Below, piece by piece: positions 1 to 64,000 of a stretch of DNA of 64,000 nucleotides. The notes under the pieces are model-generated. The model was not told the origin of the DNA, did no database searches, and saw nothing but the letters and a program-made list of their open reading frames with translations. The DNA is from Streptomyces sp. NBC_01353 (GTDB lineage: Bacteria > Actinomycetota > Actinomycetes > Streptomycetales > Streptomycetaceae). The position numbers were made by a program, and so were the translations under genes. The stretch lies in contig NZ_CP108352.1 of the NCBI RefSeq assembly GCF_036237275.1, positions 5,580,001 to 5,644,000 of the forward strand, read 5' to 3'. Within the stretch, counting starts at the first letter, position 1. Each line of letters begins with the position of its first letter.

Positions 1-1
1 C

Positions 2-448
2 CTGCGTCGCCGCCTGCCGGAGGGCGTCCGCTGCTACACCGGCGACGACTTCCACTACCCCGAGCTGATCGCGGGTGACGACCAGGGCTTCAGCCATGCG
101 CTGCTCGGCATCTTCGACCCGCTGGGCCCGCTGGCGGCGGAGGCGGTACGGATCCTGGACACCGGCGACGTCAAGGGGTTCCGGGAGGTCCTGGACCCGA
201 CGGTGGAACTGTCGCGCCACCTCTTCCAGACCCCGACCCGCTTCTACAAGACGGGAGTCGTGTTCCTGGCCTGGCTGGCCGGCCACCAGGACCACTTCAC
301 GATGGTCGGCGGCCTGCAGTCCGCCCGCTCCCTGCCGCACCTGGCGCGGGCGTACGAACTGGCGGACGGGCTCGGCCTGTTCCCCGATCCGGAGCTGGCG
401 GAGTCCCGGATGAAGTCCCTGCTGACGGTGTACGGAGTGAGCCAGTGA
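2..448 (+). CDS. DUF993 family protein, C-terminal part
   Basis: The frame is open from base 2 and stops at 446-448, so the 5' end lies outside the window; about 148 codons are visible. The visible part, ending in the RMKSLLTVYG region, resembles the C-terminus of DUF993 proteins, which are often annotated as dihydrodipicolinate synthase-like and are usually found beside sugar oxidoreductases and sugar-phosphate isomerases in actinomycetes. The stop overlaps the GTG start of the next gene in a GTGA junction, so the two are probably translated together. The substrate is unknown. Family assignment is by sequence feel and gene context, with no catalytic residue seen. Confidence 0.7.
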   Translation: MRRRLPEGVRCYTGDDFHYPELIAGDDQGFSHALLGIFDPLGPLAAEAVRILDTGDVKGFREVLDPTVELSRHLFQTPTRFYKTGVVFLAWLAGHQDHFTMVGGLQSARSLPHLARAYELADGLGLFPDPELAESRMKSLLTVYGVSQ

Positions 449-1281
449 CCGCATGGAGCCCCGAATCGCTCTCGCGCTTCGGCATCAACCAGATGACGGT
501 GAAGCAGCTGTCGCTGCCGGAGCTGGTGGAGCAGTGCGTACGGCTCTCCATCCCGGGCGTGGGCCTGTGGCGGGAACCGGTCGCGGAGTACGGCCTCGAG
601 GCGGCGGCCAAGCTGGTACGCGACGCGGGCCTGACGGTCACGTCGTTGTGCCGGGGCGGCTTCTTCACGACGGCGGAGTCCCTGGACGACAACCGCGCGG
701 CGATCGACGAGGCGGCGACGCTGGGCACGGACACCTTGGTCCTCGTCTCGGGCGGCCTCGCCCCGGGCAGCCGCGATCTGACAGCGGCCCGCGCCCGGAT
801 CACGGACGCGATCGCCGAACTCGCGCCGTACGCGGGGGAGCGGGGCGTACGCCTGGCGATCGAACCCCTCCACCCGATGTACGCGTCGGATCGCTGCGCG
901 GTCTCCACCCTGGACCAGGCCCTGGAGATCGCGGAACGCTTCCCGTCCTCGCAGGTGGGCGTGGTCGTGGACACGTACCACATCTGGTGGGACGACCGGG
1001 CGCCTGCGGCGGTGGCGAGAGCGGGCGCGTCGAACCGCATCCACGCCTTCCAACTGGCCGACTGGACGACCCCCCTCCCGGCCGGAGTCCTCAACGGCCG
1101 GGGCCAACTGGGCGACGGCGCGATCGACCTCCGGGCATGGTGCGAGCTCGTGGAGGCGGCGGGGTACCGGGGCCCGATCGAGGTGGAGCTCTTCAACGAG
1201 GAGCTGTGGGCGAGGGACGGGGTGGAGGTCTTGGAGGAGACGGTGGGGAGGTTTGTGGACCACGCCGGCCGGCTCGGCTGA
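445..1281 (+). CDS. Sugar phosphate isomerase/epimerase (xylose isomerase-like TIM barrel)
   Basis: A 278-residue protein of the AP-endonuclease 2/xylose isomerase-like TIM-barrel family. The family's metal-binding regions are visible: the IEPLHP segment near residue 135, VVDTYHIWW near 173 and the EVELFN segment near 250. The length is normal for this family. It starts with GTG inside a GTGA overlap with the DUF993 gene and should act with it in sugar or polyol breakdown. Members isomerise or epimerise keto-sugars, and inosose isomerases are close relatives. The actual substrate cannot be read from sequence. An inositol operon lies 15 kb away, but no direct link is visible. Confidence 0.8.
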   Translation: MTAWSPESLSRFGINQMTVKQLSLPELVEQCVRLSIPGVGLWREPVAEYGLEAAAKLVRDAGLTVTSLCRGGFFTTAESLDDNRAAIDEAATLGTDTLVLVSGGLAPGSRDLTAARARITDAIAELAPYAGERGVRLAIEPLHPMYASDRCAVSTLDQALEIAERFPSSQVGVVVDTYHIWWDDRAPAAVARAGASNRIHAFQLADWTTPLPAGVLNGRGQLGDGAIDLRAWCELVEAAGYRGPIEVELFNEELWARDGVEVLEETVGRFVDHAGRLG

Positions 1282-1299
1282 CCCCAGGGTCCTGGTGCC

Positions 1300-1722
1300 T
1301 CAGTCGAGCCAGTCCAGCGGGTCCTCCGAACCGGTGTTGCCTTCCAGGAGCGTTGTGAAGGAGACCGGCAGCCCGAGTGCGGCGAGCCGGTCGGCGGACT
1401 CGGCCGAGAGCGTCAGCTCCATGTTCGCCTGCACCGTTCCCGCGATCGAGACCTGGGCGAAGCAGCCGACGGTGGTCAGCGCCTTGATCTCGTCGAGGAG
1501 TGGCCCGACCTGAGCCGTCAGTGCCGCGATCTGCTCGCCCAGGTCGTCCGAGAATTCCCCGTCGAGGGTGTATGCCCACCAGCCCGGCCCATGGTGGACG
1601 GAGGCGCCGGTCTGCCGCTCCGTGAGCGGGGCGAGACCGAGGGAGCGGTCGACGGCCGAGGGGTCCAGGCCGCTCCCGGTGAGGGCCAGGGAGGTGGTGA
1701 TCGAGGTCCACACAGGGGTCAC
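1300..1722 (-). CDS. DUF4279 domain protein
   Basis: A 140-residue protein with the two-part layout of DUF4279: an N-terminal strand region (TSITTSLALTGSGLDPSAVDRSL) and an acidic C-terminus. The family function is unknown; members are common in toxin-immunity neighbourhoods and as stand-alone small proteins. It starts with GTG overlapping the stop of the upstream DUF4279 gene by four bases. The two proteins are related to each other and are probably a tandem duplication. No catalytic motif, signal peptide or membrane segment is visible. Confidence 0.65.
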   Translation of the reverse strand: MTPVWTSITTSLALTGSGLDPSAVDRSLGLAPLTERQTGASVHHGPGWWAYTLDGEFSDDLGEQIAALTAQVGPLLDEIKALTTVGCFAQVSIAGTVQANMELTLSAESADRLAALGLPVSFTTLLEGNTGSEDPLDWLD

Positions 1723-2138
1723 CGTTCGCTTGTGCTGGGGGCGAGGGCCAGGGGAACACCGGGGCGGGCTACTCGGCGCATCTGCTCGGGGGTGAGGGCG
1801 ATCTGCGAGTCGTTGTCCACGTATCCCCTGATGGTGAGTATCACGGAGAGGTCGTTCGCCAGGAGTTCGCGCACATCATCGACGTGCGGTTCGACTGCCG
1901 TCAGGATGGTGTCGAGCTGTTCCGGGAACACCCTTGTGGAGCGCTCGTCGCATTGGAGTCGCCATTCCCCGTCGACATCTCCTGGTGGTCCCCACCGGCT
2001 GGGGCCGGGTAGCCGGGTCCCCGTCGGTTGGATATTCAGCTTCTTGGTCACTTCGTCCGGGTCGAGATCGGGTCCCCTGACGACAAGAGACACATCGGTC
2101 AGCACCCAAGCCGCGCCTTGCTGGTGATCCGCATTCAC
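1719..2138 (-). CDS. DUF4279 domain protein, first of a tandem pair
   Basis: A 139-residue DUF4279-type protein; the segment TDVSLVVRGPDLDPDEVTKKLNIQPTG is typical of the family's N-terminal half. It starts with GTG preceded by GGA about seven bases upstream. Its start codon and first 260 bases are also covered by the out-of-frame tail of the SseB-like gene upstream, which suggests that the upstream gene once stopped at this GTGA junction. It is co-oriented and coupled with the next DUF4279 gene. Function unknown. Confidence 0.65.
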   Translation of the reverse strand: MNADHQQGAAWVLTDVSLVVRGPDLDPDEVTKKLNIQPTGTRLPGPSRWGPPGDVDGEWRLQCDERSTRVFPEQLDTILTAVEPHVDDVRELLANDLSVILTIRGYVDNDSQIALTPEQMRRVARPGVPLALAPSTSER

Positions 2139-2688
2139 TGTTCGGTCCGTTCTGGTTCAATGCGAGATCCACTGCCGCCACATCGGGCACGATGCCCCTG
2201 ACCGGCGGGAACAACACGCCGTCCGCACTGCCCGCGTCCAGTGCCACGCCGGCAGGCCCCGGCAGCTTCGGCACCATCTCGTCCAGCAGCCGTTCACCCC
2301 GCACCGTTCGGTACTCCCACTCGCGCCCGGCGTCCCCCCGCGCGTGAGCGAAGCGGGCCAGCGCGTGTTCGTCGGAGAACGCGCAGATCCACCGCACACC
2401 GCCGTGATCGGCCGTCCACAGGCTGCCGTGCGGGTCGAGCGGTACGAGTACGGCGGCGCACCGGAATTCGTCGAGCAACCGTGCAAACTGCTGGCGCCCG
2501 CGCGATACTTCGTCGGCCTGGTCGGGCGCGGTCGGCTGCGCCACCGGGGCGCGGCCATGCCGCGCAGGTTCGGGCGTCGGCCCGGACGGTGGTGGTGCCG
2601 AGCGTCCGTCAGGCGCCGAGGCATGGGCCAACTCGGCCAGTCGTGAGACCCGCTGAGGCCTCGGTATGTCATCCCCGTTGTCAGTCAC
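1876..2688 (-). CDS. SseB-like protein with a shifted 3' end
   Basis: The ORF is 270 codons from a GTG start. A Pro/Ala-rich N-terminal stretch (residues about 20-65) is followed by an SseB-type domain (FARLLDEFRCAAVLVPLD, ICAFSDEHALARFAH, then VPDVAAVDLALNQ). After that the sequence becomes Arg/Gly-rich and looks non-coding, while overlapping 263 bases of the well-supported DUF4279 gene in another frame. A TGA sits one frame away at the DUF4279 start. The simplest reading is a single-base indel near 2150 that removed the normal stop, by mutation or sequencing error. SseB-type proteins in actinomycetes have no clear role. The true functional end is probably near 2140. Confidence 0.5.
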   Translation of the reverse strand: MTDNGDDIPRPQRVSRLAELAHASAPDGRSAPPPSGPTPEPARHGRAPVAQPTAPDQADEVSRGRQQFARLLDEFRCAAVLVPLDPHGSLWTADHGGVRWICAFSDEHALARFAHARGDAGREWEYRTVRGERLLDEMVPKLPGPAGVALDAGSADGVLFPPVRGIVPDVAAVDLALNQNGPNSECGSPARRGLGADRCVSCRQGTRSRPGRSDQEAEYPTDGDPATRPQPVGTTRRCRRGMATPMRRALHKGVPGTARHHPDGSRTARR

Positions 2689-2873
2689 TCGCGGAATGCT
2701 GCCACGCGCGCGTTCCCGCGAGCAACGAAGTGCGGGGCGCCGCGTGCCGACCGGCACAAGGGGGAGTGGAGGCCGCATTGCCCCCGGAGGTGCGTAACCA
2801 CGCGCACCGAGTTGTCCATGGCCCCCACCGCACACCTCCACCCGATGTCCGACCCCTCCGTTACCTTCAGGTC

Positions 2874-5120
2874 ATGTCCAACCAGGGTCAGGGACAAGGG
2901 CAGCTTCAGGCACAGCCGCGGCAGGCCGTCGTCGAAGGGGTGCTTGAGCGGATCACGTACGCCAATGAGGAGAGCGGCTATACCGTCGCCCGGGTCGACA
3001 CCGGGCGTGGTGGTGGCGATCTCCTCACGGTCGTCGGGGCGTTGCTCGGGGCGCAGCCGGGGGAGTCGTTGCGGATGGAGGGGCGTTGGGGGTCCCATCC
3101 GCAGTACGGCAAGCAGTTCACGGTCGAGAACTACACGACCGTCCTGCCCGCCACCATCCAGGGCATACGCCGCTACCTCGGCTCCGGGCTCATCAAAGGC
3201 ATCGGTCCGGTCTTCGCCGACCGCATCACGCAGCACTTCGGCCTGGACACCCTCGAGATCCTGGAGGGGGCCCCTGCGCGCCTGATCGAGGTGCCCGGCC
3301 TGGGTCCCAAGCGCACGAAGAACATCACTGCCGCCTGGGAGGAGCAGAAGGCGATCAAGGAGGTGATGGTCTTCCTCCAGGGTGTCGGTGTCTCCACCTC
3401 CATCGCCGTGCGGATCTACAAGAAGTACGGGGACGCCTCGATCTCCGTCGTCCGGAATCAGCCCTATCGGCTGGCCGCCGACGTCTGGGGTATTGGGTTC
3501 CTCACCGCCGACAAGATCGCCCAGGCCGTCGGCATTCCGCACGACAGCCCCGACCGGGTCAAGGCGGGGCTGCAGTACGCCCTGTCGCAGTCCGCCGACC
3601 AGGGGCACTGCTTCCTGCCCGAGGAGCAGTTGATCCGCGAGGCCGTGAAGCTGCTCCAGGTCGACACCGGGCTCGTCATCGAGTGTCTCGCCGAGCTGGC
3701 GCAGGATCCGGAGGGGGTGGTGCGGGAGACCGTTCCCGGGCCCGAGGGGCTGCCCGTCACGGCCGTGTATCTGATCCCCTTCCATCGCGCCGAGCTCTCC
3801 CTCGCCGGGCAGACGAAGCGCCTGCTGCACGCCGCCGAGGACCGGATGCCGGGCTTCCAGGACGTCGCCTGGGACAAGGCCCTGGCCTGGCTCGCCGACC
3901 GCACCGGGGCCTCCCTCGCGCCCGAGCAGGAGGAGGCCGTGCGGCTCGCCCTGACCCGTAAGGTCGCCGTGCTCACCGGCGGCCCGGGGTGCGGGAAGTC
4001 GTTCACGGTCCGCTCGATCGTGGAGCTGGCCAGGGCGAAGCGCGCCAGGGTCGTCCTGGCGGCCCCGACCGGGCGCGCGGCCAAGCGGCTCGCCGAGCTG
4101 ACCGGCGCCGAGGCGTCGACGGTCCACCGGCTTCTGGAGCTCAAGCCGGGCGGCGACGCGGCCTACGACCGGGACCGCCCGCTCGACGCCGATCTGGTCG
4201 TGGTGGACGAGGCGTCCATGCTCGATCTGCTGCTCGCCAACAAGCTCGTGAAGGCGGTGGCACCCGGTGCCCATCTCCTTCTCGTCGGGGACGTGGACCA
4301 GCTGCCCTCGGTCGGCGCGGGCGAGGTGCTCGGCGATCTGCTCGCGCCGGACAGCCCGGTGCCGGCTGTCCGGTTGACGCGCATTTTCCGCCAGGCGCAG
4401 CAGTCGGGGGTGGTCACCAACGCCCACCGCATCAACGAGGGGATCCCGCCCGTCACCACCGGCCTGCCGGACTTCTTCCTGTTCGCGGAGGAGGAGACCG
4501 AGGACGCCGCCCGGGTCGCGGTCGAGGTCGCGGCGCGGCGGATTCCCGCCAAGTTCGGTCTCGATCCGCGCCGGGACGTTCAGGTGCTTGCGCCCATGCA
4601 CCGTGGTCCCGCGGGCGCGGGCGCGCTCAACGGGCTGCTCCAGCAGGCCGTCACCCCGGCCCGCCCCGACCTCCCGGAGAAGCGGTTCGGCGGCCGGGTC
4701 TTCCGGGTCGGCGACAAGGTCACCCAGATCCGTAACAACTACGAGAAGGGCGCCAACGGCGTCTTCAACGGCACGGTGGGCGTGGTGACCTCGCTCGACA
4801 TCGTCGAACAGCGGCTGACCGTACGGACCGACGAGGACGAGGAGGTGCCGTACGACTTCGACGAACTGGACGAGCTGGCCCATGCGTACGCCGTCACCAT
4901 CCACCGCTCGCAGGGCAGCGAGTATCCGGCGGTCGTGATCCCCGTCACCACGAGCGCCTGGATGATGCTCCAGCGGAATCTGCTCTACACGGCCGTCACC
5001 CGGGCGAAGAAGCTCGTCGTCCTGGTCGGTTCGCGCAAGGCGATCAGCCAGGCCGTCCGTACGGTTTCCGCAGGCAGACGCTTCACCGCACTGGCCCACC
5101 GGCTCTCGGCAGTCGTGTGA
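2874..5120 (+). CDS. recD2: RecD2-type ATP-dependent DNA helicase (superfamily 1B)
   Basis: A 748-residue helicase of the RecD2/TraA type found in bacteria without RecBC. The N-terminal OB-like and helix-hairpin-helix region includes GIRRYLGSGLIKGIGPVFADRI and IEVPGLGPKRTKNI. The Walker A GGPGCGKS lies near residue 370, Walker B VVVDEAS near 441, the GDVDQLPSVGAG motif near 470, and the C-terminal TIHRSQGSEYPAV and LYTAVTRAKK motifs near 680-715. These proteins unwind DNA 5' to 3' in repair and replication-fork processing. The ATG at 2874 was chosen because the conserved protein begins there and an AGG lies just upstream; the open frame extends much further 5' but reads as non-coding. Confidence 0.95.
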   Translation: MSNQGQGQGQLQAQPRQAVVEGVLERITYANEESGYTVARVDTGRGGGDLLTVVGALLGAQPGESLRMEGRWGSHPQYGKQFTVENYTTVLPATIQGIRRYLGSGLIKGIGPVFADRITQHFGLDTLEILEGAPARLIEVPGLGPKRTKNITAAWEEQKAIKEVMVFLQGVGVSTSIAVRIYKKYGDASISVVRNQPYRLAADVWGIGFLTADKIAQAVGIPHDSPDRVKAGLQYALSQSADQGHCFLPEEQLIREAVKLLQVDTGLVIECLAELAQDPEGVVRETVPGPEGLPVTAVYLIPFHRAELSLAGQTKRLLHAAEDRMPGFQDVAWDKALAWLADRTGASLAPEQEEAVRLALTRKVAVLTGGPGCGKSFTVRSIVELARAKRARVVLAAPTGRAAKRLAELTGAEASTVHRLLELKPGGDAAYDRDRPLDADLVVVDEASMLDLLLANKLVKAVAPGAHLLLVGDVDQLPSVGAGEVLGDLLAPDSPVPAVRLTRIFRQAQQSGVVTNAHRINEGIPPVTTGLPDFFLFAEEETEDAARVAVEVAARRIPAKFGLDPRRDVQVLAPMHRGPAGAGALNGLLQQAVTPARPDLPEKRFGGRVFRVGDKVTQIRNNYEKGANGVFNGTVGVVTSLDIVEQRLTVRTDEDEEVPYDFDELDELAHAYAVTIHRSQGSEYPAVVIPVTTSAWMMLQRNLLYTAVTRAKKLVVLVGSRKAISQAVRTVSAGRRFTALAHRLSAVV

Positions 5121-5172
5121 AAGAGCACCCCGGACTTCCCCGAACGGGGCGAAGGGGGCAAGATGAGCAGGT

Positions 5173-5193
5173 TGGCGGCACTGAGTGCCGCCA
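5173..5193 (+). terminator. Hairpin after recD2
   Basis: A perfect 9-bp inverted repeat (TGGCGGCAC, loop TGA, GTGCCGCCA) lies 52 bases after the recD2 stop, in the gap before citrate synthase. There is no T-run, as is usual in Streptomyces. A 9-base direct repeat, GCCAAATGG, at 5190-5198 and 5231-5239 lies just downstream and may belong to the citrate synthase promoter. Confidence 0.5.
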
Positions 5194-5299
5194 AATGGCC
5201 CAATGGTCGACCCCGAGTGCACTCTCCTGAGCCAAATGGGGGATGGTAGAGACAGTCAGGGCACCTCGAAGAAGAGGCACTACGTCGGTGAGGGATGAC

Positions 5300-6589
5300 G
5301 TGAGCGACAACTCTGTAGTACTGCGGTACGCGGACGGTGAATACACCTACCCGGTGGTCGAGAGCACCGTCGGCGACAAGGGCTTCGACATCGGGAAGCT
5401 CCGAGCCCAGACCGGTCTGGTCACCCTGGACAGCGGATACGGCAACACAGCCGCCTATAAATCCGCCATCACCTACCTCGACGGCGAGCAGGGCATTCTG
5501 CGGTACCGCGGCTACCCCATCGAGCAGCTGGCGGAGCACTCCACCTTCCTTGAGGTGGCGCACCTGCTGATCAACGGTGAGCTTCCCAAGGTCGACGAGC
5601 TGTCGACGTTCCAGAACGAGATCACCCAGCACACGCTGCTGCACGAGGACGTCAAGCGCTTCTTCGGCGGCTTCCCGCGCGACGCCCACCCGATGGCGAT
5701 GCTGTCCTCGGTGGTCTCCGCTCTGTCCACGTTCTACCAGGACAGCCACAACCCGTTCGACGAGAAGCAGCGTCACCTTTCGACGATCCGGCTGCTCGCC
5801 AAGCTGCCGACGATCGCGGCGTACGCCTACAAGAAGTCGATCGGCCACCCCTTCGTCTACCCGCGCAACGACCTCGGGTACGTCGAGAACTTCCTGCGCA
5901 TGACCTTCTCGGTCCCGGCCCAGGAGTACGAGCTCGACCCGGTCGTGGTCTCGGCGCTCGACAAGCTGCTGATCCTGCACGCGGACCACGAGCAGAACTG
6001 TTCGACGTCCACCGTCCGTCTGGTGGGTTCGAGCCAGGCGAACATGTTCGCGTCGATCTCCGCCGGCATCTCGGCCCTGTGGGGTCCGCTGCACGGTGGC
6101 GCCAACCAGTCGGTCCTGGAGATGCTCGAGGGCATCCAGGCCAACGGCGGCGATGTCGACTCCTTCATCAACAAGGTGAAGAACAAGGAGGACGGCGTCC
6201 GCCTGATGGGCTTCGGCCACCGGGTGTACAAGTCCTTCGACCCGCGCGCCAAGATCATCAAGGCCGCGGCGCACGATGTGCTCTCCGCCCTCGGCAAGTC
6301 CGACGAGCTGCTGGACATCGCGCTCAAGCTGGAGGAGCACGCGCTCTCCGACGACTACTTCGTCTCGCGCAACCTCTACCCGAACGTGGACTTCTACACG
6401 GGCCTCATCTACCGCGCGATGGGCTTCCCGACCGAGATGTTCACCGTGCTCTTCGCGCTCGGTCGCCTGCCGGGCTGGATCGCCCAGTGGCACGAGATGA
6501 TCAAGGAGCCGGGTTCCCGCATCGGCCGCCCGCGCCAGATCTACACCGGCGAGGTCCTGCGCGACTTCGTCCCGGTCGAGGGCCGCTGA
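5300..6589 (+). CDS. citA: Citrate synthase (TCA cycle)
   Basis: A 429-residue type II citrate synthase that condenses oxaloacetate and acetyl-CoA in the cytoplasm. The N-terminal VVLRYADGEYTYPVVE strand domain is typical of the hexameric, NADH-type bacterial enzymes. Catalytic regions are visible: GPLHGGANQSVLEML (active-site His near 275), GFGHRVYK (His near 315) and the C-terminal GWIAQWHEM and RPRQIYTG. The GTG at 5300 is chosen because AGGG sits five bases upstream and the family starts with xSDNSVVLRY. Longer in-frame starts back to 5243 add unconserved residues. A strong terminator follows at 6693. Confidence 0.95.
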   Translation: MSDNSVVLRYADGEYTYPVVESTVGDKGFDIGKLRAQTGLVTLDSGYGNTAAYKSAITYLDGEQGILRYRGYPIEQLAEHSTFLEVAHLLINGELPKVDELSTFQNEITQHTLLHEDVKRFFGGFPRDAHPMAMLSSVVSALSTFYQDSHNPFDEKQRHLSTIRLLAKLPTIAAYAYKKSIGHPFVYPRNDLGYVENFLRMTFSVPAQEYELDPVVVSALDKLLILHADHEQNCSTSTVRLVGSSQANMFASISAGISALWGPLHGGANQSVLEMLEGIQANGGDVDSFINKVKNKEDGVRLMGFGHRVYKSFDPRAKIIKAAAHDVLSALGKSDELLDIALKLEEHALSDDYFVSRNLYPNVDFYTGLIYRAMGFPTEMFTVLFALGRLPGWIAQWHEMIKEPGSRIGRPRQIYTGEVLRDFVPVEGR

Positions 6590-6692
6590 AGCTGTAGTGG
6601 CATGAGGCCGTAGAGGCCCCTGAGGCCGCACAGGCTTGCCGCCGTGGGCGTGGGCGTGGGCGTCCGCCTCCGTCGCACGGCGCGCCGAACGA

Positions 6693-6741
6693 AAAGCGCC
6701 CCGCTGCCGATCCCCCCACGGGTCGGCGAGCGGGGCGCTTT
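6693..6741 (+). terminator. Strong hairpin terminator after citrate synthase
   Basis: The arms AAAGCGCCCCGCT (6693-6705) and AGCGGGGCGCTTT (6729-6741) are perfectly complementary. The loop adds a GCCGA/TCGGC extension. The downstream arm ends in TTT. It lies about 100 bases after the citrate synthase stop and is the clearest terminator in the left part of the window. Confidence 0.85.
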
Positions 6742-6894
6742 CCATATCCCCGGTGCGGATTCCCCCCACGGGATCCGGGCCGGGCGTCTGCCGGGTTCAG
6801 CAGAGGCTAGGTGGGTCTACGCGGTCTGCCGGGGTACGTACGGGAGGGCCGCTCAAAGCTCCCCGGTGCACGTGCCCCGGCCAACGCTTGCCTG

Positions 6895-6937
6895 GAACGT
6901 CCCCCAAGACATCCCATGAACGTCCCCCAAGACGTTC
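6895..6937. repeat. Direct repeat with palindrome in the citA-copA gap
   Basis: The 452-base gap 6590-7041 lies between convergent genes. Besides the terminator it holds two copies of GAACGTCCCCCAAGAC (6895-6910 and 6918-6933), 23 bases apart. The second copy continues into GACGTTC, giving a perfect 7-bp hairpin (GAACGTC/GACGTTC). A palindrome TTCACGTGAA at 7041-7050 overlaps the copA stop. No promoter or small ORF is convincing here. The repeats may be a transcription end for copA or remnants of a small repeat. Confidence 0.4.
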
Positions 6938-7041
6938 TTGGCATCGCCCACTTAGACTCGCGAACGGCCCGAATGGTTACCCCTAAATATCTGTGATCTA
7001 GGTCTCTTTGTGAAGGTCCTGTGCGTCACGTGTAGGTGAAT

Positions 7042-9336
7042 TCACGTGAACCTCCGAAGTCGCAGGCTGTTTGTCACGACAAAAACGGATGAAAAGGCCA
7101 TGGACAGGCCCGCGATCATGGGGTTGAGCAGTCCGAGCGCCGCGAGTGGCAGAGCGGCGCAGTTGTAGCCGAAGGCCCAACCCAGGTTCCCCTTGATCGT
7201 CGCCAAGGTCCGGCGGGACAACCGGATGGCGTCCGCCGCCACGCGCAGGTCGCCGCGGACCAGCGTCAGGTCGCTCGCCTCGATGGCCGCGTCCGTGCCG
7301 GTGCCCATCGCCAGGCCCAGGTCGGCGGTGGCGAGTGCCGCGGCGTCGTTGACGCCGTCGCCGACCATCGCGACCGTCCGGCCCTCGGCCTGGAGGCGCC
7401 GGATCACATCGACCTTCTCCTGCGGGAGTACCTCGGCGAAGACCTGGTCCGCGTCGATGCCGACCTCGGCGGCGACCGTCTCCGCGACGGACCGCCCGTC
7501 GCCGGTCAGCAGGACCGGTGTCAGGCCGAGGGTGCGCAGCCGGGCGACGGCTTCCGCGCTGGTCTCCTTGACCGAGTCGGCGACCGTGACGGCTCCGCGG
7601 GCCCGGCCGTCCCAGGCGACCTGGACGGCGCCGGGCTCCGGCACTCCGGGTACGTCGATGCCTTCGGCCTCGAGCAGGGCCGCGCGGCCGACCAGCACCT
7701 GGTGGCCGTCGACCGTGCCGCGCACACCGAGGCCGGGCACGTTCTCGAAGGAGGTCGGCACGGGGAGTTCGGCCACGGAGTGCCCGAGCTTCTCGGCGGC
7801 GCCGGCGGCGACCGCCTGGGCGACGGGGTGCTCCGAGGCGTGCTCCAGGGCGCCCGCGAGCCGCAGCAGCTCGGCTTCGTCCTCACTCTCGTACGCGTAC
7901 ACCTTCTGGAGCCGCATCCGGCCGGTGGTGACGGTTCCGGTCTTGTCGAGGACCACGGTGTCGACGCGACGGGTGGACTCCAGGACCTCGGGGCCCTTGA
8001 TGAGGATGCCGAGCTGCGCGCCGCGGCCGGTGCCGACCATGAGCGCGGTCGGGGTCGCCAGGCCCAGGGCGCAGGGGCAGGCGATGATCAGTACGGCGAC
8101 GGCCGCGGTGAACGCGGCCGTGGTGTCCTGGACCACGAACAGCCAGGTCAGCAGGGTGCCGAGGGCGATGAAGAGGACGATCGGTACGAAGACGGCGGAG
8201 ACCTTGTCGGCGAGACGCTGCACCTCGGCCTTGCCGTTCTGGGCGTCCTCGACGAGCTTCGCCATCCGGGCGAGCTGGGTGTCCGAGCCGACCCGGGTCG
8301 CCTCGACGACCAGCCGGCCGGAGGTGTTCACACAGCCCCCGCTCACCGGATCGCCGGCCGTGACGTCGACCGGGGCGGACTCACCGGTGAGCATGGAGGC
8401 GTCGACGGCGGAGGCGCCCTCGGTCACGGTGCCGTCGGTGGCGATCTTCTCCCCGGGCCGTACGACGAACAGCTCGCCGACCCTGAGGGCGGCCACCGGA
8501 ATCCGCACCTCCGTGCCTCCCCCAAGCTCTCGGCTTCGCTCGAGCAGGGGGGACCCCCATCGCAGCACCGCCACGTCCTTGGCGCCCAGCTCCATCAGGG
8601 CATGGAGCGCGGCGCCGGCCTTCCGCTTGGCCCGGGCCTCCAGATAGCGGCCGAGCAGGATGAAGGTGATGACGCCGGCCGCCACCTCCAGGTAGATGCT
8701 GGAGGAGGCGTCGGCGCGGTCGACGGTCAGGTCGAAGCCGTGGCGCATACCGGTCATGCCGGCGTCGCCGAGGAACAGGGCCCACAGCGACCAGCCGAAG
8801 GCGGCCAAGGTGCCGATCGAGACGAGGGTGTCCATGGTCGCGGCGCCGTGCCGCAGATTCGTCCAGGCGGCGCGGTGGAAGGGCAGGCCGCCCCAGACGA
8901 CGACGGGCGCGGCGAGGGTCAGGGACAGCCACTGCCAGTTGTCGAACTGGAGGGCCGGGATCATGGCGAGCAGGACGACGGGCGCGGAGAGGAGTGCGGA
9001 GACGGTCAGCCGCTGACGGAGCGAGCTGAGTTCCGTGTCCTCGTCCCGCTCGGCCTTCGACGACTCCGTGTCCGTATCCGTCCCCGGCGTCGGTTCGGGC
9101 TCCGGCGGCGGGGGTTCCTCGGCGGTGTACCCCGTCTTGACGACCGTGGCGATCAGGTCGGCGACGTCGACCTCGGGCGGGTGCTCGATCCGCGCCTTCT
9201 CCGTCGCGTAGTTGACGGTCGCGATGACGCCGTCCATGCGGTTGAGCTTCTTCTCGATGCGGGCCGCGCAGGAGGCGCAGGTCATCCCGCCGATGGTCAG
9301 CTCGGTGGTGAGGGGGGAGGCGGGACTGGAGGTCAT
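7042..9336 (-). CDS. copA: Copper-translocating P1B-type ATPase
   Basis: A 764-residue inner-membrane copper exporter. An N-terminal heavy-metal domain carries GMTCASCAARIEK (residues about 16-28). There follow a Pro/Glu-rich linker, paired membrane helices, the actuator-domain motif TGES, the ion-binding CPC in IIACPCALGLATP, the phosphorylation motif DKTGT and MVGDGVNDAAAL in the nucleotide domain. The ATG at 9336 has GGAA seven bases upstream. It lies downstream of copZ, separated by a hairpin. In the actuator region between VAVLRWG and TEVRIPV there is an extra stretch, SPLLERSRELGGG, encoded by an inserted repeat (8515-8560). The reading frame is kept, so the pump may still work. Confidence 0.95.
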   Translation of the reverse strand: MTSSPASPLTTELTIGGMTCASCAARIEKKLNRMDGVIATVNYATEKARIEHPPEVDVADLIATVVKTGYTAEEPPPPEPEPTPGTDTDTESSKAERDEDTELSSLRQRLTVSALLSAPVVLLAMIPALQFDNWQWLSLTLAAPVVVWGGLPFHRAAWTNLRHGAATMDTLVSIGTLAAFGWSLWALFLGDAGMTGMRHGFDLTVDRADASSSIYLEVAAGVITFILLGRYLEARAKRKAGAALHALMELGAKDVAVLRWGSPLLERSRELGGGTEVRIPVAALRVGELFVVRPGEKIATDGTVTEGASAVDASMLTGESAPVDVTAGDPVSGGCVNTSGRLVVEATRVGSDTQLARMAKLVEDAQNGKAEVQRLADKVSAVFVPIVLFIALGTLLTWLFVVQDTTAAFTAAVAVLIIACPCALGLATPTALMVGTGRGAQLGILIKGPEVLESTRRVDTVVLDKTGTVTTGRMRLQKVYAYESEDEAELLRLAGALEHASEHPVAQAVAAGAAEKLGHSVAELPVPTSFENVPGLGVRGTVDGHQVLVGRAALLEAEGIDVPGVPEPGAVQVAWDGRARGAVTVADSVKETSAEAVARLRTLGLTPVLLTGDGRSVAETVAAEVGIDADQVFAEVLPQEKVDVIRRLQAEGRTVAMVGDGVNDAAALATADLGLAMGTGTDAAIEASDLTLVRGDLRVAADAIRLSRRTLATIKGNLGWAFGYNCAALPLAALGLLNPMIAGLSMAFSSVFVVTNSLRLRRFT
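8515..8560. repeat. Small Streptomyces-type repeat inserted in frame in copA
   Basis: A 45-base element, read on the plus strand as CTCCCCCAAGCTCTCGGCTT followed by CGCTCGAGCAGGGGGGACCC, has C-run and G-run ends able to form a hairpin around a GCTC/GAGC core. From general knowledge of Streptomyces genomes I recognise this as a very frequent short repeat, normally between genes. Here it lies inside the copA coding sequence, in frame, adding about 14 residues that related ATPases lack. No other copy was noticed in the window. Confidence 0.7.
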
Positions 9337-9355
9337 GTGCCGTTCCAAAAGGGAG

Positions 9356-9387
9356 CAGGGCCGTACCGTCGTAACGGTACGGCCCTG
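9356..9387 (-). terminator. Hairpin between copZ and copA
   Basis: A perfect 14-bp inverted repeat: CAGGGCCGTACCGT, a 4-base loop, ACGGTACGGCCCTG. It lies in the 94-base gap between the copZ stop and the copA start. It could end part of the transcription after copZ, or protect the copZ mRNA end so that more CopZ than CopA is made. This role is inferred from position. Confidence 0.65.
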
Positions 9388-9430
9388 CCGGGTTATGCCG
9401 TGGCGTGGCTCGGGCGCCGGGCTTCGGGGC

Positions 9431-9664
9431 TCAGGCCTGGTCGACGAGCTCGTAGCCGGCCTCGTCGACGGCGGCGCGCACGGCGGCCTCGTCGAGCGGC
9501 GCCTCGGAGACCACGGTGACCTGGCCGGTGGCGGCCACGGCCTTGACGGAGGAGACGCCGGCGATCTCGGAGATCTCACTGGAGACCGCGCCCTCGCAGT
9601 GCCCACAGGTCATTCCCTTGACCTGGTAGACGGTGGTGAGATCGGTCGTCGTCTCGGCGGTCAT
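9431..9664 (-). CDS. copZ: CopZ-like copper chaperone
   Basis: A 77-residue single heavy-metal-associated domain with the copper-binding motif GMTCGHC near residue 17. It carries Cu(I) in the cytoplasm to the CopA pump encoded next. The length is slightly more than the 68-70 residues usual for the family because of a short polar N-terminus. It is the first gene after the CsoR-type operator, so the pair should be induced by copper. Confidence 0.9.
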   Translation of the reverse strand: MTAETTTDLTTVYQVKGMTCGHCEGAVSSEISEIAGVSSVKAVAATGQVTVVSEAPLDEAAVRAAVDEAGYELVDQA

Positions 9665-9717
9665 GACGGTCTCCTCTTCGAGGGTGGTACTGGTTCAGGC
9701 TCGTACTGAAGCACAGA

Positions 9718-9738
9718 TTATACCCCTAGGGGGTATGA
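9718..9738. promoter_or_regulatory. CsoR-type copper operator upstream of copZ
   Basis: The palindrome ATACCCCTAGGGGGTAT (9720-9736), flanked by TT and GAA, matches the G-tract/AT-flank layout of operators bound by the copper-sensing repressor CsoR. It lies 55-75 bases upstream of the copZ start, where a promoter is expected. No csoR gene is in this window, so the repressor must be encoded elsewhere. Confidence 0.75.
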
Positions 9739-9810
9739 ATTCCACTCTCGCCCCGCCTGCGCCGCGCGAGCGAGCGCGGTCGGGCGGGTCCGGCATGGTA
9801 GATACCCGAC

Positions 9811-11025
9811 ATGTCGCAATCGGGGACCACGCTGATCCTGATCATGGCGATCGCCGTTCTGGCGCCGCTGCTGGCCTACGGAGTGGGGCGCCGCCTTCCC
9901 GTACCGCTCGTCATCTTCGAGATCCTGCTCGGCATCCTCATCGGCCCCGACGTACTCGGCTGGGCGCACACGGACGCCCTGATCGACGGTCTCTCGGAGC
10001 TGGGCCTCGCGATGCTGATCTTCCTCGCGGGGTACGAGATCGAGTTCGGCAAGGTTCGCGGCGACACCCTGCGGCGCTCGGTGTGGGCGTGGGTGATCGC
10101 CCTGGCGCTCGGGCTCGGGGCCGGGGTGCTGCTGGGCGGCGGATTCCACAAGGGCGTCTTCATCGGGGTGGCGCTCACCAGCACGGCGCTCGGCACCGTC
10201 CTGCCGGTGCTGCGGGACGCGGGCGAACTGCACGGCCGGTTCGGCTCGGTGGTGATGGCCTTCGGCGCGGTGGGGGAGTTCGGGCCGATCATCGCGATGG
10301 CACTGCTCCTGAGCGGACGCAGCCCGGGGCAGTCGACGGCGGTGCTCGCGGTCTTCGCGGCACTCACGGCGGGGGCGGTGTTCTGGGCACTGCGGCCGAG
10401 GCCGCCCTGGTTCTCCCGGGTCGTCGCCAAGACCCTGCACACCAGCGGCCAGTTCGCGGTGCGCTTCGTCTTCCTGCTGCTGGCCGTGATGCTGGGGGCC
10501 TCGCAGGCCCTCGGTCTCGACGTGCTCCTCGGTGCCTTCGCCGCCGGTCTGATCACCCGGCTCGTCCTGACCGGCGCCGCTCCCGAGTCGGGTCCGGCCG
10601 TCCTGGAGAAGGTCGAGGTCGTCGGCTTCGGGTTCCTGGTGCCGGTCTTCTTCGTCGTCACCGGTATCGAGTTCGACCTGGACTCGCTGCTCGACGGCGG
10701 GCGGACGCTGCTGCTCCTGCCCGTCTTCCTGCTGCTCTTCCTGGTGGTGCGCGGCGGGCCCGTCCGGCTCCTGGCTCCGCGCGACCTCGGCCGCGTGGAC
10801 CGCGGCGCGCTGGTGCTCTACAGCTCCACGGCCCTGCCGCTCGTCGTCGCGATCACGACCATCGGCCTCGACGACAAGGCGCTGACGGCCGGCGAGGCGG
10901 CCGCGCTCGTGGGCGCCGGGATGGTGTCCGTCCTCGTCTTCCCGCTCCTCGCGCTGAGGCTCAGGTCGCGGGCGGGAGGGAAGGTGCCGTCGAGGGAGTC
11001 GATCACGGAGTCGGAGTCGTGGTGA
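9811..11025 (+). CDS. CPA2-type cation:proton antiporter
   Basis: A 404-residue integral membrane protein with about 12 hydrophobic segments, e.g. LVIFEILLGILIGPDVLGW, ALGLGAGVLLGG and LLLLPVFLLLFLVV. Its layout is that of the Na+/H+ exchanger fold of the monovalent cation:proton antiporter-2 family (KefB/GerN type). Conserved features include LGLAMLIFLAGYEIE near residue 65 and TALPLVVAITTIG near 350. No C-terminal TrkA-N domain is present, so ligand gating is not indicated. It probably exchanges Na+ or K+ for H+. Its 3' end overlaps the convergent TetR gene by 23 bases. Confidence 0.85.
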   Translation: MSQSGTTLILIMAIAVLAPLLAYGVGRRLPVPLVIFEILLGILIGPDVLGWAHTDALIDGLSELGLAMLIFLAGYEIEFGKVRGDTLRRSVWAWVIALALGLGAGVLLGGGFHKGVFIGVALTSTALGTVLPVLRDAGELHGRFGSVVMAFGAVGEFGPIIAMALLLSGRSPGQSTAVLAVFAALTAGAVFWALRPRPPWFSRVVAKTLHTSGQFAVRFVFLLLAVMLGASQALGLDVLLGAFAAGLITRLVLTGAAPESGPAVLEKVEVVGFGFLVPVFFVVTGIEFDLDSLLDGGRTLLLLPVFLLLFLVVRGGPVRLLAPRDLGRVDRGALVLYSSTALPLVVAITTIGLDDKALTAGEAAALVGAGMVSVLVFPLLALRLRSRAGGKVPSRESITESESW

Positions 11026-11665
11026 CCGGGCTCGGGCAGGTGATGTTCGCGTCGCCGATGACCGGGTCTAGGTAGCGGTGGAGGGCCGTCTTCAGCTCGG
11101 CGATCGTGGCGTCCCGCTCGGGGCCCTCCGGGGCCGCGAGGACCAGGGCGAGGCCGCCCTTGAACACCGCGAAGGTCATGTCGGCGATGCGCGCGCGGTC
11201 TCCGGCCGGCAGGTCGGGAAGGTAGTGGCCGAGCAGGTCGCCGACCCGGGCGAGCAGCGAGGCATGCAGCTCGTCGTGCTCCTCCGCGATCTTTCCGGGG
11301 ACCTCGGAGCCGTGCATCAGGGCGAGGAAGACCGGGTTCTGGCAGTTGAACTCGATCATCGGGTCGAGTACCGCGTCGAGCAGTTCGGGCAGCGGCAGTT
11401 CGAAGTTCTCCGGGGTGAACGCCTGGCCGTGCGCCTCGCGCATCTGGTGCAGCAGGCGGTCGCCGAGCTCGACGGCGATCGCCTCCTTGTTGGGGAAGTA
11501 CTGGTAGAGCGTGCCGGGGGAGACGCTGGCCTCCCGGGCGATCGCGTTGGTGCTGGTCGCCGTGTATCCGTTCGCGCAGAAGACGTTCGCGGCGGCCTGG
11601 AGCAGCTGCGCGATGCGGCGCTCGCCGCGGGCCTGGCGGCGGCGCGGCTTCGGTTCTTCGGACAT
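11003..11665 (-). CDS. TetR/AcrR family regulator
   Basis: A 220-residue one-component repressor. The N-terminal helix-turn-helix runs through RIAQLLQAAANVFCANGYTATSTNAIAREASVSPGTLYQYFPNKEA (residues about 16-62); the rest is the helical ligand-binding domain. The ATG at 11665 has GGGGA seven bases upstream; a longer in-frame start at 11698 has no such site. It is divergent from an MMPL transporter, with two matching palindromes in the shared 163-base gap. The classic model is that it represses both genes until a transported compound binds it. Confidence 0.9.
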   Translation of the reverse strand: MSEEPKPRRRQARGERRIAQLLQAAANVFCANGYTATSTNAIAREASVSPGTLYQYFPNKEAIAVELGDRLLHQMREAHGQAFTPENFELPLPELLDAVLDPMIEFNCQNPVFLALMHGSEVPGKIAEEHDELHASLLARVGDLLGHYLPDLPAGDRARIADMTFAVFKGGLALVLAAPEGPERDATIAELKTALHRYLDPVIGDANITCPSPVTTTPTP

Positions 11666-11700
11666 GGCTGTCCCCAGCTTCCTCAACACGTTTGACAAAC

Positions 11701-11749
11701 GCGAGTGGTCGCTCGCATTCTTGGGAAACGCGAGTGATCGCTCGTGTTT
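11701..11749. promoter_or_regulatory. Two TetR-type operator palindromes
   Basis: Two near-identical palindromes lie in the tetR-MMPL gap: GCGAGTGGTCGCTCGC at 11701-11716 and CGAGTGATCGCTCG at 11731-11744, the second within a longer imperfect palindrome starting AAACGCGAG and ending CTCGTGTTT. Centres are about 29 bases apart, close to three helical turns. They are the likely binding sites of the adjacent TetR protein on both promoters. Confidence 0.75.
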
Positions 11750-11828
11750 GCCAGTCTATGGCAATGGTCGACCCATGCGGCCTGCCGGGAAGCGAGCGCA
11801 TGGGTCACGGTGAAGGGGACACCGCGTC

Positions 11829-14153
11829 ATGGCCGAAGTCAAGAATTCAGGGCCCGCCCGGGGCGGGGGGTGGACCCGGTTCGTGACGGCCAGGCCACGC
11901 CTGTCCTTGCTGGTCGCCCTCGTGATCACCGCGCTCGCCGTCTTCGCCGGCAGTGGGGTCGGGGACCGGATGGGCAGCGGCGGCTGGGAGGACCCCGACG
12001 CCGAATCCACATACGCGACACACGTCCTGGAGCGGGAGTTCCCCGCCTCCCAGCCCAATCTGCTGCTCCTGCTCGACGCGGGAGCGGCCGGGGTCGACGA
12101 CGGCGCCGTCGCCGCCGAGGCGCGGCGGCTGGCGGAGCGACTCGACGCCGAGCCGGGGGTGAGCGGTGTCGGTTCGTACTGGGGGAGCAAGTCCCCAGCC
12201 CTGCGCTCCGAGGACGGCCGCCAGGCCGTGATAGCCGCCCGCATCGACGGTGAGGAGAAGGCGGCAGGCGAGATCCTCCAGAGGATCGCTCCCGAGTACC
12301 GGGGCACGCACGGGCCGGTCGAGGTGTCCGTCGGCGGACCGCTGGCCGTCCGGCACGAGATGCAAACGGTCATCCAGGAGGACCTGCTGCGCGCCGAGCT
12401 GATCGCCCTGCCCGTGACGCTCGTGCTGCTCGTCATGGTCTTCGGCAGCGCGGTCGCCGCAATGCTGCCGCTGGGGATCGGCATCGTGGCCATCCTCGGG
12501 ACGAACGCGGTGCTGCGCGGCATCACGGAGTTCACCGACGTCTCGGTCTTCGCCCAGAACCTCACGACCGCCCTCGGGCTCGGACTCGCCATCGACTACG
12601 CCCTGTTCGTGGTCCGCAGATTCCGCGAGGAGCTGGCCGCCGGCGCCGATCCGCAGGCCGCCATCGGCACCACCCTGCGCACCGCCGGACGGACCGTGCT
12701 CTTCTCCGCCCTGACCGTGGCCGTCTCGCTCGCCGCGATGCTGGTCTTCCCGCAGTACTTCCTGCGCTCCTTCGCCTACGCGGGCATCGCGGTCGTGCTG
12801 CTCGCCGCGGCGGCCGCCCTGATCCTGCTGCCCGCCGCGCTCCTGCTGCTCGGTGAGCGGGTCAACGCGCTCGACCTGCGGCGGCTGTTCCGGCGGGGGC
12901 GGAAGCCCGCCGGTGAAGGGACAGGGGCAGCGGCAGGTGCCACGGCCGACGGGGCAGGCGCAGGGGCCGGGGCCGGCTGGGCGCGGACGGCGGCGCTGGT
13001 GATGCGACGGGCGCCGGTGTTCGTGGTGGCCACCACGGCAGGGCTCGTCCTCCTCGGACTGCCCTTCCTGGACGTGAGGTTCGGCACCGCCGACGACCGG
13101 CAGCTGCCGGCCACCGCCGAGTCCCGGGTGGTCCAGGACAAGCTGCGGGACGGCTTCCCCGGCAGCCCCGGCGGCGGGCTCACGGTGCTCGCCGAAGGCC
13201 GGGCCACCCCCGCGCAGTACGCCGAGTACCGCGAGCGGATCCAGGTCCTCGACGGGGTCGAGCGGGTCGACGGGCCGGTCACCTCGGGTGCTGGGGCGCA
13301 GAGCCACGCGTACTTCACGGTCGTGCCCGAGGGCGAAGCCGTCGGGTCCACGGCCCAGAGCGTGGTCGGTGAACTGCGCGCGCAGGAAGCACCGTTCGAC
13401 GCCTCGGTGACCGGGGCGGCCGCCGTCCTCGTCGACTCCAAGGACGCCATAGCCGACCGGCTGCCCTGGGCGGCGGCGATCATCGTCGTCGTCACCCTTC
13501 TGCTGGTCTTCCTGCTCACCGGCAGTGTGCTGATCCCCCTCCAGGCCGTCGTCCTCAACGCGCTCAGCCTCACCGCGATGTTCGGCGCGGTCGTCTGGGT
13601 CTTCCAGGACGGCCATCTGTCCGGGCTGCTCGGCTTCACCCCGACCGGTGACATCGAGACGACCCTTCCGGTGCTGATGTTCTGCGTCGCCTTCGGACTC
13701 TCCATGGACTACGGCGTGTTCCTGCTCTCCCGGATCAAGGAGGAGTACGACGCCACCGGCGACCATGAGCACGCGGTGCGGTTCGGACTGCGCCACACGG
13801 GCGGGCTGATAACCGCCGCCGCCGTGATCCTCGCCGTCGTGATGGTGGCCATCGGCACCTCCCGGGTCACCAACACCAAGATGCTCGGCCTGGGCGTCGC
13901 GCTCGCCGTGCTGATGGACGCGATGGTGGTACGCAGCCTGCTCGTCCCCTCCGTGATGAAGCTGACCGGGCGGCTGACCTGGTGGGCGCCCGGCCCGCTG
14001 CGCCGCTTCCACGACCGGTTCGGCATCAGCGAGGGCGGCGCGGAGACGGCACCGGCCGCGGCATCGGGGCAGTCGGAGACGGCACCGGAGCGGACGGGGG
14101 CGTCGGAAGGGGTGCGCCAGGACTCCCGGGACAAGGAGTCTGTCGGCAGCTAG
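11829..14153 (+). CDS. MMPL family RND transporter
   Basis: A 774-residue membrane protein with two repeats of one helix, a large outer domain and five further helices. The first repeat starts at RPRLSLLVALVITALAVFAGS and the second at RRAPVFVVATTAGLVLLGLPF. Conserved MMPL core segments are visible: GLGLAIDYALFVVRRFREEL (residues about 253-272) and FGLSMDYGVFLLSRIKEEY (about 620-638), each with the Asp-Tyr pair of the proton path. A flexible Ala/Gly linker separates the repeats at about 358-380. Such proteins export lipids or hydrophobic compounds. The divergent TetR gene suggests substrate-induced efflux. Confidence 0.9.
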   Translation: MAEVKNSGPARGGGWTRFVTARPRLSLLVALVITALAVFAGSGVGDRMGSGGWEDPDAESTYATHVLEREFPASQPNLLLLLDAGAAGVDDGAVAAEARRLAERLDAEPGVSGVGSYWGSKSPALRSEDGRQAVIAARIDGEEKAAGEILQRIAPEYRGTHGPVEVSVGGPLAVRHEMQTVIQEDLLRAELIALPVTLVLLVMVFGSAVAAMLPLGIGIVAILGTNAVLRGITEFTDVSVFAQNLTTALGLGLAIDYALFVVRRFREELAAGADPQAAIGTTLRTAGRTVLFSALTVAVSLAAMLVFPQYFLRSFAYAGIAVVLLAAAAALILLPAALLLLGERVNALDLRRLFRRGRKPAGEGTGAAAGATADGAGAGAGAGWARTAALVMRRAPVFVVATTAGLVLLGLPFLDVRFGTADDRQLPATAESRVVQDKLRDGFPGSPGGGLTVLAEGRATPAQYAEYRERIQVLDGVERVDGPVTSGAGAQSHAYFTVVPEGEAVGSTAQSVVGELRAQEAPFDASVTGAAAVLVDSKDAIADRLPWAAAIIVVVTLLLVFLLTGSVLIPLQAVVLNALSLTAMFGAVVWVFQDGHLSGLLGFTPTGDIETTLPVLMFCVAFGLSMDYGVFLLSRIKEEYDATGDHEHAVRFGLRHTGGLITAAAVILAVVMVAIGTSRVTNTKMLGLGVALAVLMDAMVVRSLLVPSVMKLTGRLTWWAPGPLRRFHDRFGISEGGAETAPAAASGQSETAPERTGASEGVRQDSRDKESVGS

Positions 14154-14195
14154 GTTGGAAGGCCGGATTCCGGTGCGGCGGTGAAGGGCGGGCCC

Positions 14196-15251
14196 ATGAA
14201 GGCAGTGGTGTTCGAGCGGTACGGGCAGGAGGCGGAGGTCCGGGACGTGCCGGACCCCACTCCCTCCGCCCACGGTGTCGTCGTCCGGGTCGAGGCGACC
14301 GGGCTGTGCCGCAGCGACTGGCACGGCTGGATGGGCCACGACCCCGACATCCTCCTGCCGCACGTGCCCGGGCACGAACTCGCCGGTGTGGTGGAGGCGG
14401 TGGGGGCGGACGTGGTCAATCGGAAGCCCGGCGACCGGGTCACCGTGCCCTTCGTCTGCGCCTGCGGGAGCTGTCCCGCCTGCGCGGCCGGGGACCAGCA
14501 GGTCTGCGAGCGGCAGACCCAGCCGGGCTTCACCCACTGGGGCTCCTTCGCCGAGTACGTCGCGCTGGACCACGCCGACGTGAACCTGGTGACCGTGCCG
14601 GAGGAGCTGTCGTTCGAGACGGCCGCCGGGCTCGGGTGCCGGTTCGCGACAGCGTTCCGTGCCGTGGTCGCCCAAGGGCGGGTCGCGGCGGGCGAGTTCG
14701 TCGCCGTGCACGGGTGTGGCGGTGTCGGGCTCTCCGCCGTGATGATCGCGGCAGCCTGCGGGGCGCGTGTGGTCGCCGTCGACGTGTCGCCGAAGGCCCT
14801 TGAGCTGGCGCGGGCGTTCGGGGCGGCGGAGTGCGTCGACGCCTCCACCCTCGCGTCGACGTCCGGCGGGACGGCCGCGGCGGTGCGGGCGTTGACCGGC
14901 GGGGGAGCCCATCTCTCGCTCGACGCGCTCGGCTCCCCGACCACCTGCGCCGCCTCGGTGGAGAGCCTGCGCCGCAGAGGCCGGCACGTCCAGGTCGGGC
15001 TGCTTCCCCCGGCGGCCGGGAACCCGGTCGTCCCCATGTCCCGGGTGATCGGTCTCGAGCTGGAGATCCTCGGCAGCCACGGCATGGCCGCCCATGCCTA
15101 CGGCCCCATGATGGAGATGGTCCGTACGGGCAGCCTGCGCCCCGACCGGCTCGTCACCTCCACCGTGCCGCTGGCGGCGGCCCCGGCCGCGCTGGCGGCG
15201 ATGGGCTCGGCCCCCGGCTCGGGCGTGACGGTCGTCCGGCCCTGGCTCTGA
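14196..15251 (+). CDS. Zinc-dependent alcohol dehydrogenase
   Basis: A 351-residue medium-chain dehydrogenase. The catalytic zinc site is shown by Cys in [11 protein letters not shown] (near residue 37) and HVPGHELAG (His-Glu near 60). The structural zinc lobe is [17 protein letters not shown] (near 90-106). The nucleotide-binding turn is [11 protein letters not shown] near 172. The ATG at 14196 is preferred over GTG 14181 because AAGGG sits eight bases upstream. The gene follows the MMPL gene by 42 bases and may be co-transcribed. The substrate is unknown. Confidence 0.9.
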
Positions 15252-15459
15252 GCTACCCGACCGCGTTCGTGGCCCCGCCCCCGTCCGCCGCCCCGTGACC
15301 GCGTCCGTCCCCCTGCCCCGCCCGTGCCCCGCCCCCCGTCCGCCCCCTGACCGCGTCCCCGGCCCCCGTCCGCGTCCGCCCCCTGCCCCGTCCGTCCCCC
15401 GGCCGCGTCTGTGGCCTCGGACAACTCGAAGGCCCCGCACCGGTGTCGGGTGCGGGGCC
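15252..15459 (+). terminator. C-rich spacer ending in a terminator hairpin
   Basis: The 303-base gap between the dehydrogenase and the small helix-turn-helix gene begins with a low-complexity C-rich stretch (15280-15415) made of degenerate copies of CCCCTGCCCCGTCCGTCC-like units, with no coding sign. The hairpin itself is GGCCCCGCACC (15431-15441) pairing with GGTGCGGGGCC (15449-15459), an 11-bp perfect stem with a 7-base loop. Confidence 0.65.
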
Positions 15460-15510
15460 CTCGGGCGGCCTCGGGGCCGGGGCCCTCGTGCTGCGGCCCC
15501 GGGGCCTGAA

Positions 15511-15537
15511 GCTCGTGACACGAGATGTGTCACGAGC
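15511..15537. terminator. Perfect 11-bp inverted repeat after the HTH gene
   Basis: GCTCGTGACAC, loop GAGAT, GTGTCACGAGC. It lies 18 bases beyond the stop of the minus-strand helix-turn-helix gene, so a terminator is the simplest reading. The sequence is also a good operator shape for that small DNA-binding protein. Confidence 0.55.
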
Positions 15538-15554
15538 TCGTGCTGGGTGCGAGG

Positions 15555-15752
15555 TCAGTCGCGGCGGCCCCGGTTGCCCGGGCGGTTGGCCACCCAGGCG
15601 TGGATCGTGTCCGAGTACCAGTACGGCTTTCCCGACTCGACGTGATCGGGCGGCGGCAGGAGACCGTGCTTCCGGTAGGAGCGCACGGTGTCCGGCTGCA
15701 CCTTGATGTGCGCGGCAATGTCCTTGTACGACCAGAGCCTTCGTTCCGTCAT
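15555..15752 (-). CDS. Small MerR/AlpA-like helix-turn-helix protein
   Basis: A 65-residue basic protein, MTERRLWSYKDIAAHIKVQP followed by DTVRSYRKHGLLPPPD. This is the winged helix-turn-helix start of MerR-like and excisionase-like regulators, in which the helix pair reads the DNA and the GLLPPPD turn leads to the wing. There is no ligand domain. The ATG at 15752 has a good GGGAGG site. It is a stand-alone gene in actinomycetes, with no integrase or phage gene nearby, so an excisionase role is not supported. The 259 bases upstream (15753-16011) show no further gene. Confidence 0.75.
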   Translation of the reverse strand: MTERRLWSYKDIAAHIKVQPDTVRSYRKHGLLPPPDHVESGKPYWYSDTIHAWVANRPGNRGRRD

Positions 15753-16011
15753 GCGGGCACCTCCCTGCGCGCCTCGCAGCGGCGGCGGGGGTGCCGTTCG
15801 GGGGAGCTGCGGTGCAAGCGCTGGCGATCACTGAGCCTCTTCCCGTTGAACGACGCCCTGTGGCGGGAGGAGAGCGGCTGTCGTACGGCTGTGACGGAAA
15901 GCCCGCGTAATGGAGATATGTGTGACGACAGGAGGACGGATGTGACGTAAGTGGCGCACGATCAGATACGAGTGGATCGGCGCGCCTCGGTGCCCACAGG
16001 GCGCTCCACCC

Positions 16012-16920
16012 CTATGCCCCGCAGGAGCGAAGAAAGCGGCGCGTGCGGACCGCGATCGGATAGGGCTTGTCGGGATCGCACGGATACATGTCCTGCTCGA
16101 CGATGGCGAACAGCTCCACGTCCAGCGCCTGCGCCGCGGCCAGGACCGGCTCCAGGGCGGGCACACCGGAGGGCGGCTCGCACATCACGCCCCGGGCCAC
16201 GGCCGGACCGAAGGGCACCTCGTCCGCGACGACACGGGCCAGGATCTCCGGATCCACCTGCTTGAGATGCAGATAGCCGATCCGCTCGCCGTAGGTCTCG
16301 ATCAGCTTGACGCTGTCGCCGCCGCAGTACGCGTAGTGCCCGGTGTCCAGGCAGAGCGCGACCAGGTCGGGATCGGTGGCGTCCAGGAAGCGGGCCACGT
16401 TCTCCTCGCTGTCGACATGGGTGTCCGCGTGCGGATGGACGACGACGCGCAGGCCGTAGCGCTCCCGGACCTCGCGGCCCAGGCGCTCGGTCAGACCGGT
16501 CAGATTCCGCCACTGTTCGGCGGTGAGCGTGTGGTCCTCCAGGACCTCGCCCGTCTTGTCGTCCCGCCAGAAGGAGGGGATGACGACGAGGTGCTCCGCG
16601 CCCATCGCCTGGGCCAGAGCCGCGTTCTCGGCGACATGCGCCCAGGTCCTGTCCCAGACGGCGGGGCCGTGGTGCAGCCCGGTGAAGACCGTCCCGGCCG
16701 AGACGCGCAGGCCCCGGCGGCCGGTCTCCTCGGCCAGGACCGCGGGGTCGGTGGGCAGATAGCCGTACGGGCCGAGTTCGATCCACTCGTAACCGGACCC
16801 GGCGACCTCGTCGAGGAAGCGCTGCCAGGGGACCTGCCGGGGATCGTCGGCGAACCAGACGCCCCAGGAGTCGGGAGCGGAGCCGATACGGATACGGGAC
16901 AACGGCGACGGCATCGTCAT
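16012..16920 (-). CDS. Sugar phosphate isomerase/epimerase, IolE-like (inosose dehydratase candidate)
   Basis: A 302-residue TIM-barrel protein of the xylose isomerase-like family. The opening IRIGSAPDSWGVWFADDPRQVPW closely resembles myo-inosose-2 dehydratases (IolE), and metal-site segments VVVHPHADTHVDSEEN and CLDTGHYAYCGGD are present. IolE removes water from scyllo-inosose in the second step of inositol breakdown. It is divergent from iolC and its operon, which supports this role. ATG 16920 is preferred over the in-frame GTG 16929 because AAGGTGG lies at a proper distance. IolH-type isomerases are the alternative. Confidence 0.8.
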   Translation of the reverse strand: MTMPSPLSRIRIGSAPDSWGVWFADDPRQVPWQRFLDEVAGSGYEWIELGPYGYLPTDPAVLAEETGRRGLRVSAGTVFTGLHHGPAVWDRTWAHVAENAALAQAMGAEHLVVIPSFWRDDKTGEVLEDHTLTAEQWRNLTGLTERLGREVRERYGLRVVVHPHADTHVDSEENVARFLDATDPDLVALCLDTGHYAYCGGDSVKLIETYGERIGYLHLKQVDPEILARVVADEVPFGPAVARGVMCEPPSGVPALEPVLAAAQALDVELFAIVEQDMYPCDPDKPYPIAVRTRRFLRSCGA

Positions 16921-16986
16921 GAGAGCCACCTTGGCCGCGCCCGGAACGACGCGTCAAGACGCTCGTCCGAATGTAAGGACATAGCG

Positions 16987-17016
16987 TTGACAGGGTTCGG
17001 GGCGGACGGCTAGACC
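16987..17016 (+). promoter_or_regulatory. Candidate promoter of the inositol operon
   Basis: TTGACA (16987-16992) and TAGACC (17011-17016) are separated by 18 bases and end about 24 bases before the iolC start. This fits a housekeeping-sigma promoter facing iolC. It lies in the 119-base divergent gap shared with the iolE-like gene. Confidence 0.5.
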
Positions 17017-17039
17017 TGGGTGCGGGGCCGAGGCGAGAG

Positions 17040-18026
17040 GTGGCGCGCGTGGATGCGGAGCCGTACGAGCTGATCACGATGGGGCGTCTCGGCGTGGACC
17101 TCTACCCGCTCCGGATCGGGGTCCCGCTCGCCCGGGTGGAGACCTTCGGGAAGTTCCTGGGCGGCTCGCCCGCGAACGTGGCGGTGGCGGCGGCCCGGCT
17201 CGGCCGGCGGACGGCGCTCGTGAGCCGGACCGGGGAGGACCCCTTCGGCGTGTATCTGCACGAGGAGCTCCGGGGGTTCGGTGTCGACGACCGGTGGGTG
17301 ACGGCCGTCGAGGAGTACCCGACGCCGGTCACCTTCTGCGAGATCTTTCCGCCCGACGACTTCCCGATCCACTTCTACCGCCGGCCCCGGGCCCCTGACC
17401 TGGAGATCCACCCGCACGAGCTGGACCTCGCGGCGATCCGGTCGGCGCGGGCGTTCTGGGTGACGGGGACGGGGCTGAGCGTCGAGCCCAGCCGGTCGGC
17501 GACGCTGGGGGCGCTGCGGGAGCGGGGCGGTGCCGATCTGACCGTCCTCGACCTGGACTGGCGTCCGGTGCTCTGGCCCGACCCGGCCGAAGCGGGACCG
17601 CTCTACCGGGAGGCCCTGAGCACGGCCGCGGTCGCCGTCGGCAACCTGGACGAGTGCGAGGTCGCGACCGGGGAGCGCGAGCCCTACGCCGCCGCCCGCG
17701 CGCTGCTCGCCGCCGGGGTGCGGCTCGCCGTCGTCAAGCAGGGCCCCAAGGGCGTCCTCGCGATGACCGCCGACGGGGAGAGCGCGGAGGCGCCGCCGCT
17801 GCCGGTCGAGGTGGTCAACGGGCTCGGCGCGGGCGACGCGTTCGGCGGGGCGCTGTGCCACGGGCTGCTCGCGGGCTGGGACCTCGACCGTACGATCCGC
17901 TGGGCCAATGCGGCGGGCGCCATCGTCGCCGGCCGCCTCGCCTGCTCGCCCGCTATGCCGTACGCGGACGAGATCGAGCAGGCCCTCGCGACCGGCACGG
18001 GCTCGATCCCGGAGCGCACCCCATGA
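17040..18026 (+). CDS. iolC: 5-dehydro-2-deoxygluconokinase (inositol pathway)
   Basis: A 328-residue PfkB/ribokinase-family kinase that phosphorylates 2-deoxy-5-keto-gluconate with ATP. The start ELITMGRLGVDLYPL and the segment FLGGSPANVAVAAARLGR (residues about 40-57) are typical of IolC. The ribokinase C-terminal motif NGLGAGDAFGGAL (near 260) holds the catalytic Asp. GTG 17040 is used, with GAGG six bases upstream; an in-frame GTG at 17049 is also possible. The ATGA overlap with the next gene shows coupling. It is the first gene of a five-gene operon. Confidence 0.93.
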   Translation: MARVDAEPYELITMGRLGVDLYPLRIGVPLARVETFGKFLGGSPANVAVAAARLGRRTALVSRTGEDPFGVYLHEELRGFGVDDRWVTAVEEYPTPVTFCEIFPPDDFPIHFYRRPRAPDLEIHPHELDLAAIRSARAFWVTGTGLSVEPSRSATLGALRERGGADLTVLDLDWRPVLWPDPAEAGPLYREALSTAAVAVGNLDECEVATGEREPYAAARALLAAGVRLAVVKQGPKGVLAMTADGESAEAPPLPVEVVNGLGAGDAFGGALCHGLLAGWDLDRTIRWANAAGAIVAGRLACSPAMPYADEIEQALATGTGSIPERTP

Positions 18027-19171
18027 GCGGCCGGCCCGACGACACCTGGCGCACCCGCGCGGCCCATCGCCGAGCAGGCGGCCCGAGGGCTGACGCCGCG
18101 CCTTCGCCGGCACCCGAAGGCCCCGCGGCCGCGCCTTCTCCGGCACCCGCGGGTCCCGCCCCTACCCCACCCGACCCCCTCCGCCGCGCCGCGCACCCCT
18201 CGCCACCGTTGCGGCTCGCGCGGTCCGGGGTGCCCGGTGTCGGGCTCGAGCCCGTCGATGTCGAGCGGATCGTCGCCTTGCGGGCGCATCACCCCGAGGC
18301 CGTTGCCGAGGCTGCCGCGCGGCGGCGGACGCGGGGGTTGTTCCAGGGGCGCGACCGGCTGCTGATCGTCGCCGCCGACCATCCCGCCCGAGGGGCGCTG
18401 GCCGTCGGGGACCGGCCGTACGCCATGGCCGACCGGGCCGATCTGCTCGCCCGGCTCCGCCTCGCGCTCTCGCGCCCCGGGGTCGACGGAGTCCTCGCCT
18501 CCGCCGACATCCTCGACGACCTGCTCCTCCTCGGCGCCCTGGACGGCCGGCTCGCCGTCGGCTCCATGAACAGGGGAGGCCTCGCCGGGGCCGCGTTCGA
18601 GCTCGACGACCGGTTCACGGGTCACCGTCCCCAGGACCTCGCCCGGCTCGGCTTCGACGCCGGCAAGCTGCTCCTGCGGATCGACCCCGAGGACCCCGGT
18701 TCGCTCTCCACCCTCCACTCGGCCGCGCGCGCCGTCGACGAGATGGCCGGCCTGCGTCTGCCCGTCTTCGTCGAACCCTTCCTCTGCCGCCGCGACCGCG
18801 AGGGCCGCCTCCACAACGACCTCTCCGCCGAGGCCGTCATCACCTCCCTCGCCATCGCCTCCGGTCTCGGCGGCACCTCCGCCTACACCTGGCTCAAGGT
18901 CCCGGTCACCGAACACCCCGACGACATGGCCCGCGTCATGGAGACCACCACCCTCCCCGCCGTCCTCCTCGGCGGAGATCCCGGCCCCGGGCCGGACGCG
19001 CAGGAGCTCGCGTACGAGAAGTGGCGCGGCGCGCTGCGCCTGCCCACCGTCCGCGGGCTCGTCGTCGGGCGTTCGCTGCTCTATCCCCCGGACGGAGATG
19101 TGGCCGGAGCCGTCGATACCGCTGCGAGCCTGCTGCACGACGCGGTAGGAAGGGGTACGCACCACCCATGA
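18023..19171 (+). CDS. Inositol-pathway aldolase (2-deoxy-5-keto-gluconate-6-phosphate aldolase candidate)
   Basis: A 382-residue protein. Residues about 15-55 form a Pro/Ala-rich, probably disordered extension with internal repeats (APSPAPEGPAAAPSPAPAGPAP). The rest is a class I-type TIM-barrel aldolase of the DeoC/LacD group, with LLIVAADHPARG near 120 and the likely Schiff-base lysine in AYTWLKVPVTEHP near 293. It lies between iolC and iolB and overlaps both by four bases. That places it as the enzyme splitting the IolC product into dihydroxyacetone phosphate and malonate semialdehyde, the job of IolJ. This function is inferred from position; automatic tools often call it deoxyribose-phosphate aldolase. 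Confidence 0.8.
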   Translation: MSGRPDDTWRTRAAHRRAGGPRADAAPSPAPEGPAAAPSPAPAGPAPTPPDPLRRAAHPSPPLRLARSGVPGVGLEPVDVERIVALRAHHPEAVAEAAARRRTRGLFQGRDRLLIVAADHPARGALAVGDRPYAMADRADLLARLRLALSRPGVDGVLASADILDDLLLLGALDGRLAVGSMNRGGLAGAAFELDDRFTGHRPQDLARLGFDAGKLLLRIDPEDPGSLSTLHSAARAVDEMAGLRLPVFVEPFLCRRDREGRLHNDLSAEAVITSLAIASGLGGTSAYTWLKVPVTEHPDDMARVMETTTLPAVLLGGDPGPGPDAQELAYEKWRGALRLPTVRGLVVGRSLLYPPDGDVAGAVDTAASLLHDAVGRGTHHP

Positions 19172-19974
19172 GCTCTCTCCATCTGCCCGCCGGGACCGCC
19201 TCCCACGGGCCGTACGCCCTCCATATCGACCCCGACCGGGCCGGCTGGGGGTACTCCGCACTGCGCGTCCTCGAACTCCGCCCGGGAGACACCCACCTCC
19301 TGGACACCGGGGACAGCGAGTGGATCGTGCTTCCGCTCACCGGCGGCTGTACGGTGCACGTCGACGGCCGGAAGCTTCAACTCCTGGGCCGCGAGAGCGT
19401 GTTCGGCGGAGTGTCCGACTTCGCGTACGTGCCCCGCGACGCCCGGGTCCAGATCGCCTCCGGCGCAGGAGGCCGCTTCGCTTTGGCAGGAGCGAAGTGC
19501 GAGCGACGACTCCCCGCTCGCTACGGCCCCGCGCCGGAGGTACCCGTCGAGGCCCGCGGCAGCGGCAACCAGGCCCGCGAGGTACGGAACTTCGCCGCCG
19601 CGGACGTCTTCGAGGCCGACCGCCTCATCGCCGTCGAGGTGATCACCCCCGGCGGGAACTGGTCCTCCTACCCGCCCCACAAGCACGACCGCCACCGCCC
19701 CGGCACCGAGTCCGAGCTGGAGGAGATCTACTACTACGAGATCGCCGACGGCGGCCTGGGCTATCAGCGGATCTCTCCCTCCCGGCCCGGCGGCGCCGAC
19801 CTCCTCGCCGAGGTCCGATGCGGCGATGCCGTCCTCGTGCCCGACGGCTGGCACGGGCCGTCGATCGCCCAGCCGTCCCACGCCATGTACTACCTGAACG
19901 TGATGGCGGGACCAGGACCGGAGCGGGAGTGGAAGATCTGCTTCCACCCCGACCACTCGGAGGGGTACCAGTGA
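19168..19974 (+). CDS. iolB: 5-deoxy-glucuronate isomerase
   Basis: A 268-residue bicupin of the IolB family, which isomerises 5-deoxy-glucuronate to 2-deoxy-5-keto-gluconate. The metal site is visible in SSYPPHKHDRHRPGTESELEEIYYYEI (residues about 165-190) and GWHGPS near 230. The ATG overlaps the aldolase stop and the 3' end overlaps iolD in a GTGA junction. Length and motifs match the family. Confidence 0.95.
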   Translation: MSSLHLPAGTASHGPYALHIDPDRAGWGYSALRVLELRPGDTHLLDTGDSEWIVLPLTGGCTVHVDGRKLQLLGRESVFGGVSDFAYVPRDARVQIASGAGGRFALAGAKCERRLPARYGPAPEVPVEARGSGNQAREVRNFAAADVFEADRLIAVEVITPGGNWSSYPPHKHDRHRPGTESELEEIYYYEIADGGLGYQRISPSRPGGADLLAEVRCGDAVLVPDGWHGPSIAQPSHAMYYLNVMAGPGPEREWKICFHPDHSEGYQ

Positions 19975-21836
19975 GCACGCTGACCGTCGCACAGGCCCTG
20001 GTGCGGTTCCTCGCCGCGCAGTACACCGAACGCGACGGCGTACGGCGCCGGTTGATCGCCGCGACCTGGGGCATCTTCGGCCACGGGAACGTCGCCGGGA
20101 TCGGCCAGGCTCTCGTCGAGTACAGCGAGGAGATGCCGTACCACCAGGGGCGCAACGAACAGGCCATGGTGCACGCGGCCGTCGGCTACGCACGCCAGTC
20201 GAACCGGCTCTCCGCACACGCCGTCACCACCTCGATCGGCCCCGGCGCCACCAACCTCGTCACCGGCGCCGCGCTCGCCACGATCAACCGCCTGCCCGTC
20301 CTGCTCCTGCCCGGCGACACCTTCGCCACCCGCCCCGCCGACCCCGTCCTCCAGCAGCTCGAAGTCCCGTACGCGGGCGAGATGTCGGTCAACGACTGCC
20401 TGCGGCCCGTGTCGAAGTACTTCGACCGGATCACCCGCCCCGAGGCGCTGATCCCGGCCGCGCTCGCCGCCGTGCGGGTCCTCGCCGACCCCGTCGAGAC
20501 CGGCGCGGTGACACTCGCGCTGCCGCAGGACGTCCAGGCGGAGGCGTACGACTGGCCGGAGGAGTTCTTCGCCGAGCGGACGTGGACGGTTCGGCGTCCC
20601 CGGCCCGACACGACCGAACTCGAAGCCGCCGTGCAGGCGATCGGAGCCGCCGAACGTCCCCTGATCATCGCGGGAGGCGGGGTCCGGTACAGCAGGGCCG
20701 AGGACGCCCTGCGGACCCTCGCCGAGCGGACCCGTATCCCCGTCGCCACCACCCAGGCCGGCAAGGGCGTCCTGCCGTACGACCACGACTGCGAGACCGG
20801 CGGCATCGGCCACACCGGCAGCTCCACCGCGAACGCACTGGCCCGGACCAGCGACCTGGTCATCGGCGTCGGCACCCGCTACACCGACTTCACCACCGCC
20901 TCCGGGACCCTCTTCCCCGAGGACGCCCGTTTCCTCAACCTCAACATCACCGGCTTCGACGCCCACAAGCAGGGCGCGCTCCCGCTCGTCGCCGACGCCC
21001 GCGAGGGGCTCACGGCCCTCACCGAGGCGCTCGCCGACGACCGGCGAGGCCGACAGGAAACAGACCGGTGGATCTCCTCGAAGCAGGACTGGCAGGAACA
21101 GGTCACCGCCGCCTACGCCGTCCCCGACGAGGACGCCCGCCCCACCCAGCCGCAGGTCCTCGGTGTCCTCGACACTCTGGTCACCGAGGACGACATCCTG
21201 ATCAACGCGGCCGGCTCGCTCCCCGGCGATCTCCACAAGCTCTGGCGGGCCCGGTCCACCGACCAGTACCACGTCGAATACGGGTACTCGTGCATGGGAT
21301 ACGAGATCCCGGCGGCGATCGGGGTCGCGCTCGCCGCGCCCGGGCGGCCGGTCTGGGCGCTCGTCGGAGACGGCACGTATCTGATGAATCCCACCGAGAT
21401 CGTCACCGCCGTGCAGGAGGGACTGCCCCTCAAGGTGGTCATCCTGCAGAACCACGGGTACGCCTCCATCGGAGGGCTCTCCGAGTCCGTCGGCGGCGAG
21501 CGGTACGGCACCGCGTACCGCTTCCGGGACCCGGACGGGCGGTTCACCGGCGCGCCGCTCCCCGTCGATCTGGCCGCCAACGCGGCCTCCCTCGGAATGC
21601 GGGTGCTGACCGCCCGCACCGTACGTGACCTGCGGGAAGCCCTCGCCGACGCCCGGACGTCGACCGTTCCCACATGTGTCTATGTGGAGACCGAAACGGC
21701 AGACACAGTGTCGGGCGCGCCCCCCGCCCAGGCATGGTGGGATGTGCCCGTGGCCGAGACCTCGACCCGCCCGTCGGCGGTCAAGGCCCGGGAGGAGTAC
21801 GACCGGCACGTCACCGCCCGACGCCGCCATCTCTGA
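19971..21836 (+). CDS. iolD: 3D-(3,5/4)-trihydroxycyclohexane-1,2-dione hydrolase (ThDP enzyme)
   Basis: A 621-residue thiamine-diphosphate enzyme that opens the inositol-derived ring. The Glu-containing N-terminal half has FGHGNVAGIGQAL and NEQAMVHAAVGYARQ (residues about 34-68). The ThDP-binding GDG motif with its NP partner is VGDGTYLMNPTEIVTA near 465. It starts with GTG in an overlap with iolB and is followed by mmsA 14 bases later. Confidence 0.95.
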   Translation: MSTLTVAQALVRFLAAQYTERDGVRRRLIAATWGIFGHGNVAGIGQALVEYSEEMPYHQGRNEQAMVHAAVGYARQSNRLSAHAVTTSIGPGATNLVTGAALATINRLPVLLLPGDTFATRPADPVLQQLEVPYAGEMSVNDCLRPVSKYFDRITRPEALIPAALAAVRVLADPVETGAVTLALPQDVQAEAYDWPEEFFAERTWTVRRPRPDTTELEAAVQAIGAAERPLIIAGGGVRYSRAEDALRTLAERTRIPVATTQAGKGVLPYDHDCETGGIGHTGSSTANALARTSDLVIGVGTRYTDFTTASGTLFPEDARFLNLNITGFDAHKQGALPLVADAREGLTALTEALADDRRGRQETDRWISSKQDWQEQVTAAYAVPDEDARPTQPQVLGVLDTLVTEDDILINAAGSLPGDLHKLWRARSTDQYHVEYGYSCMGYEIPAAIGVALAAPGRPVWALVGDGTYLMNPTEIVTAVQEGLPLKVVILQNHGYASIGGLSESVGGERYGTAYRFRDPDGRFTGAPLPVDLAANAASLGMRVLTARTVRDLREALADARTSTVPTCVYVETETADTVSGAPPAQAWWDVPVAETSTRPSAVKAREEYDRHVTARRRHL

Positions 21837-21850
21837 AGGAGTAGTTCGTC

Positions 21851-23353
<1,503 letters not shown>

Positions 23354-23371
23354 CCGACCCCGTAAAACGAC

Positions 23372-23409
23372 TGGCCCCCAGGGCGCGCGACGACGCACCC
23401 TGGGGGCCA
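23372..23409 (+). terminator. Terminator of the inositol operon overlapping the next start codon
   Basis: TGGCCCCCAGGG (23372-23383) pairs perfectly with CCCTGGGGGCCA (23398-23409), a 12-bp stem 18 bases after mmsA. The last base of the right arm is the A of the DUF4291 ATG, so the only visible ribosome site for that gene is buried in the stem. Confidence 0.75.
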
Positions 23410-24011
23410 TGTCCGTTGATCGACCGAAGCACCAGATCCGCGCCCTGCACACCGGGTCGACGGTGACCGTCTACCAGGCGTACGACCCGTCCATCGGCCT
23501 ACCTGCGGCCCGCGAGGGCCGGTTCCCACCCGCCTGGAAGCGCGACCGGATGACGTGGATCAAACCCTCGTTCCTGTGGATGATGTACCGCTGCGGCTGG
23601 GGCCTGAAGGAGGGCCAGCAGACGGTCCTCGCGATCGAGATCACCCGCGAGGGCTTCGAATGGGCGCTGAGCAACGCCTGCCTGTCGCACTACGACCGCG
23701 ACTTCCACCCCGACCAGGCCACCTGGAAGCGCGAGCTGCGCCGGTCCCCGGCCCGCGTCCAGTGGGACCCCGAACGAAACCTGCACCTCGCCGCCCTCCC
23801 GTACCGCTCACTCCAACTCGGCCTGGCGGGCGAGGCGTCCCGCCGCTACGCGGACGAATGGACCGTCTCCGTACGGGACGTCACACCGCTCGCGCACGAG
23901 ATCCACGCGCTGGTGCGGGCGGGGCGGCTGGACGAGGCGAGCGTGCGGATGCCCGAGGAGCGGCCGTACCCGGCGGGTACCGAGCTCCTCGGGCATCTGG
24001 TGCGCCAGTAG
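23409..24011 (+). CDS. DUF4291 domain protein
   Basis: A 200-residue protein that matches DUF4291 over its whole length: HQIRALHTGSTVTVYQAYDPSIG at the start, then FPPAWKRDRMTWIKPSFLWMMYRCGW, then RVQWDPERNLHLAALPYRSLQLGL. The family is widespread with unknown function. It is soluble, with no signal peptide. Its start lies in the arm of the preceding terminator, so translation may be low, or it may use a leaderless transcript. It ends seven bases before the convergent protease gene. Confidence 0.85.
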   Translation: MSVDRPKHQIRALHTGSTVTVYQAYDPSIGLPAAREGRFPPAWKRDRMTWIKPSFLWMMYRCGWGLKEGQQTVLAIEITREGFEWALSNACLSHYDRDFHPDQATWKRELRRSPARVQWDPERNLHLAALPYRSLQLGLAGEASRRYADEWTVSVRDVTPLAHEIHALVRAGRLDEASVRMPEERPYPAGTELLGHLVRQ

Positions 24012-24018
24012 GCCGCGC

Positions 24019-25209
24019 CTAGAAGATCGAGTGCAGCAGCTTGTTCGGGGAGCCCGACAGCGGGTTCTGGACCTTGCCGTCGGTCGCGTTGTTCACAAGT
24101 GCGGTGCTCACCTGGGCCGGGGTGGCCGTCGGGTGCGTCGCGAGGTAGAGAGCGGCCACGCCCGCGGTGTGCGGGGTCGCCATCGACGTGCCCGAGATGG
24201 TGTTCGTCGCCGTGTCGTTGTCCTTCCACGCCGACGTGATGGACACGCCCGGAGCGAAGAGGTCCACGCACGTGCCGTAGTTGGAGAAGGACGCCCGCTT
24301 GTCGGCGGAGTCCGTCGCGCCGACCGTGATCGCCTCGGGGACGCGGGCCGGGGAGTAGTTGCAGGCCCTGGCCGGCAGGCCGAGGATGTTGCCGTTGCCG
24401 GCGGCGACCGCGTAGGTGACGCCCGAGGCGATCGAGCGCTTCACCGCGTCGTCCAGCGAGGCGTTCACCCCGCCGCCCAGGCTCATGTTGGCGACGGCCG
24501 GCTTGACGGCGTTGGCCGTGACCCAGTCGACGCCCGCGATCACCCCGGCCGTGGAACCGGAGCCGTTGCAGTCCAGGACGCGTACCGCCACCAGCTTCGC
24601 GCCCTTGGCGACGCCGTACTTCGCGCCACCGACCGTGCCGGCGACGTGCGTGCCGTGGCCCTGGCAGTCCTGGCCGTTCTGGCCGCCGCCGACGGTGTCC
24701 GTGCCCACCCTCGCCCGGCCGCCGAACTCGCTGTGCGAGGTGCGGATTCCGGTGTCGATGATGTACGCGGTGACGTTCGACGCCGTCGTGTTGTACGTGT
24801 AGGTCGTCGACAGCGGCAGGTTCCGCTGGTCGATCCGGTCCAGACCCCAGGTCGCGCCGGTCTGCGTGTCGGCGACCCGGACGGTCGCGTTCTGCTCGAC
24901 GTACGCCACCCGCGGGTCGGCGGCCAGCGCCTTCGCCCTGGACTGGGACATCGAGGTCGAGAAGCCCTTGAGGGCGGTGGTGTACTCGTGCTTCGGCTTC
25001 ACACCCAGATCGGCGGCGCGGGTCGAACCGTCCTTGAGGACGACGATCCAGCTGTTCTCGATCGCGAGGGAGGCCGGGGCGAGGCGGAGGTCCCCGACGG
25101 GGGCGCCCTGGGCGGTGGGGGAGACGGCGAACTGCAGGCCGGCGGCGAGCGCGAGGACGGGGACGATCGCCATGGCGCGGCGAGGTATTCGGGTCATGTG
25201 GTGGGGCAC
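24019..25209 (-). CDS. Secreted S8 subtilisin-like serine protease
   Basis: A 396-residue pre-pro-protease. It has a signal peptide with RIPRRAMAIVPVLALAAGL and a cut near ATAQGA-type residues 34-36, an inhibitor-I9 propeptide (WIVVLKDGST to AYVEQNATV) and a proteinase K-like catalytic domain from about 115. The triad is Asp152 (YIIDTG), His185 (GHGTHVAG) and Ser342 (GTSMATP). Cys pairs (DCQGHG, VLDCNG, RACNY, GTCVD) suggest disulfides. GTG 25209 is chosen for the AAAGG five bases upstream. No C-terminal extra domain is present. It should act as an extracellular general protease. Confidence 0.93.
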   Translation of the reverse strand: MPHHMTRIPRRAMAIVPVLALAAGLQFAVSPTAQGAPVGDLRLAPASLAIENSWIVVLKDGSTRAADLGVKPKHEYTTALKGFSTSMSQSRAKALAADPRVAYVEQNATVRVADTQTGATWGLDRIDQRNLPLSTTYTYNTTASNVTAYIIDTGIRTSHSEFGGRARVGTDTVGGGQNGQDCQGHGTHVAGTVGGAKYGVAKGAKLVAVRVLDCNGSGSTAGVIAGVDWVTANAVKPAVANMSLGGGVNASLDDAVKRSIASGVTYAVAAGNGNILGLPARACNYSPARVPEAITVGATDSADKRASFSNYGTCVDLFAPGVSITSAWKDNDTATNTISGTSMATPHTAGVAALYLATHPTATPAQVSTALVNNATDGKVQNPLSGSPNKLLHSIF

Positions 25210-25308
25210 CTGAACCTTTCGTGGGCCGGGTTACCGGCAGGTACGGGCGGTTGGTGCGCCACAGAGTCTCGTGTCGGCCTGTGTCGTACAAGAGGTCGTC
25301 CGGTCCCC

Positions 25309-25734
25309 TCACCGGTCCTTCACGCCGAAACCCCACGTCAGCATCGTGAACTCACCGTCGTCCCGTGCCCCCGTCGACCGGTACGTCGCGAGCGCCGGGT
25401 CGTTGTCCGTGTCCACGCCGACCCACGCGTCGTAACAGCCGCGCTCCCGCGCCTCGGTCACCAACGCCTCCGTCAGCGCCCGACCGATGCCCCGGCGCCG
25501 GTACGCCTCGTCCACCGACAGCTCGTACAGACACATCTCCACCCCCTTGTCCGGGTGGAGCATCTCGATCCCGGACACCAGGCCGGCCGGGAACCCGTCC
25601 TCCGCGTACGCGATCAGCATCAGATGCCCGGGCGCGGCCAGGAACCGCTCCGCCCACGCCGCGCGCGGCGCGTTGTCGTAGAGGTGTGCCGCGGCCATCA
25701 GCTCGGCCACCGTCGTCGCCCGTCGGATCTCCAT
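25309..25734 (-). CDS. GNAT acetyltransferase, AAC(3)-I-like
   Basis: A 141-residue GNAT protein. The acetyl-CoA loop is in MCLYELSVDEAYRRRGIGRALTEALVTEA (residues about 68-96), followed by DTDNDPALATYRSTGARDD. The overall pattern resembles aminoglycoside 3-N-acetyltransferases of type I, but such sequences are common in soil actinomycetes and often act on other amines. It stands alone upstream of the protease gene in the same orientation. Resistance activity is only a possibility. Confidence 0.8.
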   Translation of the reverse strand: MEIRRATTVAELMAAAHLYDNAPRAAWAERFLAAPGHLMLIAYAEDGFPAGLVSGIEMLHPDKGVEMCLYELSVDEAYRRRGIGRALTEALVTEARERGCYDAWVGVDTDNDPALATYRSTGARDDGEFTMLTWGFGVKDR

Positions 25735-25904
25735 GCCGGCCCTCCCTTTCTGAGGCGGCTCATTTCGCCTCCGGTCGCCTCGGGATCACGGCGCGCATAC
25801 CGCGCCTGGTGTACGCGACCGTAGCCCGGTACGACTCCAGGAGGCCCGCGATTTCCGCCCCGGGGCAGCCGTACCGCACAGGCTGTCCGCCTACGCTCGG
25901 GGAC

Positions 25905-28598
25905 ATGCAGCTCCGACTTCCCCGGTGGGCCGCGGTCACCGCCGCCCTCGCCGTGCTCACGGGCGCCGGCACCTGGACCGCCGTCGCCACGGACGAACCG
26001 CCACCCGTGGACCGCGCGGACCAGGTGCTCGACATGCCCGGGGCACGGATCGACACCTCCTACTACACCGCCGATACGGCGGGCGGCGACGAGCGGCGGC
26101 CCGCCGTCCTCCTCGGGCACGGCTTCGGCGGCTCCAAGGACGACGTCCACGCCCAGGCCGAGCAGCTCGCCCGCGACGGATACGCCGTCCTGACCTGGTC
26201 GGCGCGCGGATTCGGCGCCTCCACCGGGCAGATCGGACTCAACGACCCCGACCACGAGGTCAAGGACGTCCAGCGGCTCATCGACTGGCTCGCCCGGCGG
26301 CCCGAGGTCCTGCTCGACAAGGTCGGCGACCCGCGCGTCGGGGTCACCGGCGCCTCCTACGGCGGCGCGGTCTCGCTGCTCGCCGCCGGCTACGACACCC
26401 GCGTCGACGCGATCGCCCCGCAGATCACCTACTGGAACCTCGCCGACGCCCTGTTCCCGAACGGCGTCTTCAAGAAGCTCTGGGCGGGCATCTTCTTCTC
26501 CGCAGGCAATCAGCCGAGCGGCGGAAGCCGGCAGCCGGCCGGCGACCAGCCCGGCGCGAGCGGTCCCTGTGGACGCTTCACGCCCGAACTCTGCTCCCTC
26601 TACCAGCGCGTCGCCGTCTCCGGACAGCCCGACGCCGCCGCCCGCACGCTGCTCGAGGCCCGCAGCCCCTCCGCCGTCGGAGACAGGATCAAGGTCCCCG
26701 CCCTGATCGTCCAGGGACAGACCGACTCCCTCTTCCCGCTCGGCCACGCCGACGCCATGGCGAAGGCGATCAGCGCCAACGGCGCACCCGTCGCCGTCGA
26801 CTGGATCGCGGGCGGACACGACGGCGGCAACCGCGAGACCGAACGCGTCGAGGCCCGGATCAGCAGCTGGTTCGACCGTCACCTCAAGCAGGACAAGGGC
26901 GCCGACACCGGTCCCGCGTTCCGCGTCAGCCGCGCCGGTGGAGTCGACTCCACCGACGGGCAGGCGCAGCTGCGCGGCGCGAGCTCCGACCGCTACTCCG
27001 GACTCTCGGGCGACGCGGGCGATGCGCTGTCCCTGTCGTTGGACGGCGGCCGTCCGCAGTCCTTCGCCAACCCGGCCGGCGCGGGCCCGCCCGCCATCTC
27101 CGCGGTCCCCGGCGTCGGCGGCGGGCTCTCCCAACTCTCCTCGCTCGGCGTCGGACTCTCCCTCGACTTCCCCGGCCAGCACGGCCGGTTCGAGGCGGAG
27201 CCCCTGGCCGAGCCGGTACGGATCACCGGCTCACCGACCGTCCGCGTGAAGGTCACGTCCGACAGCGCGGACGGTTCCGCCGTCCTGTTCGCCAAGGTCT
27301 ACGACGTCGGCCCGGACGGACGCCGGCAGGTGCTGCCCGCCCAACTGGTCACCCCCGTCCGCGTCGAGGACGCACGGAAGGGCAGGAGCGTCGAGCTGAC
27401 GCTGCCCACGATCGACCACGAGGTCGAGGCCGGGCACCGGCTGGCGCTGGTGCTCTCCGCCACCGACCTCGGCTACGCCTCCCCGGCCGTGCCGGCCGCC
27501 TACACCGTCGCCGTGGAGAGCCCGCTGACGGTCCCCACCGCGCCCGCCGTGGACACCCAGGCGGCCGCGATGCCCTGGTGGGTGTGGGGCCTCCCGCTCG
27601 CCGGAGTCCTGATCGCCGGCGCGCTGCTCCTCACCGCGCGCCGCCGGACCACGGCTCCCGCCCCGGACCCCGCGCTCGCCGCCGTACCGCTGCAGATCAC
27701 CGGGCTGACGAAGAAGTACGCCAAGTCCTCCGACCGGTACGCCGTACGGGATCTCTCCTTCCGGGTCGAACAGGGGCAGGTCCTCGGTCTCCTCGGGCCC
27801 AACGGCGCGGGAAAGACCACCACCCTGCGGATGCTCATGGGCCTGATCGGCCCCGACGACGGGGAGATCCGGGTCTTCGGCCAGGCCATCCGGCCCGGCG
27901 CCCCGGTGCTCTCCCGGGTCGGCGCCTTCGTCGAGGGCGCGGGCTTCCTGCCGCATCTGTCCGGGCGGGACAACCTGGAGCTGTACTGGAAGGCCACCGG
28001 CCGCCCCGCCGAGGACGCGCACATCGAGGAGGCCCTGGAGATCGCCGGCCTCGGCGACGCGCTCGCCCGCGCCGTACGGACGTACTCGCAGGGCATGAGG
28101 CAGCGGCTCGCCATCGCACAGGCCATGCTCGGACTGCCGGATCTGCTGATCCTCGACGAGCCGACCAACGGACTCGACCCGCCACAGATCCGTGAGATGC
28201 GGGACGTGATGATCCGGTACGCCGCCGAGGGCCGGACCGTCATCGTCTCCAGCCACCTCCTCTCGGAGGTCGAGCAGTCCTGCACCCATCTCGTGGTCAT
28301 GGACCGCGGGCAGCTCGTGCAGGCGGGGCCCGTCGGCGAGATCATCGGCGCGGGGGACACCCTGCTCGTCACGCTCGGGGACACCGTCCCGGACCCGCTC
28401 GTCGAGAAGATCGACGCGCTGCCCGGGATCGGCTCGGCCGTACGGACCGAGGGCGGACTCCTGGTCCGCCTCGACGGAGCCGACGCGACCGCGCTGATCG
28501 GCGAACTCGTCCGCCTGGACGTGCCCGTGACCGGTGTGGGTCCGCACCGTCGCCTCGAGGACGCGTTCCTGACCCTGATCGGAGGAGGATCCGCATGA
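25905..28598 (+). CDS. Fusion of an alpha/beta hydrolase with an ABC transporter ATPase
   Basis: An 897-residue protein. A signal anchor (WAAVTAALAVLTGAGTWTAVA) leads to an alpha/beta hydrolase of the CocE/X-Pro dipeptidyl-peptidase group: GHGFGG, nucleophile elbow GASYGG near residue 147, ALIVQGQTDSLFP, and GGHDGG with the catalytic His. A PepX C-terminal-like beta domain follows, then a membrane helix (WWVWGLPLAGVLIAGALLL, near 565-583). From about 600 there is a complete ABC ATPase: Walker A GPNGAGKT, signature YSQGMRQR (degenerate), Walker B LLILDEPT. The topology places the hydrolase outside and the ATPase inside. It overlaps its permease gene by four bases. Substrate unknown. Confidence 0.88.
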   Translation: MQLRLPRWAAVTAALAVLTGAGTWTAVATDEPPPVDRADQVLDMPGARIDTSYYTADTAGGDERRPAVLLGHGFGGSKDDVHAQAEQLARDGYAVLTWSARGFGASTGQIGLNDPDHEVKDVQRLIDWLARRPEVLLDKVGDPRVGVTGASYGGAVSLLAAGYDTRVDAIAPQITYWNLADALFPNGVFKKLWAGIFFSAGNQPSGGSRQPAGDQPGASGPCGRFTPELCSLYQRVAVSGQPDAAARTLLEARSPSAVGDRIKVPALIVQGQTDSLFPLGHADAMAKAISANGAPVAVDWIAGGHDGGNRETERVEARISSWFDRHLKQDKGADTGPAFRVSRAGGVDSTDGQAQLRGASSDRYSGLSGDAGDALSLSLDGGRPQSFANPAGAGPPAISAVPGVGGGLSQLSSLGVGLSLDFPGQHGRFEAEPLAEPVRITGSPTVRVKVTSDSADGSAVLFAKVYDVGPDGRRQVLPAQLVTPVRVEDARKGRSVELTLPTIDHEVEAGHRLALVLSATDLGYASPAVPAAYTVAVESPLTVPTAPAVDTQAAAMPWWVWGLPLAGVLIAGALLLTARRRTTAPAPDPALAAVPLQITGLTKKYAKSSDRYAVRDLSFRVEQGQVLGLLGPNGAGKTTTLRMLMGLIGPDDGEIRVFGQAIRPGAPVLSRVGAFVEGAGFLPHLSGRDNLELYWKATGRPAEDAHIEEALEIAGLGDALARAVRTYSQGMRQRLAIAQAMLGLPDLLILDEPTNGLDPPQIREMRDVMIRYAAEGRTVIVSSHLLSEVEQSCTHLVVMDRGQLVQAGPVGEIIGAGDTLLVTLGDTVPDPLVEKIDALPGIGSAVRTEGGLLVRLDGADATALIGELVRLDVPVTGVGPHRRLEDAFLTLIGGGSA

Positions 28599-29461
28599 GC
28601 ACGACCGCGGAACTGGTGGAGACCGCACCCGGCTACCGGGCGCGGCGCACCCTGCCGCTGCGCGTCGAGGCCGTACGGCAGCTCAAGCGGCGCCGCACCC
28701 TGGTCATGGGAGCGGTGCTCGCCGCCCTGCCGTTCGTCCTGATCATCGCGTTCGCGATCGGTGGGGGCCCGGACGGCAACGGGAACGGCCGGATCACGCT
28801 GATGGACACGGCGACGGCGTCGGCGGCGAACTTCGCCGCGACCTGTCTCTTCGTCTCCGCCGGCTTCCTGCTCGTGGTCCCGGTCGCCCTGTTCTGCGGG
28901 GACACCGTGGCCTCCGAAGCGAGCTGGTCCTCGCTGCGCTATCTGCTGGCCGCGCCCGTCCCCCGGGCCCGGCTGCTCTGGTCCAAGCTGGCCGTGGCGC
29001 TCGGCTTCAGTGCGGCCGCGATGGTGCTGCTGCCGCTGGTGGCGCTCGCCGCGGGCACGGTCGCCTACGGCTGGGGACCCCTGCGGCTCCCCACCGGCGG
29101 CGCCCTTCCGGCGGCAGAGACCCTGCCCCGGCTGGCCTTGGCCGTCGCGTTCATCTTCGTCTCCCAACTGGTGACCGCCGGGCTCGCGTTCTGGCTCTCC
29201 ACCCGGACCGACGCCCCGCTGGGCGCCGTCGGTGGAGCGGTCGGACTGACGATCATCGGCAACGTCCTGGACGCCGTCACGGCGCTGGGCTCCTGGCGCG
29301 ACTTCCTGCCCGCGCACTGGCAGTTCGCCTGGGCGGACGCGCTCCAGCCGCAGCTGGAGTGGGGCGGGATGGCCAAGGGCGCGGCGATCTCGGTGACGTA
29401 CGCCCTGATCCTCTTCGCGCTGGCCTTCCGGGGCTTCGCGCGCAAGGACATCGTGTCCTGA
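28595..29461 (+). CDS. ABC transporter permease
   Basis: A 288-residue ABC-2-type permease with about six hydrophobic segments (VLAALPFVLIIAFAIGG, FAATCLFVSAGFLLVVPVALF, AAAMVLLPLVALAAG, ALAVAFIFVSQLVTAGLAFWL, AVGLTIIGNVLDAV, YALILFALAF). It starts with ATG inside an ATGA overlap with the hydrolase-ATPase fusion, so the two form one exporter. Nothing shows the substrate. Confidence 0.9.
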   Translation: MSTTAELVETAPGYRARRTLPLRVEAVRQLKRRRTLVMGAVLAALPFVLIIAFAIGGGPDGNGNGRITLMDTATASAANFAATCLFVSAGFLLVVPVALFCGDTVASEASWSSLRYLLAAPVPRARLLWSKLAVALGFSAAAMVLLPLVALAAGTVAYGWGPLRLPTGGALPAAETLPRLALAVAFIFVSQLVTAGLAFWLSTRTDAPLGAVGGAVGLTIIGNVLDAVTALGSWRDFLPAHWQFAWADALQPQLEWGGMAKGAAISVTYALILFALAFRGFARKDIVS

Positions 29462-29467
29462 CCCCGG

Positions 29468-30223
29468 TCACACCCACCCCCTTCGAGCCGCTTCCGCGCC
29501 CGCGCGGAAGCGGCTCGTCGTGCCCAGGGCGTGCAACAGCTCGCCGACCCGGCGGCTGTAGGTCCGGCCGGACATGCCGAGGCGGGCGGCGGCCGTCTCG
29601 TCCGTGAGGCCGGCGAGGAGCGCTTCGAGGACCGGGCGGAGCTGGGCAGGGAGCTCGCGCGGCGGGGCGGTGGCGCCGACCAGCTCCTCGCCCGCGTCCC
29701 AAGTGATGTGATGGGCGCGGACCAGGGCCTGCACGACGACCGGGTCGCGGATCAACAGCAGCCCGTTGTACAGCAGCTCCAGATCGAGCGGGACCGCCGC
29801 CACCGTACGGTCGACGACGATCATCTTGAACGGGATCGAGTCCGTGAGACGGGCCCGCCCCGGCCCCCCGACCGTGCCCGCCACATGCGGCAGGGCGTGC
29901 CGCGGCACGATCCGTCTGACCTCCGGCGCCCGCTCCGCCGCGGCCCGCATGCACGCTCCTGCCAGCTCCAGGAACGGCTCGGGGATCGCACGGCCCGCGG
30001 AGGCGGCCGGGTCGTCGAAGGTCAGCAGTTCGTGCCGCGTCGAGGCGGCGAGTCCGGCCAGCGCGGCGCTGATCCGCCGCGTGCCGCGGACGGGGCGCCC
30101 CGGTGGCCGCTGTGCCTCGGGCACGGCCCTGTTCATCGCCGATCGCGCGAGCATCACGGAGCCCGCAGTCTCTGCCACCGCTGACCACCCCCGCCCGATC
30201 GGTGTGCCACTCCATGTACGCAT
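29468..30223 (-). CDS. LuxR-type helix-turn-helix regulator
   Basis: A 251-residue protein whose C-terminal 60 residues are a LuxR/GerE-like helix-turn-helix (LEALLAGLTDETAAARLGMSGRTYSRRVGELLHALGTTSRFRAG). The N-terminal part resembles the TrmB-like effector domain of small actinomycete LuxR regulators, with MIVVDRTVAAVPLD and LLIRDPVVVQALVRAHHITW. The start is uncertain: ATG 30223 is used because the conserved RGWSAVAETAG segment follows it, while ATG 30154 is the next option. It is divergent from the VWA lipoprotein and converges on the ABC permease, whose terminator-like hairpin lies inside its 3' end. Confidence 0.75.
   Translation of the reverse strand: MRTWSGTPIGRGWSAVAETAGSVMLARSAMNRAVPEAQRPPGRPVRGTRRISAALAGLAASTRHELLTFDDPAASAGRAIPEPFLELAGACMRAAAERAPEVRRIVPRHALPHVAGTVGGPGRARLTDSIPFKMIVVDRTVAAVPLDLELLYNGLLLIRDPVVVQALVRAHHITWDAGEELVGATAPPRELPAQLRPVLEALLAGLTDETAAARLGMSGRTYSRRVGELLHALGTTSRFRAGAEAARRGWV
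29484..29517 (+). terminator. Hairpin after the ABC permease, inside the LuxR coding end
   Basis: CGAGCCGCTTCCGCG (29484-29498) pairs with CGCGGAAGCGGCTCG (29503-29517): a 15-bp perfect stem with a 4-base loop, 22 bases after the permease stop. It encodes the last residues of the convergent LuxR protein (about FRAGAEAARRGW), so one sequence serves as protein code on one strand and probable terminator on the other. Confidence 0.65.
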
Positions 30224-30394
30224 GTGACTGCACACGGTGACAACCCCTGTTGAAAAGGATGGCGAGTCCATGCCACGGGAGGCCGCCCCGGCCGCCGTTG
30301 CCGCATTGAGATCCATCCGCAACTCCTTCGTCTGCTCCTTTCGGCCTCCTCGGACGTCACATTCACAAGTGCTCGAACTTGAGGGGGAGATGAC

Positions 30395-31945
30395 ATGAAG
30401 CGACGCCACAGGGCGCGACTCGCCGCCGGAATCCTGGCCGCCGGGCTGATCCTGACCGGGTGCGCGGGCGGCGAGAACGTCCATCGGAGCGCGGACGGGA
30501 GCGGGGGCGGCTACCGCGCCCCGGACGCCCGTCAGGACGCCGGCCCCGACGCGCGCCAGGACGACGCCCCCGAGGGCGAGCAGCGCTCCCGGCCGCCCGC
30601 CGACTGGCTCTCCACCTTCGCCCTGGACGTGGACACCGCCTCGTACGGCTATGCCCGCCGCACCCTCTCCGAGGGCCGGCTGCCCGACCCGGCGTCCGTG
30701 CGGCCCGAGGAGTTCGTCAACAGCTTCCGGCCGGACTATCCCCGTCCCGAGGGCGACGGCTTCAGCGTGACGATCGACGGGGCACGGACCGGGGCGGACG
30801 GCTGGTCGCTGGTCCGGGTCGGGCTCGCCACCGCCGCCGCGGACCGGAAGGGCGAACGCCCGCCCGCCGCCCTGACCTTCGTCGTCGACATCTCCGGCTC
30901 GATGGCGGAGACCGGCCGGCTCGACCTGGTCAAGGAGTCCCTCGGCATCCTCACCGACGAGCTCCGCGACGACGACTCGGTCGCGCTCGTCACCTTCAGC
31001 GACGAGGCCGAGATCCGGCTCCCGATGACGAAGGTCAAGGGGCAGCGCGAGCGGATCCACGGCATCGTCGACGAGTTGAGGACCACCTCCTCGACCAACG
31101 TGGAGGCGGGCGTACGCACCGGCTACGACGTCGCCGTCGAGGGGCATCGCAAGGGCGCCACCAACCGCGTCGTGCTGCTCTCCGACGCCCTCGCCAACAC
31201 CGGCGACACCGACGCGCGGTCGATCCTCGACCGGATCGACAAGGAGCGCAGGGAGTACGGGATCACCCTCTTCGGCGTCGGCGTCGGCAGCGACTACGGC
31301 GACGCGTTCATGGAGCAGCTCGCCGACAAGGGCGACGGGCACACCACGTACGTCGCCACCATCGAGCAGGCGCGCAAGGTCTTCGTGGACCAGCTGCCCA
31401 CGAACATCGAGCTGCGTGCCCGCGACGCCAAGGCGCAGGTCGCCTTCGACCCGAAGACCGTCGAGCGCTTCCGGCTGATCGGCTACGAGAACCGGGAGGT
31501 CGCCGACGAGGACTTCCGCAACGACAAGGTCGACGGCGGCGAGGTGGGGGCGGGGCACACCGTCACCGCGCTGTACGCGGTGAAGACCCGGCCCGGCCGC
31601 AGCGGCCCGCTGGCCACGGCCACGGTCCGCTGGCTCGACCCGAAGAACCGCGCCCCGCACGAGAACACCGGGAGCGTCGGGACGAGTGCGCTCACCTCCT
31701 CGCTCTGGGCCCCCGGCCACGACAGCCTTCAACTGACCGCCGTCACCGCCTACTTCGCCGACCGGCTGCGGGGCGGCGATCTGCCGGGGGCGCCGAAGCT
31801 CACCGAGCTCGCGGAGCGCTCGGGTGCGATCGCGGAGCGGTCGGGTTCGAAGGTGGTGGGGGAGCTGACGGAGGCGATCCGGCAGGCGGACAAGTTGTCG
31901 GCGAGGGACGGGGACGCGGAATCGGGGGATCCGTACTCCGGCTGA
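30395..31945 (+). CDS. VWA domain lipoprotein (YfbK-like)
   Basis: A 516-residue exported protein. The signal peptide ends in a lipobox LTGC with the acylated Cys at 23. A polar linker follows. The von Willebrand factor N-terminal segment (STFALDVDTASYGYARR), the VWA domain with its metal site DISGSM (near 167) and a C-terminal DUF3520 (TVTALYAVKT onwards) are present. This arrangement is that of YfbK-type proteins. It should sit on the outer face of the cytoplasmic membrane. VWA domains bind protein partners through a metal ion, but the partner is unknown. Confidence 0.92.
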   Translation: MKRRHRARLAAGILAAGLILTGCAGGENVHRSADGSGGGYRAPDARQDAGPDARQDDAPEGEQRSRPPADWLSTFALDVDTASYGYARRTLSEGRLPDPASVRPEEFVNSFRPDYPRPEGDGFSVTIDGARTGADGWSLVRVGLATAAADRKGERPPAALTFVVDISGSMAETGRLDLVKESLGILTDELRDDDSVALVTFSDEAEIRLPMTKVKGQRERIHGIVDELRTTSSTNVEAGVRTGYDVAVEGHRKGATNRVVLLSDALANTGDTDARSILDRIDKERREYGITLFGVGVGSDYGDAFMEQLADKGDGHTTYVATIEQARKVFVDQLPTNIELRARDAKAQVAFDPKTVERFRLIGYENREVADEDFRNDKVDGGEVGAGHTVTALYAVKTRPGRSGPLATATVRWLDPKNRAPHENTGSVGTSALTSSLWAPGHDSLQLTAVTAYFADRLRGGDLPGAPKLTELAERSGAIAERSGSKVVGELTEAIRQADKLSARDGDAESGDPYSG

Positions 31946-31991
31946 TCCACAACCGCTGCGCGGTGGCCGTGGATCCCGTCATGATGGGGCC

Positions 31992-32459
31992 ATGGCCACC
32001 CTGCTGCTCGCCCTCGCCGTCGGATCCACCGGCCTCTACGCCGGGTTCATGCTGATCTTCATGACCGGGATCATGCCCGCCCTCGCCCGGCTCGGGGACG
32101 CGGAGTTCGTCGACGCGATGCGGCGGATCAACGAGTACGTTCCCAAGCCCGTGTTCCTGATCGTGTTCCTGGGGGTCGTGGCCTTCCCGGTGGCCGCGTT
32201 CTTCGTGCCGGTCGACGGGCGCTCCGACACCCAGAAGTGGCTGGTCCTGGCCGGTCTCGTCTGTGCCGTGGTCAACCACCTGATCACGATGGGCGGCAAC
32301 GTTCCGCTGAACAACGCGCTGGCCGCCTCGGAGCGGACGGGGGTGGATCCGTCCGCGGTCCGGGCTGCCTTCGAGAAGCGCTGGAACGCCTTCCACGCGG
32401 TCCGTACGGTGTTGATCACCGCCGCGTTCGGGCTGCTGATCGCCGCATCCCTGAACTGA
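31992..32459 (+). CDS. DUF1772 membrane protein
   Basis: A 155-residue protein with four hydrophobic helices and the DUF1772 pattern: GLYAGFMLIFMTGIMPAL at the start, NHLITMGGNVPLNNAL near residue 95, and FEKRWNAFHAVRTVL near 120. The family includes membrane proteins called anthrone oxygenase-like, though most have no known role. It lies at the border of the secondary-metabolite region and converges on the afsA-like gene, so it probably does not belong to that cluster. Confidence 0.8.
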   Translation: MATLLLALAVGSTGLYAGFMLIFMTGIMPALARLGDAEFVDAMRRINEYVPKPVFLIVFLGVVAFPVAAFFVPVDGRSDTQKWLVLAGLVCAVVNHLITMGGNVPLNNALAASERTGVDPSAVRAAFEKRWNAFHAVRTVLITAAFGLLIAASLN

Positions 32460-32464
32460 TCGGT

Positions 32465-33421
32465 TCAGGAAGGGAGTTCCGCGACCGTGGTGATGGCGGT
32501 GAAGAGGATCTCGTCGTCCTGGCGGCCGGTCACCCGGATCAGCCGCTCCGGGCTGCCCGGGTAGTCCACGGCCGGCTCGGTCTCGATCCAGCAGGGGCTG
32601 CCGAACTCGGCGTACCGGTGGAAGGTGGAGTCCATCGCCACCGGCAGCACCGGCCGGCCGGCGGGCGTCAGCGTCTGCACGGCTTGGCGGGCCGCCTCCA
32701 GCAGGACCATGCCGGGGATGTGGTCGCCGGGGTGGTCGAAGAGGACGGGGTGGCGGGTGTCGACCCGCAGCTGCCAGCGGTCGGCGCGGTCGGTCGGGGT
32801 GAGCACGACGTCGAACTCGCTGAGCCGGCCGACGGACCGCGGCTCCACGGCCGCGGTGGGCGGCTCCTGGGTGGTCGCCGCCTCGGCGAGGCGGTCGGCG
32901 CGCAGCCGACGGTAGACCTCGGGGCTGGTGCAGGTGTAGCGGGCGTTGCCGGTGGCGAGCGTCCGGCCCTGCTCGCTGATCACGACCTCGTAGCTCAGCC
33001 CGGCCAGCCGGCCGGCACGGCGGCGGATGTCGGTGCAGGTGACGTCGAGGCGCAGATCGGCGGGCGCCCCACCGACGGGCAGCATCGCGGGCATCACACG
33101 GTAGTTGAGCTCCCACATCAGGAACTGGTGGCCCAGCGGCACGTCGAAGCCCGCGTGGGCGAGCAGCGCACCCACCTGGCGGATCGTTTCGGCGGCCAGC
33201 ATCGGATCGTAGTGCGAGCCACCCACCGGACCGAAGAAGGAGTGTCCACGCGGCCACTGGGCGCTGAGCGTGAAGTGCGCCTCGTCCGTACGGGACCAAT
33301 CGGCGGTGAGAAAGACCTCGGCGAGCGCGGCCCGGTGAACGTACTCACGGGGAGCCGTCGTGGTGAGCCCCCGGAAGGCTTCCGTGTCCACGGTGTCGGT
33401 CGTGGCGGACGTCTGCAGCAT
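32465..33421 (-). CDS. AfsA/ScbA-type gamma-butyrolactone synthase
   Basis: A 318-residue protein with two AfsA hot-dog repeats: YVHRAALAEVFLTADW and HYDPMLAAETIRQVGALLAH in the first, FDVVLTPTDR and GDHIPGMVLLEAARQA in the second. The family joins a beta-ketoacyl-ACP to dihydroxyacetone phosphate to begin A-factor-like signal synthesis. It is divergent from a HAD phosphatase, with a dehydrogenase and a ScbR-like receptor next, so the full signalling set is together. Its promoter region has ARE-like sequence. It is probably the left border of the cluster. Confidence 0.93.
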   Translation of the reverse strand: MLQTSATTDTVDTEAFRGLTTTAPREYVHRAALAEVFLTADWSRTDEAHFTLSAQWPRGHSFFGPVGGSHYDPMLAAETIRQVGALLAHAGFDVPLGHQFLMWELNYRVMPAMLPVGGAPADLRLDVTCTDIRRRAGRLAGLSYEVVISEQGRTLATGNARYTCTSPEVYRRLRADRLAEAATTQEPPTAAVEPRSVGRLSEFDVVLTPTDRADRWQLRVDTRHPVLFDHPGDHIPGMVLLEAARQAVQTLTPAGRPVLPVAMDSTFHRYAEFGSPCWIETEPAVDYPGSPERLIRVTGRQDDEILFTAITTVAELPS

Positions 33422-33785
33422 GAGATCCCTCTACTAGGGGCCTACTAAGGAGATTCGGGCAACCAGCACCGGGGAAGTTACGAACTCCTCGGTACGTTTC
33501 GCAAGGGCGCGGGTACGGTTCTGTCAGGTCGATGCGGGGAAGGGGGGAGGGCCTTCGAGACTGCCCGCACTCAACGACGCCTGTCAGAACGGCAGATGTC
33601 CGACTCATGAGACCCGAGGGTTCACGAGTGAGGTGGCTTCGGGTATCTTCCAGCTGCCGGAAATCTGTACCGCCAGGTTTGTTTCTCGGACATCCGAGAC
33701 GCCGGTTCGGGTGATCGCGTCACAAACTGCGCGCGATTCGTTCCGATATGCCCGGCCCGCCGATCGGCTGTCCCTTGGAGACTCC
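33422..33785. promoter_or_regulatory. Divergent control region of the butyrolactone genes
   Basis: This 364-base gap has no credible gene. It includes a short repeat CTACTAGGGGCCTACTAAGG just upstream of the afsA-like start. A candidate autoregulatory element at 33660-33685, read on the minus strand, has the half site AAACAAACC, a 4-base spacer TGGC and then GGTACAGATTT, a weaker match to the expected GGT..GTTT half. Such elements bind ScbR/ArpA-type receptors. Confidence 0.45.
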
Positions 33786-34478
33786 GTGGAACACCTGCGT
33801 CAGATAACCGTCGCCGCCGTCAACATCGACGGCGTCCTGCTGAACGACACGTTCAGCCCGGTCATCCACCGGTTCATCACCAGCCGCGGCGGCCACTACG
33901 ACGCCGAGGTGGAGCGGGAGATCTTCTCCCAGACCCAGCTCACCGCGGCCAAGGCCCTCGGTGCCGCGGCCGGACTCTCCTGGAGTCCCGAGGACGTGCT
34001 CGCGGCCTACTTCGAGGAGCGCGCCGCCCATCTGGCCGAGCATCCGCTGCACCTGCTCGACGGCGCCACCGAGCTGCTGGTGCGGCTGCGGGAACTGGGG
34101 CTGCGGACGGTCTGCTACGGCGGGCTCGACGCGTCCCACTTCGACCTGCACCTGCGGGAGCAGGCGCATCTCTTCGACGCCCCCGGCTATGTGTGCACCA
34201 ACGACTTCCGGCCCGGGGTCCGCGAGTTGACGCGGGACCTCGGACTCCGCTTCGACCAGATCCTCTTCATCGACGACGTCGCCCGCGTCGCGGAGGCCGC
34301 CAAGGAGCTCGGGGTGCCCTTCGTCGGCCACCCGAGCGACTTCGCGCACGGGTTCCAGGGCGAGCTGATGCGCCGGGCGGGCGTCAGGCACGTGGTGCGC
34401 TCGCTCGACGAGATCGACGAGTCCCTGCTGCGGACCCTCGACGCCGAGGCCGCCACCGGTACTGTCTGGAACCGCTGA
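33786..34478 (+). CDS. HAD family hydrolase, probable butyrolactone phosphatase
   Basis: A 230-residue haloacid-dehalogenase protein. Motif I is changed from the usual DxD: VAAVNIDGVLLNDTF, so the usual nucleophile position reads Asn-Ile-Asp. Motif III/IV is LRFDQILFIDDVARVAEAAKELG (near 160-180). Between them lies a helical cap. The GTG at 33786 is chosen for GGAG five bases upstream; the open frame extends 5' but that part is unconserved. HAD proteins recur in butyrolactone gene sets, where a phosphate must be removed from the AfsA product. This role is inferred from position. Confidence 0.75.
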   Translation: MEHLRQITVAAVNIDGVLLNDTFSPVIHRFITSRGGHYDAEVEREIFSQTQLTAAKALGAAAGLSWSPEDVLAAYFEERAAHLAEHPLHLLDGATELLVRLRELGLRTVCYGGLDASHFDLHLREQAHLFDAPGYVCTNDFRPGVRELTRDLGLRFDQILFIDDVARVAEAAKELGVPFVGHPSDFAHGFQGELMRRAGVRHVVRSLDEIDESLLRTLDAEAATGTVWNR

Positions 34479-34616
34479 GATCCACGTGGCGTATCCACCT
34501 GAAGTCGCCGCCCGCGCGGCCGGACCTGTGATTCCGTCGAGCCCGTCGACGACGACGCGCCCGGCGCACCACAGCCAGGCGTCACACATCCAACTGCCGA
34601 GGGAGACGACCGTCCC

Positions 34617-35387
34617 ATGACTGCCGACCACCGCCTGCTGCCCGAGAAGGTCGCCCTGATCACCGGAGCGAGCAGCGGAATCGGAGCGGCCGCCGCCCGG
34701 GTCTTCGCCCGTGAGGGCGCCCGCGTCGTGCTCGCCGCCCGCCGCGAGGACAGACTCAAGGCCCTGGTGACCGAGTTGCGCGAGCAGGGGGCCGAGGCCG
34801 AGTACGTGGTGGCGGACATGACCCGCCGCGAGGACACCCGAGCCGCGGTGGCGCGCGCGGTGGACACGTACGGAAGGCTCGACGTGGCGTTCAACAACGC
34901 CGGGTGGGGTGCCGGCCGCGAGCCGCTGCACGAGATGGACGACGAGCTCTACGACCGGATCCTGGACGTCAATCTGCGCGGGGTCTGGAACTGCCTGCGG
35001 GACGAGATCGCCGCGATGCTGACCACCGGCGGCGGCGCGATCGTGAACACCAGCAGCGTCGGCGGACTGCTCGCGACCCCGGTCGCCGCGCCCTACGTGG
35101 CCGCCAAGCACGCCGTGGTCGGACTGACCAAGGCCGCCGCCGCCGAGTACGCGGCCCAGGGGATCCGGATCAACTCGGTGGCGCCCGGGACGACCCGTAC
35201 CGAAGTGGTCACCGAGTGGTTCGCCGCGGTGCCCGGGATCGAGGAGGCGCTGCACGCCGCCACCCCGCAGCCGCGGACCGCCGAGCCCGAGGAGATCGCC
35301 GAGGCGGCGGCCTGGCTCTGCAGCGACCGATCGTCGTTCGTCACCGGTGCGATCATGCCGGTGGACGGCGGCTTCACGATGGTGTGA
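34617..35387 (+). CDS. Short-chain dehydrogenase, probable butyrolactone ketoreductase
   Basis: A 256-residue SDR with TGASSGIGAAAARVF (residues about 16-30), NNAGWGAG near 92, catalytic Ser in NTSSVGGLL and YVAAKHA (Tyr-x3-Lys near 160). The C-terminal GAIMPVDGGFTMV is typical of FabG-like reductases. It lies between the HAD gene and the receptor, so its likely job is to reduce the ring or side-chain ketone of the signal molecule, as ScbB and BarS1 do. A tailoring role in the cluster product is possible. Confidence 0.8.
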   Translation: MTADHRLLPEKVALITGASSGIGAAAARVFAREGARVVLAARREDRLKALVTELREQGAEAEYVVADMTRREDTRAAVARAVDTYGRLDVAFNNAGWGAGREPLHEMDDELYDRILDVNLRGVWNCLRDEIAAMLTTGGGAIVNTSSVGGLLATPVAAPYVAAKHAVVGLTKAAAAEYAAQGIRINSVAPGTTRTEVVTEWFAAVPGIEEALHAATPQPRTAEPEEIAEAAAWLCSDRSSFVTGAIMPVDGGFTMV

Positions 35388-35545
35388 GCCGGATGCCGCC
35401 CGGCCGAACGGCCTGCGTGCGATGTCTTGTGTCCTCTGCACGTATCCGTCCATACTTGCTGTTTTCGACCGTGAAGTGCGAGCAGGCACGGAGCGAGCGC
35501 GTGTGTCCTGTGGGGCATCGGGCTATGAGAGGGACGTGACCCCCA

Positions 35546-36196
35546 ATGGCGAAGCAGGATCGCGCGATTCGGACGCGCCAGGCGATCTTGGAAGCGGCCG
35601 CCACCGTCTTCGACGAGCGTGGTTACGAGGCCGCGAAACTCACCGACATCCTCCAGCTCGCCCAGGTCACCAAGGGTGCGCTCTACTTCCACTTCGACTC
35701 CAAGGAGGACCTCGCGCACGCGGTGATCGACGCCCAGGTGTCGACCGCGCCCACGCCGATGCCGCAGGTCTCCAAGATGCAGGAGTTCGTCGACATCGGC
35801 ATGGTGTTCGCGCACCGGCTGACCCATGACGGGCTGCTGCGCGGGAGCGTCCGGCTCACCCTCGACCAGGGCGGCCACGAGCTCAACCGCAGCGGCCCCT
35901 ACCGGGAGTGGACCGATCTCAATCTGCGGGTGCTCGAAGAGGCCAAGGAGCGCGGTGAGCTGCTGCCGCACGCCGACCCGGCGGAGGTGGCGCCGCTCGT
36001 GGTGGGCTCCTACGCCGGCCTGAACCTGATGACCCAGGCCCTGGGCAGCAACCGGGCGGACATGGACCGCTGGGCCTCGGCGCTCTACCGCCATGTGCTG
36101 CCCAGCATCGCGGTGCCCGCCGTGCTCGCGATGCTCGACATGGAGCCCGGACGGGGCGCCCGCGCCCTGCGCGCGGCGGAGGCGGCGGCGGGCTAG
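35546..36196 (+). CDS. ScbR/ArpA-type gamma-butyrolactone receptor
   Basis: A 216-residue TetR-family repressor. The start MAKQDRAIRTRQAILEAAATVFDERGYEAAKLTDILQLAQVTKGALYFHFDSKEDLA is the nearly invariant DNA-binding domain of butyrolactone receptors. The ligand domain contains the family Trp (RADMDRWASALY). The isoelectric character cannot be judged safely by eye, so a pseudo-receptor is not excluded, although the adjacent synthase favours a true receptor. It probably represses its own gene, the synthase and the SARP gene until the signal accumulates. Confidence 0.93.
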   Translation: MAKQDRAIRTRQAILEAAATVFDERGYEAAKLTDILQLAQVTKGALYFHFDSKEDLAHAVIDAQVSTAPTPMPQVSKMQEFVDIGMVFAHRLTHDGLLRGSVRLTLDQGGHELNRSGPYREWTDLNLRVLEEAKERGELLPHADPAEVAPLVVGSYAGLNLMTQALGSNRADMDRWASALYRHVLPSIAVPAVLAMLDMEPGRGARALRAAEAAAG

Positions 36197-36238
36197 GGGG
36201 TCCGGCGACCCGGGCCCCGGGGCGGGTCATTCTGGCGG

Positions 36239-36270
36239 TTGAAACCATACCCGGCTGCCGGTTTTTTGAG
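36239..36270. promoter_or_regulatory. ARE-like sequence between the receptor and SARP genes
   Basis: The stretch around GAAACCATACCCGGCTGCCG followed by GTTTTTTGA has AAACCATACC and CCGGTTTTTT arms in inverted arrangement, resembling the half sites of butyrolactone-receptor operators. It lies in the 333-base gap before the SARP gene, upstream of the receptor terminator. Match quality is modest. Confidence 0.35.
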
Positions 36271-36317
36271 GAAGACATGAAGTCGACATCTTGACGTCGT
36301 CTGAAATAGACATCGGA

Positions 36318-36360
36318 AAGCGTACCCGCGAGTCCAGATCTTGGACCCGCGGGTACGCTT
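36318..36360 (+). terminator. Terminator after the receptor gene
   Basis: AAGCGTACCCGCG (36318-36330) pairs with CGCGGGTACGCTT (36348-36360). The loop forms a second small stem GTCCA/TGGAC around GATCT. It isolates the butyrolactone genes from the SARP gene. The rest of the gap holds a possible SARP promoter: TTGACA at 36461-36466 and TCTAAT at 36484-36489. Confidence 0.8.
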
Positions 36361-36529
36361 CGTTGCACCCCTCACGGATTCCCGATATCGGCAAATCGTG
36401 GTGAACCGGACATTATTCCGCGTTCTCGGGTCCAGAGATTCCATACCCTGCGGTTTCTTATTGACATGCCTCCGGGTCTCTTTTCTAATCGTCCAGGGCC
36501 AAGCCGTTCACCGACACTGAGGGGGCAAA

Positions 36530-37393
36530 GTGGACGTCCGGATCCTGGGGGGACTGTCGGTACGCGAGAACGGGGTGTCGATCACTCCGACCGCCGCCGC
36601 GCCGCGACAGTTGCTGGCGCTGCTCGCGGCCAACGCGGACCAGGTCGTGCCCGTGACCGTACTCATGGAGGAGCTCTGGCCGTCAGGGCCGCCGCGCGGC
36701 GCCCGGGTCGAACTCCAGTCCCACATCGTCGACCTGCGGGCGCTGATCACCACGGCCCTGCGCGGGACCGGGGCACCGGCGGACGGATCCACCTGGCTGG
36801 AGCGCCACACCGCCGAGTCCGTGCTCGTCTCGCTGCCCGGCGGCTACCGGCTCGACACCGGCGGCGGCTCCAACGACGCCTGGCAGTTCGAGCGGGCCGC
36901 AGGCGCCGGCTACCGGGCCATGGAGGCGGGTGACCTCCAGCGCGCGGCGCGCCGGCTCTCCGACGCCCTCGCCCTGTGGCGCGGTGAACCGTACGCGGGC
37001 GTCGCGGCCGGTCCCCATCTGCGTATGGAGATCGAGCGCCTGGAGACCTCCCGGCTGAGCGCGCTCGACCAGTGGGTCGAGGCCCAACTGCGGCTCGGCC
37101 GGCACTTCGAGATGATCTCCGACCTCTCCGAACTCGTCGCCCAGTACCGCACCAACGAGCCACTGCACGGCCAGTTCATGGTCGCGCTGCTGCGCTGCGG
37201 ACGGCAGGACGAGGCCCTGGAGGTCTACCAGCGGCTGCGCAACGGACTGAAGAAGGAGACGGGCATGGAGCCCTCGGCGCGGCTGCGCAGGCTCCAGCGT
37301 TCGATCCTGACCGTACGGGACGTGGCCCGGCCGGCCTTCGGCCGCCAGACGTCATCGCTGCCCCGCCTCGTGCCCGCCGGATCGCTCGGTTGA
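36530..37393 (+). CDS. SARP family pathway-specific activator
   Basis: A 287-residue regulator with an N-terminal OmpR-like winged helix (VDVRILGGLSVRENG to VLVSLPGGYRLDT, residues 1-105) and a bacterial transcriptional activation domain (AWQFERAAGAGYRAMEAGDL to EVYQRLRNGLKKETGMEPSARL, about 112-262). This is the standard short SARP layout. The GTG at 36530 has GGGGG upstream. SARPs bind direct repeats just upstream of weak -10 boxes; the four 10-base repeats at 62531 and the ACCGGTTCG pair at 46580 are candidate targets. It is the likely switch for the cluster. No TTA codon was seen in it. Confidence 0.93.
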   Translation: MDVRILGGLSVRENGVSITPTAAAPRQLLALLAANADQVVPVTVLMEELWPSGPPRGARVELQSHIVDLRALITTALRGTGAPADGSTWLERHTAESVLVSLPGGYRLDTGGGSNDAWQFERAAGAGYRAMEAGDLQRAARRLSDALALWRGEPYAGVAAGPHLRMEIERLETSRLSALDQWVEAQLRLGRHFEMISDLSELVAQYRTNEPLHGQFMVALLRCGRQDEALEVYQRLRNGLKKETGMEPSARLRRLQRSILTVRDVARPAFGRQTSSLPRLVPAGSLG

Positions 37394-37414
37394 GGGGCCG
37401 CACCAGGGCGCGTG

Positions 37415-37481
37415 CCGGAACACGACGAGAGGAGGGGCGGGACGCTCGAAGCGTCCCGCCCCTCCTCTCGTCGTGTTCCGG
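37415..37481. terminator. 32-bp perfect hairpin between convergent SARP and WrbA-like genes
   Basis: The left arm 37415-37446 (starting CCGGAACACGACG) and right arm 37450-37481 (ending CGTCGTGTTCCGG) are fully complementary with a 3-base loop CGA. It lies 21 bases after the SARP stop and 37 bases beyond the stop of the convergent flavoprotein gene, so it can stop transcription from both sides. The arm length is unusual. Confidence 0.9.
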
Positions 37482-37518
37482 CGGACAGGCTGACCCTGCC
37501 CGGTCCCCGGGCTCACGG

Positions 37519-38136
37519 TCAGGCGGCGCCGAGGCCCTTCTTCAGCGCCGTGGCGATCTCGACGGCGCGACGGGTCTGGAACTCGATCGCGGCGAGGTTC
37601 TCGCCGGCCACGTTGTCCGCCTCGTTCGCCGAGACGCTGCTGGCGCCGTACGGGTTGCCGTTGGCCGGGGCGAACTGCACCGGGTCCGCGTAGCCGGGCG
37701 CCACGATGATGGCACCCCAGTGGTAGAAGGTGTTGTTCAGGGCGAGCAGCGTCGACTCCTGGCCACCGTGCGCGGTCGAGGTCGAGGTGAACGACGCGGC
37801 GACCTTGTTGACCAGCTTGCCCTGCGCCCACAGACCACCGGTGGTGTCGATGAACTGCTTGATCTGCGCGGCGGGCAGACCGAAGCGGGTCGGCGTGCCG
37901 ATCAGCACGACGTCGGCCCACTCCAGGTCGTCGAGGGAGGCGACCTCCACGTCACGGGTGGCCTGGACGTGCTCGGCCCACTCCGCCTTCGTGTCGATCA
38001 CCGACTGCGGCGCCAGCTCCGCCACCTTCCGCAGCCGAACCTCCGCACCGGCCTTCTCCGCGGCCTGCGCGGCGGCGTTCGCCAGCGTGTGCACATTGCC
38101 GGTCGACGAGTAGTAGATGACTGCGACGTTGGTCAT
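37519..38136 (-). CDS. WrbA-like NAD(P)H:quinone oxidoreductase (flavodoxin fold)
   Basis: A 205-residue flavoprotein. The FMN phosphate loop is IYYSSTGNVHTLA (residues about 8-20), GTPTRFGLPAAQIKQFID (near 80-97) and FTSTSTAHGGQEST (near 115-128) match WrbA, the two-electron quinone reductase. It is the last gene of the minus-strand tailoring set (esterase, amidotransferase, channel, N-acetyltransferase). It may keep quinone-imine or o-quinone intermediates of the aminophenol product reduced, or protect the cell from them. That role is inferred from location. Confidence 0.88.
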   Translation of the reverse strand: MTNVAVIYYSSTGNVHTLANAAAQAAEKAGAEVRLRKVAELAPQSVIDTKAEWAEHVQATRDVEVASLDDLEWADVVLIGTPTRFGLPAAQIKQFIDTTGGLWAQGKLVNKVAASFTSTSTAHGGQESTLLALNNTFYHWGAIIVAPGYADPVQFAPANGNPYGASSVSANEADNVAGENLAAIEFQTRRAVEIATALKKGLGAA

Positions 38137-38267
38137 GACGGACCTGCTCCTTGGTGTGGGACTGGGGGCCGGGTACGGAACGGAAGGGCCCGTTCGCGAC
38201 TTTCTCCGAACGGGACGACGGGCTTCCACGCGGTCCGTGAAAGTCCGTCAAGTTCCGTACCCGGATG

Positions 38268-39134
38268 TCACTTCGCGGCGAAGAATCGCAGCAGGGCCCG
38301 CTCGTCGTCGTCGTTCAGCTCGATCGAGAACAGCTCTCCGAGCGCGCACACCGTGTCGGCGGCGCTCAGCTCACGCCGCTCGACGCGCCCGTCCGCGTAC
38401 CGGATCTCCAGCGACTTGTCCCGCAGCAGCCGGCGCTCCTTCTCCGTCTCCTTCTGGGCGACCAGCTGACCGACGAAGGGCGAGCCGGGCTTGGTCGAGG
38501 AGAGGTAGTGCGCCGCCTCGAAGTCGATCCGGAACTGCGGCTCCTGACGGAACGAGTACATGTCGAACCAGCCGTCGTCCGTTCCCTCCTCGGGGATCCG
38601 CACCACCCAGTCCGGCCCGTCGGCGGTCAGCCGCCAGGTCCAGTCCGCGACCGAGGAGACCGCACCGTCGCGGAGCGGCAGCGCCTCCATCAGGCCGCTG
38701 TAGCCGTAGCCGACGTCCGCCAGCCAGACCTGGTCCTCCGCACGGACCAGGAGCACCGTGTGCGTACGGAAGCGGCGCCTGCTCTCGCCCTGCCGGATGC
38801 GGGCCAGGAGGCGGGTCACCGGGAAGCCGAGCCTGTCCAGGGCGGCGGCGAACAGCAGGTTGTTCTCGTAGCAGTAGCCGCCGCGCCCCGCCCGTACGAG
38901 CTTGTCCTGGATCCGGTCCAGGTCGAGCGAGACCGGGCGGCCCAGCGCGATGTCGACGTTCTCGAAGGCGATCGCGTCCATGTGGCCGCGCAGGACCCGG
39001 TGCAGGGTGTCCGCGGTGGGGGTGCGGGGCCCGGAGAAGTCGATCCGGGCGAGGTACGCGTCGAGGTCGAGGAGCTCGCTCTGCCACTCCGGGTCGGCCT
39101 CGACGGCGACGGGCAGTCCGTAGGTTCCCAACAT
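38268..39134 (-). CDS. Arylamine N-acetyltransferase
   Basis: A 288-residue NAT enzyme with the full catalytic triad: Cys88 (RGGYCYENN), His125 (RFRTHTVLLV) and Asp140 (WLADVGYG). NATs move acetyl from acetyl-CoA to aromatic amines or hydrazines through a thioester. In a cluster predicted to make 3-hydroxyanthranilate, the acceptor is likely an o-aminophenol; the Streptomyces griseus NatA acetylates 2-aminophenols. It could tailor the product or protect the producer. The gene lies 38 bases after the channel gene in the same orientation. Confidence 0.93.
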   Translation of the reverse strand: MLGTYGLPVAVEADPEWQSELLDLDAYLARIDFSGPRTPTADTLHRVLRGHMDAIAFENVDIALGRPVSLDLDRIQDKLVRAGRGGYCYENNLLFAAALDRLGFPVTRLLARIRQGESRRRFRTHTVLLVRAEDQVWLADVGYGYSGLMEALPLRDGAVSSVADWTWRLTADGPDWVVRIPEEGTDDGWFDMYSFRQEPQFRIDFEAAHYLSSTKPGSPFVGQLVAQKETEKERRLLRDKSLEIRYADGRVERRELSAADTVCALGELFSIELNDDDERALLRFFAAK

Positions 39135-39172
39135 GTCTGTCTCCTGGATCAGATGTTCAGGCGTTCAGGTGC

Positions 39173-40048
39173 TCAGATGCGATACGGGTCTTCGTGCGCG
39201 GAGCGCTCCCGCAGCAGCTCGGGCGGGATGGTGTCCGGGCAGACGGTCGCCTCGACGGGGCGGACGGTGTGCTCGACCTGCAGGGCCGCCTCCTCGACGG
39301 CCGGCGGTTCCACCGGCGGCTTGAGCGCCGCGGCGAGCGCGGCCGCCAGCGCCGCGCCGAGGACCGGGCCGATCAGATACGCGGTCAGGAAGCCGAAGTT
39401 CCCGGCCCACAGCGCGGGGCCGAACTGCCGCGCCGGATTGACCGAGCCGCCCGAGAGCGGCCCGAGGATCATGATGAAACCGGTGATGCACAGTCCGACC
39501 ACCCCGGGTATCAGCCACTCCCAACGCGGCCGGATCAGCAGCGCCGCCACCAGCGTCATGCAGATCAGCTGCCCGACCGTCTCCGCCGTCAGCACCCCCC
39601 AGAAGCCCCAGCCGGGCTGCGGAGCCACCGCCGCCCAGCCGACCTGGGGCAGCCCCACATGCGCGCCCCACACCAGCCGCGCGAGGCCCACGCCGGCCAC
39701 GGCCCCGGTCATCTGCGCCACGCAGAACGGCAGGACGTCCCGGCCCGGGAAGACCCGCAGCAGCCACAGCCCGATGCTCACCGAAGGGTTCATGTGCCCG
39801 GCGGTCTTCCGGGACATCGAGTAGTGGATGATCGCCGTGTTGACGATGCCGAAGAAGAGGCCGAGCGCGACGAACGCCGCCCGCCCCTTCAGCACGGAGC
39901 CGAGGGGCGCGTCCGGAGCGAAGATCCAGCGTGACGTGGTCACGATGAGGAACAGGATCCCCGCCGTGATCAGGAACTCCAGGACGACGGTGCGGGCGCG
40001 CGGGGAGAGCAGCTCCCTGCGAGGAGCCCGATGACGGCTGCGGGTCAT
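39173..40048 (-). CDS. Aquaporin/MIP family channel
   Basis: A 291-residue membrane channel with six helices and two half-helix motifs, HMNPSVSI (the first motif is NPS rather than NPA) and GGSVNPARQFGPAL. The Pro/Glu-rich C-terminal tail from about 245 is cytoplasmic. The ATG at 40048 is preferred to upstream in-frame codons because GGAG precedes it. Members pass water, glycerol, ammonia or other small neutral solutes. Its place between the amidotransferase and N-acetyltransferase genes is unusual for a metabolite cluster. It might move ammonia or a small neutral intermediate. Confidence 0.88.
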   Translation of the reverse strand: MTRSRHRAPRRELLSPRARTVVLEFLITAGILFLIVTTSRWIFAPDAPLGSVLKGRAAFVALGLFFGIVNTAIIHYSMSRKTAGHMNPSVSIGLWLLRVFPGRDVLPFCVAQMTGAVAGVGLARLVWGAHVGLPQVGWAAVAPQPGWGFWGVLTAETVGQLICMTLVAALLIRPRWEWLIPGVVGLCITGFIMILGPLSGGSVNPARQFGPALWAGNFGFLTAYLIGPVLGAALAAALAAALKPPVEPPAVEEAALQVEHTVRPVEATVCPDTIPPELLRERSAHEDPYRI

Positions 40049-40178
40049 GGTGACCAACTCCCAGCTGTGATGCGGTCGGTACAGGCGGCGCGGGTGGGGC
40101 TTGGCGTACACATGCGTCCGCGGCGCCGCGCACGGCCGGAGGGCCGCGCGCGACGCCGCAGAGTGGTGAACGTGCAGG

Positions 40179-42035
40179 TCAGAGCTCGATGCGGACCTTG
40201 TAGTCGAGTGCCCAGGCGTTGAACTCGACCAGTCGCTCCATCACCGCCCGGGTGCCCCAGAGCCCGCCGAGCGCCGAGTACTCCTCCAGCGGCCTGTCGA
40301 GGAGCCGCTGGATGCCCTCGCGCGGGACGAGCCGCAGCACCGGGGAGCCGTCGGCTAGCAGCGCCTCGACCTTGGCGCGCAGTGCGGTGACGTACTCGAT
40401 GTCCTGGGTGGAGGGGTACGGGCTCTTCTTCCGCTCCAGGACCGACTGGGGCAGCACGTGCGCGGACGCCGCGCGCAGCAGGCTCTTCTCCCGGCCGTCG
40501 AAGTTCTTCATCTCCCACGGGACGTTGTAGACGTACTCGACGAGCCGGTGGTCGGTGAACGGGACGCGGACCTCAAGGCTGGTGGACATCGAGATCCGGT
40601 CCTTGCGGTCCAGCAGGAACTTCTCCCAGTGCTGGATGTTGAGCCAGGTCAGCTCCTTCATCCGCTCCTCGTGCCGGGAGTCGCCGGCGAGCCGCGGGAC
40701 CGTCTCCAGGGACTCGGCGTACCGGCGCTTGACGTACTCCTCCATGCCGAGCCGTTCCCAGAGCCCGATGTCCTTGATCGTGTCCAGGCCGCCGAGCCGC
40801 CGCCAGGCGTCGTACCAGGGGAAGGTGTCCCCGTTGACGGCCTCCTCGTCGAAGAACCAGTTGTAGCCGCCGAAGATCTCGTCGGCCGCCTCGCCCGAAA
40901 GCGCCACCGTGACACGCTCCTTGAGCGCCTTGCACAGGTGGTACAGGGAGTGCTCCATGTCGCCGGTCGACACCGGGAGGTCCTGGGCGCGCAGCACCGC
41001 CGTACGGACGTCCTCGTCGAGGATGTCGTGGTTCTCGAGCTCCACGATGATGTGCTCGGCGCCGGCGTGCTTGGCGACGTCGACGGCGTACGGGGTGTCC
41101 GGGTCCATCCAGATGCCGTTGTCGCGGAAGGTCTCGCCGTGGTCCTTGAAGTCGACCGAGAAGGCGGTGATCCGCTCGTCCGAACCCTGGTCGCGCAGCA
41201 CCTTCGCGGCGAGCGCGGTCACGGCGCTGGAGTCCAGACCGCCGGAGAGCAGGGTGCCGACCTTCACATCGGCGATCAGCTGCCGCTCGACGATGTCCTC
41301 GAGCAGTTCGCGGACGGTGGCGATGGTGGTGTCGAGGTCGTCCGTGTGCGGGCGCGCCTGGAGCGTCCAGTACGTACGGGTGGTGGAGCCCGCCTTGGTG
41401 AAGCGGACGGACGTGCCGGGGACGACCTCGTGCATCCCCTTGAAGACCGCGTGGCCGGGGGTGTTGATGATGGCGAAGATCTCGGCGAGACCCTCGGCGT
41501 CGACCACGGCCTCCGCCTCGGGGTGGGCGAGGATCGACTTGGGCTCGGAGCCGAAGAGGACGCCGTCGGCGGTGGGGTAGTAGTAGAGCGGCTTGACGCC
41601 CATCCGGTCGCGGACCAGGAGGAGTTCCTCGCTGCGAGGGTCCCAGATCGCCAGCGCGTACATGCCGTTGAGCCGCTCGGCGAACTCGTCGCCCCACTCG
41701 AGATAGGCGTGCAGCACGACCTCGGTGTCGGACGCGGTGCGGAACTCGTGCCCGAGGGCGGTGAGCTCCTCCTTCAGCTCACGGAAGTTGTAGACCTCGC
41801 CGGTGTAGACGAGGACGGGCTGACCGTCGTCTCCGGGGACGGCGTGCATGGGCTGGCGGCCGTTCTCCAGATCGATGATGGAGAGACGGCGGTGGCCCAG
41901 GGCGGCGTGGCGGGTGAGCCAGATGCCGCCGTCGTCCGGGCCCCGGCACTCCAGGGTCCGGGTCATGGCCTCGGCGGTGTCGCCGCCGAGCGTCAGATCG
42001 CGGTCGTAGGCGATCCAGCCGGTGAGTCCGCACAT
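40179..42035 (-). CDS. Asparagine synthetase-like glutamine amidotransferase
   Basis: A 618-residue AsnB-type protein. The N-terminal Ntn glutaminase domain starts MCGLTGWIA, with Cys2 as nucleophile. The synthetase domain has the pyrophosphate loop LLSGGLDSSAV (near residue 260) and the later ALSGEAADEIFGGYNWFF and VPFTDHRLVEYVY motifs. Both halves look intact. It adenylates a carboxylate and replaces it with an amide. In this setting, by analogy with NspN, the AsnB-like enzyme that amidates an aminohydroxybenzoate, the acceptor may be 3-hydroxyanthranilate. True asparagine synthesis cannot be excluded. Confidence 0.93.
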   Translation of the reverse strand: MCGLTGWIAYDRDLTLGGDTAEAMTRTLECRGPDDGGIWLTRHAALGHRRLSIIDLENGRQPMHAVPGDDGQPVLVYTGEVYNFRELKEELTALGHEFRTASDTEVVLHAYLEWGDEFAERLNGMYALAIWDPRSEELLLVRDRMGVKPLYYYPTADGVLFGSEPKSILAHPEAEAVVDAEGLAEIFAIINTPGHAVFKGMHEVVPGTSVRFTKAGSTTRTYWTLQARPHTDDLDTTIATVRELLEDIVERQLIADVKVGTLLSGGLDSSAVTALAAKVLRDQGSDERITAFSVDFKDHGETFRDNGIWMDPDTPYAVDVAKHAGAEHIIVELENHDILDEDVRTAVLRAQDLPVSTGDMEHSLYHLCKALKERVTVALSGEAADEIFGGYNWFFDEEAVNGDTFPWYDAWRRLGGLDTIKDIGLWERLGMEEYVKRRYAESLETVPRLAGDSRHEERMKELTWLNIQHWEKFLLDRKDRISMSTSLEVRVPFTDHRLVEYVYNVPWEMKNFDGREKSLLRAASAHVLPQSVLERKKSPYPSTQDIEYVTALRAKVEALLADGSPVLRLVPREGIQRLLDRPLEEYSALGGLWGTRAVMERLVEFNAWALDYKVRIEL

Positions 42036-42079
42036 GGCGCCTCAGGTCCTTTCTCGAATGATCAGCGGGACGTACGGAG

Positions 42080-43816
42080 TCAGGAACGGGGGGCGGTCGG
42101 CGAAGCGGGCTTCGGGACCGGGACCCAGCCGGCGGTGTCCCAGTGGGCGAGCTGACGCCGCGCGGAGCGCTCACCGACCTCGGCGACCCGCTCCCCGCCG
42201 AGGATCAGCGTGGAGGGCCGGTCCGGCGAGAACACCGGCACCGTCGGCGCGTTCGGGCTGCTCGGCGCCCGGCCGTGGGCGAAGGAGGACACCAGGTCGA
42301 TGAAGGTGTCCGAGACGAGCCGCTCCAGCGGGCCGTCGCCGTAGTTCGGGGCGTTGACCGCGGAGCCGTAGGTGCCGAAGAGGAACTTGGACGTGGCCTC
42401 GTGCGGGGTGCCGGTCAGCGGCGGGGCGACCGGGTGTGCGAACTCCACCAGATAGCTGGGTACGTCGGGCCGCTCCGTGGCCTGCCGTTCGGCGAGCCGG
42501 GTGATCTGGTAGCGGAAGAGGCTGTCGCCCCAGATCGCGCCCCAGATGGACACCGGGTCCTGCGGGAGTCCGTCGATCGCCGCCGCCCGGCGGTACGCGG
42601 AGATCGCCGCGTCCACCTCGGTGTCGGCGACATGGACCGCGCCCTTGTGCAGCACGGCGCGGATCGCGGTGCGCAGGCTCGCGTCGTCGGTGGGGTGGGG
42701 GCCGGGGAAGGGATAGCCGGGCCCGGTGGTGAAGAAGGTGCCCTCGGTCCGGCCGTAGATCGACAGGGTGGGCAGTTCGGGGGTGGGCAGTTCGAAGTCG
42801 TGGCCGAGCATCCAGCGGTCGTCGACGACCGGACCCTGGTACTCGCGCCAGGTGGATATCTCCCGGTCGACGGGGCTGCCGGAGAAGATCTTCTCCCAGG
42901 TGTCCTTGAGCCGGTCGGCCGGCACGGAGCGCAGGCCCCGCACGGTGGTGCCGAGCTTGCGGGCGACCAGCTCGAAGACCCGGTGGGAGTCCTCCCGGCT
43001 CATCGAACTCGCCGGTTCCCAGACGTGCTTGACGCTGATCGGGACGATCCGGCGAACGATTCCGCGCAGTTCGGGGAGCAGTCCGAGCTGCCAGGTCGAG
43101 GAGCCGCCGGCCGAGGTGCCGGCCAGCGTGATGTTGTCGGGGTCGCCGCCGAAGGCGGCCGCGTTGCGGCGCACCCAGTGCAGTAGCGCCACCTGGTCCT
43201 GCAGGCCCCAGTTGGAGTACCCGCCGGTGCGCTCGTCGAGCAGGTCCTCGTGCAGACCCCACCCCAGGGAGCCCAGGCGGTAGTTGAAGGTGACCACGAC
43301 CATGTCGCCGTGGGCGGCGGGCCGGGCGCCGTCGTAGTCCGGCTCGCTGCCGGCCCCGAGGAACCAGCCGCCGCCGTGGATGTACACCACGACGGGCCGG
43401 GCGCCGCCGGTGTCCGGGGTCCAGACGTTCGCGTAGAGGCTGTCCTCGCTCGAGCCGGGCAGGTACGACTGGTACGAGACGGGAGCGAACCGCGTCGCAT
43501 CCCGGACTCCGTGCCAGGGGGTGACCGGGCGCGGTGAGCGGAAGCGCAGCTCGCCGACCGGGGGAGCGGCGTAGGGCACCCCCCGGAAGACGGACAGGCC
43601 GCCGGCCCGCTCTCCCCTGATCAGACCGCCGCCGACACGGGTGACGACACCGGTGCCCTCCGCTGCGCCACCGGCCCGCACTCCGCCGTCCGTCTCCGCG
43701 GCCGAGGCCACGCCGCCCGGTACGGTCACCGCCGTCGCCACCGCTGCGGCGGCCGCGACGACCGTACGTCTCCGTGGCATGGGTGGCGGCTCATGTCCAA
43801 CTCCCGACCGGTCCAT
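42080..43816 (-). CDS. Exported type-B carboxylesterase
   Basis: A 578-residue protein. The N-terminal MPRRRTVVAAAAAVATAVTV stretch after residue 12 is an export signal with a twin-Arg flavour. The esterase fold shows the oxyanion-hole sequence YIHGGGWFLG (near 145-154) and nucleophile Ser235 in GTSAGGSS. ATG 43816 is chosen for GGGGAG eight bases upstream. It is the first gene of the tailoring set ending at the WrbA-like gene. Outside the cell it could hydrolyse an ester or amide of the final compound, including an acetyl group added inside by the N-acetyltransferase. That idea is speculative. Confidence 0.9.
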   Translation of the reverse strand: MDRSGVGHEPPPMPRRRTVVAAAAAVATAVTVPGGVASAAETDGGVRAGGAAEGTGVVTRVGGGLIRGERAGGLSVFRGVPYAAPPVGELRFRSPRPVTPWHGVRDATRFAPVSYQSYLPGSSEDSLYANVWTPDTGGARPVVVYIHGGGWFLGAGSEPDYDGARPAAHGDMVVVTFNYRLGSLGWGLHEDLLDERTGGYSNWGLQDQVALLHWVRRNAAAFGGDPDNITLAGTSAGGSSTWQLGLLPELRGIVRRIVPISVKHVWEPASSMSREDSHRVFELVARKLGTTVRGLRSVPADRLKDTWEKIFSGSPVDREISTWREYQGPVVDDRWMLGHDFELPTPELPTLSIYGRTEGTFFTTGPGYPFPGPHPTDDASLRTAIRAVLHKGAVHVADTEVDAAISAYRRAAAIDGLPQDPVSIWGAIWGDSLFRYQITRLAERQATERPDVPSYLVEFAHPVAPPLTGTPHEATSKFLFGTYGSAVNAPNYGDGPLERLVSDTFIDLVSSFAHGRAPSSPNAPTVPVFSPDRPSTLILGGERVAEVGERSARRQLAHWDTAGWVPVPKPASPTAPRS

Positions 43817-43928
43817 AAACAAAACTCCCCGGGTATGCGAATGCCAAAAGACTTGGCGCGTCGAAGAGTGACGACGGTGCGAGGGTGCCGCACGTCCTGG
43901 CCTCGGCCAATGCGGTTCGGCGTACTCA

Positions 43929-43976
43929 GTCAGGTCAGTCGGAGCGGCCTCCGAAGCGGTGTCACGGTGACCTGAC
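43929..43976. promoter_or_regulatory. Spaced inverted repeat in the esterase/SRPBCC divergent promoter
   Basis: GTCAGGTCA (43929-43937) and TGACCTGAC (43968-43976) are perfect inverted copies separated by 30 bases, in the 213-base gap between two divergent cluster genes. Position and symmetry suggest a regulator site controlling both directions. The protein that binds it is unknown. Confidence 0.45.
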
Positions 43977-44029
43977 GGATTCACGCCCGACCCTTTGAGC
44001 ACACCCGTGGGGATCGGCAGGATCCAGGC

Positions 44030-44572
44030 ATGACAACGTCGATTCTGGACTCCCGCCCCCTTTTCGAGCTGGGCGCCGAGATTCATATCGCGGCCTCCGC
44101 CGACAAGATCTACTCGATCGTCAGCGACATGCAGCGGCATTCCGAGTGGAGCTCGGAACTCCAGGGCGGCCGGTGGCTGTCCGGAGACCCCGGGACGGTC
44201 GGTGCGATCTTCGAGGGAGAGAACTTCCGCAGCGACGACATCGTGTCCTGGGCGCCGCTCATCCGCGGAATCTGGCACACCAAGTCGGAGGTCGCGGAGA
44301 CCACCCCCGGCCGCGCGTTCCGCTGGAAGATCCACTCCAAGACCGGTGAGCCGCAGGAGCTCACCTGGTCCTTCCTCATCGAGCCTGCCGAGAACGGCGC
44401 CACGCTCTCCCAGACGTTCCGCATGGGATACGCGTCGCCCGGAATCCACGAGATCACCAAGAACATGGACGAGGCCGACAAGCGGAAGTTCATCTCCGAC
44501 TGGACGGCGAAGATGACCCGGGACGTCACCGAGACGCTGGGCAGGATCAAGGTCGTCGTCGAGAAGGACTGA
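44030..44572 (+). CDS. SRPBCC family protein (polyketide cyclase/dehydrase-like)
   Basis: A 180-residue START/Bet v1-like small-molecule-binding protein: EIHIAASADKIYSIVSDMQRHSEWSSELQGGRW at the start, then IVSWAPLIRGIWHTKSEV and the long C-terminal helix. The family holds hydrophobic or aromatic ligands in a cavity and sometimes catalyses cyclisation. No polyketide synthase is present, so aromatase work on a polyketide is unlikely. It may bind or position the aromatic product, or guide a coupling or ring closure. Confidence 0.8.
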   Translation: MTTSILDSRPLFELGAEIHIAASADKIYSIVSDMQRHSEWSSELQGGRWLSGDPGTVGAIFEGENFRSDDIVSWAPLIRGIWHTKSEVAETTPGRAFRWKIHSKTGEPQELTWSFLIEPAENGATLSQTFRMGYASPGIHEITKNMDEADKRKFISDWTAKMTRDVTETLGRIKVVVEKD

Positions 44573-44658
44573 CGCCCTCCGCCACCAGGAACGACGCATC
44601 GACGGGCCGGCCCCCAAGGGGCCGGCCCGACGCGCGCCAGGCCCGCACCGGGCCTAGG

Positions 44659-44818
44659 TCCGTCCCGCGGAACCGCCCGCGCGCCAGGCCCGCATCGGGC
44701 CGCATGTCCGTGCGGAGGACCGCCCCCGCGCCCGCCGCGCGCAGCGCCCACCTCCGTACCGCAGAACCGCCCGCGCCGCGCGCCGGCGTGTGTCCGTACC
44801 GCAGAACCGCCCGCGCCC
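44659..44818. repeat. Four degenerate repeats upstream of the multicopper oxidase
   Basis: The 424-base gap 44573-44996 holds no gene. Four imperfect copies of TCCGTACCGCAGAACCGCCC(GCGC) begin at 44659, 44707, 44753 and 44793 (steps of 48, 46 and 40 bases), joined by GC-rich spacers. Copies 3 and 4 are nearly identical. Their role is unknown: they could be a slippage-expanded spacer or a multi-site regulator target. A mixed ribosome site AAGGAG lies at 44948-44953. Confidence 0.6.
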
Positions 44819-44996
44819 AGGTCCGCGCCCCCGCCCGCGACCGCGCCGGGCCCCCACGAGCCGCCCCCGCGCCGCCCCGTCGCGCGCCGGGGCCGTCGGA
44901 CCCCCACACCCCCACAGCCCCCACACCCCCCCCACAGAGCACAGAGCAAGGAGATACGGGTGCGCACAGGGCGCGCCCATGACGAGGGGAATCCCC

Positions 44997-46436
44997 ATGC
45001 TTTCCAGACGACGGTTCATCGGTGCCGCCCTGGCGACAGGCGGCACGGTGGCCACCGGCGCAGCCCTGACCCCGCTGCTCGGCGCGGCATCGGCCACCGC
45101 GGCCGACGCGACCGCCGTCGCGTTCTTCACCCGGCCGATGCCTCTGCCGCAGGTCATCGCGCCCAGCTCGACCGCCAACGGCGTCGACACCTACAACATC
45201 TCGATCAAGCGGACCACCAAGGAGATCCTGCCCGGACAGCTCACCGAGGTCTTCACCTTCAACGGCGGCTTCCCCGGACTCATCCGGGCCACGTCAGGCC
45301 GCCCGGTCGTCATCAACCAGTACAACAAGCTGGACATGCCGACCTCGATCCATCTGCACGGCGGGCACGTCGCCCCCGAGCACGACGGGGACCCGATGGC
45401 CACCATCGCCCCCGGCGGCGTGCGCACGTACCACTACCCGAACCGGCAGGGCCACGCCCCGCTCTGGCTGCACGACCACGCCCACCACATGGAGTCCGAG
45501 CACGTCTACCGCGGCCTCTCCGCGTTCTACCTGCTCACCGATGCCGAGGAGCGGGCGCTCCCGCTGCCCTCCGGCGTGTACGACGTGCCGATCATGCTGC
45601 GCGAGGGGCATTTCGACACGGCCGGGCAACTCGTCTACACCATGGACGACTTCCGCAGCCGGTCGACCATCATGGCCAACGGCAGGGCCTGGCCGTATTT
45701 CCAGGTCGCGGCCCGCAAGTACCGCTTCCGGCTGCTCAATTCCACCAATCTGCGGTTCTTCACCCTGCGGCTCGCGGACGGCTCACCGTTCATCCAGATC
45801 GGTTCCGACGGCGGCCTCCTGGAGCGACCTTTCTCCACCGACACCGTCGCCCTCTCGCCGGGCGAACGCGCCGAGGTCGTCATCGACTTCTCCCGCTATC
45901 CCGTCGGCACCCAGCTCGTCCTGGAGAACACCGAGGGCCCGGGACCGGCCGAACTGACCGGCAAGGTGCTGCGCTTCGACGTGGTGAAGACCGCGTCCGA
46001 CCCCAGCGCCGTACCCGCCACGCTGCGCACCCTGCCCGCGCTGCCGGCCGTCACCGGCCGACGGACCGTCGTCATGAGCATGGACGAGGACGGGCGGCCC
46101 GCCCCGCAGGGCTACATGGACGGAAAGGTCTACGACCACCACCGCATCGACAACACCGTCCCCTGGGGCGGTTCGGAAATCTGGACGGTCACCAACAGCA
46201 ATCAAGCCATTCCGCACAATTTCCATATTCACCTGGTGCAGTTCCGTGTACTGGAACGCAACGGAAATCCGCCCGGTCCTGCCGAGGCGGGACTCAAGGA
46301 CACGATCCGCGTCATGCCCGGCGAGACGGTGAAGTTCCAGGCAACATTCGACAGCTATCGCGGAAAGTACCTGTACCACTGCCACATGCTCGACCACGCG
46401 GCCATGGGAATGATGGCCCAGATGGAAGTCGTATGA
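44997..46436 (+). CDS. Tat-exported multicopper oxidase
   Basis: A 479-residue protein starting MLSRRRFIGAALATGG, a twin-arginine signal, so it is exported folded with copper. Copper ligands are visible in HLHGGH (near 118), HDHAHH (near 155), PHNFHIHLVQF (near 405) and YHCHMLDHAAMGMM (near 455, including the type 1 Cys and axial Met). Three cupredoxin domains fit the length. ATG 44997 has GAGGGGA just upstream; ATG 44979 is an alternative. Relatives are bilirubin oxidases, CotA and phenoxazinone synthase. A likely substrate is an o-aminophenol such as 3-hydroxyanthranilate, giving an oxidised or dimeric phenoxazinone. Confidence 0.92.
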   Translation: MLSRRRFIGAALATGGTVATGAALTPLLGAASATAADATAVAFFTRPMPLPQVIAPSSTANGVDTYNISIKRTTKEILPGQLTEVFTFNGGFPGLIRATSGRPVVINQYNKLDMPTSIHLHGGHVAPEHDGDPMATIAPGGVRTYHYPNRQGHAPLWLHDHAHHMESEHVYRGLSAFYLLTDAEERALPLPSGVYDVPIMLREGHFDTAGQLVYTMDDFRSRSTIMANGRAWPYFQVAARKYRFRLLNSTNLRFFTLRLADGSPFIQIGSDGGLLERPFSTDTVALSPGERAEVVIDFSRYPVGTQLVLENTEGPGPAELTGKVLRFDVVKTASDPSAVPATLRTLPALPAVTGRRTVVMSMDEDGRPAPQGYMDGKVYDHHRIDNTVPWGGSEIWTVTNSNQAIPHNFHIHLVQFRVLERNGNPPGPAEAGLKDTIRVMPGETVKFQATFDSYRGKYLYHCHMLDHAAMGMMAQMEVV

Positions 46437-46579
46437 ACAGTGGACCAACCGACCTGATGGATTTTCCGCCCACTTGACTTAGTGCGTCCGGCTTCATTGG
46501 CCGCGAGCCAGTCAACGACGGATGATCCGAGGGAATTACGGGCCGGCCGGCCCAGTCGCGGCACACCCATTCGCACGTC

Positions 46580-46601
46580 ACCGGTTCGTCGGACCGGTTC
46601 G
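46580..46601 (+). promoter_or_regulatory. Direct repeat upstream of the 3-hydroxyanthranilate operon
   Basis: Two copies of ACCGGTTCG (46580-46588 and 46593-46601), 13 bases apart, lie about 90 bases before the DAHP synthase start in a 253-base gap with no gene. SARP activators bind short direct repeats at promoters of this kind. Spacing is not the usual 11 bases, so this is a weak call. Confidence 0.35.
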
Positions 46602-46689
46602 GTTGCCCGCCCGGCCGGCCCTTTTCGGATCTCCGCCTCGAAGAATCCCACCCGCACCCGTCGTCCTGTCGTCTTAGGAGAGACTCCCT

Positions 46690-47862
46690 GTGGACAACAC
46701 TCTGCTCGACATCCGGCGAAGGCCGGCTCTGCAACAGCCCGTGTGGGACGACGCCTCGCAGGTGGAGCGCGTACGGGAGGAGCTGAGCGTCCGCCCCGCC
46801 CTGGTCAGCCCCCAGGATGTGCACACCCTGCGCACCCTGCTCGCCAGGGTCGCCGCGGGCGAGGCCGTGATCGTCCAGTCCGGCGACTGCTCCGAGGACC
46901 CCGACGAGTCCACCGCCCAGCACGTCGCCCGCAAGGCCGCCGTCCTCGACCTGCTCGCCGGCGCCATGAAGATGATCACGCACAAGCCGGTGATCCGGGT
47001 GGGCCGCATGGCCGGCCAGTTCGCCAAGCCGCGCTCCAACGACACCGAGAAGGTCGGCGAGCTCGAACTCCCCGTCTACCGCGGGCACATGGTCAACGGC
47101 CCCGAACCCGACGCGGAGTCCCGCCGTCCCGACCCGCTGCGCCTGCTCACCGGGTACATGGCCGCCAACGACATCATGGGCCACCTCGGCTGGCGCAAGC
47201 CCGTCGGCCGCCCGGCCATCGACCCGCCGGTCTGGACGAGCCACGAGGCACTGCTCCTCGACTACGAGGTGCCGATGCTCCGCCGCGACGACGAGGGCCG
47301 ACTGCTGCTCGCCTCCACCCACTTCCCGTGGATCGGCGAACGCACCCGCCAGACCGACGGCGCCCATGTCGCCCTGCTCGCCGAGGTCGTCAACCCGGTC
47401 GCCTGCAAGGTCGGGCCCAGCATGACCCCCGACGAGCTGCTCACCCTCTGCGAGATCCTCGACCCGGCCCGCGAGCCCGGCCGGCTCACCCTCATCGCCC
47501 GTATGGGCGCCGACAAGGTCGCCCAGAAGCTGCCGCAGCTCGTCGAGGCGGTCCGCGCCGCCGGCCACCCGGTGATCTGGCTGACCGACCCCATGCACGG
47601 CAACACCGTCACCGCCCCCGGGGGACTCAAGACCCGCTACACCACCACCGTCGAGCGGGAGATCTCCGAGTTCCAGCTCGCCGTGCGCTCCTCCGGCGGC
47701 ATCGCCGGCGGCGTCCACCTGGAGACCACCCCCGACGACGTCACCGAGTGCGTCCTCGGCGAGCAGTGGGTCGGCCGCTGCGGCGAGTACTACACCAGCT
47801 TCTGCGACCCGCGGCTCAACCCCGGGCAGGCCGTCACCGTCATCTCGGCCTGGCGCGCCTGA
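46690..47862 (+). CDS. Class II (plant-type) DAHP synthase, PhzC-like
   Basis: A 390-residue enzyme joining phosphoenolpyruvate and erythrose 4-phosphate, the first shikimate-pathway step. Family motifs are visible: VIVQSGDCSEDPDES (near 58-72), IRVGRMAGQFAKPRS (near 100-114), NPVACKVGPSMTP (near 237-249) and WLTDPMHGNT (near 297). The copy is shorter than primary-metabolism class II enzymes (about 450 residues), as in PhzC of phenazine clusters, where it boosts chorismate supply and escapes feedback control. The GTG has AGGAGAG upstream. It is the first gene of the 3-hydroxyanthranilate operon. Confidence 0.93.
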   Translation: MDNTLLDIRRRPALQQPVWDDASQVERVREELSVRPALVSPQDVHTLRTLLARVAAGEAVIVQSGDCSEDPDESTAQHVARKAAVLDLLAGAMKMITHKPVIRVGRMAGQFAKPRSNDTEKVGELELPVYRGHMVNGPEPDAESRRPDPLRLLTGYMAANDIMGHLGWRKPVGRPAIDPPVWTSHEALLLDYEVPMLRRDDEGRLLLASTHFPWIGERTRQTDGAHVALLAEVVNPVACKVGPSMTPDELLTLCEILDPAREPGRLTLIARMGADKVAQKLPQLVEAVRAAGHPVIWLTDPMHGNTVTAPGGLKTRYTTTVEREISEFQLAVRSSGGIAGGVHLETTPDDVTECVLGEQWVGRCGEYYTSFCDPRLNPGQAVTVISAWRA

Positions 47863-47908
47863 CGCGCCCCCGCCCCTTATCCCGTACCGGAACCACGGAG
47901 GTAGTGAG

Positions 47909-48679
47909 ATGCAGGACAAGATCGCCCTCGTCACCGGCGCCGCGGGCGGCATCGGCGCCGCGGTGGTCCGCGCGCTCGCCGAGCGCGGTGTGACCGTCGC
48001 CGCCGTCGACCGGGACGAGTCCACGCTGAAGCAGCGCGTCGCCGCCTTCGTCGTCGAGGGGCTGCCCGTCGAGGCCTTCCCCGCCGACGTCACCGACAGC
48101 GCCCAGGTCACCGCCCTGGTCGACGAGGCCGAGCGGCGCCTCGGCCCGATCGACTACCTCGTCAACGCGGCCGGCGTCCTGCGCCTCGGCCCCGTCCGCA
48201 CCTTCTCCGACGAGGACTGGGCGGCCACCTTCGCCGTCAACGCCACCGGCGTCTTCCAGGTCTCCCGCGCCGTCGTCGACCGGATGATCCCGCGCGGTTC
48301 CGGCGCCCTCGTCACCGTCGCCTCCAACGCGGCCAACACCCCGCGCACCGAGATGGCCGCGTACGCCGCCTCCAAGGCCGCGGCCTCCCTCTTCACCAAG
48401 TCGCTGGGGTTGGAGGTCGCGCCCTACGGCATCCGCTGCAACCTGGTCGCGCCCGGCTCCACGGACACCCCGATGCTCTCCTCGATGTGGCACGACGAGA
48501 CCGGGCCCCAGGGCACGATCGAGGGCCGCCCCGAGGCGTTCCGCGTCGGCATCCCGCTCAAGAAGCTGGCCCTGCCCACCGACATCGCCGAGGCCGTCGT
48601 CTTCCTCCTGTCGGACCAGGCGTCCCACATCACGCTGCACGACCTCACCGTCGACGGCGGCGCGTCCCTCGGCGTCTGA
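47909..48679 (+). CDS. SDR, probable 2,3-dihydro-3-hydroxyanthranilate dehydrogenase
   Basis: A 256-residue short-chain dehydrogenase close in form to 2,3-dihydro-2,3-dihydroxybenzoate dehydrogenases (EntA/DhbA): [16 protein letters not shown] (residues about 8-23), NAAGVLRLG (near 87) and [21 protein letters not shown] with Tyr-x3-Lys (near 150). Between a DAHP synthase and a PhzD-type isochorismatase, the expected substrate is trans-2,3-dihydro-3-hydroxyanthranilate, oxidised with NAD+ to 3-hydroxyanthranilate, as proposed in other actinomycete 3-HAA pathways. A siderophore DHBA role is unlikely because the isochorismatase is PhzD-like and no NRPS is present. Confidence 0.88.
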
Positions 48680-48726
48680 GCAACCCCTCAACCGCGTACC
48701 CGCACACACGTCACGAGAGGACGGTC

Positions 48727-49350
48727 ATGGCCGGGATACCCCCCATCGAGGCCTATCCGTTGCCGACGGCCGGCGCCCTGCCGCCGGTCACCCCGCACTG
48801 GACCGTGGACCCGGACCGCGCCGTGCTGCTCGTCCACGACATGCAGCGCTACTTCCTGGCGCCGTTCCCCTCGCCGCTGCGCGAGGAGATCATCGCCAAC
48901 GCGGCCCTGCTCCGCGACCGTTGCGCGGCCCACGGCATCCCCGTCGCGTACACCGCCCAGCCCGGCGGCATGACCCCCGAACAGCGCGGTCTCCTCGCCG
49001 ACTTCTGGGGCCCCGGGATGCGCCTCGACCCCGCCGACCGCGAGATCGTCGAGCCGCTCGCGCCCGCCTCGGGCGACTGGCTGCTCACCAAGTGGCGCTA
49101 CAGCGCCTTCTTCAAGACGGACCTCCTTGAGCGGATGCGCTTCCACGGCCGCGACCAGCTGATCATCTGCGGGGTCTACGCCCACATCGGCGTGCTCGCC
49201 AGCGCCGTCGAGTCGTTCACCCACGACATCGAGACCTTCCTGGTCGCCGACGCCGTCGGCGACTTCACCGAGGCCGAGCACCGATCGGCCGTCGCGTACG
49301 CGGCCAAGCGCTGCGCCGTCGTCACCACCGCCAAGGAGGTGCTGGGGTGA
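48727..49350 (+). CDS. phzD: Isochorismatase, PhzD type (ADIC to DHHA)
   Basis: A 207-residue hydrolase of exactly PhzD length. It starts [16 protein letters not shown] and keeps the PhzD active-site residues at the same numbers: Asp38 (VHDMQRYF), Gln78 (YTAQPGG), Arg87 (EQRGLL) and Lys122 ([10 protein letters not shown]). The enzyme removes pyruvate from 2-amino-2-deoxyisochorismate to give trans-2,3-dihydro-3-hydroxyanthranilate. No aryl-carrier domain is attached. Its end overlaps the next gene in a GTGA junction. Without phzF, phzB and phzG, the DHHA formed here should go to 3-hydroxyanthranilate, not phenazine. Confidence 0.95.
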
Positions 49351-51248
49351 ACACACCGGCCCGTACCGACCTGCTGAGCCGGATCCTCGGCCCGAACCCG
49401 CCCGCCTTCGCCGTGCTGCACCGGCCCGAGACCACCGGACCCGGCGCACTCGACCTGCTGACCGGCGAGATCTCGCGGCCCGAGACCCTCGCCGACCTCC
49501 CGCTGCGCGAGGACGGACCGGGCACCGCGCGCCACGAGGTCCTCGCCGTCGTCCCGTACCGCCAGATCGGCGAGCGCGGCTACGACCGGACCGACGACGG
49601 CGCCCCGCTCATCGCGATGAGCGTCACCGAGCAGACCACCGTCCCGCTCGACACCGTCCTCGCCGCGATCCCCGACGTCCCGATCACCCTCGCCGACGGC
49701 AGCTTCGACGTCGACGACGAGGCGTACGCCGAGATCGTGCGCCGGGTCGTCGCCGACGAGATCGGCACCGGCGAGGGCGCCAACTTCGTCATCCGCCGCT
49801 CCTTCACCGTCGAGATCACCGACTACGGCCCCGGCAGCGCGCTGACCTTCTTCCGCCGGCTCCTGGAACGCGAGTCGGGCGCGTACTGGACCTTCCTCAT
49901 CCACACCGGGGACCGCACCTTCGTCGGTGCGTCCCCCGAGCGGCACGTCAGCCTCGCCGACGGCACCGCCGTCATGAACCCCATCAGCGGCACCTACCGT
50001 TATCCGGCCTCCGGCCCCACGCTCCCGGGCGTCCTCGAATTCCTCGCCGACCGCAAGGAGGCCGACGAGCTGTACATGGTCGTCGACGAGGAACTGAAGA
50101 TGATGGCCCGGATCTGTGAGGGCGGAGGCCGGATCGTCGGCCCGTACCTCAAGGAGATGGCCCGGCTCGCCCACACCGAGTACTTCATCGAGGGCCAGAC
50201 CGACCGCGACCCGCGCGAGATCCTGCGCGAGACGCTCTTCGCCCCGACGGTGACGGGCTCACCCCTGGAGAGCGCCTGCAAGGTGATCTCCAAGTACGAG
50301 CCCCACGGCCGGGGTTACTACAGCGGGATCGCCGCCCTCATCGGCCGCGACGCGCTCGGCGGCCGGGCCATGGACTCCGCCATCCTCATCCGCACCGCCG
50401 ACATCGACGCGGGCGGCCGGGTCTCCATCGGCGTCGGCGCGACCCTGGTGCGCCACTCCGACCCGGTGTCGGAGGTCGCCGAGACCCGCGCCAAGGCCGC
50501 CGGGCTGCTCTCCGCGCTCCAGGACGACGGAGGCTCCCGCTTCCGCGCCCACCCGCGCGTACGCGAGGCGCTGGAGCGGCGCAACGCCACCATCGCCGGC
50601 TTCTGGCTGGCGGAGGAGTCGGGCCGCGGCAGGCCCGATCCCGCCCTCGCCGGACAGCGCGTCCTGATCGTCGACGCCGAGGACACGTTCACCTCGATGA
50701 TCGGACAGCAAGTCCGTGCCATGGGGCCGGAAGTGACGGTCCGTCGCTTCGACGAGGAGTACGACTTCGACGGCTACGACCTCGTCATCATGGGCCCCGG
50801 CCCCGGTGATCCGCGCGAGGCCGGGCATCCCAAGATCGCGCATCTGCGGGAGGCCGTCGCCGGACTGCTGAGCGAGCGCCGGCCGTTCCTCGCGGTCTGC
50901 CTCAGCCACCAGGTCCTCAGCCTGCGCCTCGGCCTGGACCTCGCCCGCCGGGAGGTGCCCAACCAGGGCGTCCAGAAGGAGATCGACCTCTTCGGCGCGC
51001 GGGAACGCGTCGGCTTCTACAACACGTTCGCGGCGCGCTGCCACGAGGACGGCTTCCTGCACCCGGAGTTCGGTTCCGTGGAGGTCAGCCGGGACCCGGA
51101 GACCGGCGAGGTGCACGCCCTGCGCGGCACGGGCTTCGCGTCGATGCAGTTCCACGCCGAGTCGGTGCTCACCCAGAGCGGTCCGCGGATCGTCGCGTCG
51201 ATGCTGGGCGGCCTTGTGAAGAGCGGTGTGGTGCAGGCGCCGCGGTAA
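49347..51248 (+). CDS. phzE: 2-amino-2-deoxyisochorismate synthase, PhzE type
   Basis: A 633-residue fusion. Residues 1-410 are the chorismate-using anthranilate synthase component I-like domain ([60 protein letters not shown]). From about 430 to the end it is a glutaminase of the triad type ([12 protein letters not shown], nucleophile Cys in [15 protein letters not shown], and His-Glu in [13 protein letters not shown]). It makes ADIC from chorismate and glutamine without releasing pyruvate, as PhzE does. GTG start coupled to phzD. It converges on the nitrite operon, with a bidirectional terminator between them. Confidence 0.95.
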
Positions 51249-51268
51249 GGAGCGGCAGGGCGCACATG

Positions 51269-51303
51269 ACGCGGCGCCGCCGGAGACCCCGGCGGCGCCG
51301 CGT
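51269..51303. terminator. Bidirectional terminator between the 3-HAA and nitrite operons
   Basis: ACGCGGCGCCGCCGG (51269-51283) and CCGGCGGCGCCGCGT (51289-51303) form a perfect 15-bp stem with a 5-base loop. It lies 21 bases after phzE and 45 bases from the stop of the convergent NirB-like gene. Confidence 0.85.
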
Positions 51304-51347
51304 CGTGCTGTTCCAGGACCGTTCAAGAATCCACCGGCCCGGGGAGT

Positions 51348-52460
51348 TCAGGGGCGCGCCGCGCCGACCTCGACCCGGCCGAGCAGGGTCCGTCCGTCCG
51401 GCGCCAGGACCAGCTTCCGGTAGCGGCCGCCGGCCCGGTCGGCCTCGCTGAACTCGATCGCGCCCTCGGTACGGGCGTGGATGTCGCCGAAGCCCGAGAC
51501 CCCGATGCCCAGCAGCTTGAGCCGCGTCGGCTGGCCGGTGTCCGTGAACGGCGTGTGGTCGAGGCCCAGGAGCTGTCGGGCCGCGGAGGCGGCCATCCGC
51601 AGGCCGGGGGCGACGAGCCCGTGGCAGCGGCCCTCGACGGCGGCGCACTCGCCGACCGCCCAGATCCGCTCGTCCGCGGTCCGCAGCCGGTCGTCGACGA
51701 GGAACCCGCCACGTTCGCCGGTCGCCAGACCCGCCCCCGCGGCGAGCTCGTCACGGGGCCGTATCCCGGCGGAGAAGACGACGAGGTCGGCCTCGATCTC
51801 CGTACCGTCCGCGAGCCGCACCCGGTCCGGCTCCACGGACGCCGTCGTCACCCCGCAGTGCACCTCGACACCGAGGTCCCGCACCAGCGTGCCGAGGAGC
51901 CGGCCGCCGCCCGCGTCCACCTGGAGCGGCATCAGGCGCGGGGCGGCCTCCACCACATGCGGGCGCATCCCGAGGTGCCGCAGCGCGTCGGCGGCCTCCA
52001 GGCCGAGCAGCCCGCCGCCGATGACGACACCGGGGCGGCCGGGGCGCGCGGCGGCGCGGATCGCGTCGATGTCCTCGACCGTCCGGTACGTGAAGCAGTG
52101 CGGCCGGTCGTGACCGGGGACGGGCGGTACGAACGGCCGGGACCCGGTGGCCAGGACCAGCGCGTCGTAGCCGAGGCGCGTCCCGTCGGCGCACCGCACG
52201 GTCCGCCGCTCCCGGTCGATGCCGGTCACGGTCGTCGAAAGACGCACGTCCACCAGGGAGTCGGGGGCGGGCAGCGCGAGATCGGCGGGCGTCGGGCCGG
52301 AGACGAGGGAGGAGAGCGCGACCCGGTCGTATGCCCCGCGCGGCTCCTCCCCGAGCACGACCACCCGCCATCCGTCGGTCCGGTCCAGGGTGCGCAGCTC
52401 CGTGACGAGCCGGTGCCCGACGGGCCCGTACCCGGCGACGACCAGCGTCCGGCGGCTCAT
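51348..52460 (-). CDS. NirB-like FAD/NAD(P)-binding protein without the sirohaem half
   Basis: A 370-residue protein equal to the N-terminal FAD/NAD domain of the nitrite reductase large subunit NirB: VVAGYGPVGHRLVTEL with the FAD fold, YDALVLATGSRPFVPPVPG, VVIGGGLLGLEAADALRHLG, IWAVGECA. NirB normally continues with a [2Fe-2S] region and a sirohaem/4Fe-4S catalytic domain to about 850 residues. Here the frame simply ends, with no remnant downstream before the terminator. Thus it can pass electrons but cannot reduce nitrite. ATGA overlap with the preceding gene. It may be a second electron donor to the nitrate reductase. Confidence 0.85.
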   Translation of the reverse strand: MSRRTLVVAGYGPVGHRLVTELRTLDRTDGWRVVVLGEEPRGAYDRVALSSLVSGPTPADLALPAPDSLVDVRLSTTVTGIDRERRTVRCADGTRLGYDALVLATGSRPFVPPVPGHDRPHCFTYRTVEDIDAIRAAARPGRPGVVIGGGLLGLEAADALRHLGMRPHVVEAAPRLMPLQVDAGGGRLLGTLVRDLGVEVHCGVTTASVEPDRVRLADGTEIEADLVVFSAGIRPRDELAAGAGLATGERGGFLVDDRLRTADERIWAVGECAAVEGRCHGLVAPGLRMAASAARQLLGLDHTPFTDTGQPTRLKLLGIGVSGFGDIHARTEGAIEFSEADRAGGRYRKLVLAPDGRTLLGRVEVGAARP

Positions 52461-53776
52461 GCGACGCCCTGCGGGACGCGGAGCGCGGCGCACACCGCGC
52501 GGACCGCGTCGGCACAGCCGCCGCAGCCGGTGGTGGCCCGGGTCGCCGCGGCGACCGCCCCGACGTCCCGCGCGCCGTCCTGCCAGGCCCGCACGACGGC
52601 CCCCTTGCTGACGTTGTTGCAGTGGCAGAGCACGGCCTCGTCGGCCAGGGTGGCGGGATCGGCTCCCGCGCCCCCGGCCCCCGCCCCGGCCCTGAGGCCG
52701 AGCAGGAGAGCGAGCCGGTCGGCGGGCACGGGGCGCCCCCCGTCGTACAACTGGCTGACGGCCGCGATCCCTTCGGGCATTCCGACCAGCACCGCCCGCA
52801 CCACCTTCTGTTCCGTGATCTCGATCCGCGCGTACCGCCCCCGAGCGGGGTCGGAGAACGTCACGACCTCGTCGCTCTCCGCCCACCCGCGGCGGCCCAG
52901 GCATACGACGTCCAGGCCCGGGACCCGTGGCCGGACGACCGGGGGAGCGGGGGTGTACGAGGCGTCGCCGCCCGTCAGGAGGGTGGCCAGGGTCTCCGCC
53001 TGGGCCAGCGCGCCCGAGAGGTCCGCGGCGCCCACGAGGTCCGGGGTGTCCGTGCACGCGCCGATCGCCCGGATCGAGGGGTCGCTCGTGCGCAGCCGGT
53101 CGTCGACGACGACGCCGCGGCGGACCGTCAGACCGGCCATCTCGGCCAGCGTGGTCTCCGGAGCGGTGCCGGTGCACCGCAGGACGGTGTCGGCGCCGAG
53201 CGTGTCGTCCGACGGAACGTACGCGCCCAGCCGCAGCTCGATCCCCCACGACTCGAGGCGCGAGGCGACCAACAGGCCGGAGACCTCGTCGAGTTGGTGG
53301 TGCATCGGGTACGGGCCGGGGTGTGCCAGGACCACGCGGTGGCCGCGCCTGCGCAGCGCCGTCGCCGTCTCCACGCCGAGGACGCCCCCGCCCACCACGG
53401 CCACCTTGCCGCGCACCGGGCGGGCGCAGTCGGCGAGGGTGTGCACATCGCCGGTCGGCCGCGCCCCGGTCGCCAGGACCAGCGTGTCGTAGTCGAGGCG
53501 TGTCCCGTCGGCGCACCGTACGGTCCGCCGCTCCCGGTCGATCGCGAGGGCCCGCAGGCCGGTCCGTACCCGTACCCCCGCCGGTGGCGGCGGCAGCGTC
53601 AGCGCGCCCGGCGGCAGGCCGCCGGCCAGGACCGAACCGAGCAGGGTGCGCTGGTACGCGGGGTGCGGCTCGTCGCCCAGGACGGTGACCGGGCCGTCGT
53701 GACCGAGCGCCGCGAGGCGGGCGGTCAGCCGGTGCGCGGCGAGGCCGTTGCCGACGACCAGGATCCGCCCGCTCAC
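52457..53776 (-). CDS. Assimilatory nitrate reductase electron-transfer subunit (NasB-like)
   Basis: A 439-residue FAD-dependent oxidoreductase. FAD and NAD(P) folds are at ILVVGNGLAAHRLTARL and KVAVVGGGVLGVETATALRRRG (near 142-162). At the C-terminus there is a BFD-like [2Fe-2S] domain, VLCHCNNVSKGAV with TTGCGGCADAVR (near 385-425, four Cys in a CxCx(n)CxxC array). This layout matches NasB/NasC-type partners that carry NADH electrons to NasA. GTG start in a GTGA overlap with nasA, and ATGA overlap with the NirB-like gene. The sirohaem domain is absent here too. Confidence 0.88.
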   Translation of the reverse strand: MSGRILVVGNGLAAHRLTARLAALGHDGPVTVLGDEPHPAYQRTLLGSVLAGGLPPGALTLPPPPAGVRVRTGLRALAIDRERRTVRCADGTRLDYDTLVLATGARPTGDVHTLADCARPVRGKVAVVGGGVLGVETATALRRRGHRVVLAHPGPYPMHHQLDEVSGLLVASRLESWGIELRLGAYVPSDDTLGADTVLRCTGTAPETTLAEMAGLTVRRGVVVDDRLRTSDPSIRAIGACTDTPDLVGAADLSGALAQAETLATLLTGGDASYTPAPPVVRPRVPGLDVVCLGRRGWAESDEVVTFSDPARGRYARIEITEQKVVRAVLVGMPEGIAAVSQLYDGGRPVPADRLALLLGLRAGAGAGGAGADPATLADEAVLCHCNNVSKGAVVRAWQDGARDVGAVAAATRATTGCGGCADAVRAVCAALRVPQGVA

Positions 53777-55905
53777 GCGGTCACCGGAGCGTGTACGACG
53801 TCCGCCGTGGCCGGCGGAGTCCGTACCGGCTCGACCCGTACCGCGCTCACCTTGAACTCCGGCATCCCGCTGCGCGGGTCGAGCGCCCCGCCGGTGAGCA
53901 GGTTCGCCCGGCCATCGCCCGGGAAGTGGAACGGCAGGAACACCGTGTCCGTCCGCAGGCTCTCCACCAGACGCACCCGCGCCACCACGGAGCCCCGCGC
54001 CGACACCACCCGGGCGAGCGCGCCCGCCTCGACGCCCGCTCGCCGGGCCGCGTCGGGGTGGATCTCCACGTACGGCTCCGGCTCCGCCTCGTTGAGGCGC
54101 CGTACCCGCCGGGTCTGCGCCCCGGACTGGTAGTGGGCCAGGACGCGGCCGGTCGTCGCGTACAACGGCAGTTCGGTGTCGGGAAGTTCGGCGGAGTCGC
54201 GGTGCTCGACCGGCTGGAAGCGGGCCCGCCCGTCCGGATGCGCGAAACCGTCCAGGAAGAGCCGGGGCGTGCCCGGATGCGCGGGCCCCGACGGCACCGC
54301 CGGGCACGGCCAGTGCAGCGCCTCGCCCGCGTCGAGCCGTTCGTAGCTCACCCCGGAGTAGTCCGCCCGGCCGCCCTCCGTCGCACGCCGCAGCTCCTCG
54401 AAGACCTCGCGCGGCCGGCCCGGATAGCGCTCGGCCGGCTCCCCGAGCCGTACCGCGAGCCCGCGCAGCACCTCCAGGTCGCTCCGTACTCCCGGCGGCG
54501 GATCGAGCAGCGCCCGCCGGCGCAGCACCCGCCCCTCCAGATTCGTCAACGTGCCCTCCTCCTCGGCCCATTGGGTCACCGGCAGGACGACATCCGCCAT
54601 CCGCGCGGTCTCGGAGGGGACGAAGTCCGCCACCACGAGCAGGTCGAGCGCGGCGAGCCGTTCGGCGACATGCCCGGCGTGCGGGGCGGAGACCACCGGG
54701 TTCGAGCCGAACACGAGCAGGGCGCGCGGACCGTGGGAGGTCCCCAGCGAGTCGAGGAGTTCGTACGCGCTGGGCCCCGGTCCGGGAAGGGAGGCGGCGT
54801 CCACGCCCCACACCCCGGCCACGTGCTCACGAGCCGCCGGGTCGGTGATCGTCCGGTAGCCGGGCAGCTGGTCCGCCTTCTGGCCCAGTTCGCGCCCGCC
54901 CTGCCCGTTGCCCTGGCCGGTCAGACAGCCGTAGCCGCTGCCCTCCCGTCCCGGGAGGCCCAGCGCGAGCGCCAGATTGACGAACGCGGAGACCGTGTCG
55001 GCGCCCTTGCTGTGCTGTTCGGCTCCCCGCCCCGTCAGGACGTAGGCCCGCCGGGCGTCGGCGAGCAGCCGCACCGCCTCCCGCTGGTCCGCGACCGGCA
55101 CCCCGGTCACCCGCTCGGTCCGCTCCGGCGTCCAGGGCAGCGCCCGCTGCCAGGCCGCCTCGAAACCGTTCGTCCGCTCCTGCACGAAGGCGTGGTCGAG
55201 CCGCCCGTCGAGCACCGCCAGATGCAACAGGCCGAGCGCCAGGGCGAGGTCGGTGCCGGGGGCCGGCCGCAGATGCAGCACGGCCCGCTCGGCGGTCGGG
55301 GTGCGGCGAGGGTCGAGGACGATCAGCTCGGCCCGGTCCAGATGGCGCATCAGCGGCGGCATCGTCTCGGCCGGGTTCGCCCCGGCGAGCAGCACCACGT
55401 CGGCGCGCCCGAGATCGGTGACCGGGAAGGGCAGGCCGCGGTCGACGCCGAAGGCGGCGTTGGAGGCGGCGGCGGCCGAGGACATGCAGAAACGGCCGTT
55501 GTAGTCGATCCGGCTGGTGCGCAGTGCGAGCCGGGCGAACTTGCCCAGCAGATACGCCTTCTCGTTGGTGAGGCCGCCGCCGCCGAAGACGCCGACCGCG
55601 TCCGGGCCGTGTTCCCGCCGGATGGCCCGCAGCCGCCCCGCGACCAGGTCGAGGGCGGCGTCCCAGCCGGCCGGGGCGAGCCGCCCGTCCCCGCCGCGCA
55701 CCAGCGGCTCCCGAAGCCGGTCGGCCACGGTCAGCACGTCCGGCGCGGTCCAGCCCTTCTGGCACAGACCGCCCTGGTTGACCGGGAAGGCCGACGGGGC
55801 GACGGACACCTCGCCGAGGGCGCGGCTGAGCTTCGTACCGCACTGCAACGCGCAGTACGGGCAGTGCGTATGGACGGTACGGGAGCCGGAACCGGGGTCA
55901 GACAC
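53773..55905 (-). CDS. nasA: Assimilatory nitrate reductase catalytic subunit
   Basis: A 710-residue cytoplasmic molybdopterin enzyme reducing nitrate to nitrite. The N-terminal 4Fe-4S cluster is held by Cys15, Cys18, Cys22 and Cys48 (HCPYCALQCG and GGLCQKGWT). The Mo-ligand Cys140 is in NGRFCMSSAA, and the segment GLTNEKAYLLGKFARLALRT is typical. A molydopterin dinucleotide-binding domain closes the protein (LPLYATTGRVLAHYQSGAQTRR). There is no C-terminal 2Fe-2S domain, so it needs the partner encoded next. GTG 55905 is preferred for GGAG six bases upstream; an in-frame GTG at 55917 also exists. It overlaps narK by eight bases. Confidence 0.93.
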   Translation of the reverse strand: MSDPGSGSRTVHTHCPYCALQCGTKLSRALGEVSVAPSAFPVNQGGLCQKGWTAPDVLTVADRLREPLVRGGDGRLAPAGWDAALDLVAGRLRAIRREHGPDAVGVFGGGGLTNEKAYLLGKFARLALRTSRIDYNGRFCMSSAAAASNAAFGVDRGLPFPVTDLGRADVVLLAGANPAETMPPLMRHLDRAELIVLDPRRTPTAERAVLHLRPAPGTDLALALGLLHLAVLDGRLDHAFVQERTNGFEAAWQRALPWTPERTERVTGVPVADQREAVRLLADARRAYVLTGRGAEQHSKGADTVSAFVNLALALGLPGREGSGYGCLTGQGNGQGGRELGQKADQLPGYRTITDPAAREHVAGVWGVDAASLPGPGPSAYELLDSLGTSHGPRALLVFGSNPVVSAPHAGHVAERLAALDLLVVADFVPSETARMADVVLPVTQWAEEEGTLTNLEGRVLRRRALLDPPPGVRSDLEVLRGLAVRLGEPAERYPGRPREVFEELRRATEGGRADYSGVSYERLDAGEALHWPCPAVPSGPAHPGTPRLFLDGFAHPDGRARFQPVEHRDSAELPDTELPLYATTGRVLAHYQSGAQTRRVRRLNEAEPEPYVEIHPDAARRAGVEAGALARVVSARGSVVARVRLVESLRTDTVFLPFHFPGDGRANLLTGGALDPRSGMPEFKVSAVRVEPVRTPPATADVVHAPVTA

Positions 55906-57304
55906 GAGTGACTCCACGGCGTACGGGCGGGGCCTCCAGCGGCCGGCGGGTGCGGGCGGCGGGGCGCAGATAGACCACCCAGGTGACCACCACGCACAGC
56001 GCGTAGAAGCCGAGGAAGGCGAGGAACGCGGGGGCGCCGCTGCCGCCCTCGGAGCCGTACGCCCCCCGGAAGGCCAGGTTCACCGCGACGCCGCCGAGCG
56101 CGCCGACGGCGCCCGCGATCCCGATCACGGCTCCCGAGAGGCGCCGGGCGCGGGCGAACGCCGCCGTGGCGTCCCCGCCGTCGGTGACCTCACGGCCGGC
56201 CTGCTCGGCGAAGACGGCCGGGATCATCTTGTACGTGGAGCCGTTGCCGATCCCGGTGAGCACGAACAGGATGGTGAAGCCGCCCACGAACAGCCCGAAC
56301 GACCCCCTCGCGGAGGCGAGGAGCAGCCCGCCGGTCCCGGCCGCCATCGCCACGAACGTCCACGCGGTCACCAGCGCCCCGCCCCAGCGGTCCGCGAGCC
56401 GCCCACCGAACGGGCGGGCGAACGACCCGAGCAGCGGGCCGAGGAACGTGTACGAGGCCGCTTCGAGCGGGCTGGAGCCGAACTGGGTCTGCAGGACCAG
56501 GCCGAAGGCGAAGCCGTACCCGATGAACGAGCCGAACGTGCCGATGTAGAGCAGCGAGATCCACCAGGTGTGCGGCGTGCGCAGGGCGTCGCGCTGGGAG
56601 CCCTTCTCACTCCGTACCGGCGCCAGGTTGTCCATCCGCAGCGCGGCGAGGAGTGCGACGGCGACGATCAGGGGGAGGTAGAACGCGGCGACGTAGGCGG
56701 GGTGGGTGTCGCCGGCGGTGGCGATCACGAGCAGGCCGAGGAGCTGGACGACGGCGACCCCGAGGTTGCCGCCGCCCGCGTTGAGCCCGAGGGCCCAGCC
56801 CTGGTGGCGCTGCGGGAAGAAGGCGGTGATGTTCGTCATGGAGGAGGCGAAGTTGCCGCCGCCGACTCCGCCGAGCGCGCCGATGACGAGGAACACCCAC
56901 AGGGGGGTGCCGGGCCGCTGCACGAAGTACGCGGCGGCGGAGGCGGGGACGAGCAGCACGGCGGTCGCGAACACGGTCCAGTTGCGGCCGCCGAAGCGGG
57001 TGACGGCATGGCTGTACGGGAGCCTCAGCACCGCGCCGACGAGAGTGGGGGTGACGACGAGGAGGAACTTCTCGCCGGGCGTGAACGGCAGCCCGATGCG
57101 CGGCGACATGAAGAGGACGAGGACCGACCACATGCTCCAGACGGAGAACCCGATGTGCTCGGAGGCGACGGACAGCACGAGATTCCGCCGCGCGATCCGC
57201 TTCCCCCGGGCCTCCCAGAACCGGACGTCCTCGGGGTCCCAGTCCTCGATCCACCGGGGGCGGGCGGATCGGGACCGGGACGTCGTGGGGCCGCCGGTGC
57301 TCAC
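55898..57304 (-). CDS. narK: NarK-type nitrate/nitrite transporter (MFS)
   Basis: A 468-residue 12-helix transporter. It carries both nitrate signature regions: GGVGGGNFASSMTNITAFFPQRHQGWALGLNAGGGN (near 135-170) and GIGNGSTYKMIPAVF (near 370), plus the pore arginines expected nearby. The start is GTG 57304 with GAAGGG six bases upstream, overlapping the lyase stop by four bases (GTGA). That coupling ties nitrate transport to nitrosuccinate chemistry. It may import nitrate for NasA or exchange nitrate for toxic nitrite. Confidence 0.93.
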   Translation of the reverse strand: MSTGGPTTSRSRSARPRWIEDWDPEDVRFWEARGKRIARRNLVLSVASEHIGFSVWSMWSVLVLFMSPRIGLPFTPGEKFLLVVTPTLVGAVLRLPYSHAVTRFGGRNWTVFATAVLLVPASAAAYFVQRPGTPLWVFLVIGALGGVGGGNFASSMTNITAFFPQRHQGWALGLNAGGGNLGVAVVQLLGLLVIATAGDTHPAYVAAFYLPLIVAVALLAALRMDNLAPVRSEKGSQRDALRTPHTWWISLLYIGTFGSFIGYGFAFGLVLQTQFGSSPLEAASYTFLGPLLGSFARPFGGRLADRWGGALVTAWTFVAMAAGTGGLLLASARGSFGLFVGGFTILFVLTGIGNGSTYKMIPAVFAEQAGREVTDGGDATAAFARARRLSGAVIGIAGAVGALGGVAVNLAFRGAYGSEGGSGAPAFLAFLGFYALCVVVTWVVYLRPAARTRRPLEAPPVRRGVTRV

Positions 57305-58845
57305 GACGCGCCCTTCAGGGCCCGGTCCACCAGGGGGCCCGCCGCGCCTGTGTAGGCCGCCGGGTCGCACAGCGCGTCGACCTCGGTCCGGTCCATGACG
57401 CCGGCGAGCTCCGGGGCGTCCGCGAGGACCTCCGGCAGCGGGCGCCCGTCCCGGTCCGCCGTCACCGACGCCCAGGTGAGCAGCTCCTTGGCGGCGGCCT
57501 TCCCGAGGCGGGGCGCGAGCACGGCCGCGATCCGCTCCGAGACGATCTGGCTGCCGGTGAGCGCGACGTTCTCCCGCATCCGCTCCCCCCGCACCTCCAG
57601 GCCCTCGACCAGCTCGACGGCCGTGTGCGCGGCGCCTCCGGTCAGCCGCAGGCACTCCCGCAGCAGCTGCCACTCGGCGTGCCAGACCCCGGCCGAACGC
57701 TCGTCCTCGGCGACGAGGCACTGCGCCAACGCGCCCGCGAGCGCGGGCACTTGCAGCGCGGCCGACCGGATGAGCGTGGCCAGCACCGGATTGCGCTTGT
57801 GCGGCATCGCCGACGACGCCCCGCGCCCGGCCCCGCCCGACGGCTCGGCGACCTCGCCGACCTCGGTCCGCGTCAGCGACTGCACATCGATCGCGACCTT
57901 CCCGAGCGCGCCGGTCGCGAACGCGAGCGCGAACGCCAGATCCGCGACAGGGGCCCGCAGCGCGTGCCACGGCACCAACGCGGGCTCCAGTCCGGTCTCC
58001 TCGGCGAACGCCTCGACGAGCCGATCGTGATACGCCCCGACGTCGAACCCGCCGAGCGGGCGGCCGTCCGGCACGATGCCGGTCACACCGGCATCGTCGG
58101 CCGGAACCCGGCCCGCCGCATCGGCGCCGTAGTCCGCCGCCGCGGCCGGGTCCGTCGTCGGGCCCTCGCCCGCCGCCGCGGCCGAATCTCGCGGGTCGTC
58201 GCCCGCCGCCAGCCGCGCGTACTCCAGGTACCCCGCCAGCGTTCCCGCCGCGCCGCCCAGGGAGACCGGGAGGGTCTCCTGGACGCGGGCCAGGCGGTCG
58301 TCGGCCGCGAGGAGCAGGGTGTGCCAGCCGGCGGCCTTGAGGCCGAAGGTGGTCGGGACCGCGTGGAGGGTCAGGGTGCGGCCGGCGATCAGGGTGTCGC
58401 GGTGGTGTTCCGCGAGGGCGGCCAGCGCCGTCGCCGTACGGGACAGGTCCGCGCGGATCAGCCGCAGCGCCCGGTCCGCGACCAGCATCGCGCCGGTGTC
58501 GAAGATGTCCTGGCTCGTCGAGCCCCGGTGGACGTACTCCGCCGCCGCCGGGTCCTCCGCCGCGACCACCCGCGTCAGCGCCTGCACCAGGCCGACGACC
58601 GGGTTCGCGGTCTCGCGGGCCGCGAGGGCCAGGGCGCGGACGTCCAGGCGCTCCGCGCGCGCCGCGTTGGAGACGGCCCGCGCCGCCCACTCCGGGACGG
58701 TGCCGAGCCGCGCCTGCGCCCGGACCAGCGCGGCCTCGGCGTCCAGCATGGCCTGCAGCCACGCCCGGTCGCCGACCGCCGCCTCCACGGGCGTTCCGGC
58801 CCGCACGGGCGAAAGGAGACCCGCGTCGTCGTAGGGCCGGGTCAC
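57301..58845 (-). CDS. creD: CreD-like nitrosuccinate lyase (fumarase/ASL superfamily)
   Basis: A 514-residue member of the adenylosuccinate lyase/fumarase superfamily, similar in outline to 3-carboxy-muconate cycloisomerases. The superfamily signature loop SSAMPHKRNP is present near 336-345 and REGSTSQDIFDT-like HRGSTSQDIFDTGAML near 106. In cremeomycin and fosfazinomycin clusters such proteins (CreD, FzmR) split nitrosuccinate to fumarate and nitrous acid. The call rests on its pairing with a CreE-like monooxygenase directly upstream; no beta-ketoadipate genes are nearby. GTG start in a duplicated 18-base segment. An insert of low conservation (about 215-260, Asp/Ala-rich) is odd. Confidence 0.85.
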   Translation of the reverse strand: MTRPYDDAGLLSPVRAGTPVEAAVGDRAWLQAMLDAEAALVRAQARLGTVPEWAARAVSNAARAERLDVRALALAARETANPVVGLVQALTRVVAAEDPAAAEYVHRGSTSQDIFDTGAMLVADRALRLIRADLSRTATALAALAEHHRDTLIAGRTLTLHAVPTTFGLKAAGWHTLLLAADDRLARVQETLPVSLGGAAGTLAGYLEYARLAAGDDPRDSAAAAGEGPTTDPAAAADYGADAAGRVPADDAGVTGIVPDGRPLGGFDVGAYHDRLVEAFAEETGLEPALVPWHALRAPVADLAFALAFATGALGKVAIDVQSLTRTEVGEVAEPSGGAGRGASSAMPHKRNPVLATLIRSAALQVPALAGALAQCLVAEDERSAGVWHAEWQLLRECLRLTGGAAHTAVELVEGLEVRGERMRENVALTGSQIVSERIAAVLAPRLGKAAAKELLTWASVTADRDGRPLPEVLADAPELAGVMDRTEVDALCDPAAYTGAAGPLVDRALKGAS

Positions 58846-58907
58846 ACGATCACCCCGGCGCGCCCGGTCGCCCCGTCCCGGCGCCCGCTCACACGATCAC
58901 CCCGGCG
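58843..58907 (-). repeat. 18-bp direct repeat at the creE-creD junction
   Basis: CACACGATCACCCCGGCG occurs at 58843-58860 and again at 58890-58907, 47 bases apart. One copy holds the end of the CreE-like gene, the other the start of the CreD-like gene. In each copy a GTG and a TGA overlap (GTGTGA on the minus strand). It looks as though an originally overlapping stop-start junction was duplicated, opening the only gap (43 bases) in this operon. Confidence 0.75.
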
Positions 58908-60910
58908 AACTCCGTCGTGGCCTCCTGCGTCACCGGCCGCACCCCCGCCGGCACAAGTGCCGTCGGCGGCAGCCCGCACAGCGCTCGCGCGATCGCGTCC
59001 GAGTCGCCGAGCGTCACCGAGTCGACGCCCGGCCGGATCCCCGCCGCGGTCACCCAGTGCACGGACTCCGTCGGCACCCCGTACGCGAACCGGCGCGGAT
59101 GCGGCCGGCCGCGGCCGTCCACCACCCGGTACGGCCGCTCGGTCACGGCCAGGCCCCCGGTCTCGTAACTCGTGCCGCAGGAACCGGGGATCCGGTAGGG
59201 CGCCGCCTGGTCGGTGTCGAGCAGGTGCAGCAGCAGCGGGTCCTGCGTGCGTCGTACGTCCGGCTCCGGCAGCCGCGCCTCGATCAGCACCGCCGCCCGT
59301 ACCGGCGGCCCCGGCACCGTGTCCGACGCGGCCACGAACGACGGCGCCGCCGCGTCGAGCCGGATCTGCGTGCCCGGACCGGTGACCTCCAGGACACCCG
59401 CCTCGATCAGCGCGATCATCTCCTCGATACGGGAGACGGGCGGGCCGATCGACAGGAAGCCGTTGAGCGGTGTGTACCAGCCCTCCAGGTCGTCCCGGTG
59501 CGAGTTGCCCTCCAGGCCGCCGTGGTCGACGGCGAGACGGACCTCGTTACGCAGGTCGCGCAGCACGTCGAGCGCCGCCTTGAGCGGGCCGTCCACATTG
59601 CCCGCCCGCGCCTCCACCACGTCCTGCTCCAGGTGGCCGAGCAGCCACGCCCGGAAGTCGTCCCGGCCGGTGAACTCCCGCTCCCCGTACGGTCGCGACA
59701 GCTTCTCCCAGTCCCAGCGGCGGGGCTCCTCGAAGCCGTACGAGGCCACCAGCGCCGCCCGGTCGGACTCCTCGGCCACGGCCAGGTAGCGGGTGGTGAA
59801 CCCCTCCCGCTCGGCGCCGCGCCCCAGGGAGTCCAGGAGCGTGCCGTAATAGACGCTCTCCACCTCCCGCGAGATCACCGGCCACAGGTCCTGCGCGAAG
59901 TTCACCCGCTCGCCGTCGACGTTCCGGGCCCGCAGCCGGGCGATGAACTCCGGGGTCAGCAGCTGCGGCAGATGCCGCCCGTACGCACCCTTCTGGTTCT
60001 CACCACGCGCGTGGTACGGCACCCCGCGCCGCGAGGACGCGAACAACTTCGGCTCCCGCCCCGACGCGCGGTACACCAGACGGCCGTCGCGCCGCTCGAA
60101 GACCCCGCCCCGCCCGGCCGTGAACAGCGCCATGTGGTCGAAGAAGTTGAGCCCGAGACCGCGCAGCAGCACGTGCTGGCCCGGCTCGATACCGCTCAGG
60201 TCCAGGTCCGCCGGGTTGGCGGGCGTGATGTAGCGCAGGTTGTGGATCCGGGCCAGGCTCGCCGTACGGGCCTCGCGGGCCGTCAGCCGGGCCGGCACAT
60301 GGCCCTGCGCGAGGACGACCCCGTCGAGGTGGTTGAGCCGGGTGCCGTCCTCGAGCCGCACGCCCTGCGGGCCGCCCGGCACCCCGTGGGTGTCGGCCAT
60401 CGCGACCGCCCGCGAACGGTGCACGCGCACCGTGATGTGACCGGGCGCGCGGGCCACCACCCGCTGGAAGGAGTCGTGCAGATACCGGCCGTAGAAGGCC
60501 CGTGAGGGGTACGAGTCCGGGCCGAGCCGGCGCGCTTCCTCCAGCGTCGCCTCGTCGTACCCTTCGGCGCCCGTGCTCTCCGCGCGCGCCCCGTCGTCGG
60601 TGAGCACGGCGAGCGCGGCGAGCTCCTGCGCCCACTCGTAGAGGCTGGGACCGGGCTCCACGGGGCCCTCGATCCGCGCGCTGTCGTCGGTGTACACGGT
60701 CACCTGCGAGGCGACCGTGTTCATCAGCAGATGCCGCGACTGCTCCGTGCGCCACACCGCACCGGCGCCCGGCGCGGCCGGGTCGACGACATGGAGGGTC
60801 AGGGTCCGGTGGGTGGGCGCGATCCGCTCGTTGGCGCAGATCCGCTCCAGGACCGACAGGCCGCGCGGCCCGGCCCCGACGATGCAGTACTCGGCGTGCG
60901 TGTCGTTCAT
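58889..60910 (-). CDS. creE: CreE-like flavin-dependent L-aspartate N-monooxygenase
   Basis: A 673-residue protein of the large FAD/NAD(P)-binding family (NAD_binding_9 type). The FAD loop GAGPRG is at 12-17, and DPAAPGAGAVWRTEQSRHLLMNT (near 43-65), VVLAQGHVPARLT (near 203) and GLGLNFFDHMALFT (near 245) are family blocks. CreE and FzmM oxidise L-aspartate to nitrosuccinate in the aspartate-nitrosuccinate pathway. The length (CreE is in the 600-residue range) and the directly following CreD-like lyase support this role. ATG start with GGGGAG upstream, overlapping the ligase stop by four bases. A related amine or tailoring monooxygenase is the alternative. Confidence 0.85.
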   Translation of the reverse strand: MNDTHAEYCIVGAGPRGLSVLERICANERIAPTHRTLTLHVVDPAAPGAGAVWRTEQSRHLLMNTVASQVTVYTDDSARIEGPVEPGPSLYEWAQELAALAVLTDDGARAESTGAEGYDEATLEEARRLGPDSYPSRAFYGRYLHDSFQRVVARAPGHITVRVHRSRAVAMADTHGVPGGPQGVRLEDGTRLNHLDGVVLAQGHVPARLTAREARTASLARIHNLRYITPANPADLDLSGIEPGQHVLLRGLGLNFFDHMALFTAGRGGVFERRDGRLVYRASGREPKLFASSRRGVPYHARGENQKGAYGRHLPQLLTPEFIARLRARNVDGERVNFAQDLWPVISREVESVYYGTLLDSLGRGAEREGFTTRYLAVAEESDRAALVASYGFEEPRRWDWEKLSRPYGEREFTGRDDFRAWLLGHLEQDVVEARAGNVDGPLKAALDVLRDLRNEVRLAVDHGGLEGNSHRDDLEGWYTPLNGFLSIGPPVSRIEEMIALIEAGVLEVTGPGTQIRLDAAAPSFVAASDTVPGPPVRAAVLIEARLPEPDVRRTQDPLLLHLLDTDQAAPYRIPGSCGTSYETGGLAVTERPYRVVDGRGRPHPRRFAYGVPTESVHWVTAAGIRPGVDSVTLGDSDAIARALCGLPPTALVPAGVRPVTQEATTEFAGVIV

Positions 60911-62496
60911 GCGTGCTCCCCAGCGGTCGGCGCGGCGCCGGCGGCGAGCAGCTTCGCCAGCTCGAGCCGCTTGATCTTGGTCGTGGCGGTCTGCGGCAGC
61001 TCGCGGAGCTGCCACTGGACCGGCTCCGCCATCGGCGGCAGCGTGGCGGCCGCAGCCTTCCAGGCCGCCGGGTCCAGCGGGCGGTCGTCCTTGGTGCACA
61101 CCACCGGGACGGCCCGGCCGTCGGTGCCGGGGATGATGATGACCTCTGCCAGCTCCGGCAGCTTCCCGAAGAGCGTGTCCTCGGCGGCGAGCGTGGAGCC
61201 GAAGCCCTCGATCAGGTCGACCTCCCGGTCGAGCAGGTGCACACAGCCCCACTTGGTGCGGTAGCCGACATCGCCCATCCGCCACCAGCCGTCCGCGGAC
61301 ACCTGCTGGTCGTACCGCTCCTGCTCGCCGAGGTAGGTGACGATCCGGCCGTCGCTGCGCACCTCGATGTAGCCCGGGTTCTCCGGCGAGGGCTCCTTGC
61401 CGTCGCGGCTCACCACCCGCACGTCCGTCATGCCCGGGAAGGGGCGGCCGACACAGCGTCCGTCGTCGTCGGGCGAGCGGCGCCGGGTGAAGGCGCGGAC
61501 CACGGCCGGGCCGACCTCACTCTGCCCGTACAGCTGGCCGAAGAGCGGCGCGCGCCGCTTCGTGGCGCGCAGCAGGGTGTGCACCGTCCGCGGGTGGATC
61601 GCGTCGAACGTGGAGGAGAACAGCTTCACGTTGGACAGCGGCCCGCGCGGGTCGCTCGCCAACTCCTCCCACTCCATGAAGGAGTTGGGGTGCGCCTCCA
61701 GGATGCCGGGCTTCAGCCGGGCGAACAGGTCGGCGGCCTGCTTGGCGTCCGGGTCGGCGAGTACGATGATCGGGAAGCCCCGGAAGAGGGAGATCGCGAG
61801 CGCGGTGAAGAGCCGCGAGTGCACGAACGACACATGCATCGCGATCGTCTCGCGGCCGCGGATCAGCGGCGCGACGGCGGAGATCTGCGGCCGGTAACGG
61901 GCCTGCAGCGTGTGGCCGGTGTGCACGGCCAGCTTCGGCGTGCCCGTCGTGCCCGAGGTGTGCGTGATCAGGGTCGGGTGCTCCGGCGGCATCGTCACGG
62001 CGGGAACCCGCGCCACGCCCGCGAGACCGGCGAGCTCCGTCGCGCCCTCGTGGCTGCCGGAGGCCAGCAGAACCTTCCCGGCAAGCTCGAAGACCTCCGG
62101 CGGCAGCTCCTTCTCCAGCTTCGCCGCGTCGGTCAGCAGGAACGGCCGGTCCGTGCGCCGCACCAGCTCCGCGGCGGTCGCGCCGTCCAGCTTCGGCGAC
62201 AGGAGCACCGGTACGGCCCCGATTCGGGCGATGGCGCAGGACAGCAGCGTGATGTCGAAGCCGTCGGACTTGTATACGACGACCCGCTCTCCGGGGCGCA
62301 CCTTCGCCGCCCACAGCCGGGACGCGAAGTCGTCGATCAGGTCGGCCATCTCCGCGACCGTCGTGCGTCGCCCCAGGTCGGGCGCGATGTCGAGGTCGTG
62401 GTCGAGGATCACCACGTTCGCCGGATGCCGGGACGCCGCTCGCTCGAACAGCGTGCCCAGCCGGATTCCACGGTTTCCAATGCGCTGCAGCAGCAT
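60907..62496 (-). CDS. AMP-forming adenylating enzyme, candidate CreM-like diazotase
   Basis: A 529-residue ANL-superfamily enzyme. Core motifs: THTSGTTGTPKLAVHT (near 176-191), YGQSEVGP (near 324), GWWRMGDVGY (near 402) and the C-terminal catalytic Lys in TTKIKRLEL (near 502). The usual hinge motif is altered to REVDLIEGFGSTL. No carrier domain or NRPS exists nearby. In the cremeomycin-type and related clusters, ANL enzymes beside CreD/CreE (CreM, AvaA6, CmaA6) use ATP to activate nitrite for diazotisation of an aromatic amine. An aryl-CoA ligase for 3-hydroxyanthranilate is the alternative. It is the first gene of the operon, with about 200 bases of control sequence upstream. Confidence 0.75.
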   Translation of the reverse strand: MLLQRIGNRGIRLGTLFERAASRHPANVVILDHDLDIAPDLGRRTTVAEMADLIDDFASRLWAAKVRPGERVVVYKSDGFDITLLSCAIARIGAVPVLLSPKLDGATAAELVRRTDRPFLLTDAAKLEKELPPEVFELAGKVLLASGSHEGATELAGLAGVARVPAVTMPPEHPTLITHTSGTTGTPKLAVHTGHTLQARYRPQISAVAPLIRGRETIAMHVSFVHSRLFTALAISLFRGFPIIVLADPDAKQAADLFARLKPGILEAHPNSFMEWEELASDPRGPLSNVKLFSSTFDAIHPRTVHTLLRATKRRAPLFGQLYGQSEVGPAVVRAFTRRRSPDDDGRCVGRPFPGMTDVRVVSRDGKEPSPENPGYIEVRSDGRIVTYLGEQERYDQQVSADGWWRMGDVGYRTKWGCVHLLDREVDLIEGFGSTLAAEDTLFGKLPELAEVIIIPGTDGRAVPVVCTKDDRPLDPAAWKAAAATLPPMAEPVQWQLRELPQTATTKIKRLELAKLLAAGAAPTAGEHA

Positions 62497-62530
62497 GTCC
62501 CCAGGCTTTCGTCAGTAGAAATGCCGAGTT

Positions 62531-62570
62531 CGGCAGAGATCAGCAGTGATCGGCAGTGGTCGGCAAGGCG
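62531..62570. promoter_or_regulatory. Four tandem 10-bp repeats upstream of the nitrite operon
   Basis: Four head-to-tail units fill 62531-62570: CGGCAGAGAT, CAGCAGTGAT, CGGCAGTGGT and CGGCAAGGCG. The period is 10 bases, about one helical turn. They lie 35 bases before the ligase start and facing it, followed by a TACTGA/TTCTAC -10-like stretch on the minus strand. Direct repeats of this kind are the usual target of SARP activators, and a SARP gene is present in the cluster. This is inference from layout. Confidence 0.55.
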
Positions 62571-62655
62571 AATTCGGGCCGCTCCCGCAGGAAAGCGCGG
62601 GTGAAGAAGGGCGGACAGAGAATGGAAGGAGCTATTTCGCCGTTCTCGGAAGGGG

Positions 62656-62684
62656 ATACTGCTGAGCGCCAGGGAGATGGTCAA
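62656..62684 (-). promoter_or_regulatory. Candidate promoter of the nitrite operon
   Basis: On the minus strand TTGACC (62684-62679) and CAGTAT (62661-62656) are 17 bases apart, giving a sigma-70-type promoter with a 150-base leader before the ligase ATG. The leader contains the four 10-bp repeats. The two candidate promoter arrangements may be alternatives. Confidence 0.45.
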
Positions 62685-62693
62685 CGAAGCCAA

Positions 62694-63134
62694 TCAAGGT
62701 ACGTCAAGTCCGGTGCCCAACTCCTGCGCGAAGTGGAGGGCCACGACGTTCATCCGCTGTGCGTGGTAGAAGCGTTGTGCGCCGTGGTTGACCGTCCCCG
62801 TGTCGAGTTCCATCCGTACGCAGCCGGCCCGTCGGCCCCGCTCCCGCAGTTCGTCGAGAAGGCGCGCGCCCACCCCGGCCGAGCGGGCGGCGGGATCGGT
62901 GACGAGGTCGTCGACGAAGAGCAAGCGGCCCCGGCTGGTGGCCAGTACGCGGTGCGAGGCCACGCCCAGGCAGCGGCCGGTGGTGTCGTGGGCGGCGGTG
63001 AAGACCAGGCCCTGGCGGTGGGCCGCCGTCGCGAACTCCAGGAAGCCGGCGACGTCCAGGCCGGGACGCAGAGCCCGGATCAGGGAGCCGACGTCGGTGC
63101 CGAACGAGGGGTCGTCCGGAGTGAGATCGGTCAT
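62694..63134 (-). CDS. GNAT family acetyltransferase
   Basis: A 146-residue GNAT protein: acetyl-CoA loop in FVDDLVTDPAARSAGVGARLLDELRERGRRAGC (residues about 75-108), then MELDTGTVNHGAQRFYHAQRM. The ATG at 63134 is used, as GGA lies seven bases upstream; an in-frame ATG at 63146 is possible. It lies upstream of the nitrite operon in the same orientation, with 197 bases between, so it may be separate. An amine or amino-acid substrate is likely but unknown. Confidence 0.8.
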   Translation of the reverse strand: MTDLTPDDPSFGTDVGSLIRALRPGLDVAGFLEFATAAHRQGLVFTAAHDTTGRCLGVASHRVLATSRGRLLFVDDLVTDPAARSAGVGARLLDELRERGRRAGCVRMELDTGTVNHGAQRFYHAQRMNVVALHFAQELGTGLDVP

Positions 63135-63246
63135 TGTCAATTCCATGAACGTCAGACTAGGACCGTAATGCCGTACGATCCGGCCGAGTTGACAGATCAT
63201 GGGGCGCGCGGGCGAAATCGCGGAACAGCCCTGTCAGTATCCGGGT

Positions 63247-64000
63247 ATGCGCGCTGCCTACATCGAAGAGCTCGGACCGCCGGAAGCGATTCATTACGGA
63301 GAGCTGGCCGAACCACGCCCCGGGCCCACGGATGTTCTGGTCGACGTCCTGGCCACCACGGTCAATCCGGTCGACACATTCGTCCGATCCGGAGTCTTCA
63401 GCACGCCGTTGCCCTTTCCCTTCGTGATCGGCCGCGATCTCGTCGGCCGGGTCCTGGAGAGCGGAGCGGGCGCCACCGGGTTCACCACCGGCGATCTGGT
63501 GTGGAGCAACAGCCTGGGCCACGAGGGACGCCAGGGCGCAGCGGCCGAGAAGGCCGTCGTCGCCGCCGACCGGCTCTACCGGCTCCCGGCCGGCGTCGAC
63601 CCGGAGACCGCCGTCGCCGTGGTCCACCCTGCGGCCACCGCGTACCTCGGACTGTTCACGCACGGCCGTGTACGGGCCGGGGAGACGGTGGTGGTCGCGG
63701 GAGCGGCCGGCAACGTCGGCAGCGCGATGGTCGCCCTCGCCGTGTGGGCGGGGGCGCGGGTGATCGCCACCGCCCGGCAGCGGGACGCGGCGTACGTCTC
63801 CTCGCTCGGCGCCTCGGAGGTCTTCGACTACACCGACCCCGGCGCGCACGAGCTGATCCGCAAGGCGGCCCCGGACGGCGTCGACGCGTACCTCGACGCC
63901 TCCGGCACCAACGACCTCGCGCACAGCGTGGACCTGCTGGCCCGCCGGGGCCGGATCGTGCTCCTCGCGGGCGCCCGCAGCCGGCCCGTCCTGCCCGCCG
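63247..64000 (+). CDS. Quinone oxidoreductase-type medium-chain reductase, truncated by the window end
   Basis: 251 codons are visible from ATG 63247 with no stop, so the 3' end is outside. It is a zinc-independent medium-chain dehydrogenase/reductase: MRAAYIEELGPPEAIHYGEL, TTVNPVDTFVRSG, FVIGRDLVGRVLESG, then the NADPH-binding turn VVAGAAGNVGSAMVAL (near 155-170) and LDASGTNDLAHSVDLLARRGRIVLLAG. Such NADPH:quinone reductases reduce quinones or enones. It may belong to the cluster edge, since quinonoid intermediates are expected, or be unrelated. It is divergent from the GNAT gene across 112 bases. Confidence 0.85.
   Translation, partial: MRAAYIEELGPPEAIHYGELAEPRPGPTDVLVDVLATTVNPVDTFVRSGVFSTPLPFPFVIGRDLVGRVLESGAGATGFTTGDLVWSNSLGHEGRQGAAAEKAVVAADRLYRLPAGVDPETAVAVVHPAATAYLGLFTHGRVRAGETVVVAGAAGNVGSAMVALAVWAGARVIATARQRDAAYVSSLGASEVFDYTDPGAHELIRKAAPDGVDAYLDASGTNDLAHSVDLLARRGRIVLLAGARSRPVLPA

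Follow-up and report, generated by a model that had tools for sequence, protein, structure and literature searches.

Why would one operon encode what appear to be two sources of nitrite? The question is raised by a stretch of 64,000 nt from Streptomyces sp. NBC_01353 (GCF_036237275.1, NZ_CP108352.1, positions 5,580,001-5,644,000 of the forward strand), referred to here as the window. Seven open frames lie on its minus strand between 51348 and 62496, in the order ligase, creE, creD, narK, nasA, nasB-like, and nirB-N-like (Table 1), and every frame of this previously claimed order was found open in the gene calls. We consider it likely that the locus is a diazo-type cluster in which a single CreM-type ligase is served by two interchangeable nitrite supplies encoded in the same operon.

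Operon layout and gene neighbourhood

The coordinates bore out the overlaps claimed for every junction but one. Ligase and creE overlapped by ATGA, creD and narK by GTGA, narK and nasA by 8 bases, nasA and the nasB-like gene by GTGA, and the nasB-like and nirB-N-like genes by ATGA; the sole non-overlapping junction was a 43-base gap between creE and creD. The original prediction had read this gap as a late duplication. A late local duplication is plausible because the end of creE is repeated in the gap, the two nearest relatives (L162 and L163) have a single copy of that end with a 4-base creE/creD overlap, and the two genes overlap in 16 of the 18 relatives that carry both modules. The spacing between creD and narK exceeded 30 bases in 10 of these 18 relatives, so that overlaps give good support for a single transcript only in the closest kin of the window.

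Table 1. Predicted features of the operon and its surroundings, in window coordinates
Feature	Coordinates	Strand	Basis
SRPBCC-family protein, 180 aa	44030..44572	+	Pfam Polyketide_cyc2
Multicopper oxidase, possible tailoring enzyme	44997..46436	+	Pfam Cu-oxidase domains
Class II DAHP synthase, 3-hydroxyanthranilate set	46741..47862	+	Pfam DAHP_synth_2, 417 bits
DhbA-type dehydrogenase, 3-hydroxyanthranilate set	47909..48679	+	TIGR04316, 358 bits (cut-off 300, passes)
Isochorismatase, presumably PhzD-like	48727..49350	+	Pfam Isochorismatase
Chorismate-binding/glutamine amidotransferase fusion, presumably PhzE-like	49347..51248	+	Pfam Chorismate_bind, GATase
Truncated NirB, FAD module only (nirB-N)	51348..52460	-	TIGR02374; alignment to housekeeping NirB
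nasB-like flavoprotein with BFD [2Fe-2S] domain	52457..53776	-	Pfam Pyr_redox_2, Fer2_BFD
nasA, molybdopterin nitrate reductase catalytic subunit	53773..55905 (or from 55917)	-	Molybdopterin and 4Fe-4S domains
narK, nitrate/nitrite MFS transporter	55898..57304	-	TIGR00886; NarU-type model
creD homologue, nitrosuccinate lyase	57301..58845	-	NF052556; PDB 5xny; signature SSAMPHKRNP
creE homologue, L-aspartate N-hydroxylase/nitrosuccinate synthase	58889..60910	-	PDB 8cp2; Pfam NAD_binding_9
CreM-like AMP-dependent ligase, diazotase candidate, first operon gene	60907..62496	-	Pfam AMP-binding
GNAT acetyltransferase, upstream of ligase	62694..63134	-	Pfam Acetyltransf_1
Quinone-reductase-like gene, start only (327 aa)	63247..64000	+	Gene call across window edge into L015

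The adenylating enzyme of the original prediction is present as an AMP ligase (Pfam AMP-binding, 142 bits) and can be refined to a CreM-type diazotase candidate; a published gene table gives 48% identity between CreM and Pzm18 (PMC9323291). With 79.6 bits on the NCBIfam AvaA6 diazotase model, against a cut-off of 975, it is not an AvaA6 orthologue. The adenylation motifs THTSGTTGxPK and TATTKIKR were invariant in 14 aligned ligases, that of the window included, and the window ligase was 81% identical to the ligase of the S. halstedii locus L175. The operon faces a gene set that, judged from its domains, should make 3-hydroxyanthranilate. In most relatives a homologue of the SRPBCC protein directly precedes the ligase, and the quinone-reductase-like protein belongs to the same family as a zinc-type quinone oxidoreductase in L045.

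Two predicted routes to nitrite

CreE matched the solved L-aspartate N-hydroxylase (PDB 8cp2) with an E value of 3e-203 and kept five of five listed aspartate-binding residues (Arg13, Arg276, Asn413, Arg416, and Arg577), according to a visual count on the alignment. CreD passed the curated nitrosuccinate lyase model NF052556 (774 bits, cut-off 650), matched CreD of PDB 5xny with an E value of 1.6e-169, and contained the signature SSAMPHKRNP. The two are a predicted aspartate-to-nitrite (ANS) pair, as had been claimed. It had been feared that they might group with muconate cycloisomerases instead; this identity was ruled out for CreD, since muconate cycloisomerase models gave at most 381 bits, under their cut-offs, and the real pcaB of the genome sits in a pca operon elsewhere. 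A control PcaB from the genus sample (L018) reached 570 bits on the nitrosuccinate lyase model, under the cut-off. A low-complexity stretch is inserted in CreD at roughly residues 210-270.

The nitrate cassette was assigned with family models of differing fit. NarK scored below cut-off on both TIGR00886 (280 bits, cut-off 311.7) and the NarU-type model (305 bits, cut-off 836). The best NCBIfam model for NasA was NasC with 731 bits, and because this lies under the cut-off of 1100 the protein is labelled NasA-like rather than a NasC equivalog; its domain make-up and best family model fit assimilatory NasA/NasC, and its motif NGRFCMSS is the same as in the housekeeping NasA. Its best matches among solved structures were formate dehydrogenases, an identity that was rejected because NasC was the best NCBIfam model (520 bits for the formate dehydrogenase model) and its active-site cysteine is followed by Met, as opposed to His in two aligned formate dehydrogenases.

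The NirB-like protein covered only positions 1-373 of the 794-position TIGR02374 nirB profile (385 bits), and in an alignment with the 846-aa housekeeping NirB it matched residues 10-382. Pfam found Pyr_redox-type domains only and no siroheme/4Fe-4S half (NIR_SIR) in it, and no NirD gene was called in or beside the operon. In 32 nar-bearing loci 24 complete nirB-N genes were called, and every one of them encodes 374-421 aa. The housekeeping locus has the 846-aa NirB with NIR_SIR and an NirD-like Rieske protein, and the housekeeping nasA and nirBD sit 0.25-0.27 Mb from the cassette. In the NasA tree, from which the NasA of L060 was omitted because its gene call yielded just a short fragment, the cassette NasA fell in a clade of 22 that was separate from housekeeping NasA and from operons with full siroheme NirB (support 100/99). 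The second doubt attached to the original prediction, that narK-nasA might be transcribed on its own and sit in the same place in strains lacking the cluster, was not borne out. With the siroheme half absent and separate nasA and nirBD copies present, the cassette should release nitrite instead of assimilating it.

Based on these assignments, CreE would oxidise L-aspartate to nitrosuccinate, which CreD would split into nitrite and fumarate. NarK would bring nitrate into the cell, and NasA, together with the NasB-like and NirB-like flavoproteins, would reduce it to nitrite with electrons from NAD(P)H; since the NirB remnant is FAD-only and the operon lacks NirD, this nitrite would stop short of ammonium. 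Nitrite would then be the shared product of both supplies and the substrate of the ligase, which would diazotise an aromatic amine at the expense of ATP. The facing gene set probably provides this amine, as 3-hydroxyanthranilate or one of its derivatives. Enzymes of the CreE type are reported to require O2 (PMC10404684) and nitrate reduction does not, so that the two supplies, if both are used, could between them serve under differing levels of oxygen and nitrate.

Recurrence, with possible exchange and decay, among relatives

We classified 80 named ligase loci, the top 80 among the 200 stretches that were confirmed. In the DNA examined, 18 carried creED with narK-nasA-nasB, 24 creED only, 14 nasA only, and 24 neither supply complete, some of these 24 being contig-cut. 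Ligase, creE, creD, narK, nasA, and nasB thus occurred together in 18 of the 80 loci, while nirB-N was cut, missing at the end of the examined DNA, or uncalled in 8 of the 18. In one of them (S. toxytricini, L173, the same locus as L060) nasA reads in two frames and may be broken or misassembled. Among the creED-only loci, L174, L175, L176, and L232 have less than 1.5 kb after creD, and L190 has creED upstream of the ligase. The neither class comprised 22 loci with none of the supply genes and two (L170 and L235) with creE only, and 5 of its 24 members have less than 3 kb of DNA after the ligase; a linked supply is therefore not obligatory. nasA was present in 32 of the 80 loci and lay downstream of the ligase on the same strand in 31, the exception being L233, where it is upstream; gaps of 1.4-1.5 kb occurred in L193 and L231.

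We also examined a genus sample of 60 creD neighbourhoods, taken from the stronger creD matches. nasA adjoined creD in 8 of the 60, including L073, where the ligase would fall beyond the contig end. It was found in 7 of the 19 creD loci that have a ligase close by, versus 1 of the remaining 41, and that single locus is contig-cut. At least 11 loci occur in both samples, which are hence not independent. The four strongest creD matches after that of the window itself (L016-L019) are in none of the counts; L016 and L017 exceeded the nitrosuccinate lyase cut-off of 650 (658 and 659 bits), L018 passed the PcaB cut-off, and L019 passed neither. The proposed search for creD with narK and nasA in one locus therefore returned a recurrent grouping (18/80 and 8/60) that is more than chance, in line with the original argument from overlaps.

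The cassette is not exclusive to ligase clusters, as 11 of the 22 clade NasA had no ligase match in the DNA examined. Three of these 11 were alanosine-like and one (L073) was contig-cut; L139, L141, and L142 have nasA-nasB-nirB-N with neither ligase nor creED nearby, among genes that are not cluster-like in the neighbourhood examined. Several genomes with ligase-less clade NasA have creED at another place.

Single loci point to loss on either side. In L138 the ligase and nar genes are present but creD is fragmented, and no match to creE was found there. L197 and L198 share 86-90% DNA identity, and the similarity ends inside narK of L197, where only a narK stub was found and none of nasA, nasB, or nirB-N. 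These loci suggest reciprocal decay, an argument that rests on two loci. In the genomes of L135, L137, and L138, whose loci are of the nar-only type, the strongest creD matches had E values of about 1e-63, 1e-65, and 1e-70, respectively, which is where pcaB scores (7e-67 for the pcaB of the window genome). Across 19 loci, protein distances of the ligase correlated with those of CreE (r 0.72) and NasA (r 0.63), values reached in 0 of 2000 permutations each and reflecting in part shared species ancestry. On supported branches of the ligase tree, a quick tree without bootstrap, the state with both supplies needs at least 7 changes and the nar state at least 6. Relatives keep one, the other, or both supplies, as if these were interchangeable, and alanosine-like loci show similar exchange.

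Alternative readings, known systems, and implications

Three other explanations were weighed. It is unlikely that the cassette makes nitric oxide, in that a partner would reduce the nitrite of NasA further to NO as the nitrosating agent and aspartate-derived nitrite would feed the same step. The multicopper oxidase beside the cluster favours this, as multicopper oxidases are a broad family also containing copper nitrite reductases, but it fits the NCBIfam models CueO and PhsA best, without reaching the cut-off of either. Nitrite reductase domains of the heme, copper, or siroheme kind were absent from the seven operon proteins in the Pfam scan, and CreM-type ligases are reported to use nitrite (PMC13061610, PMC11429834). 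An ordinary assimilatory nitrate operon adjoining the ANS genes by chance is decidedly improbable. NarK-NasA-NasB are typical assimilation proteins, the full-NirB operons L149-L151 branch beside the cassette clade, and L139, L141, and L142 fit such a role; the missing siroheme half and NirD, the separate NasA clade, the housekeeping copies elsewhere, and the placement of nasA downstream of the ligase in 31 of the 32 loci that have it led us to reject a housekeeping operon as the main reading. Least probable of all is that NarK mainly exports nitrite to protect against the nitrite of CreD, with the reductases serving redox balance: NarK-family proteins are able to move nitrite, and in two creED loci (L048 and L050) the one NarK-like gene in the vicinity is a distant homologue (45-46%), but NasA would add nitrite rather than remove it, and it occurs without creED in the 14 nasA-only loci.

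Two nitrite supplies for one ligase, the reading we prefer, can be set beside known systems. The window fits the penzonemycin (pzm) type of Streptomyces sp. SCSIO 40020, with the 3-hydroxyanthranilate set, CreD, CreE, CreM-like ligase, quinone reductase, and 180-aa SRPBCC protein all present, and the N-acetyltransferase is also shared; unlike the window operon, the published pzm gene table has no NarK, NasA, NasB, or NirB (PMC9323291). That cluster also has an acetolactate synthase (pzm16) and a second acyl-CoA ligase (PMC9323291), neither of which was seen among the scanned subset of window and L015 genes. Cremeomycin (CreE, CreD, CreM) uses the same sequence from aspartate through nitrite to ATP-dependent diazotisation, but on an aromatic amine of the 3,4-AHBA type, and the accounts consulted mention no nitrate module. 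The L149-L151 nitrate operons have the narK-nasA-nasB order, an NirB gene, and a related NasA, as in the cassette; in L151, the one of the three that was scanned, NirB keeps its siroheme half, unlike in the window, so that nitrite should go to ammonium there.

A reductase-fed supply of nitrogen oxide has precedent. In L-alanosine clusters the distal nitrogen is reported to come from either the aspartate route or nitrate/nitrite reductases, and clusters lacking the aspartate route and fed by reductases are cited (PMC11705231, citing Wang and Ryan 2023), the reductases being possibly non-dedicated (PMC12154649). Alanosine differs in that it is a diazeniumdiolate and not a diazo compound, and that its supplies are described as alternatives, not as both in an operon with a CreM-type ligase. 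As proposed here, nitrate nitrogen reaches a diazo group in producers of kinamycin and SF2415A3 given 15N-nitrate, which labels the diazo group of kinamycin (PMC6133997); in kinamycin, however, the labelled nitrogen is the proximal one, reached by another route, and the passages concerned name no dedicated cluster-borne nitrate reductase (PMC6133997). No diazo cluster with both supplies in one operon was recognised in a search of mainly open-access literature. The novelty claimed for the combination stands to that extent, but the architecture proved recurrent, not unique.

A wider reading, which is possible and which we put forward tentatively, is that nitrite supply is an exchangeable part across N-N clusters, that a dedicated nitrate cassette, kin to assimilatory narK-nasA-nasB-nirB but lacking the siroheme half of NirB and hence releasing nitrite, trades places with the aspartate route through gain and loss, and that clusters keeping both, such as this one, have an oxygen- and nitrate-dependent switch. 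Cluster finding based on creE and creD may miss members, as suggested by the 14 of 80 ligase loci with the nitrate module only in the DNA examined. The source of the second nitrogen in diazo compounds becomes testable, and nitrate addition or oxygen limitation offers a possible handle on silent diazo clusters. The nitrogen cycle would here be seen to feed specialised metabolism via dedicated genes.

Operon layout and gene identities

The operon lies in an 8.57 Mb genome, and among the best 80 of 200 confirmed stretches Streptomyces lateritius was the closest named relative by ligase. Its seven genes run in the order ligase, creE, creD, narK, nasA, nasB-like and nirB-N-like. The junctions stood as originally predicted except for the placement of the gap, since the 43-base gap falls at junction two, creE/creD. 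This gap contains a repeat of the creE end, whereas creE and creD overlap by 4 bases in both closest relatives.

The gene identities of the original prediction were borne out by family models, solved-structure matches and domain scans. CreD scored 774 bits on the nitrosuccinate lyase model, above the cut-off of 650, a margin that matters because a PcaB control from the genus sample (L018) reached 570 bits; it also matched the solved CreD structure 5xny (E 1.6e-169). This genome also has a pcaB gene, which lies elsewhere, within a pca operon. CreD carries a low-complexity insert (residues ~210-270), which divides its matches to most homologues in two. Proteins of two other loci (L016 and L017) also exceeded the nitrosuccinate lyase cut-off, with 59-62% identity to the window CreD. 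CreE matched 8cp2 (E 3e-203), the L-aspartate N-hydroxylase of PMC10404684, and all 5 residues named there around the bound aspartate were conserved. An AMP-binding domain was found in the ligase, which by the model cut-off test was not an AvaA6 equivalog.

Coordinates of the features discussed
Feature	Sequence	Position	Strand
Window	contig 1	5580001-5644000	forward
Seven-gene operon	window	51348-62496	minus
creD	window	57301-58845	minus
Genes left of the cluster	window	32465-43741	
3-hydroxybenzoate 6-monooxygenase-like flavoprotein	L052	12364-13542	
Distant NarK-like gene	L048	16190	opposite to creED
Distant NarK-like gene	L050	14652	opposite to creED

The nitrate cassette

NasA of the window contains molybdopterin and Fe4S4 domains, and NasC was its best-scoring model, at a score below the NasC cut-off. 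The last gene encodes the NirB FAD module, covering profile positions 1-373 of 794, and the domain scan found no siroheme domain in the protein. Complete nirB-N genes encoded 374-421 aa in 24 of the 24 called among 32 nar-bearing named loci, and the cassette would appear to be without the nitrite-consuming half of NirB. The same genome has a second nasA, 61-65% identical to that of the cassette, and a housekeeping group of nasB-like, nirB and nirD-like genes, all 0.25-0.27 Mb from the operon. When 33 NasA-type proteins were placed in a tree, the 22 of cassette type formed one clade (support 100/99), apart from 7 housekeeping copies and 3 operons with NirB; in these 3 the NirB match was full length except in L149, where it runs off the contig end, and siroheme domains were shown for L151. 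The clade members had a ligase match nearby (11), an alanosine-like setting (3), a contig-cut one (L073) or another or unclear one (7: L136, L139-L142, L147 and L148). Judged by these comparisons, the nitrate cassette is dedicated and not housekeeping.

Several loci showed further arrangements. L139, L141 and L142 hold cassette-clade nasA-nasB-nirB-N, the DNA around which matched neither narK nor the ligase nor creED, and their genomes carry creED at other places (L069, L087 and L076); L139 and L141 have an upstream gene that by eye looks like MMPL. At L136, narK-nasA-nasB-nirB-N lies near an adenylation enzyme and a small carrier-looking protein, with no creED nearby, and the cassette may thus serve a third cluster type there. 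A search for the NGRFCM-type motif gave no match in the NasA of L147 and L148. In two creED loci without a nasA match (L048 and L050), the distant NarK-like gene (45-46%) is possibly a nitrite transporter of their own.

Three cassette-bearing loci (L143, L145 and L146) have one common cluster, in which the L145 domains comprise an adenylation enzyme, an acyl-CoA dehydrogenase, a thioesterase and an ornithine-cyclodeaminase-like protein. At L089, creE and creD take the place of the cassette and stand with proteins of the adenylation, dehydrogenase and cyclodeaminase-like families. We call this second family alanosine-like for its gene content. The label also draws on the acyl-CoA dehydrogenase named in a review (PMC11705231). 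The review gives the ANS pathway or nitrate and nitrite reductases as possible sources of the distal nitrogen of alanosine and cites clusters without ANS genes; the reductases are possibly non-dedicated according to a preprint (PMC12154649).

Recurrence and loss of the two supplies

Named genomes were scanned with 14 aligned ligases, and the best 80 of 200 confirmed stretches were taken as loci. By tblastn, creE, creD, narK, nasA and nasB occurred together at 18 of these 80, creE and creD only at 24, nasA without creE or creD at 14, neither supply at 22 and creE only at 2. The host genera include Streptomyces, Kitasatospora, Micromonospora and Actinokineospora. The S. toxytricini locus L173 (the same DNA as L060) is among the 18, but its nasA matched in two frames, from either a broken gene or an assembly error. 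In the genus sample, which shares at least 11 loci with the named one, nasA was found at 7 of the 19 creD loci that have a ligase close by, versus 1 of 41 others, the latter on a cut contig. On the ligase tree, the state of carrying both supplies requires 11 changes (at least 7 on supported branches) and that of carrying nar 9 (at least 6). Across the 19 loci with both, window included, ligase distances correlated with those of creE (r 0.72) and nasA (r 0.63), values reached in 0 of 2000 permutations; such co-variation fits linked inheritance and also shared species descent.

At L138, a nar-only locus, the ligase and nar genes are present, creD is broken into three and no match to creE was obtained. 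L197 and L198 share 86-90% DNA identity, and the similarity ends inside narK of L197, where creE and creD are present and no nasA, nasB or nirB-N was found. Most simply, these loci suggest that one supply can be lost where the other is present. This reading rests on two loci, L138 and L197, because no other remnants were found: creE or creD remnants occurred at 0 of 14 nasA-only named loci, and L197 alone among the 24 creED-only loci had a narK, nasA or nirB-N remnant (E 0.01). The genomes of the nar-only loci L135, L137 and L138 gave no creD match better than ~1e-70, the pcaB level; that of L144, where the ligase is more distant (54%), had a stronger one at another place. The originally proposed logic, in which the pathway would use nitrate when available and otherwise make its own nitrite, appears to hold as far as the comparison reaches.

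Surrounding cluster and diazo chemistry

On the plus strand, the operon is adjoined by a DAHP synthase, a DhbA-type dehydrogenase, an isochorismatase and a chorismate-binding/amidotransferase fusion, the same four enzymes to which 3-hydroxyanthranilate formation has been ascribed, as a proposal, in the penzonemycin cluster (PMC9323291). That cluster likewise has CreD, CreE, a CreM-like ligase, a quinone reductase and a 180-aa SRPBCC protein, although, unlike the window operon, its gene table lists no nitrate reductase. Penzonemycin-type acetolactate synthase was not seen among the scanned genes of the window and locus L015, and the product is therefore probably related, not identical, to penzonemycin. 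The genes left of the cluster (AfsA-type, BTAD regulator, flavodoxin-like reductase, arylamine N-acetyltransferase, aquaporin-like channel, asparagine synthetase and carboxylesterase) may belong to it. The L052 flavoprotein, which scored below its model cut-off, adjoins the ligase; its family occurred at 11 genus loci, mostly between ligase and creE, and is absent from the window.

Label from 15N-nitrate entered the kinamycin diazo group according to PMC6133997. Full-text searches, over a collection without most subscription papers, turned up no account of a diazo operon with both supplies. The arrangement recurs, and as far as comparison can show it is a variant of known diazo chemistry in which the two presumed nitrite supplies would be interchangeable.
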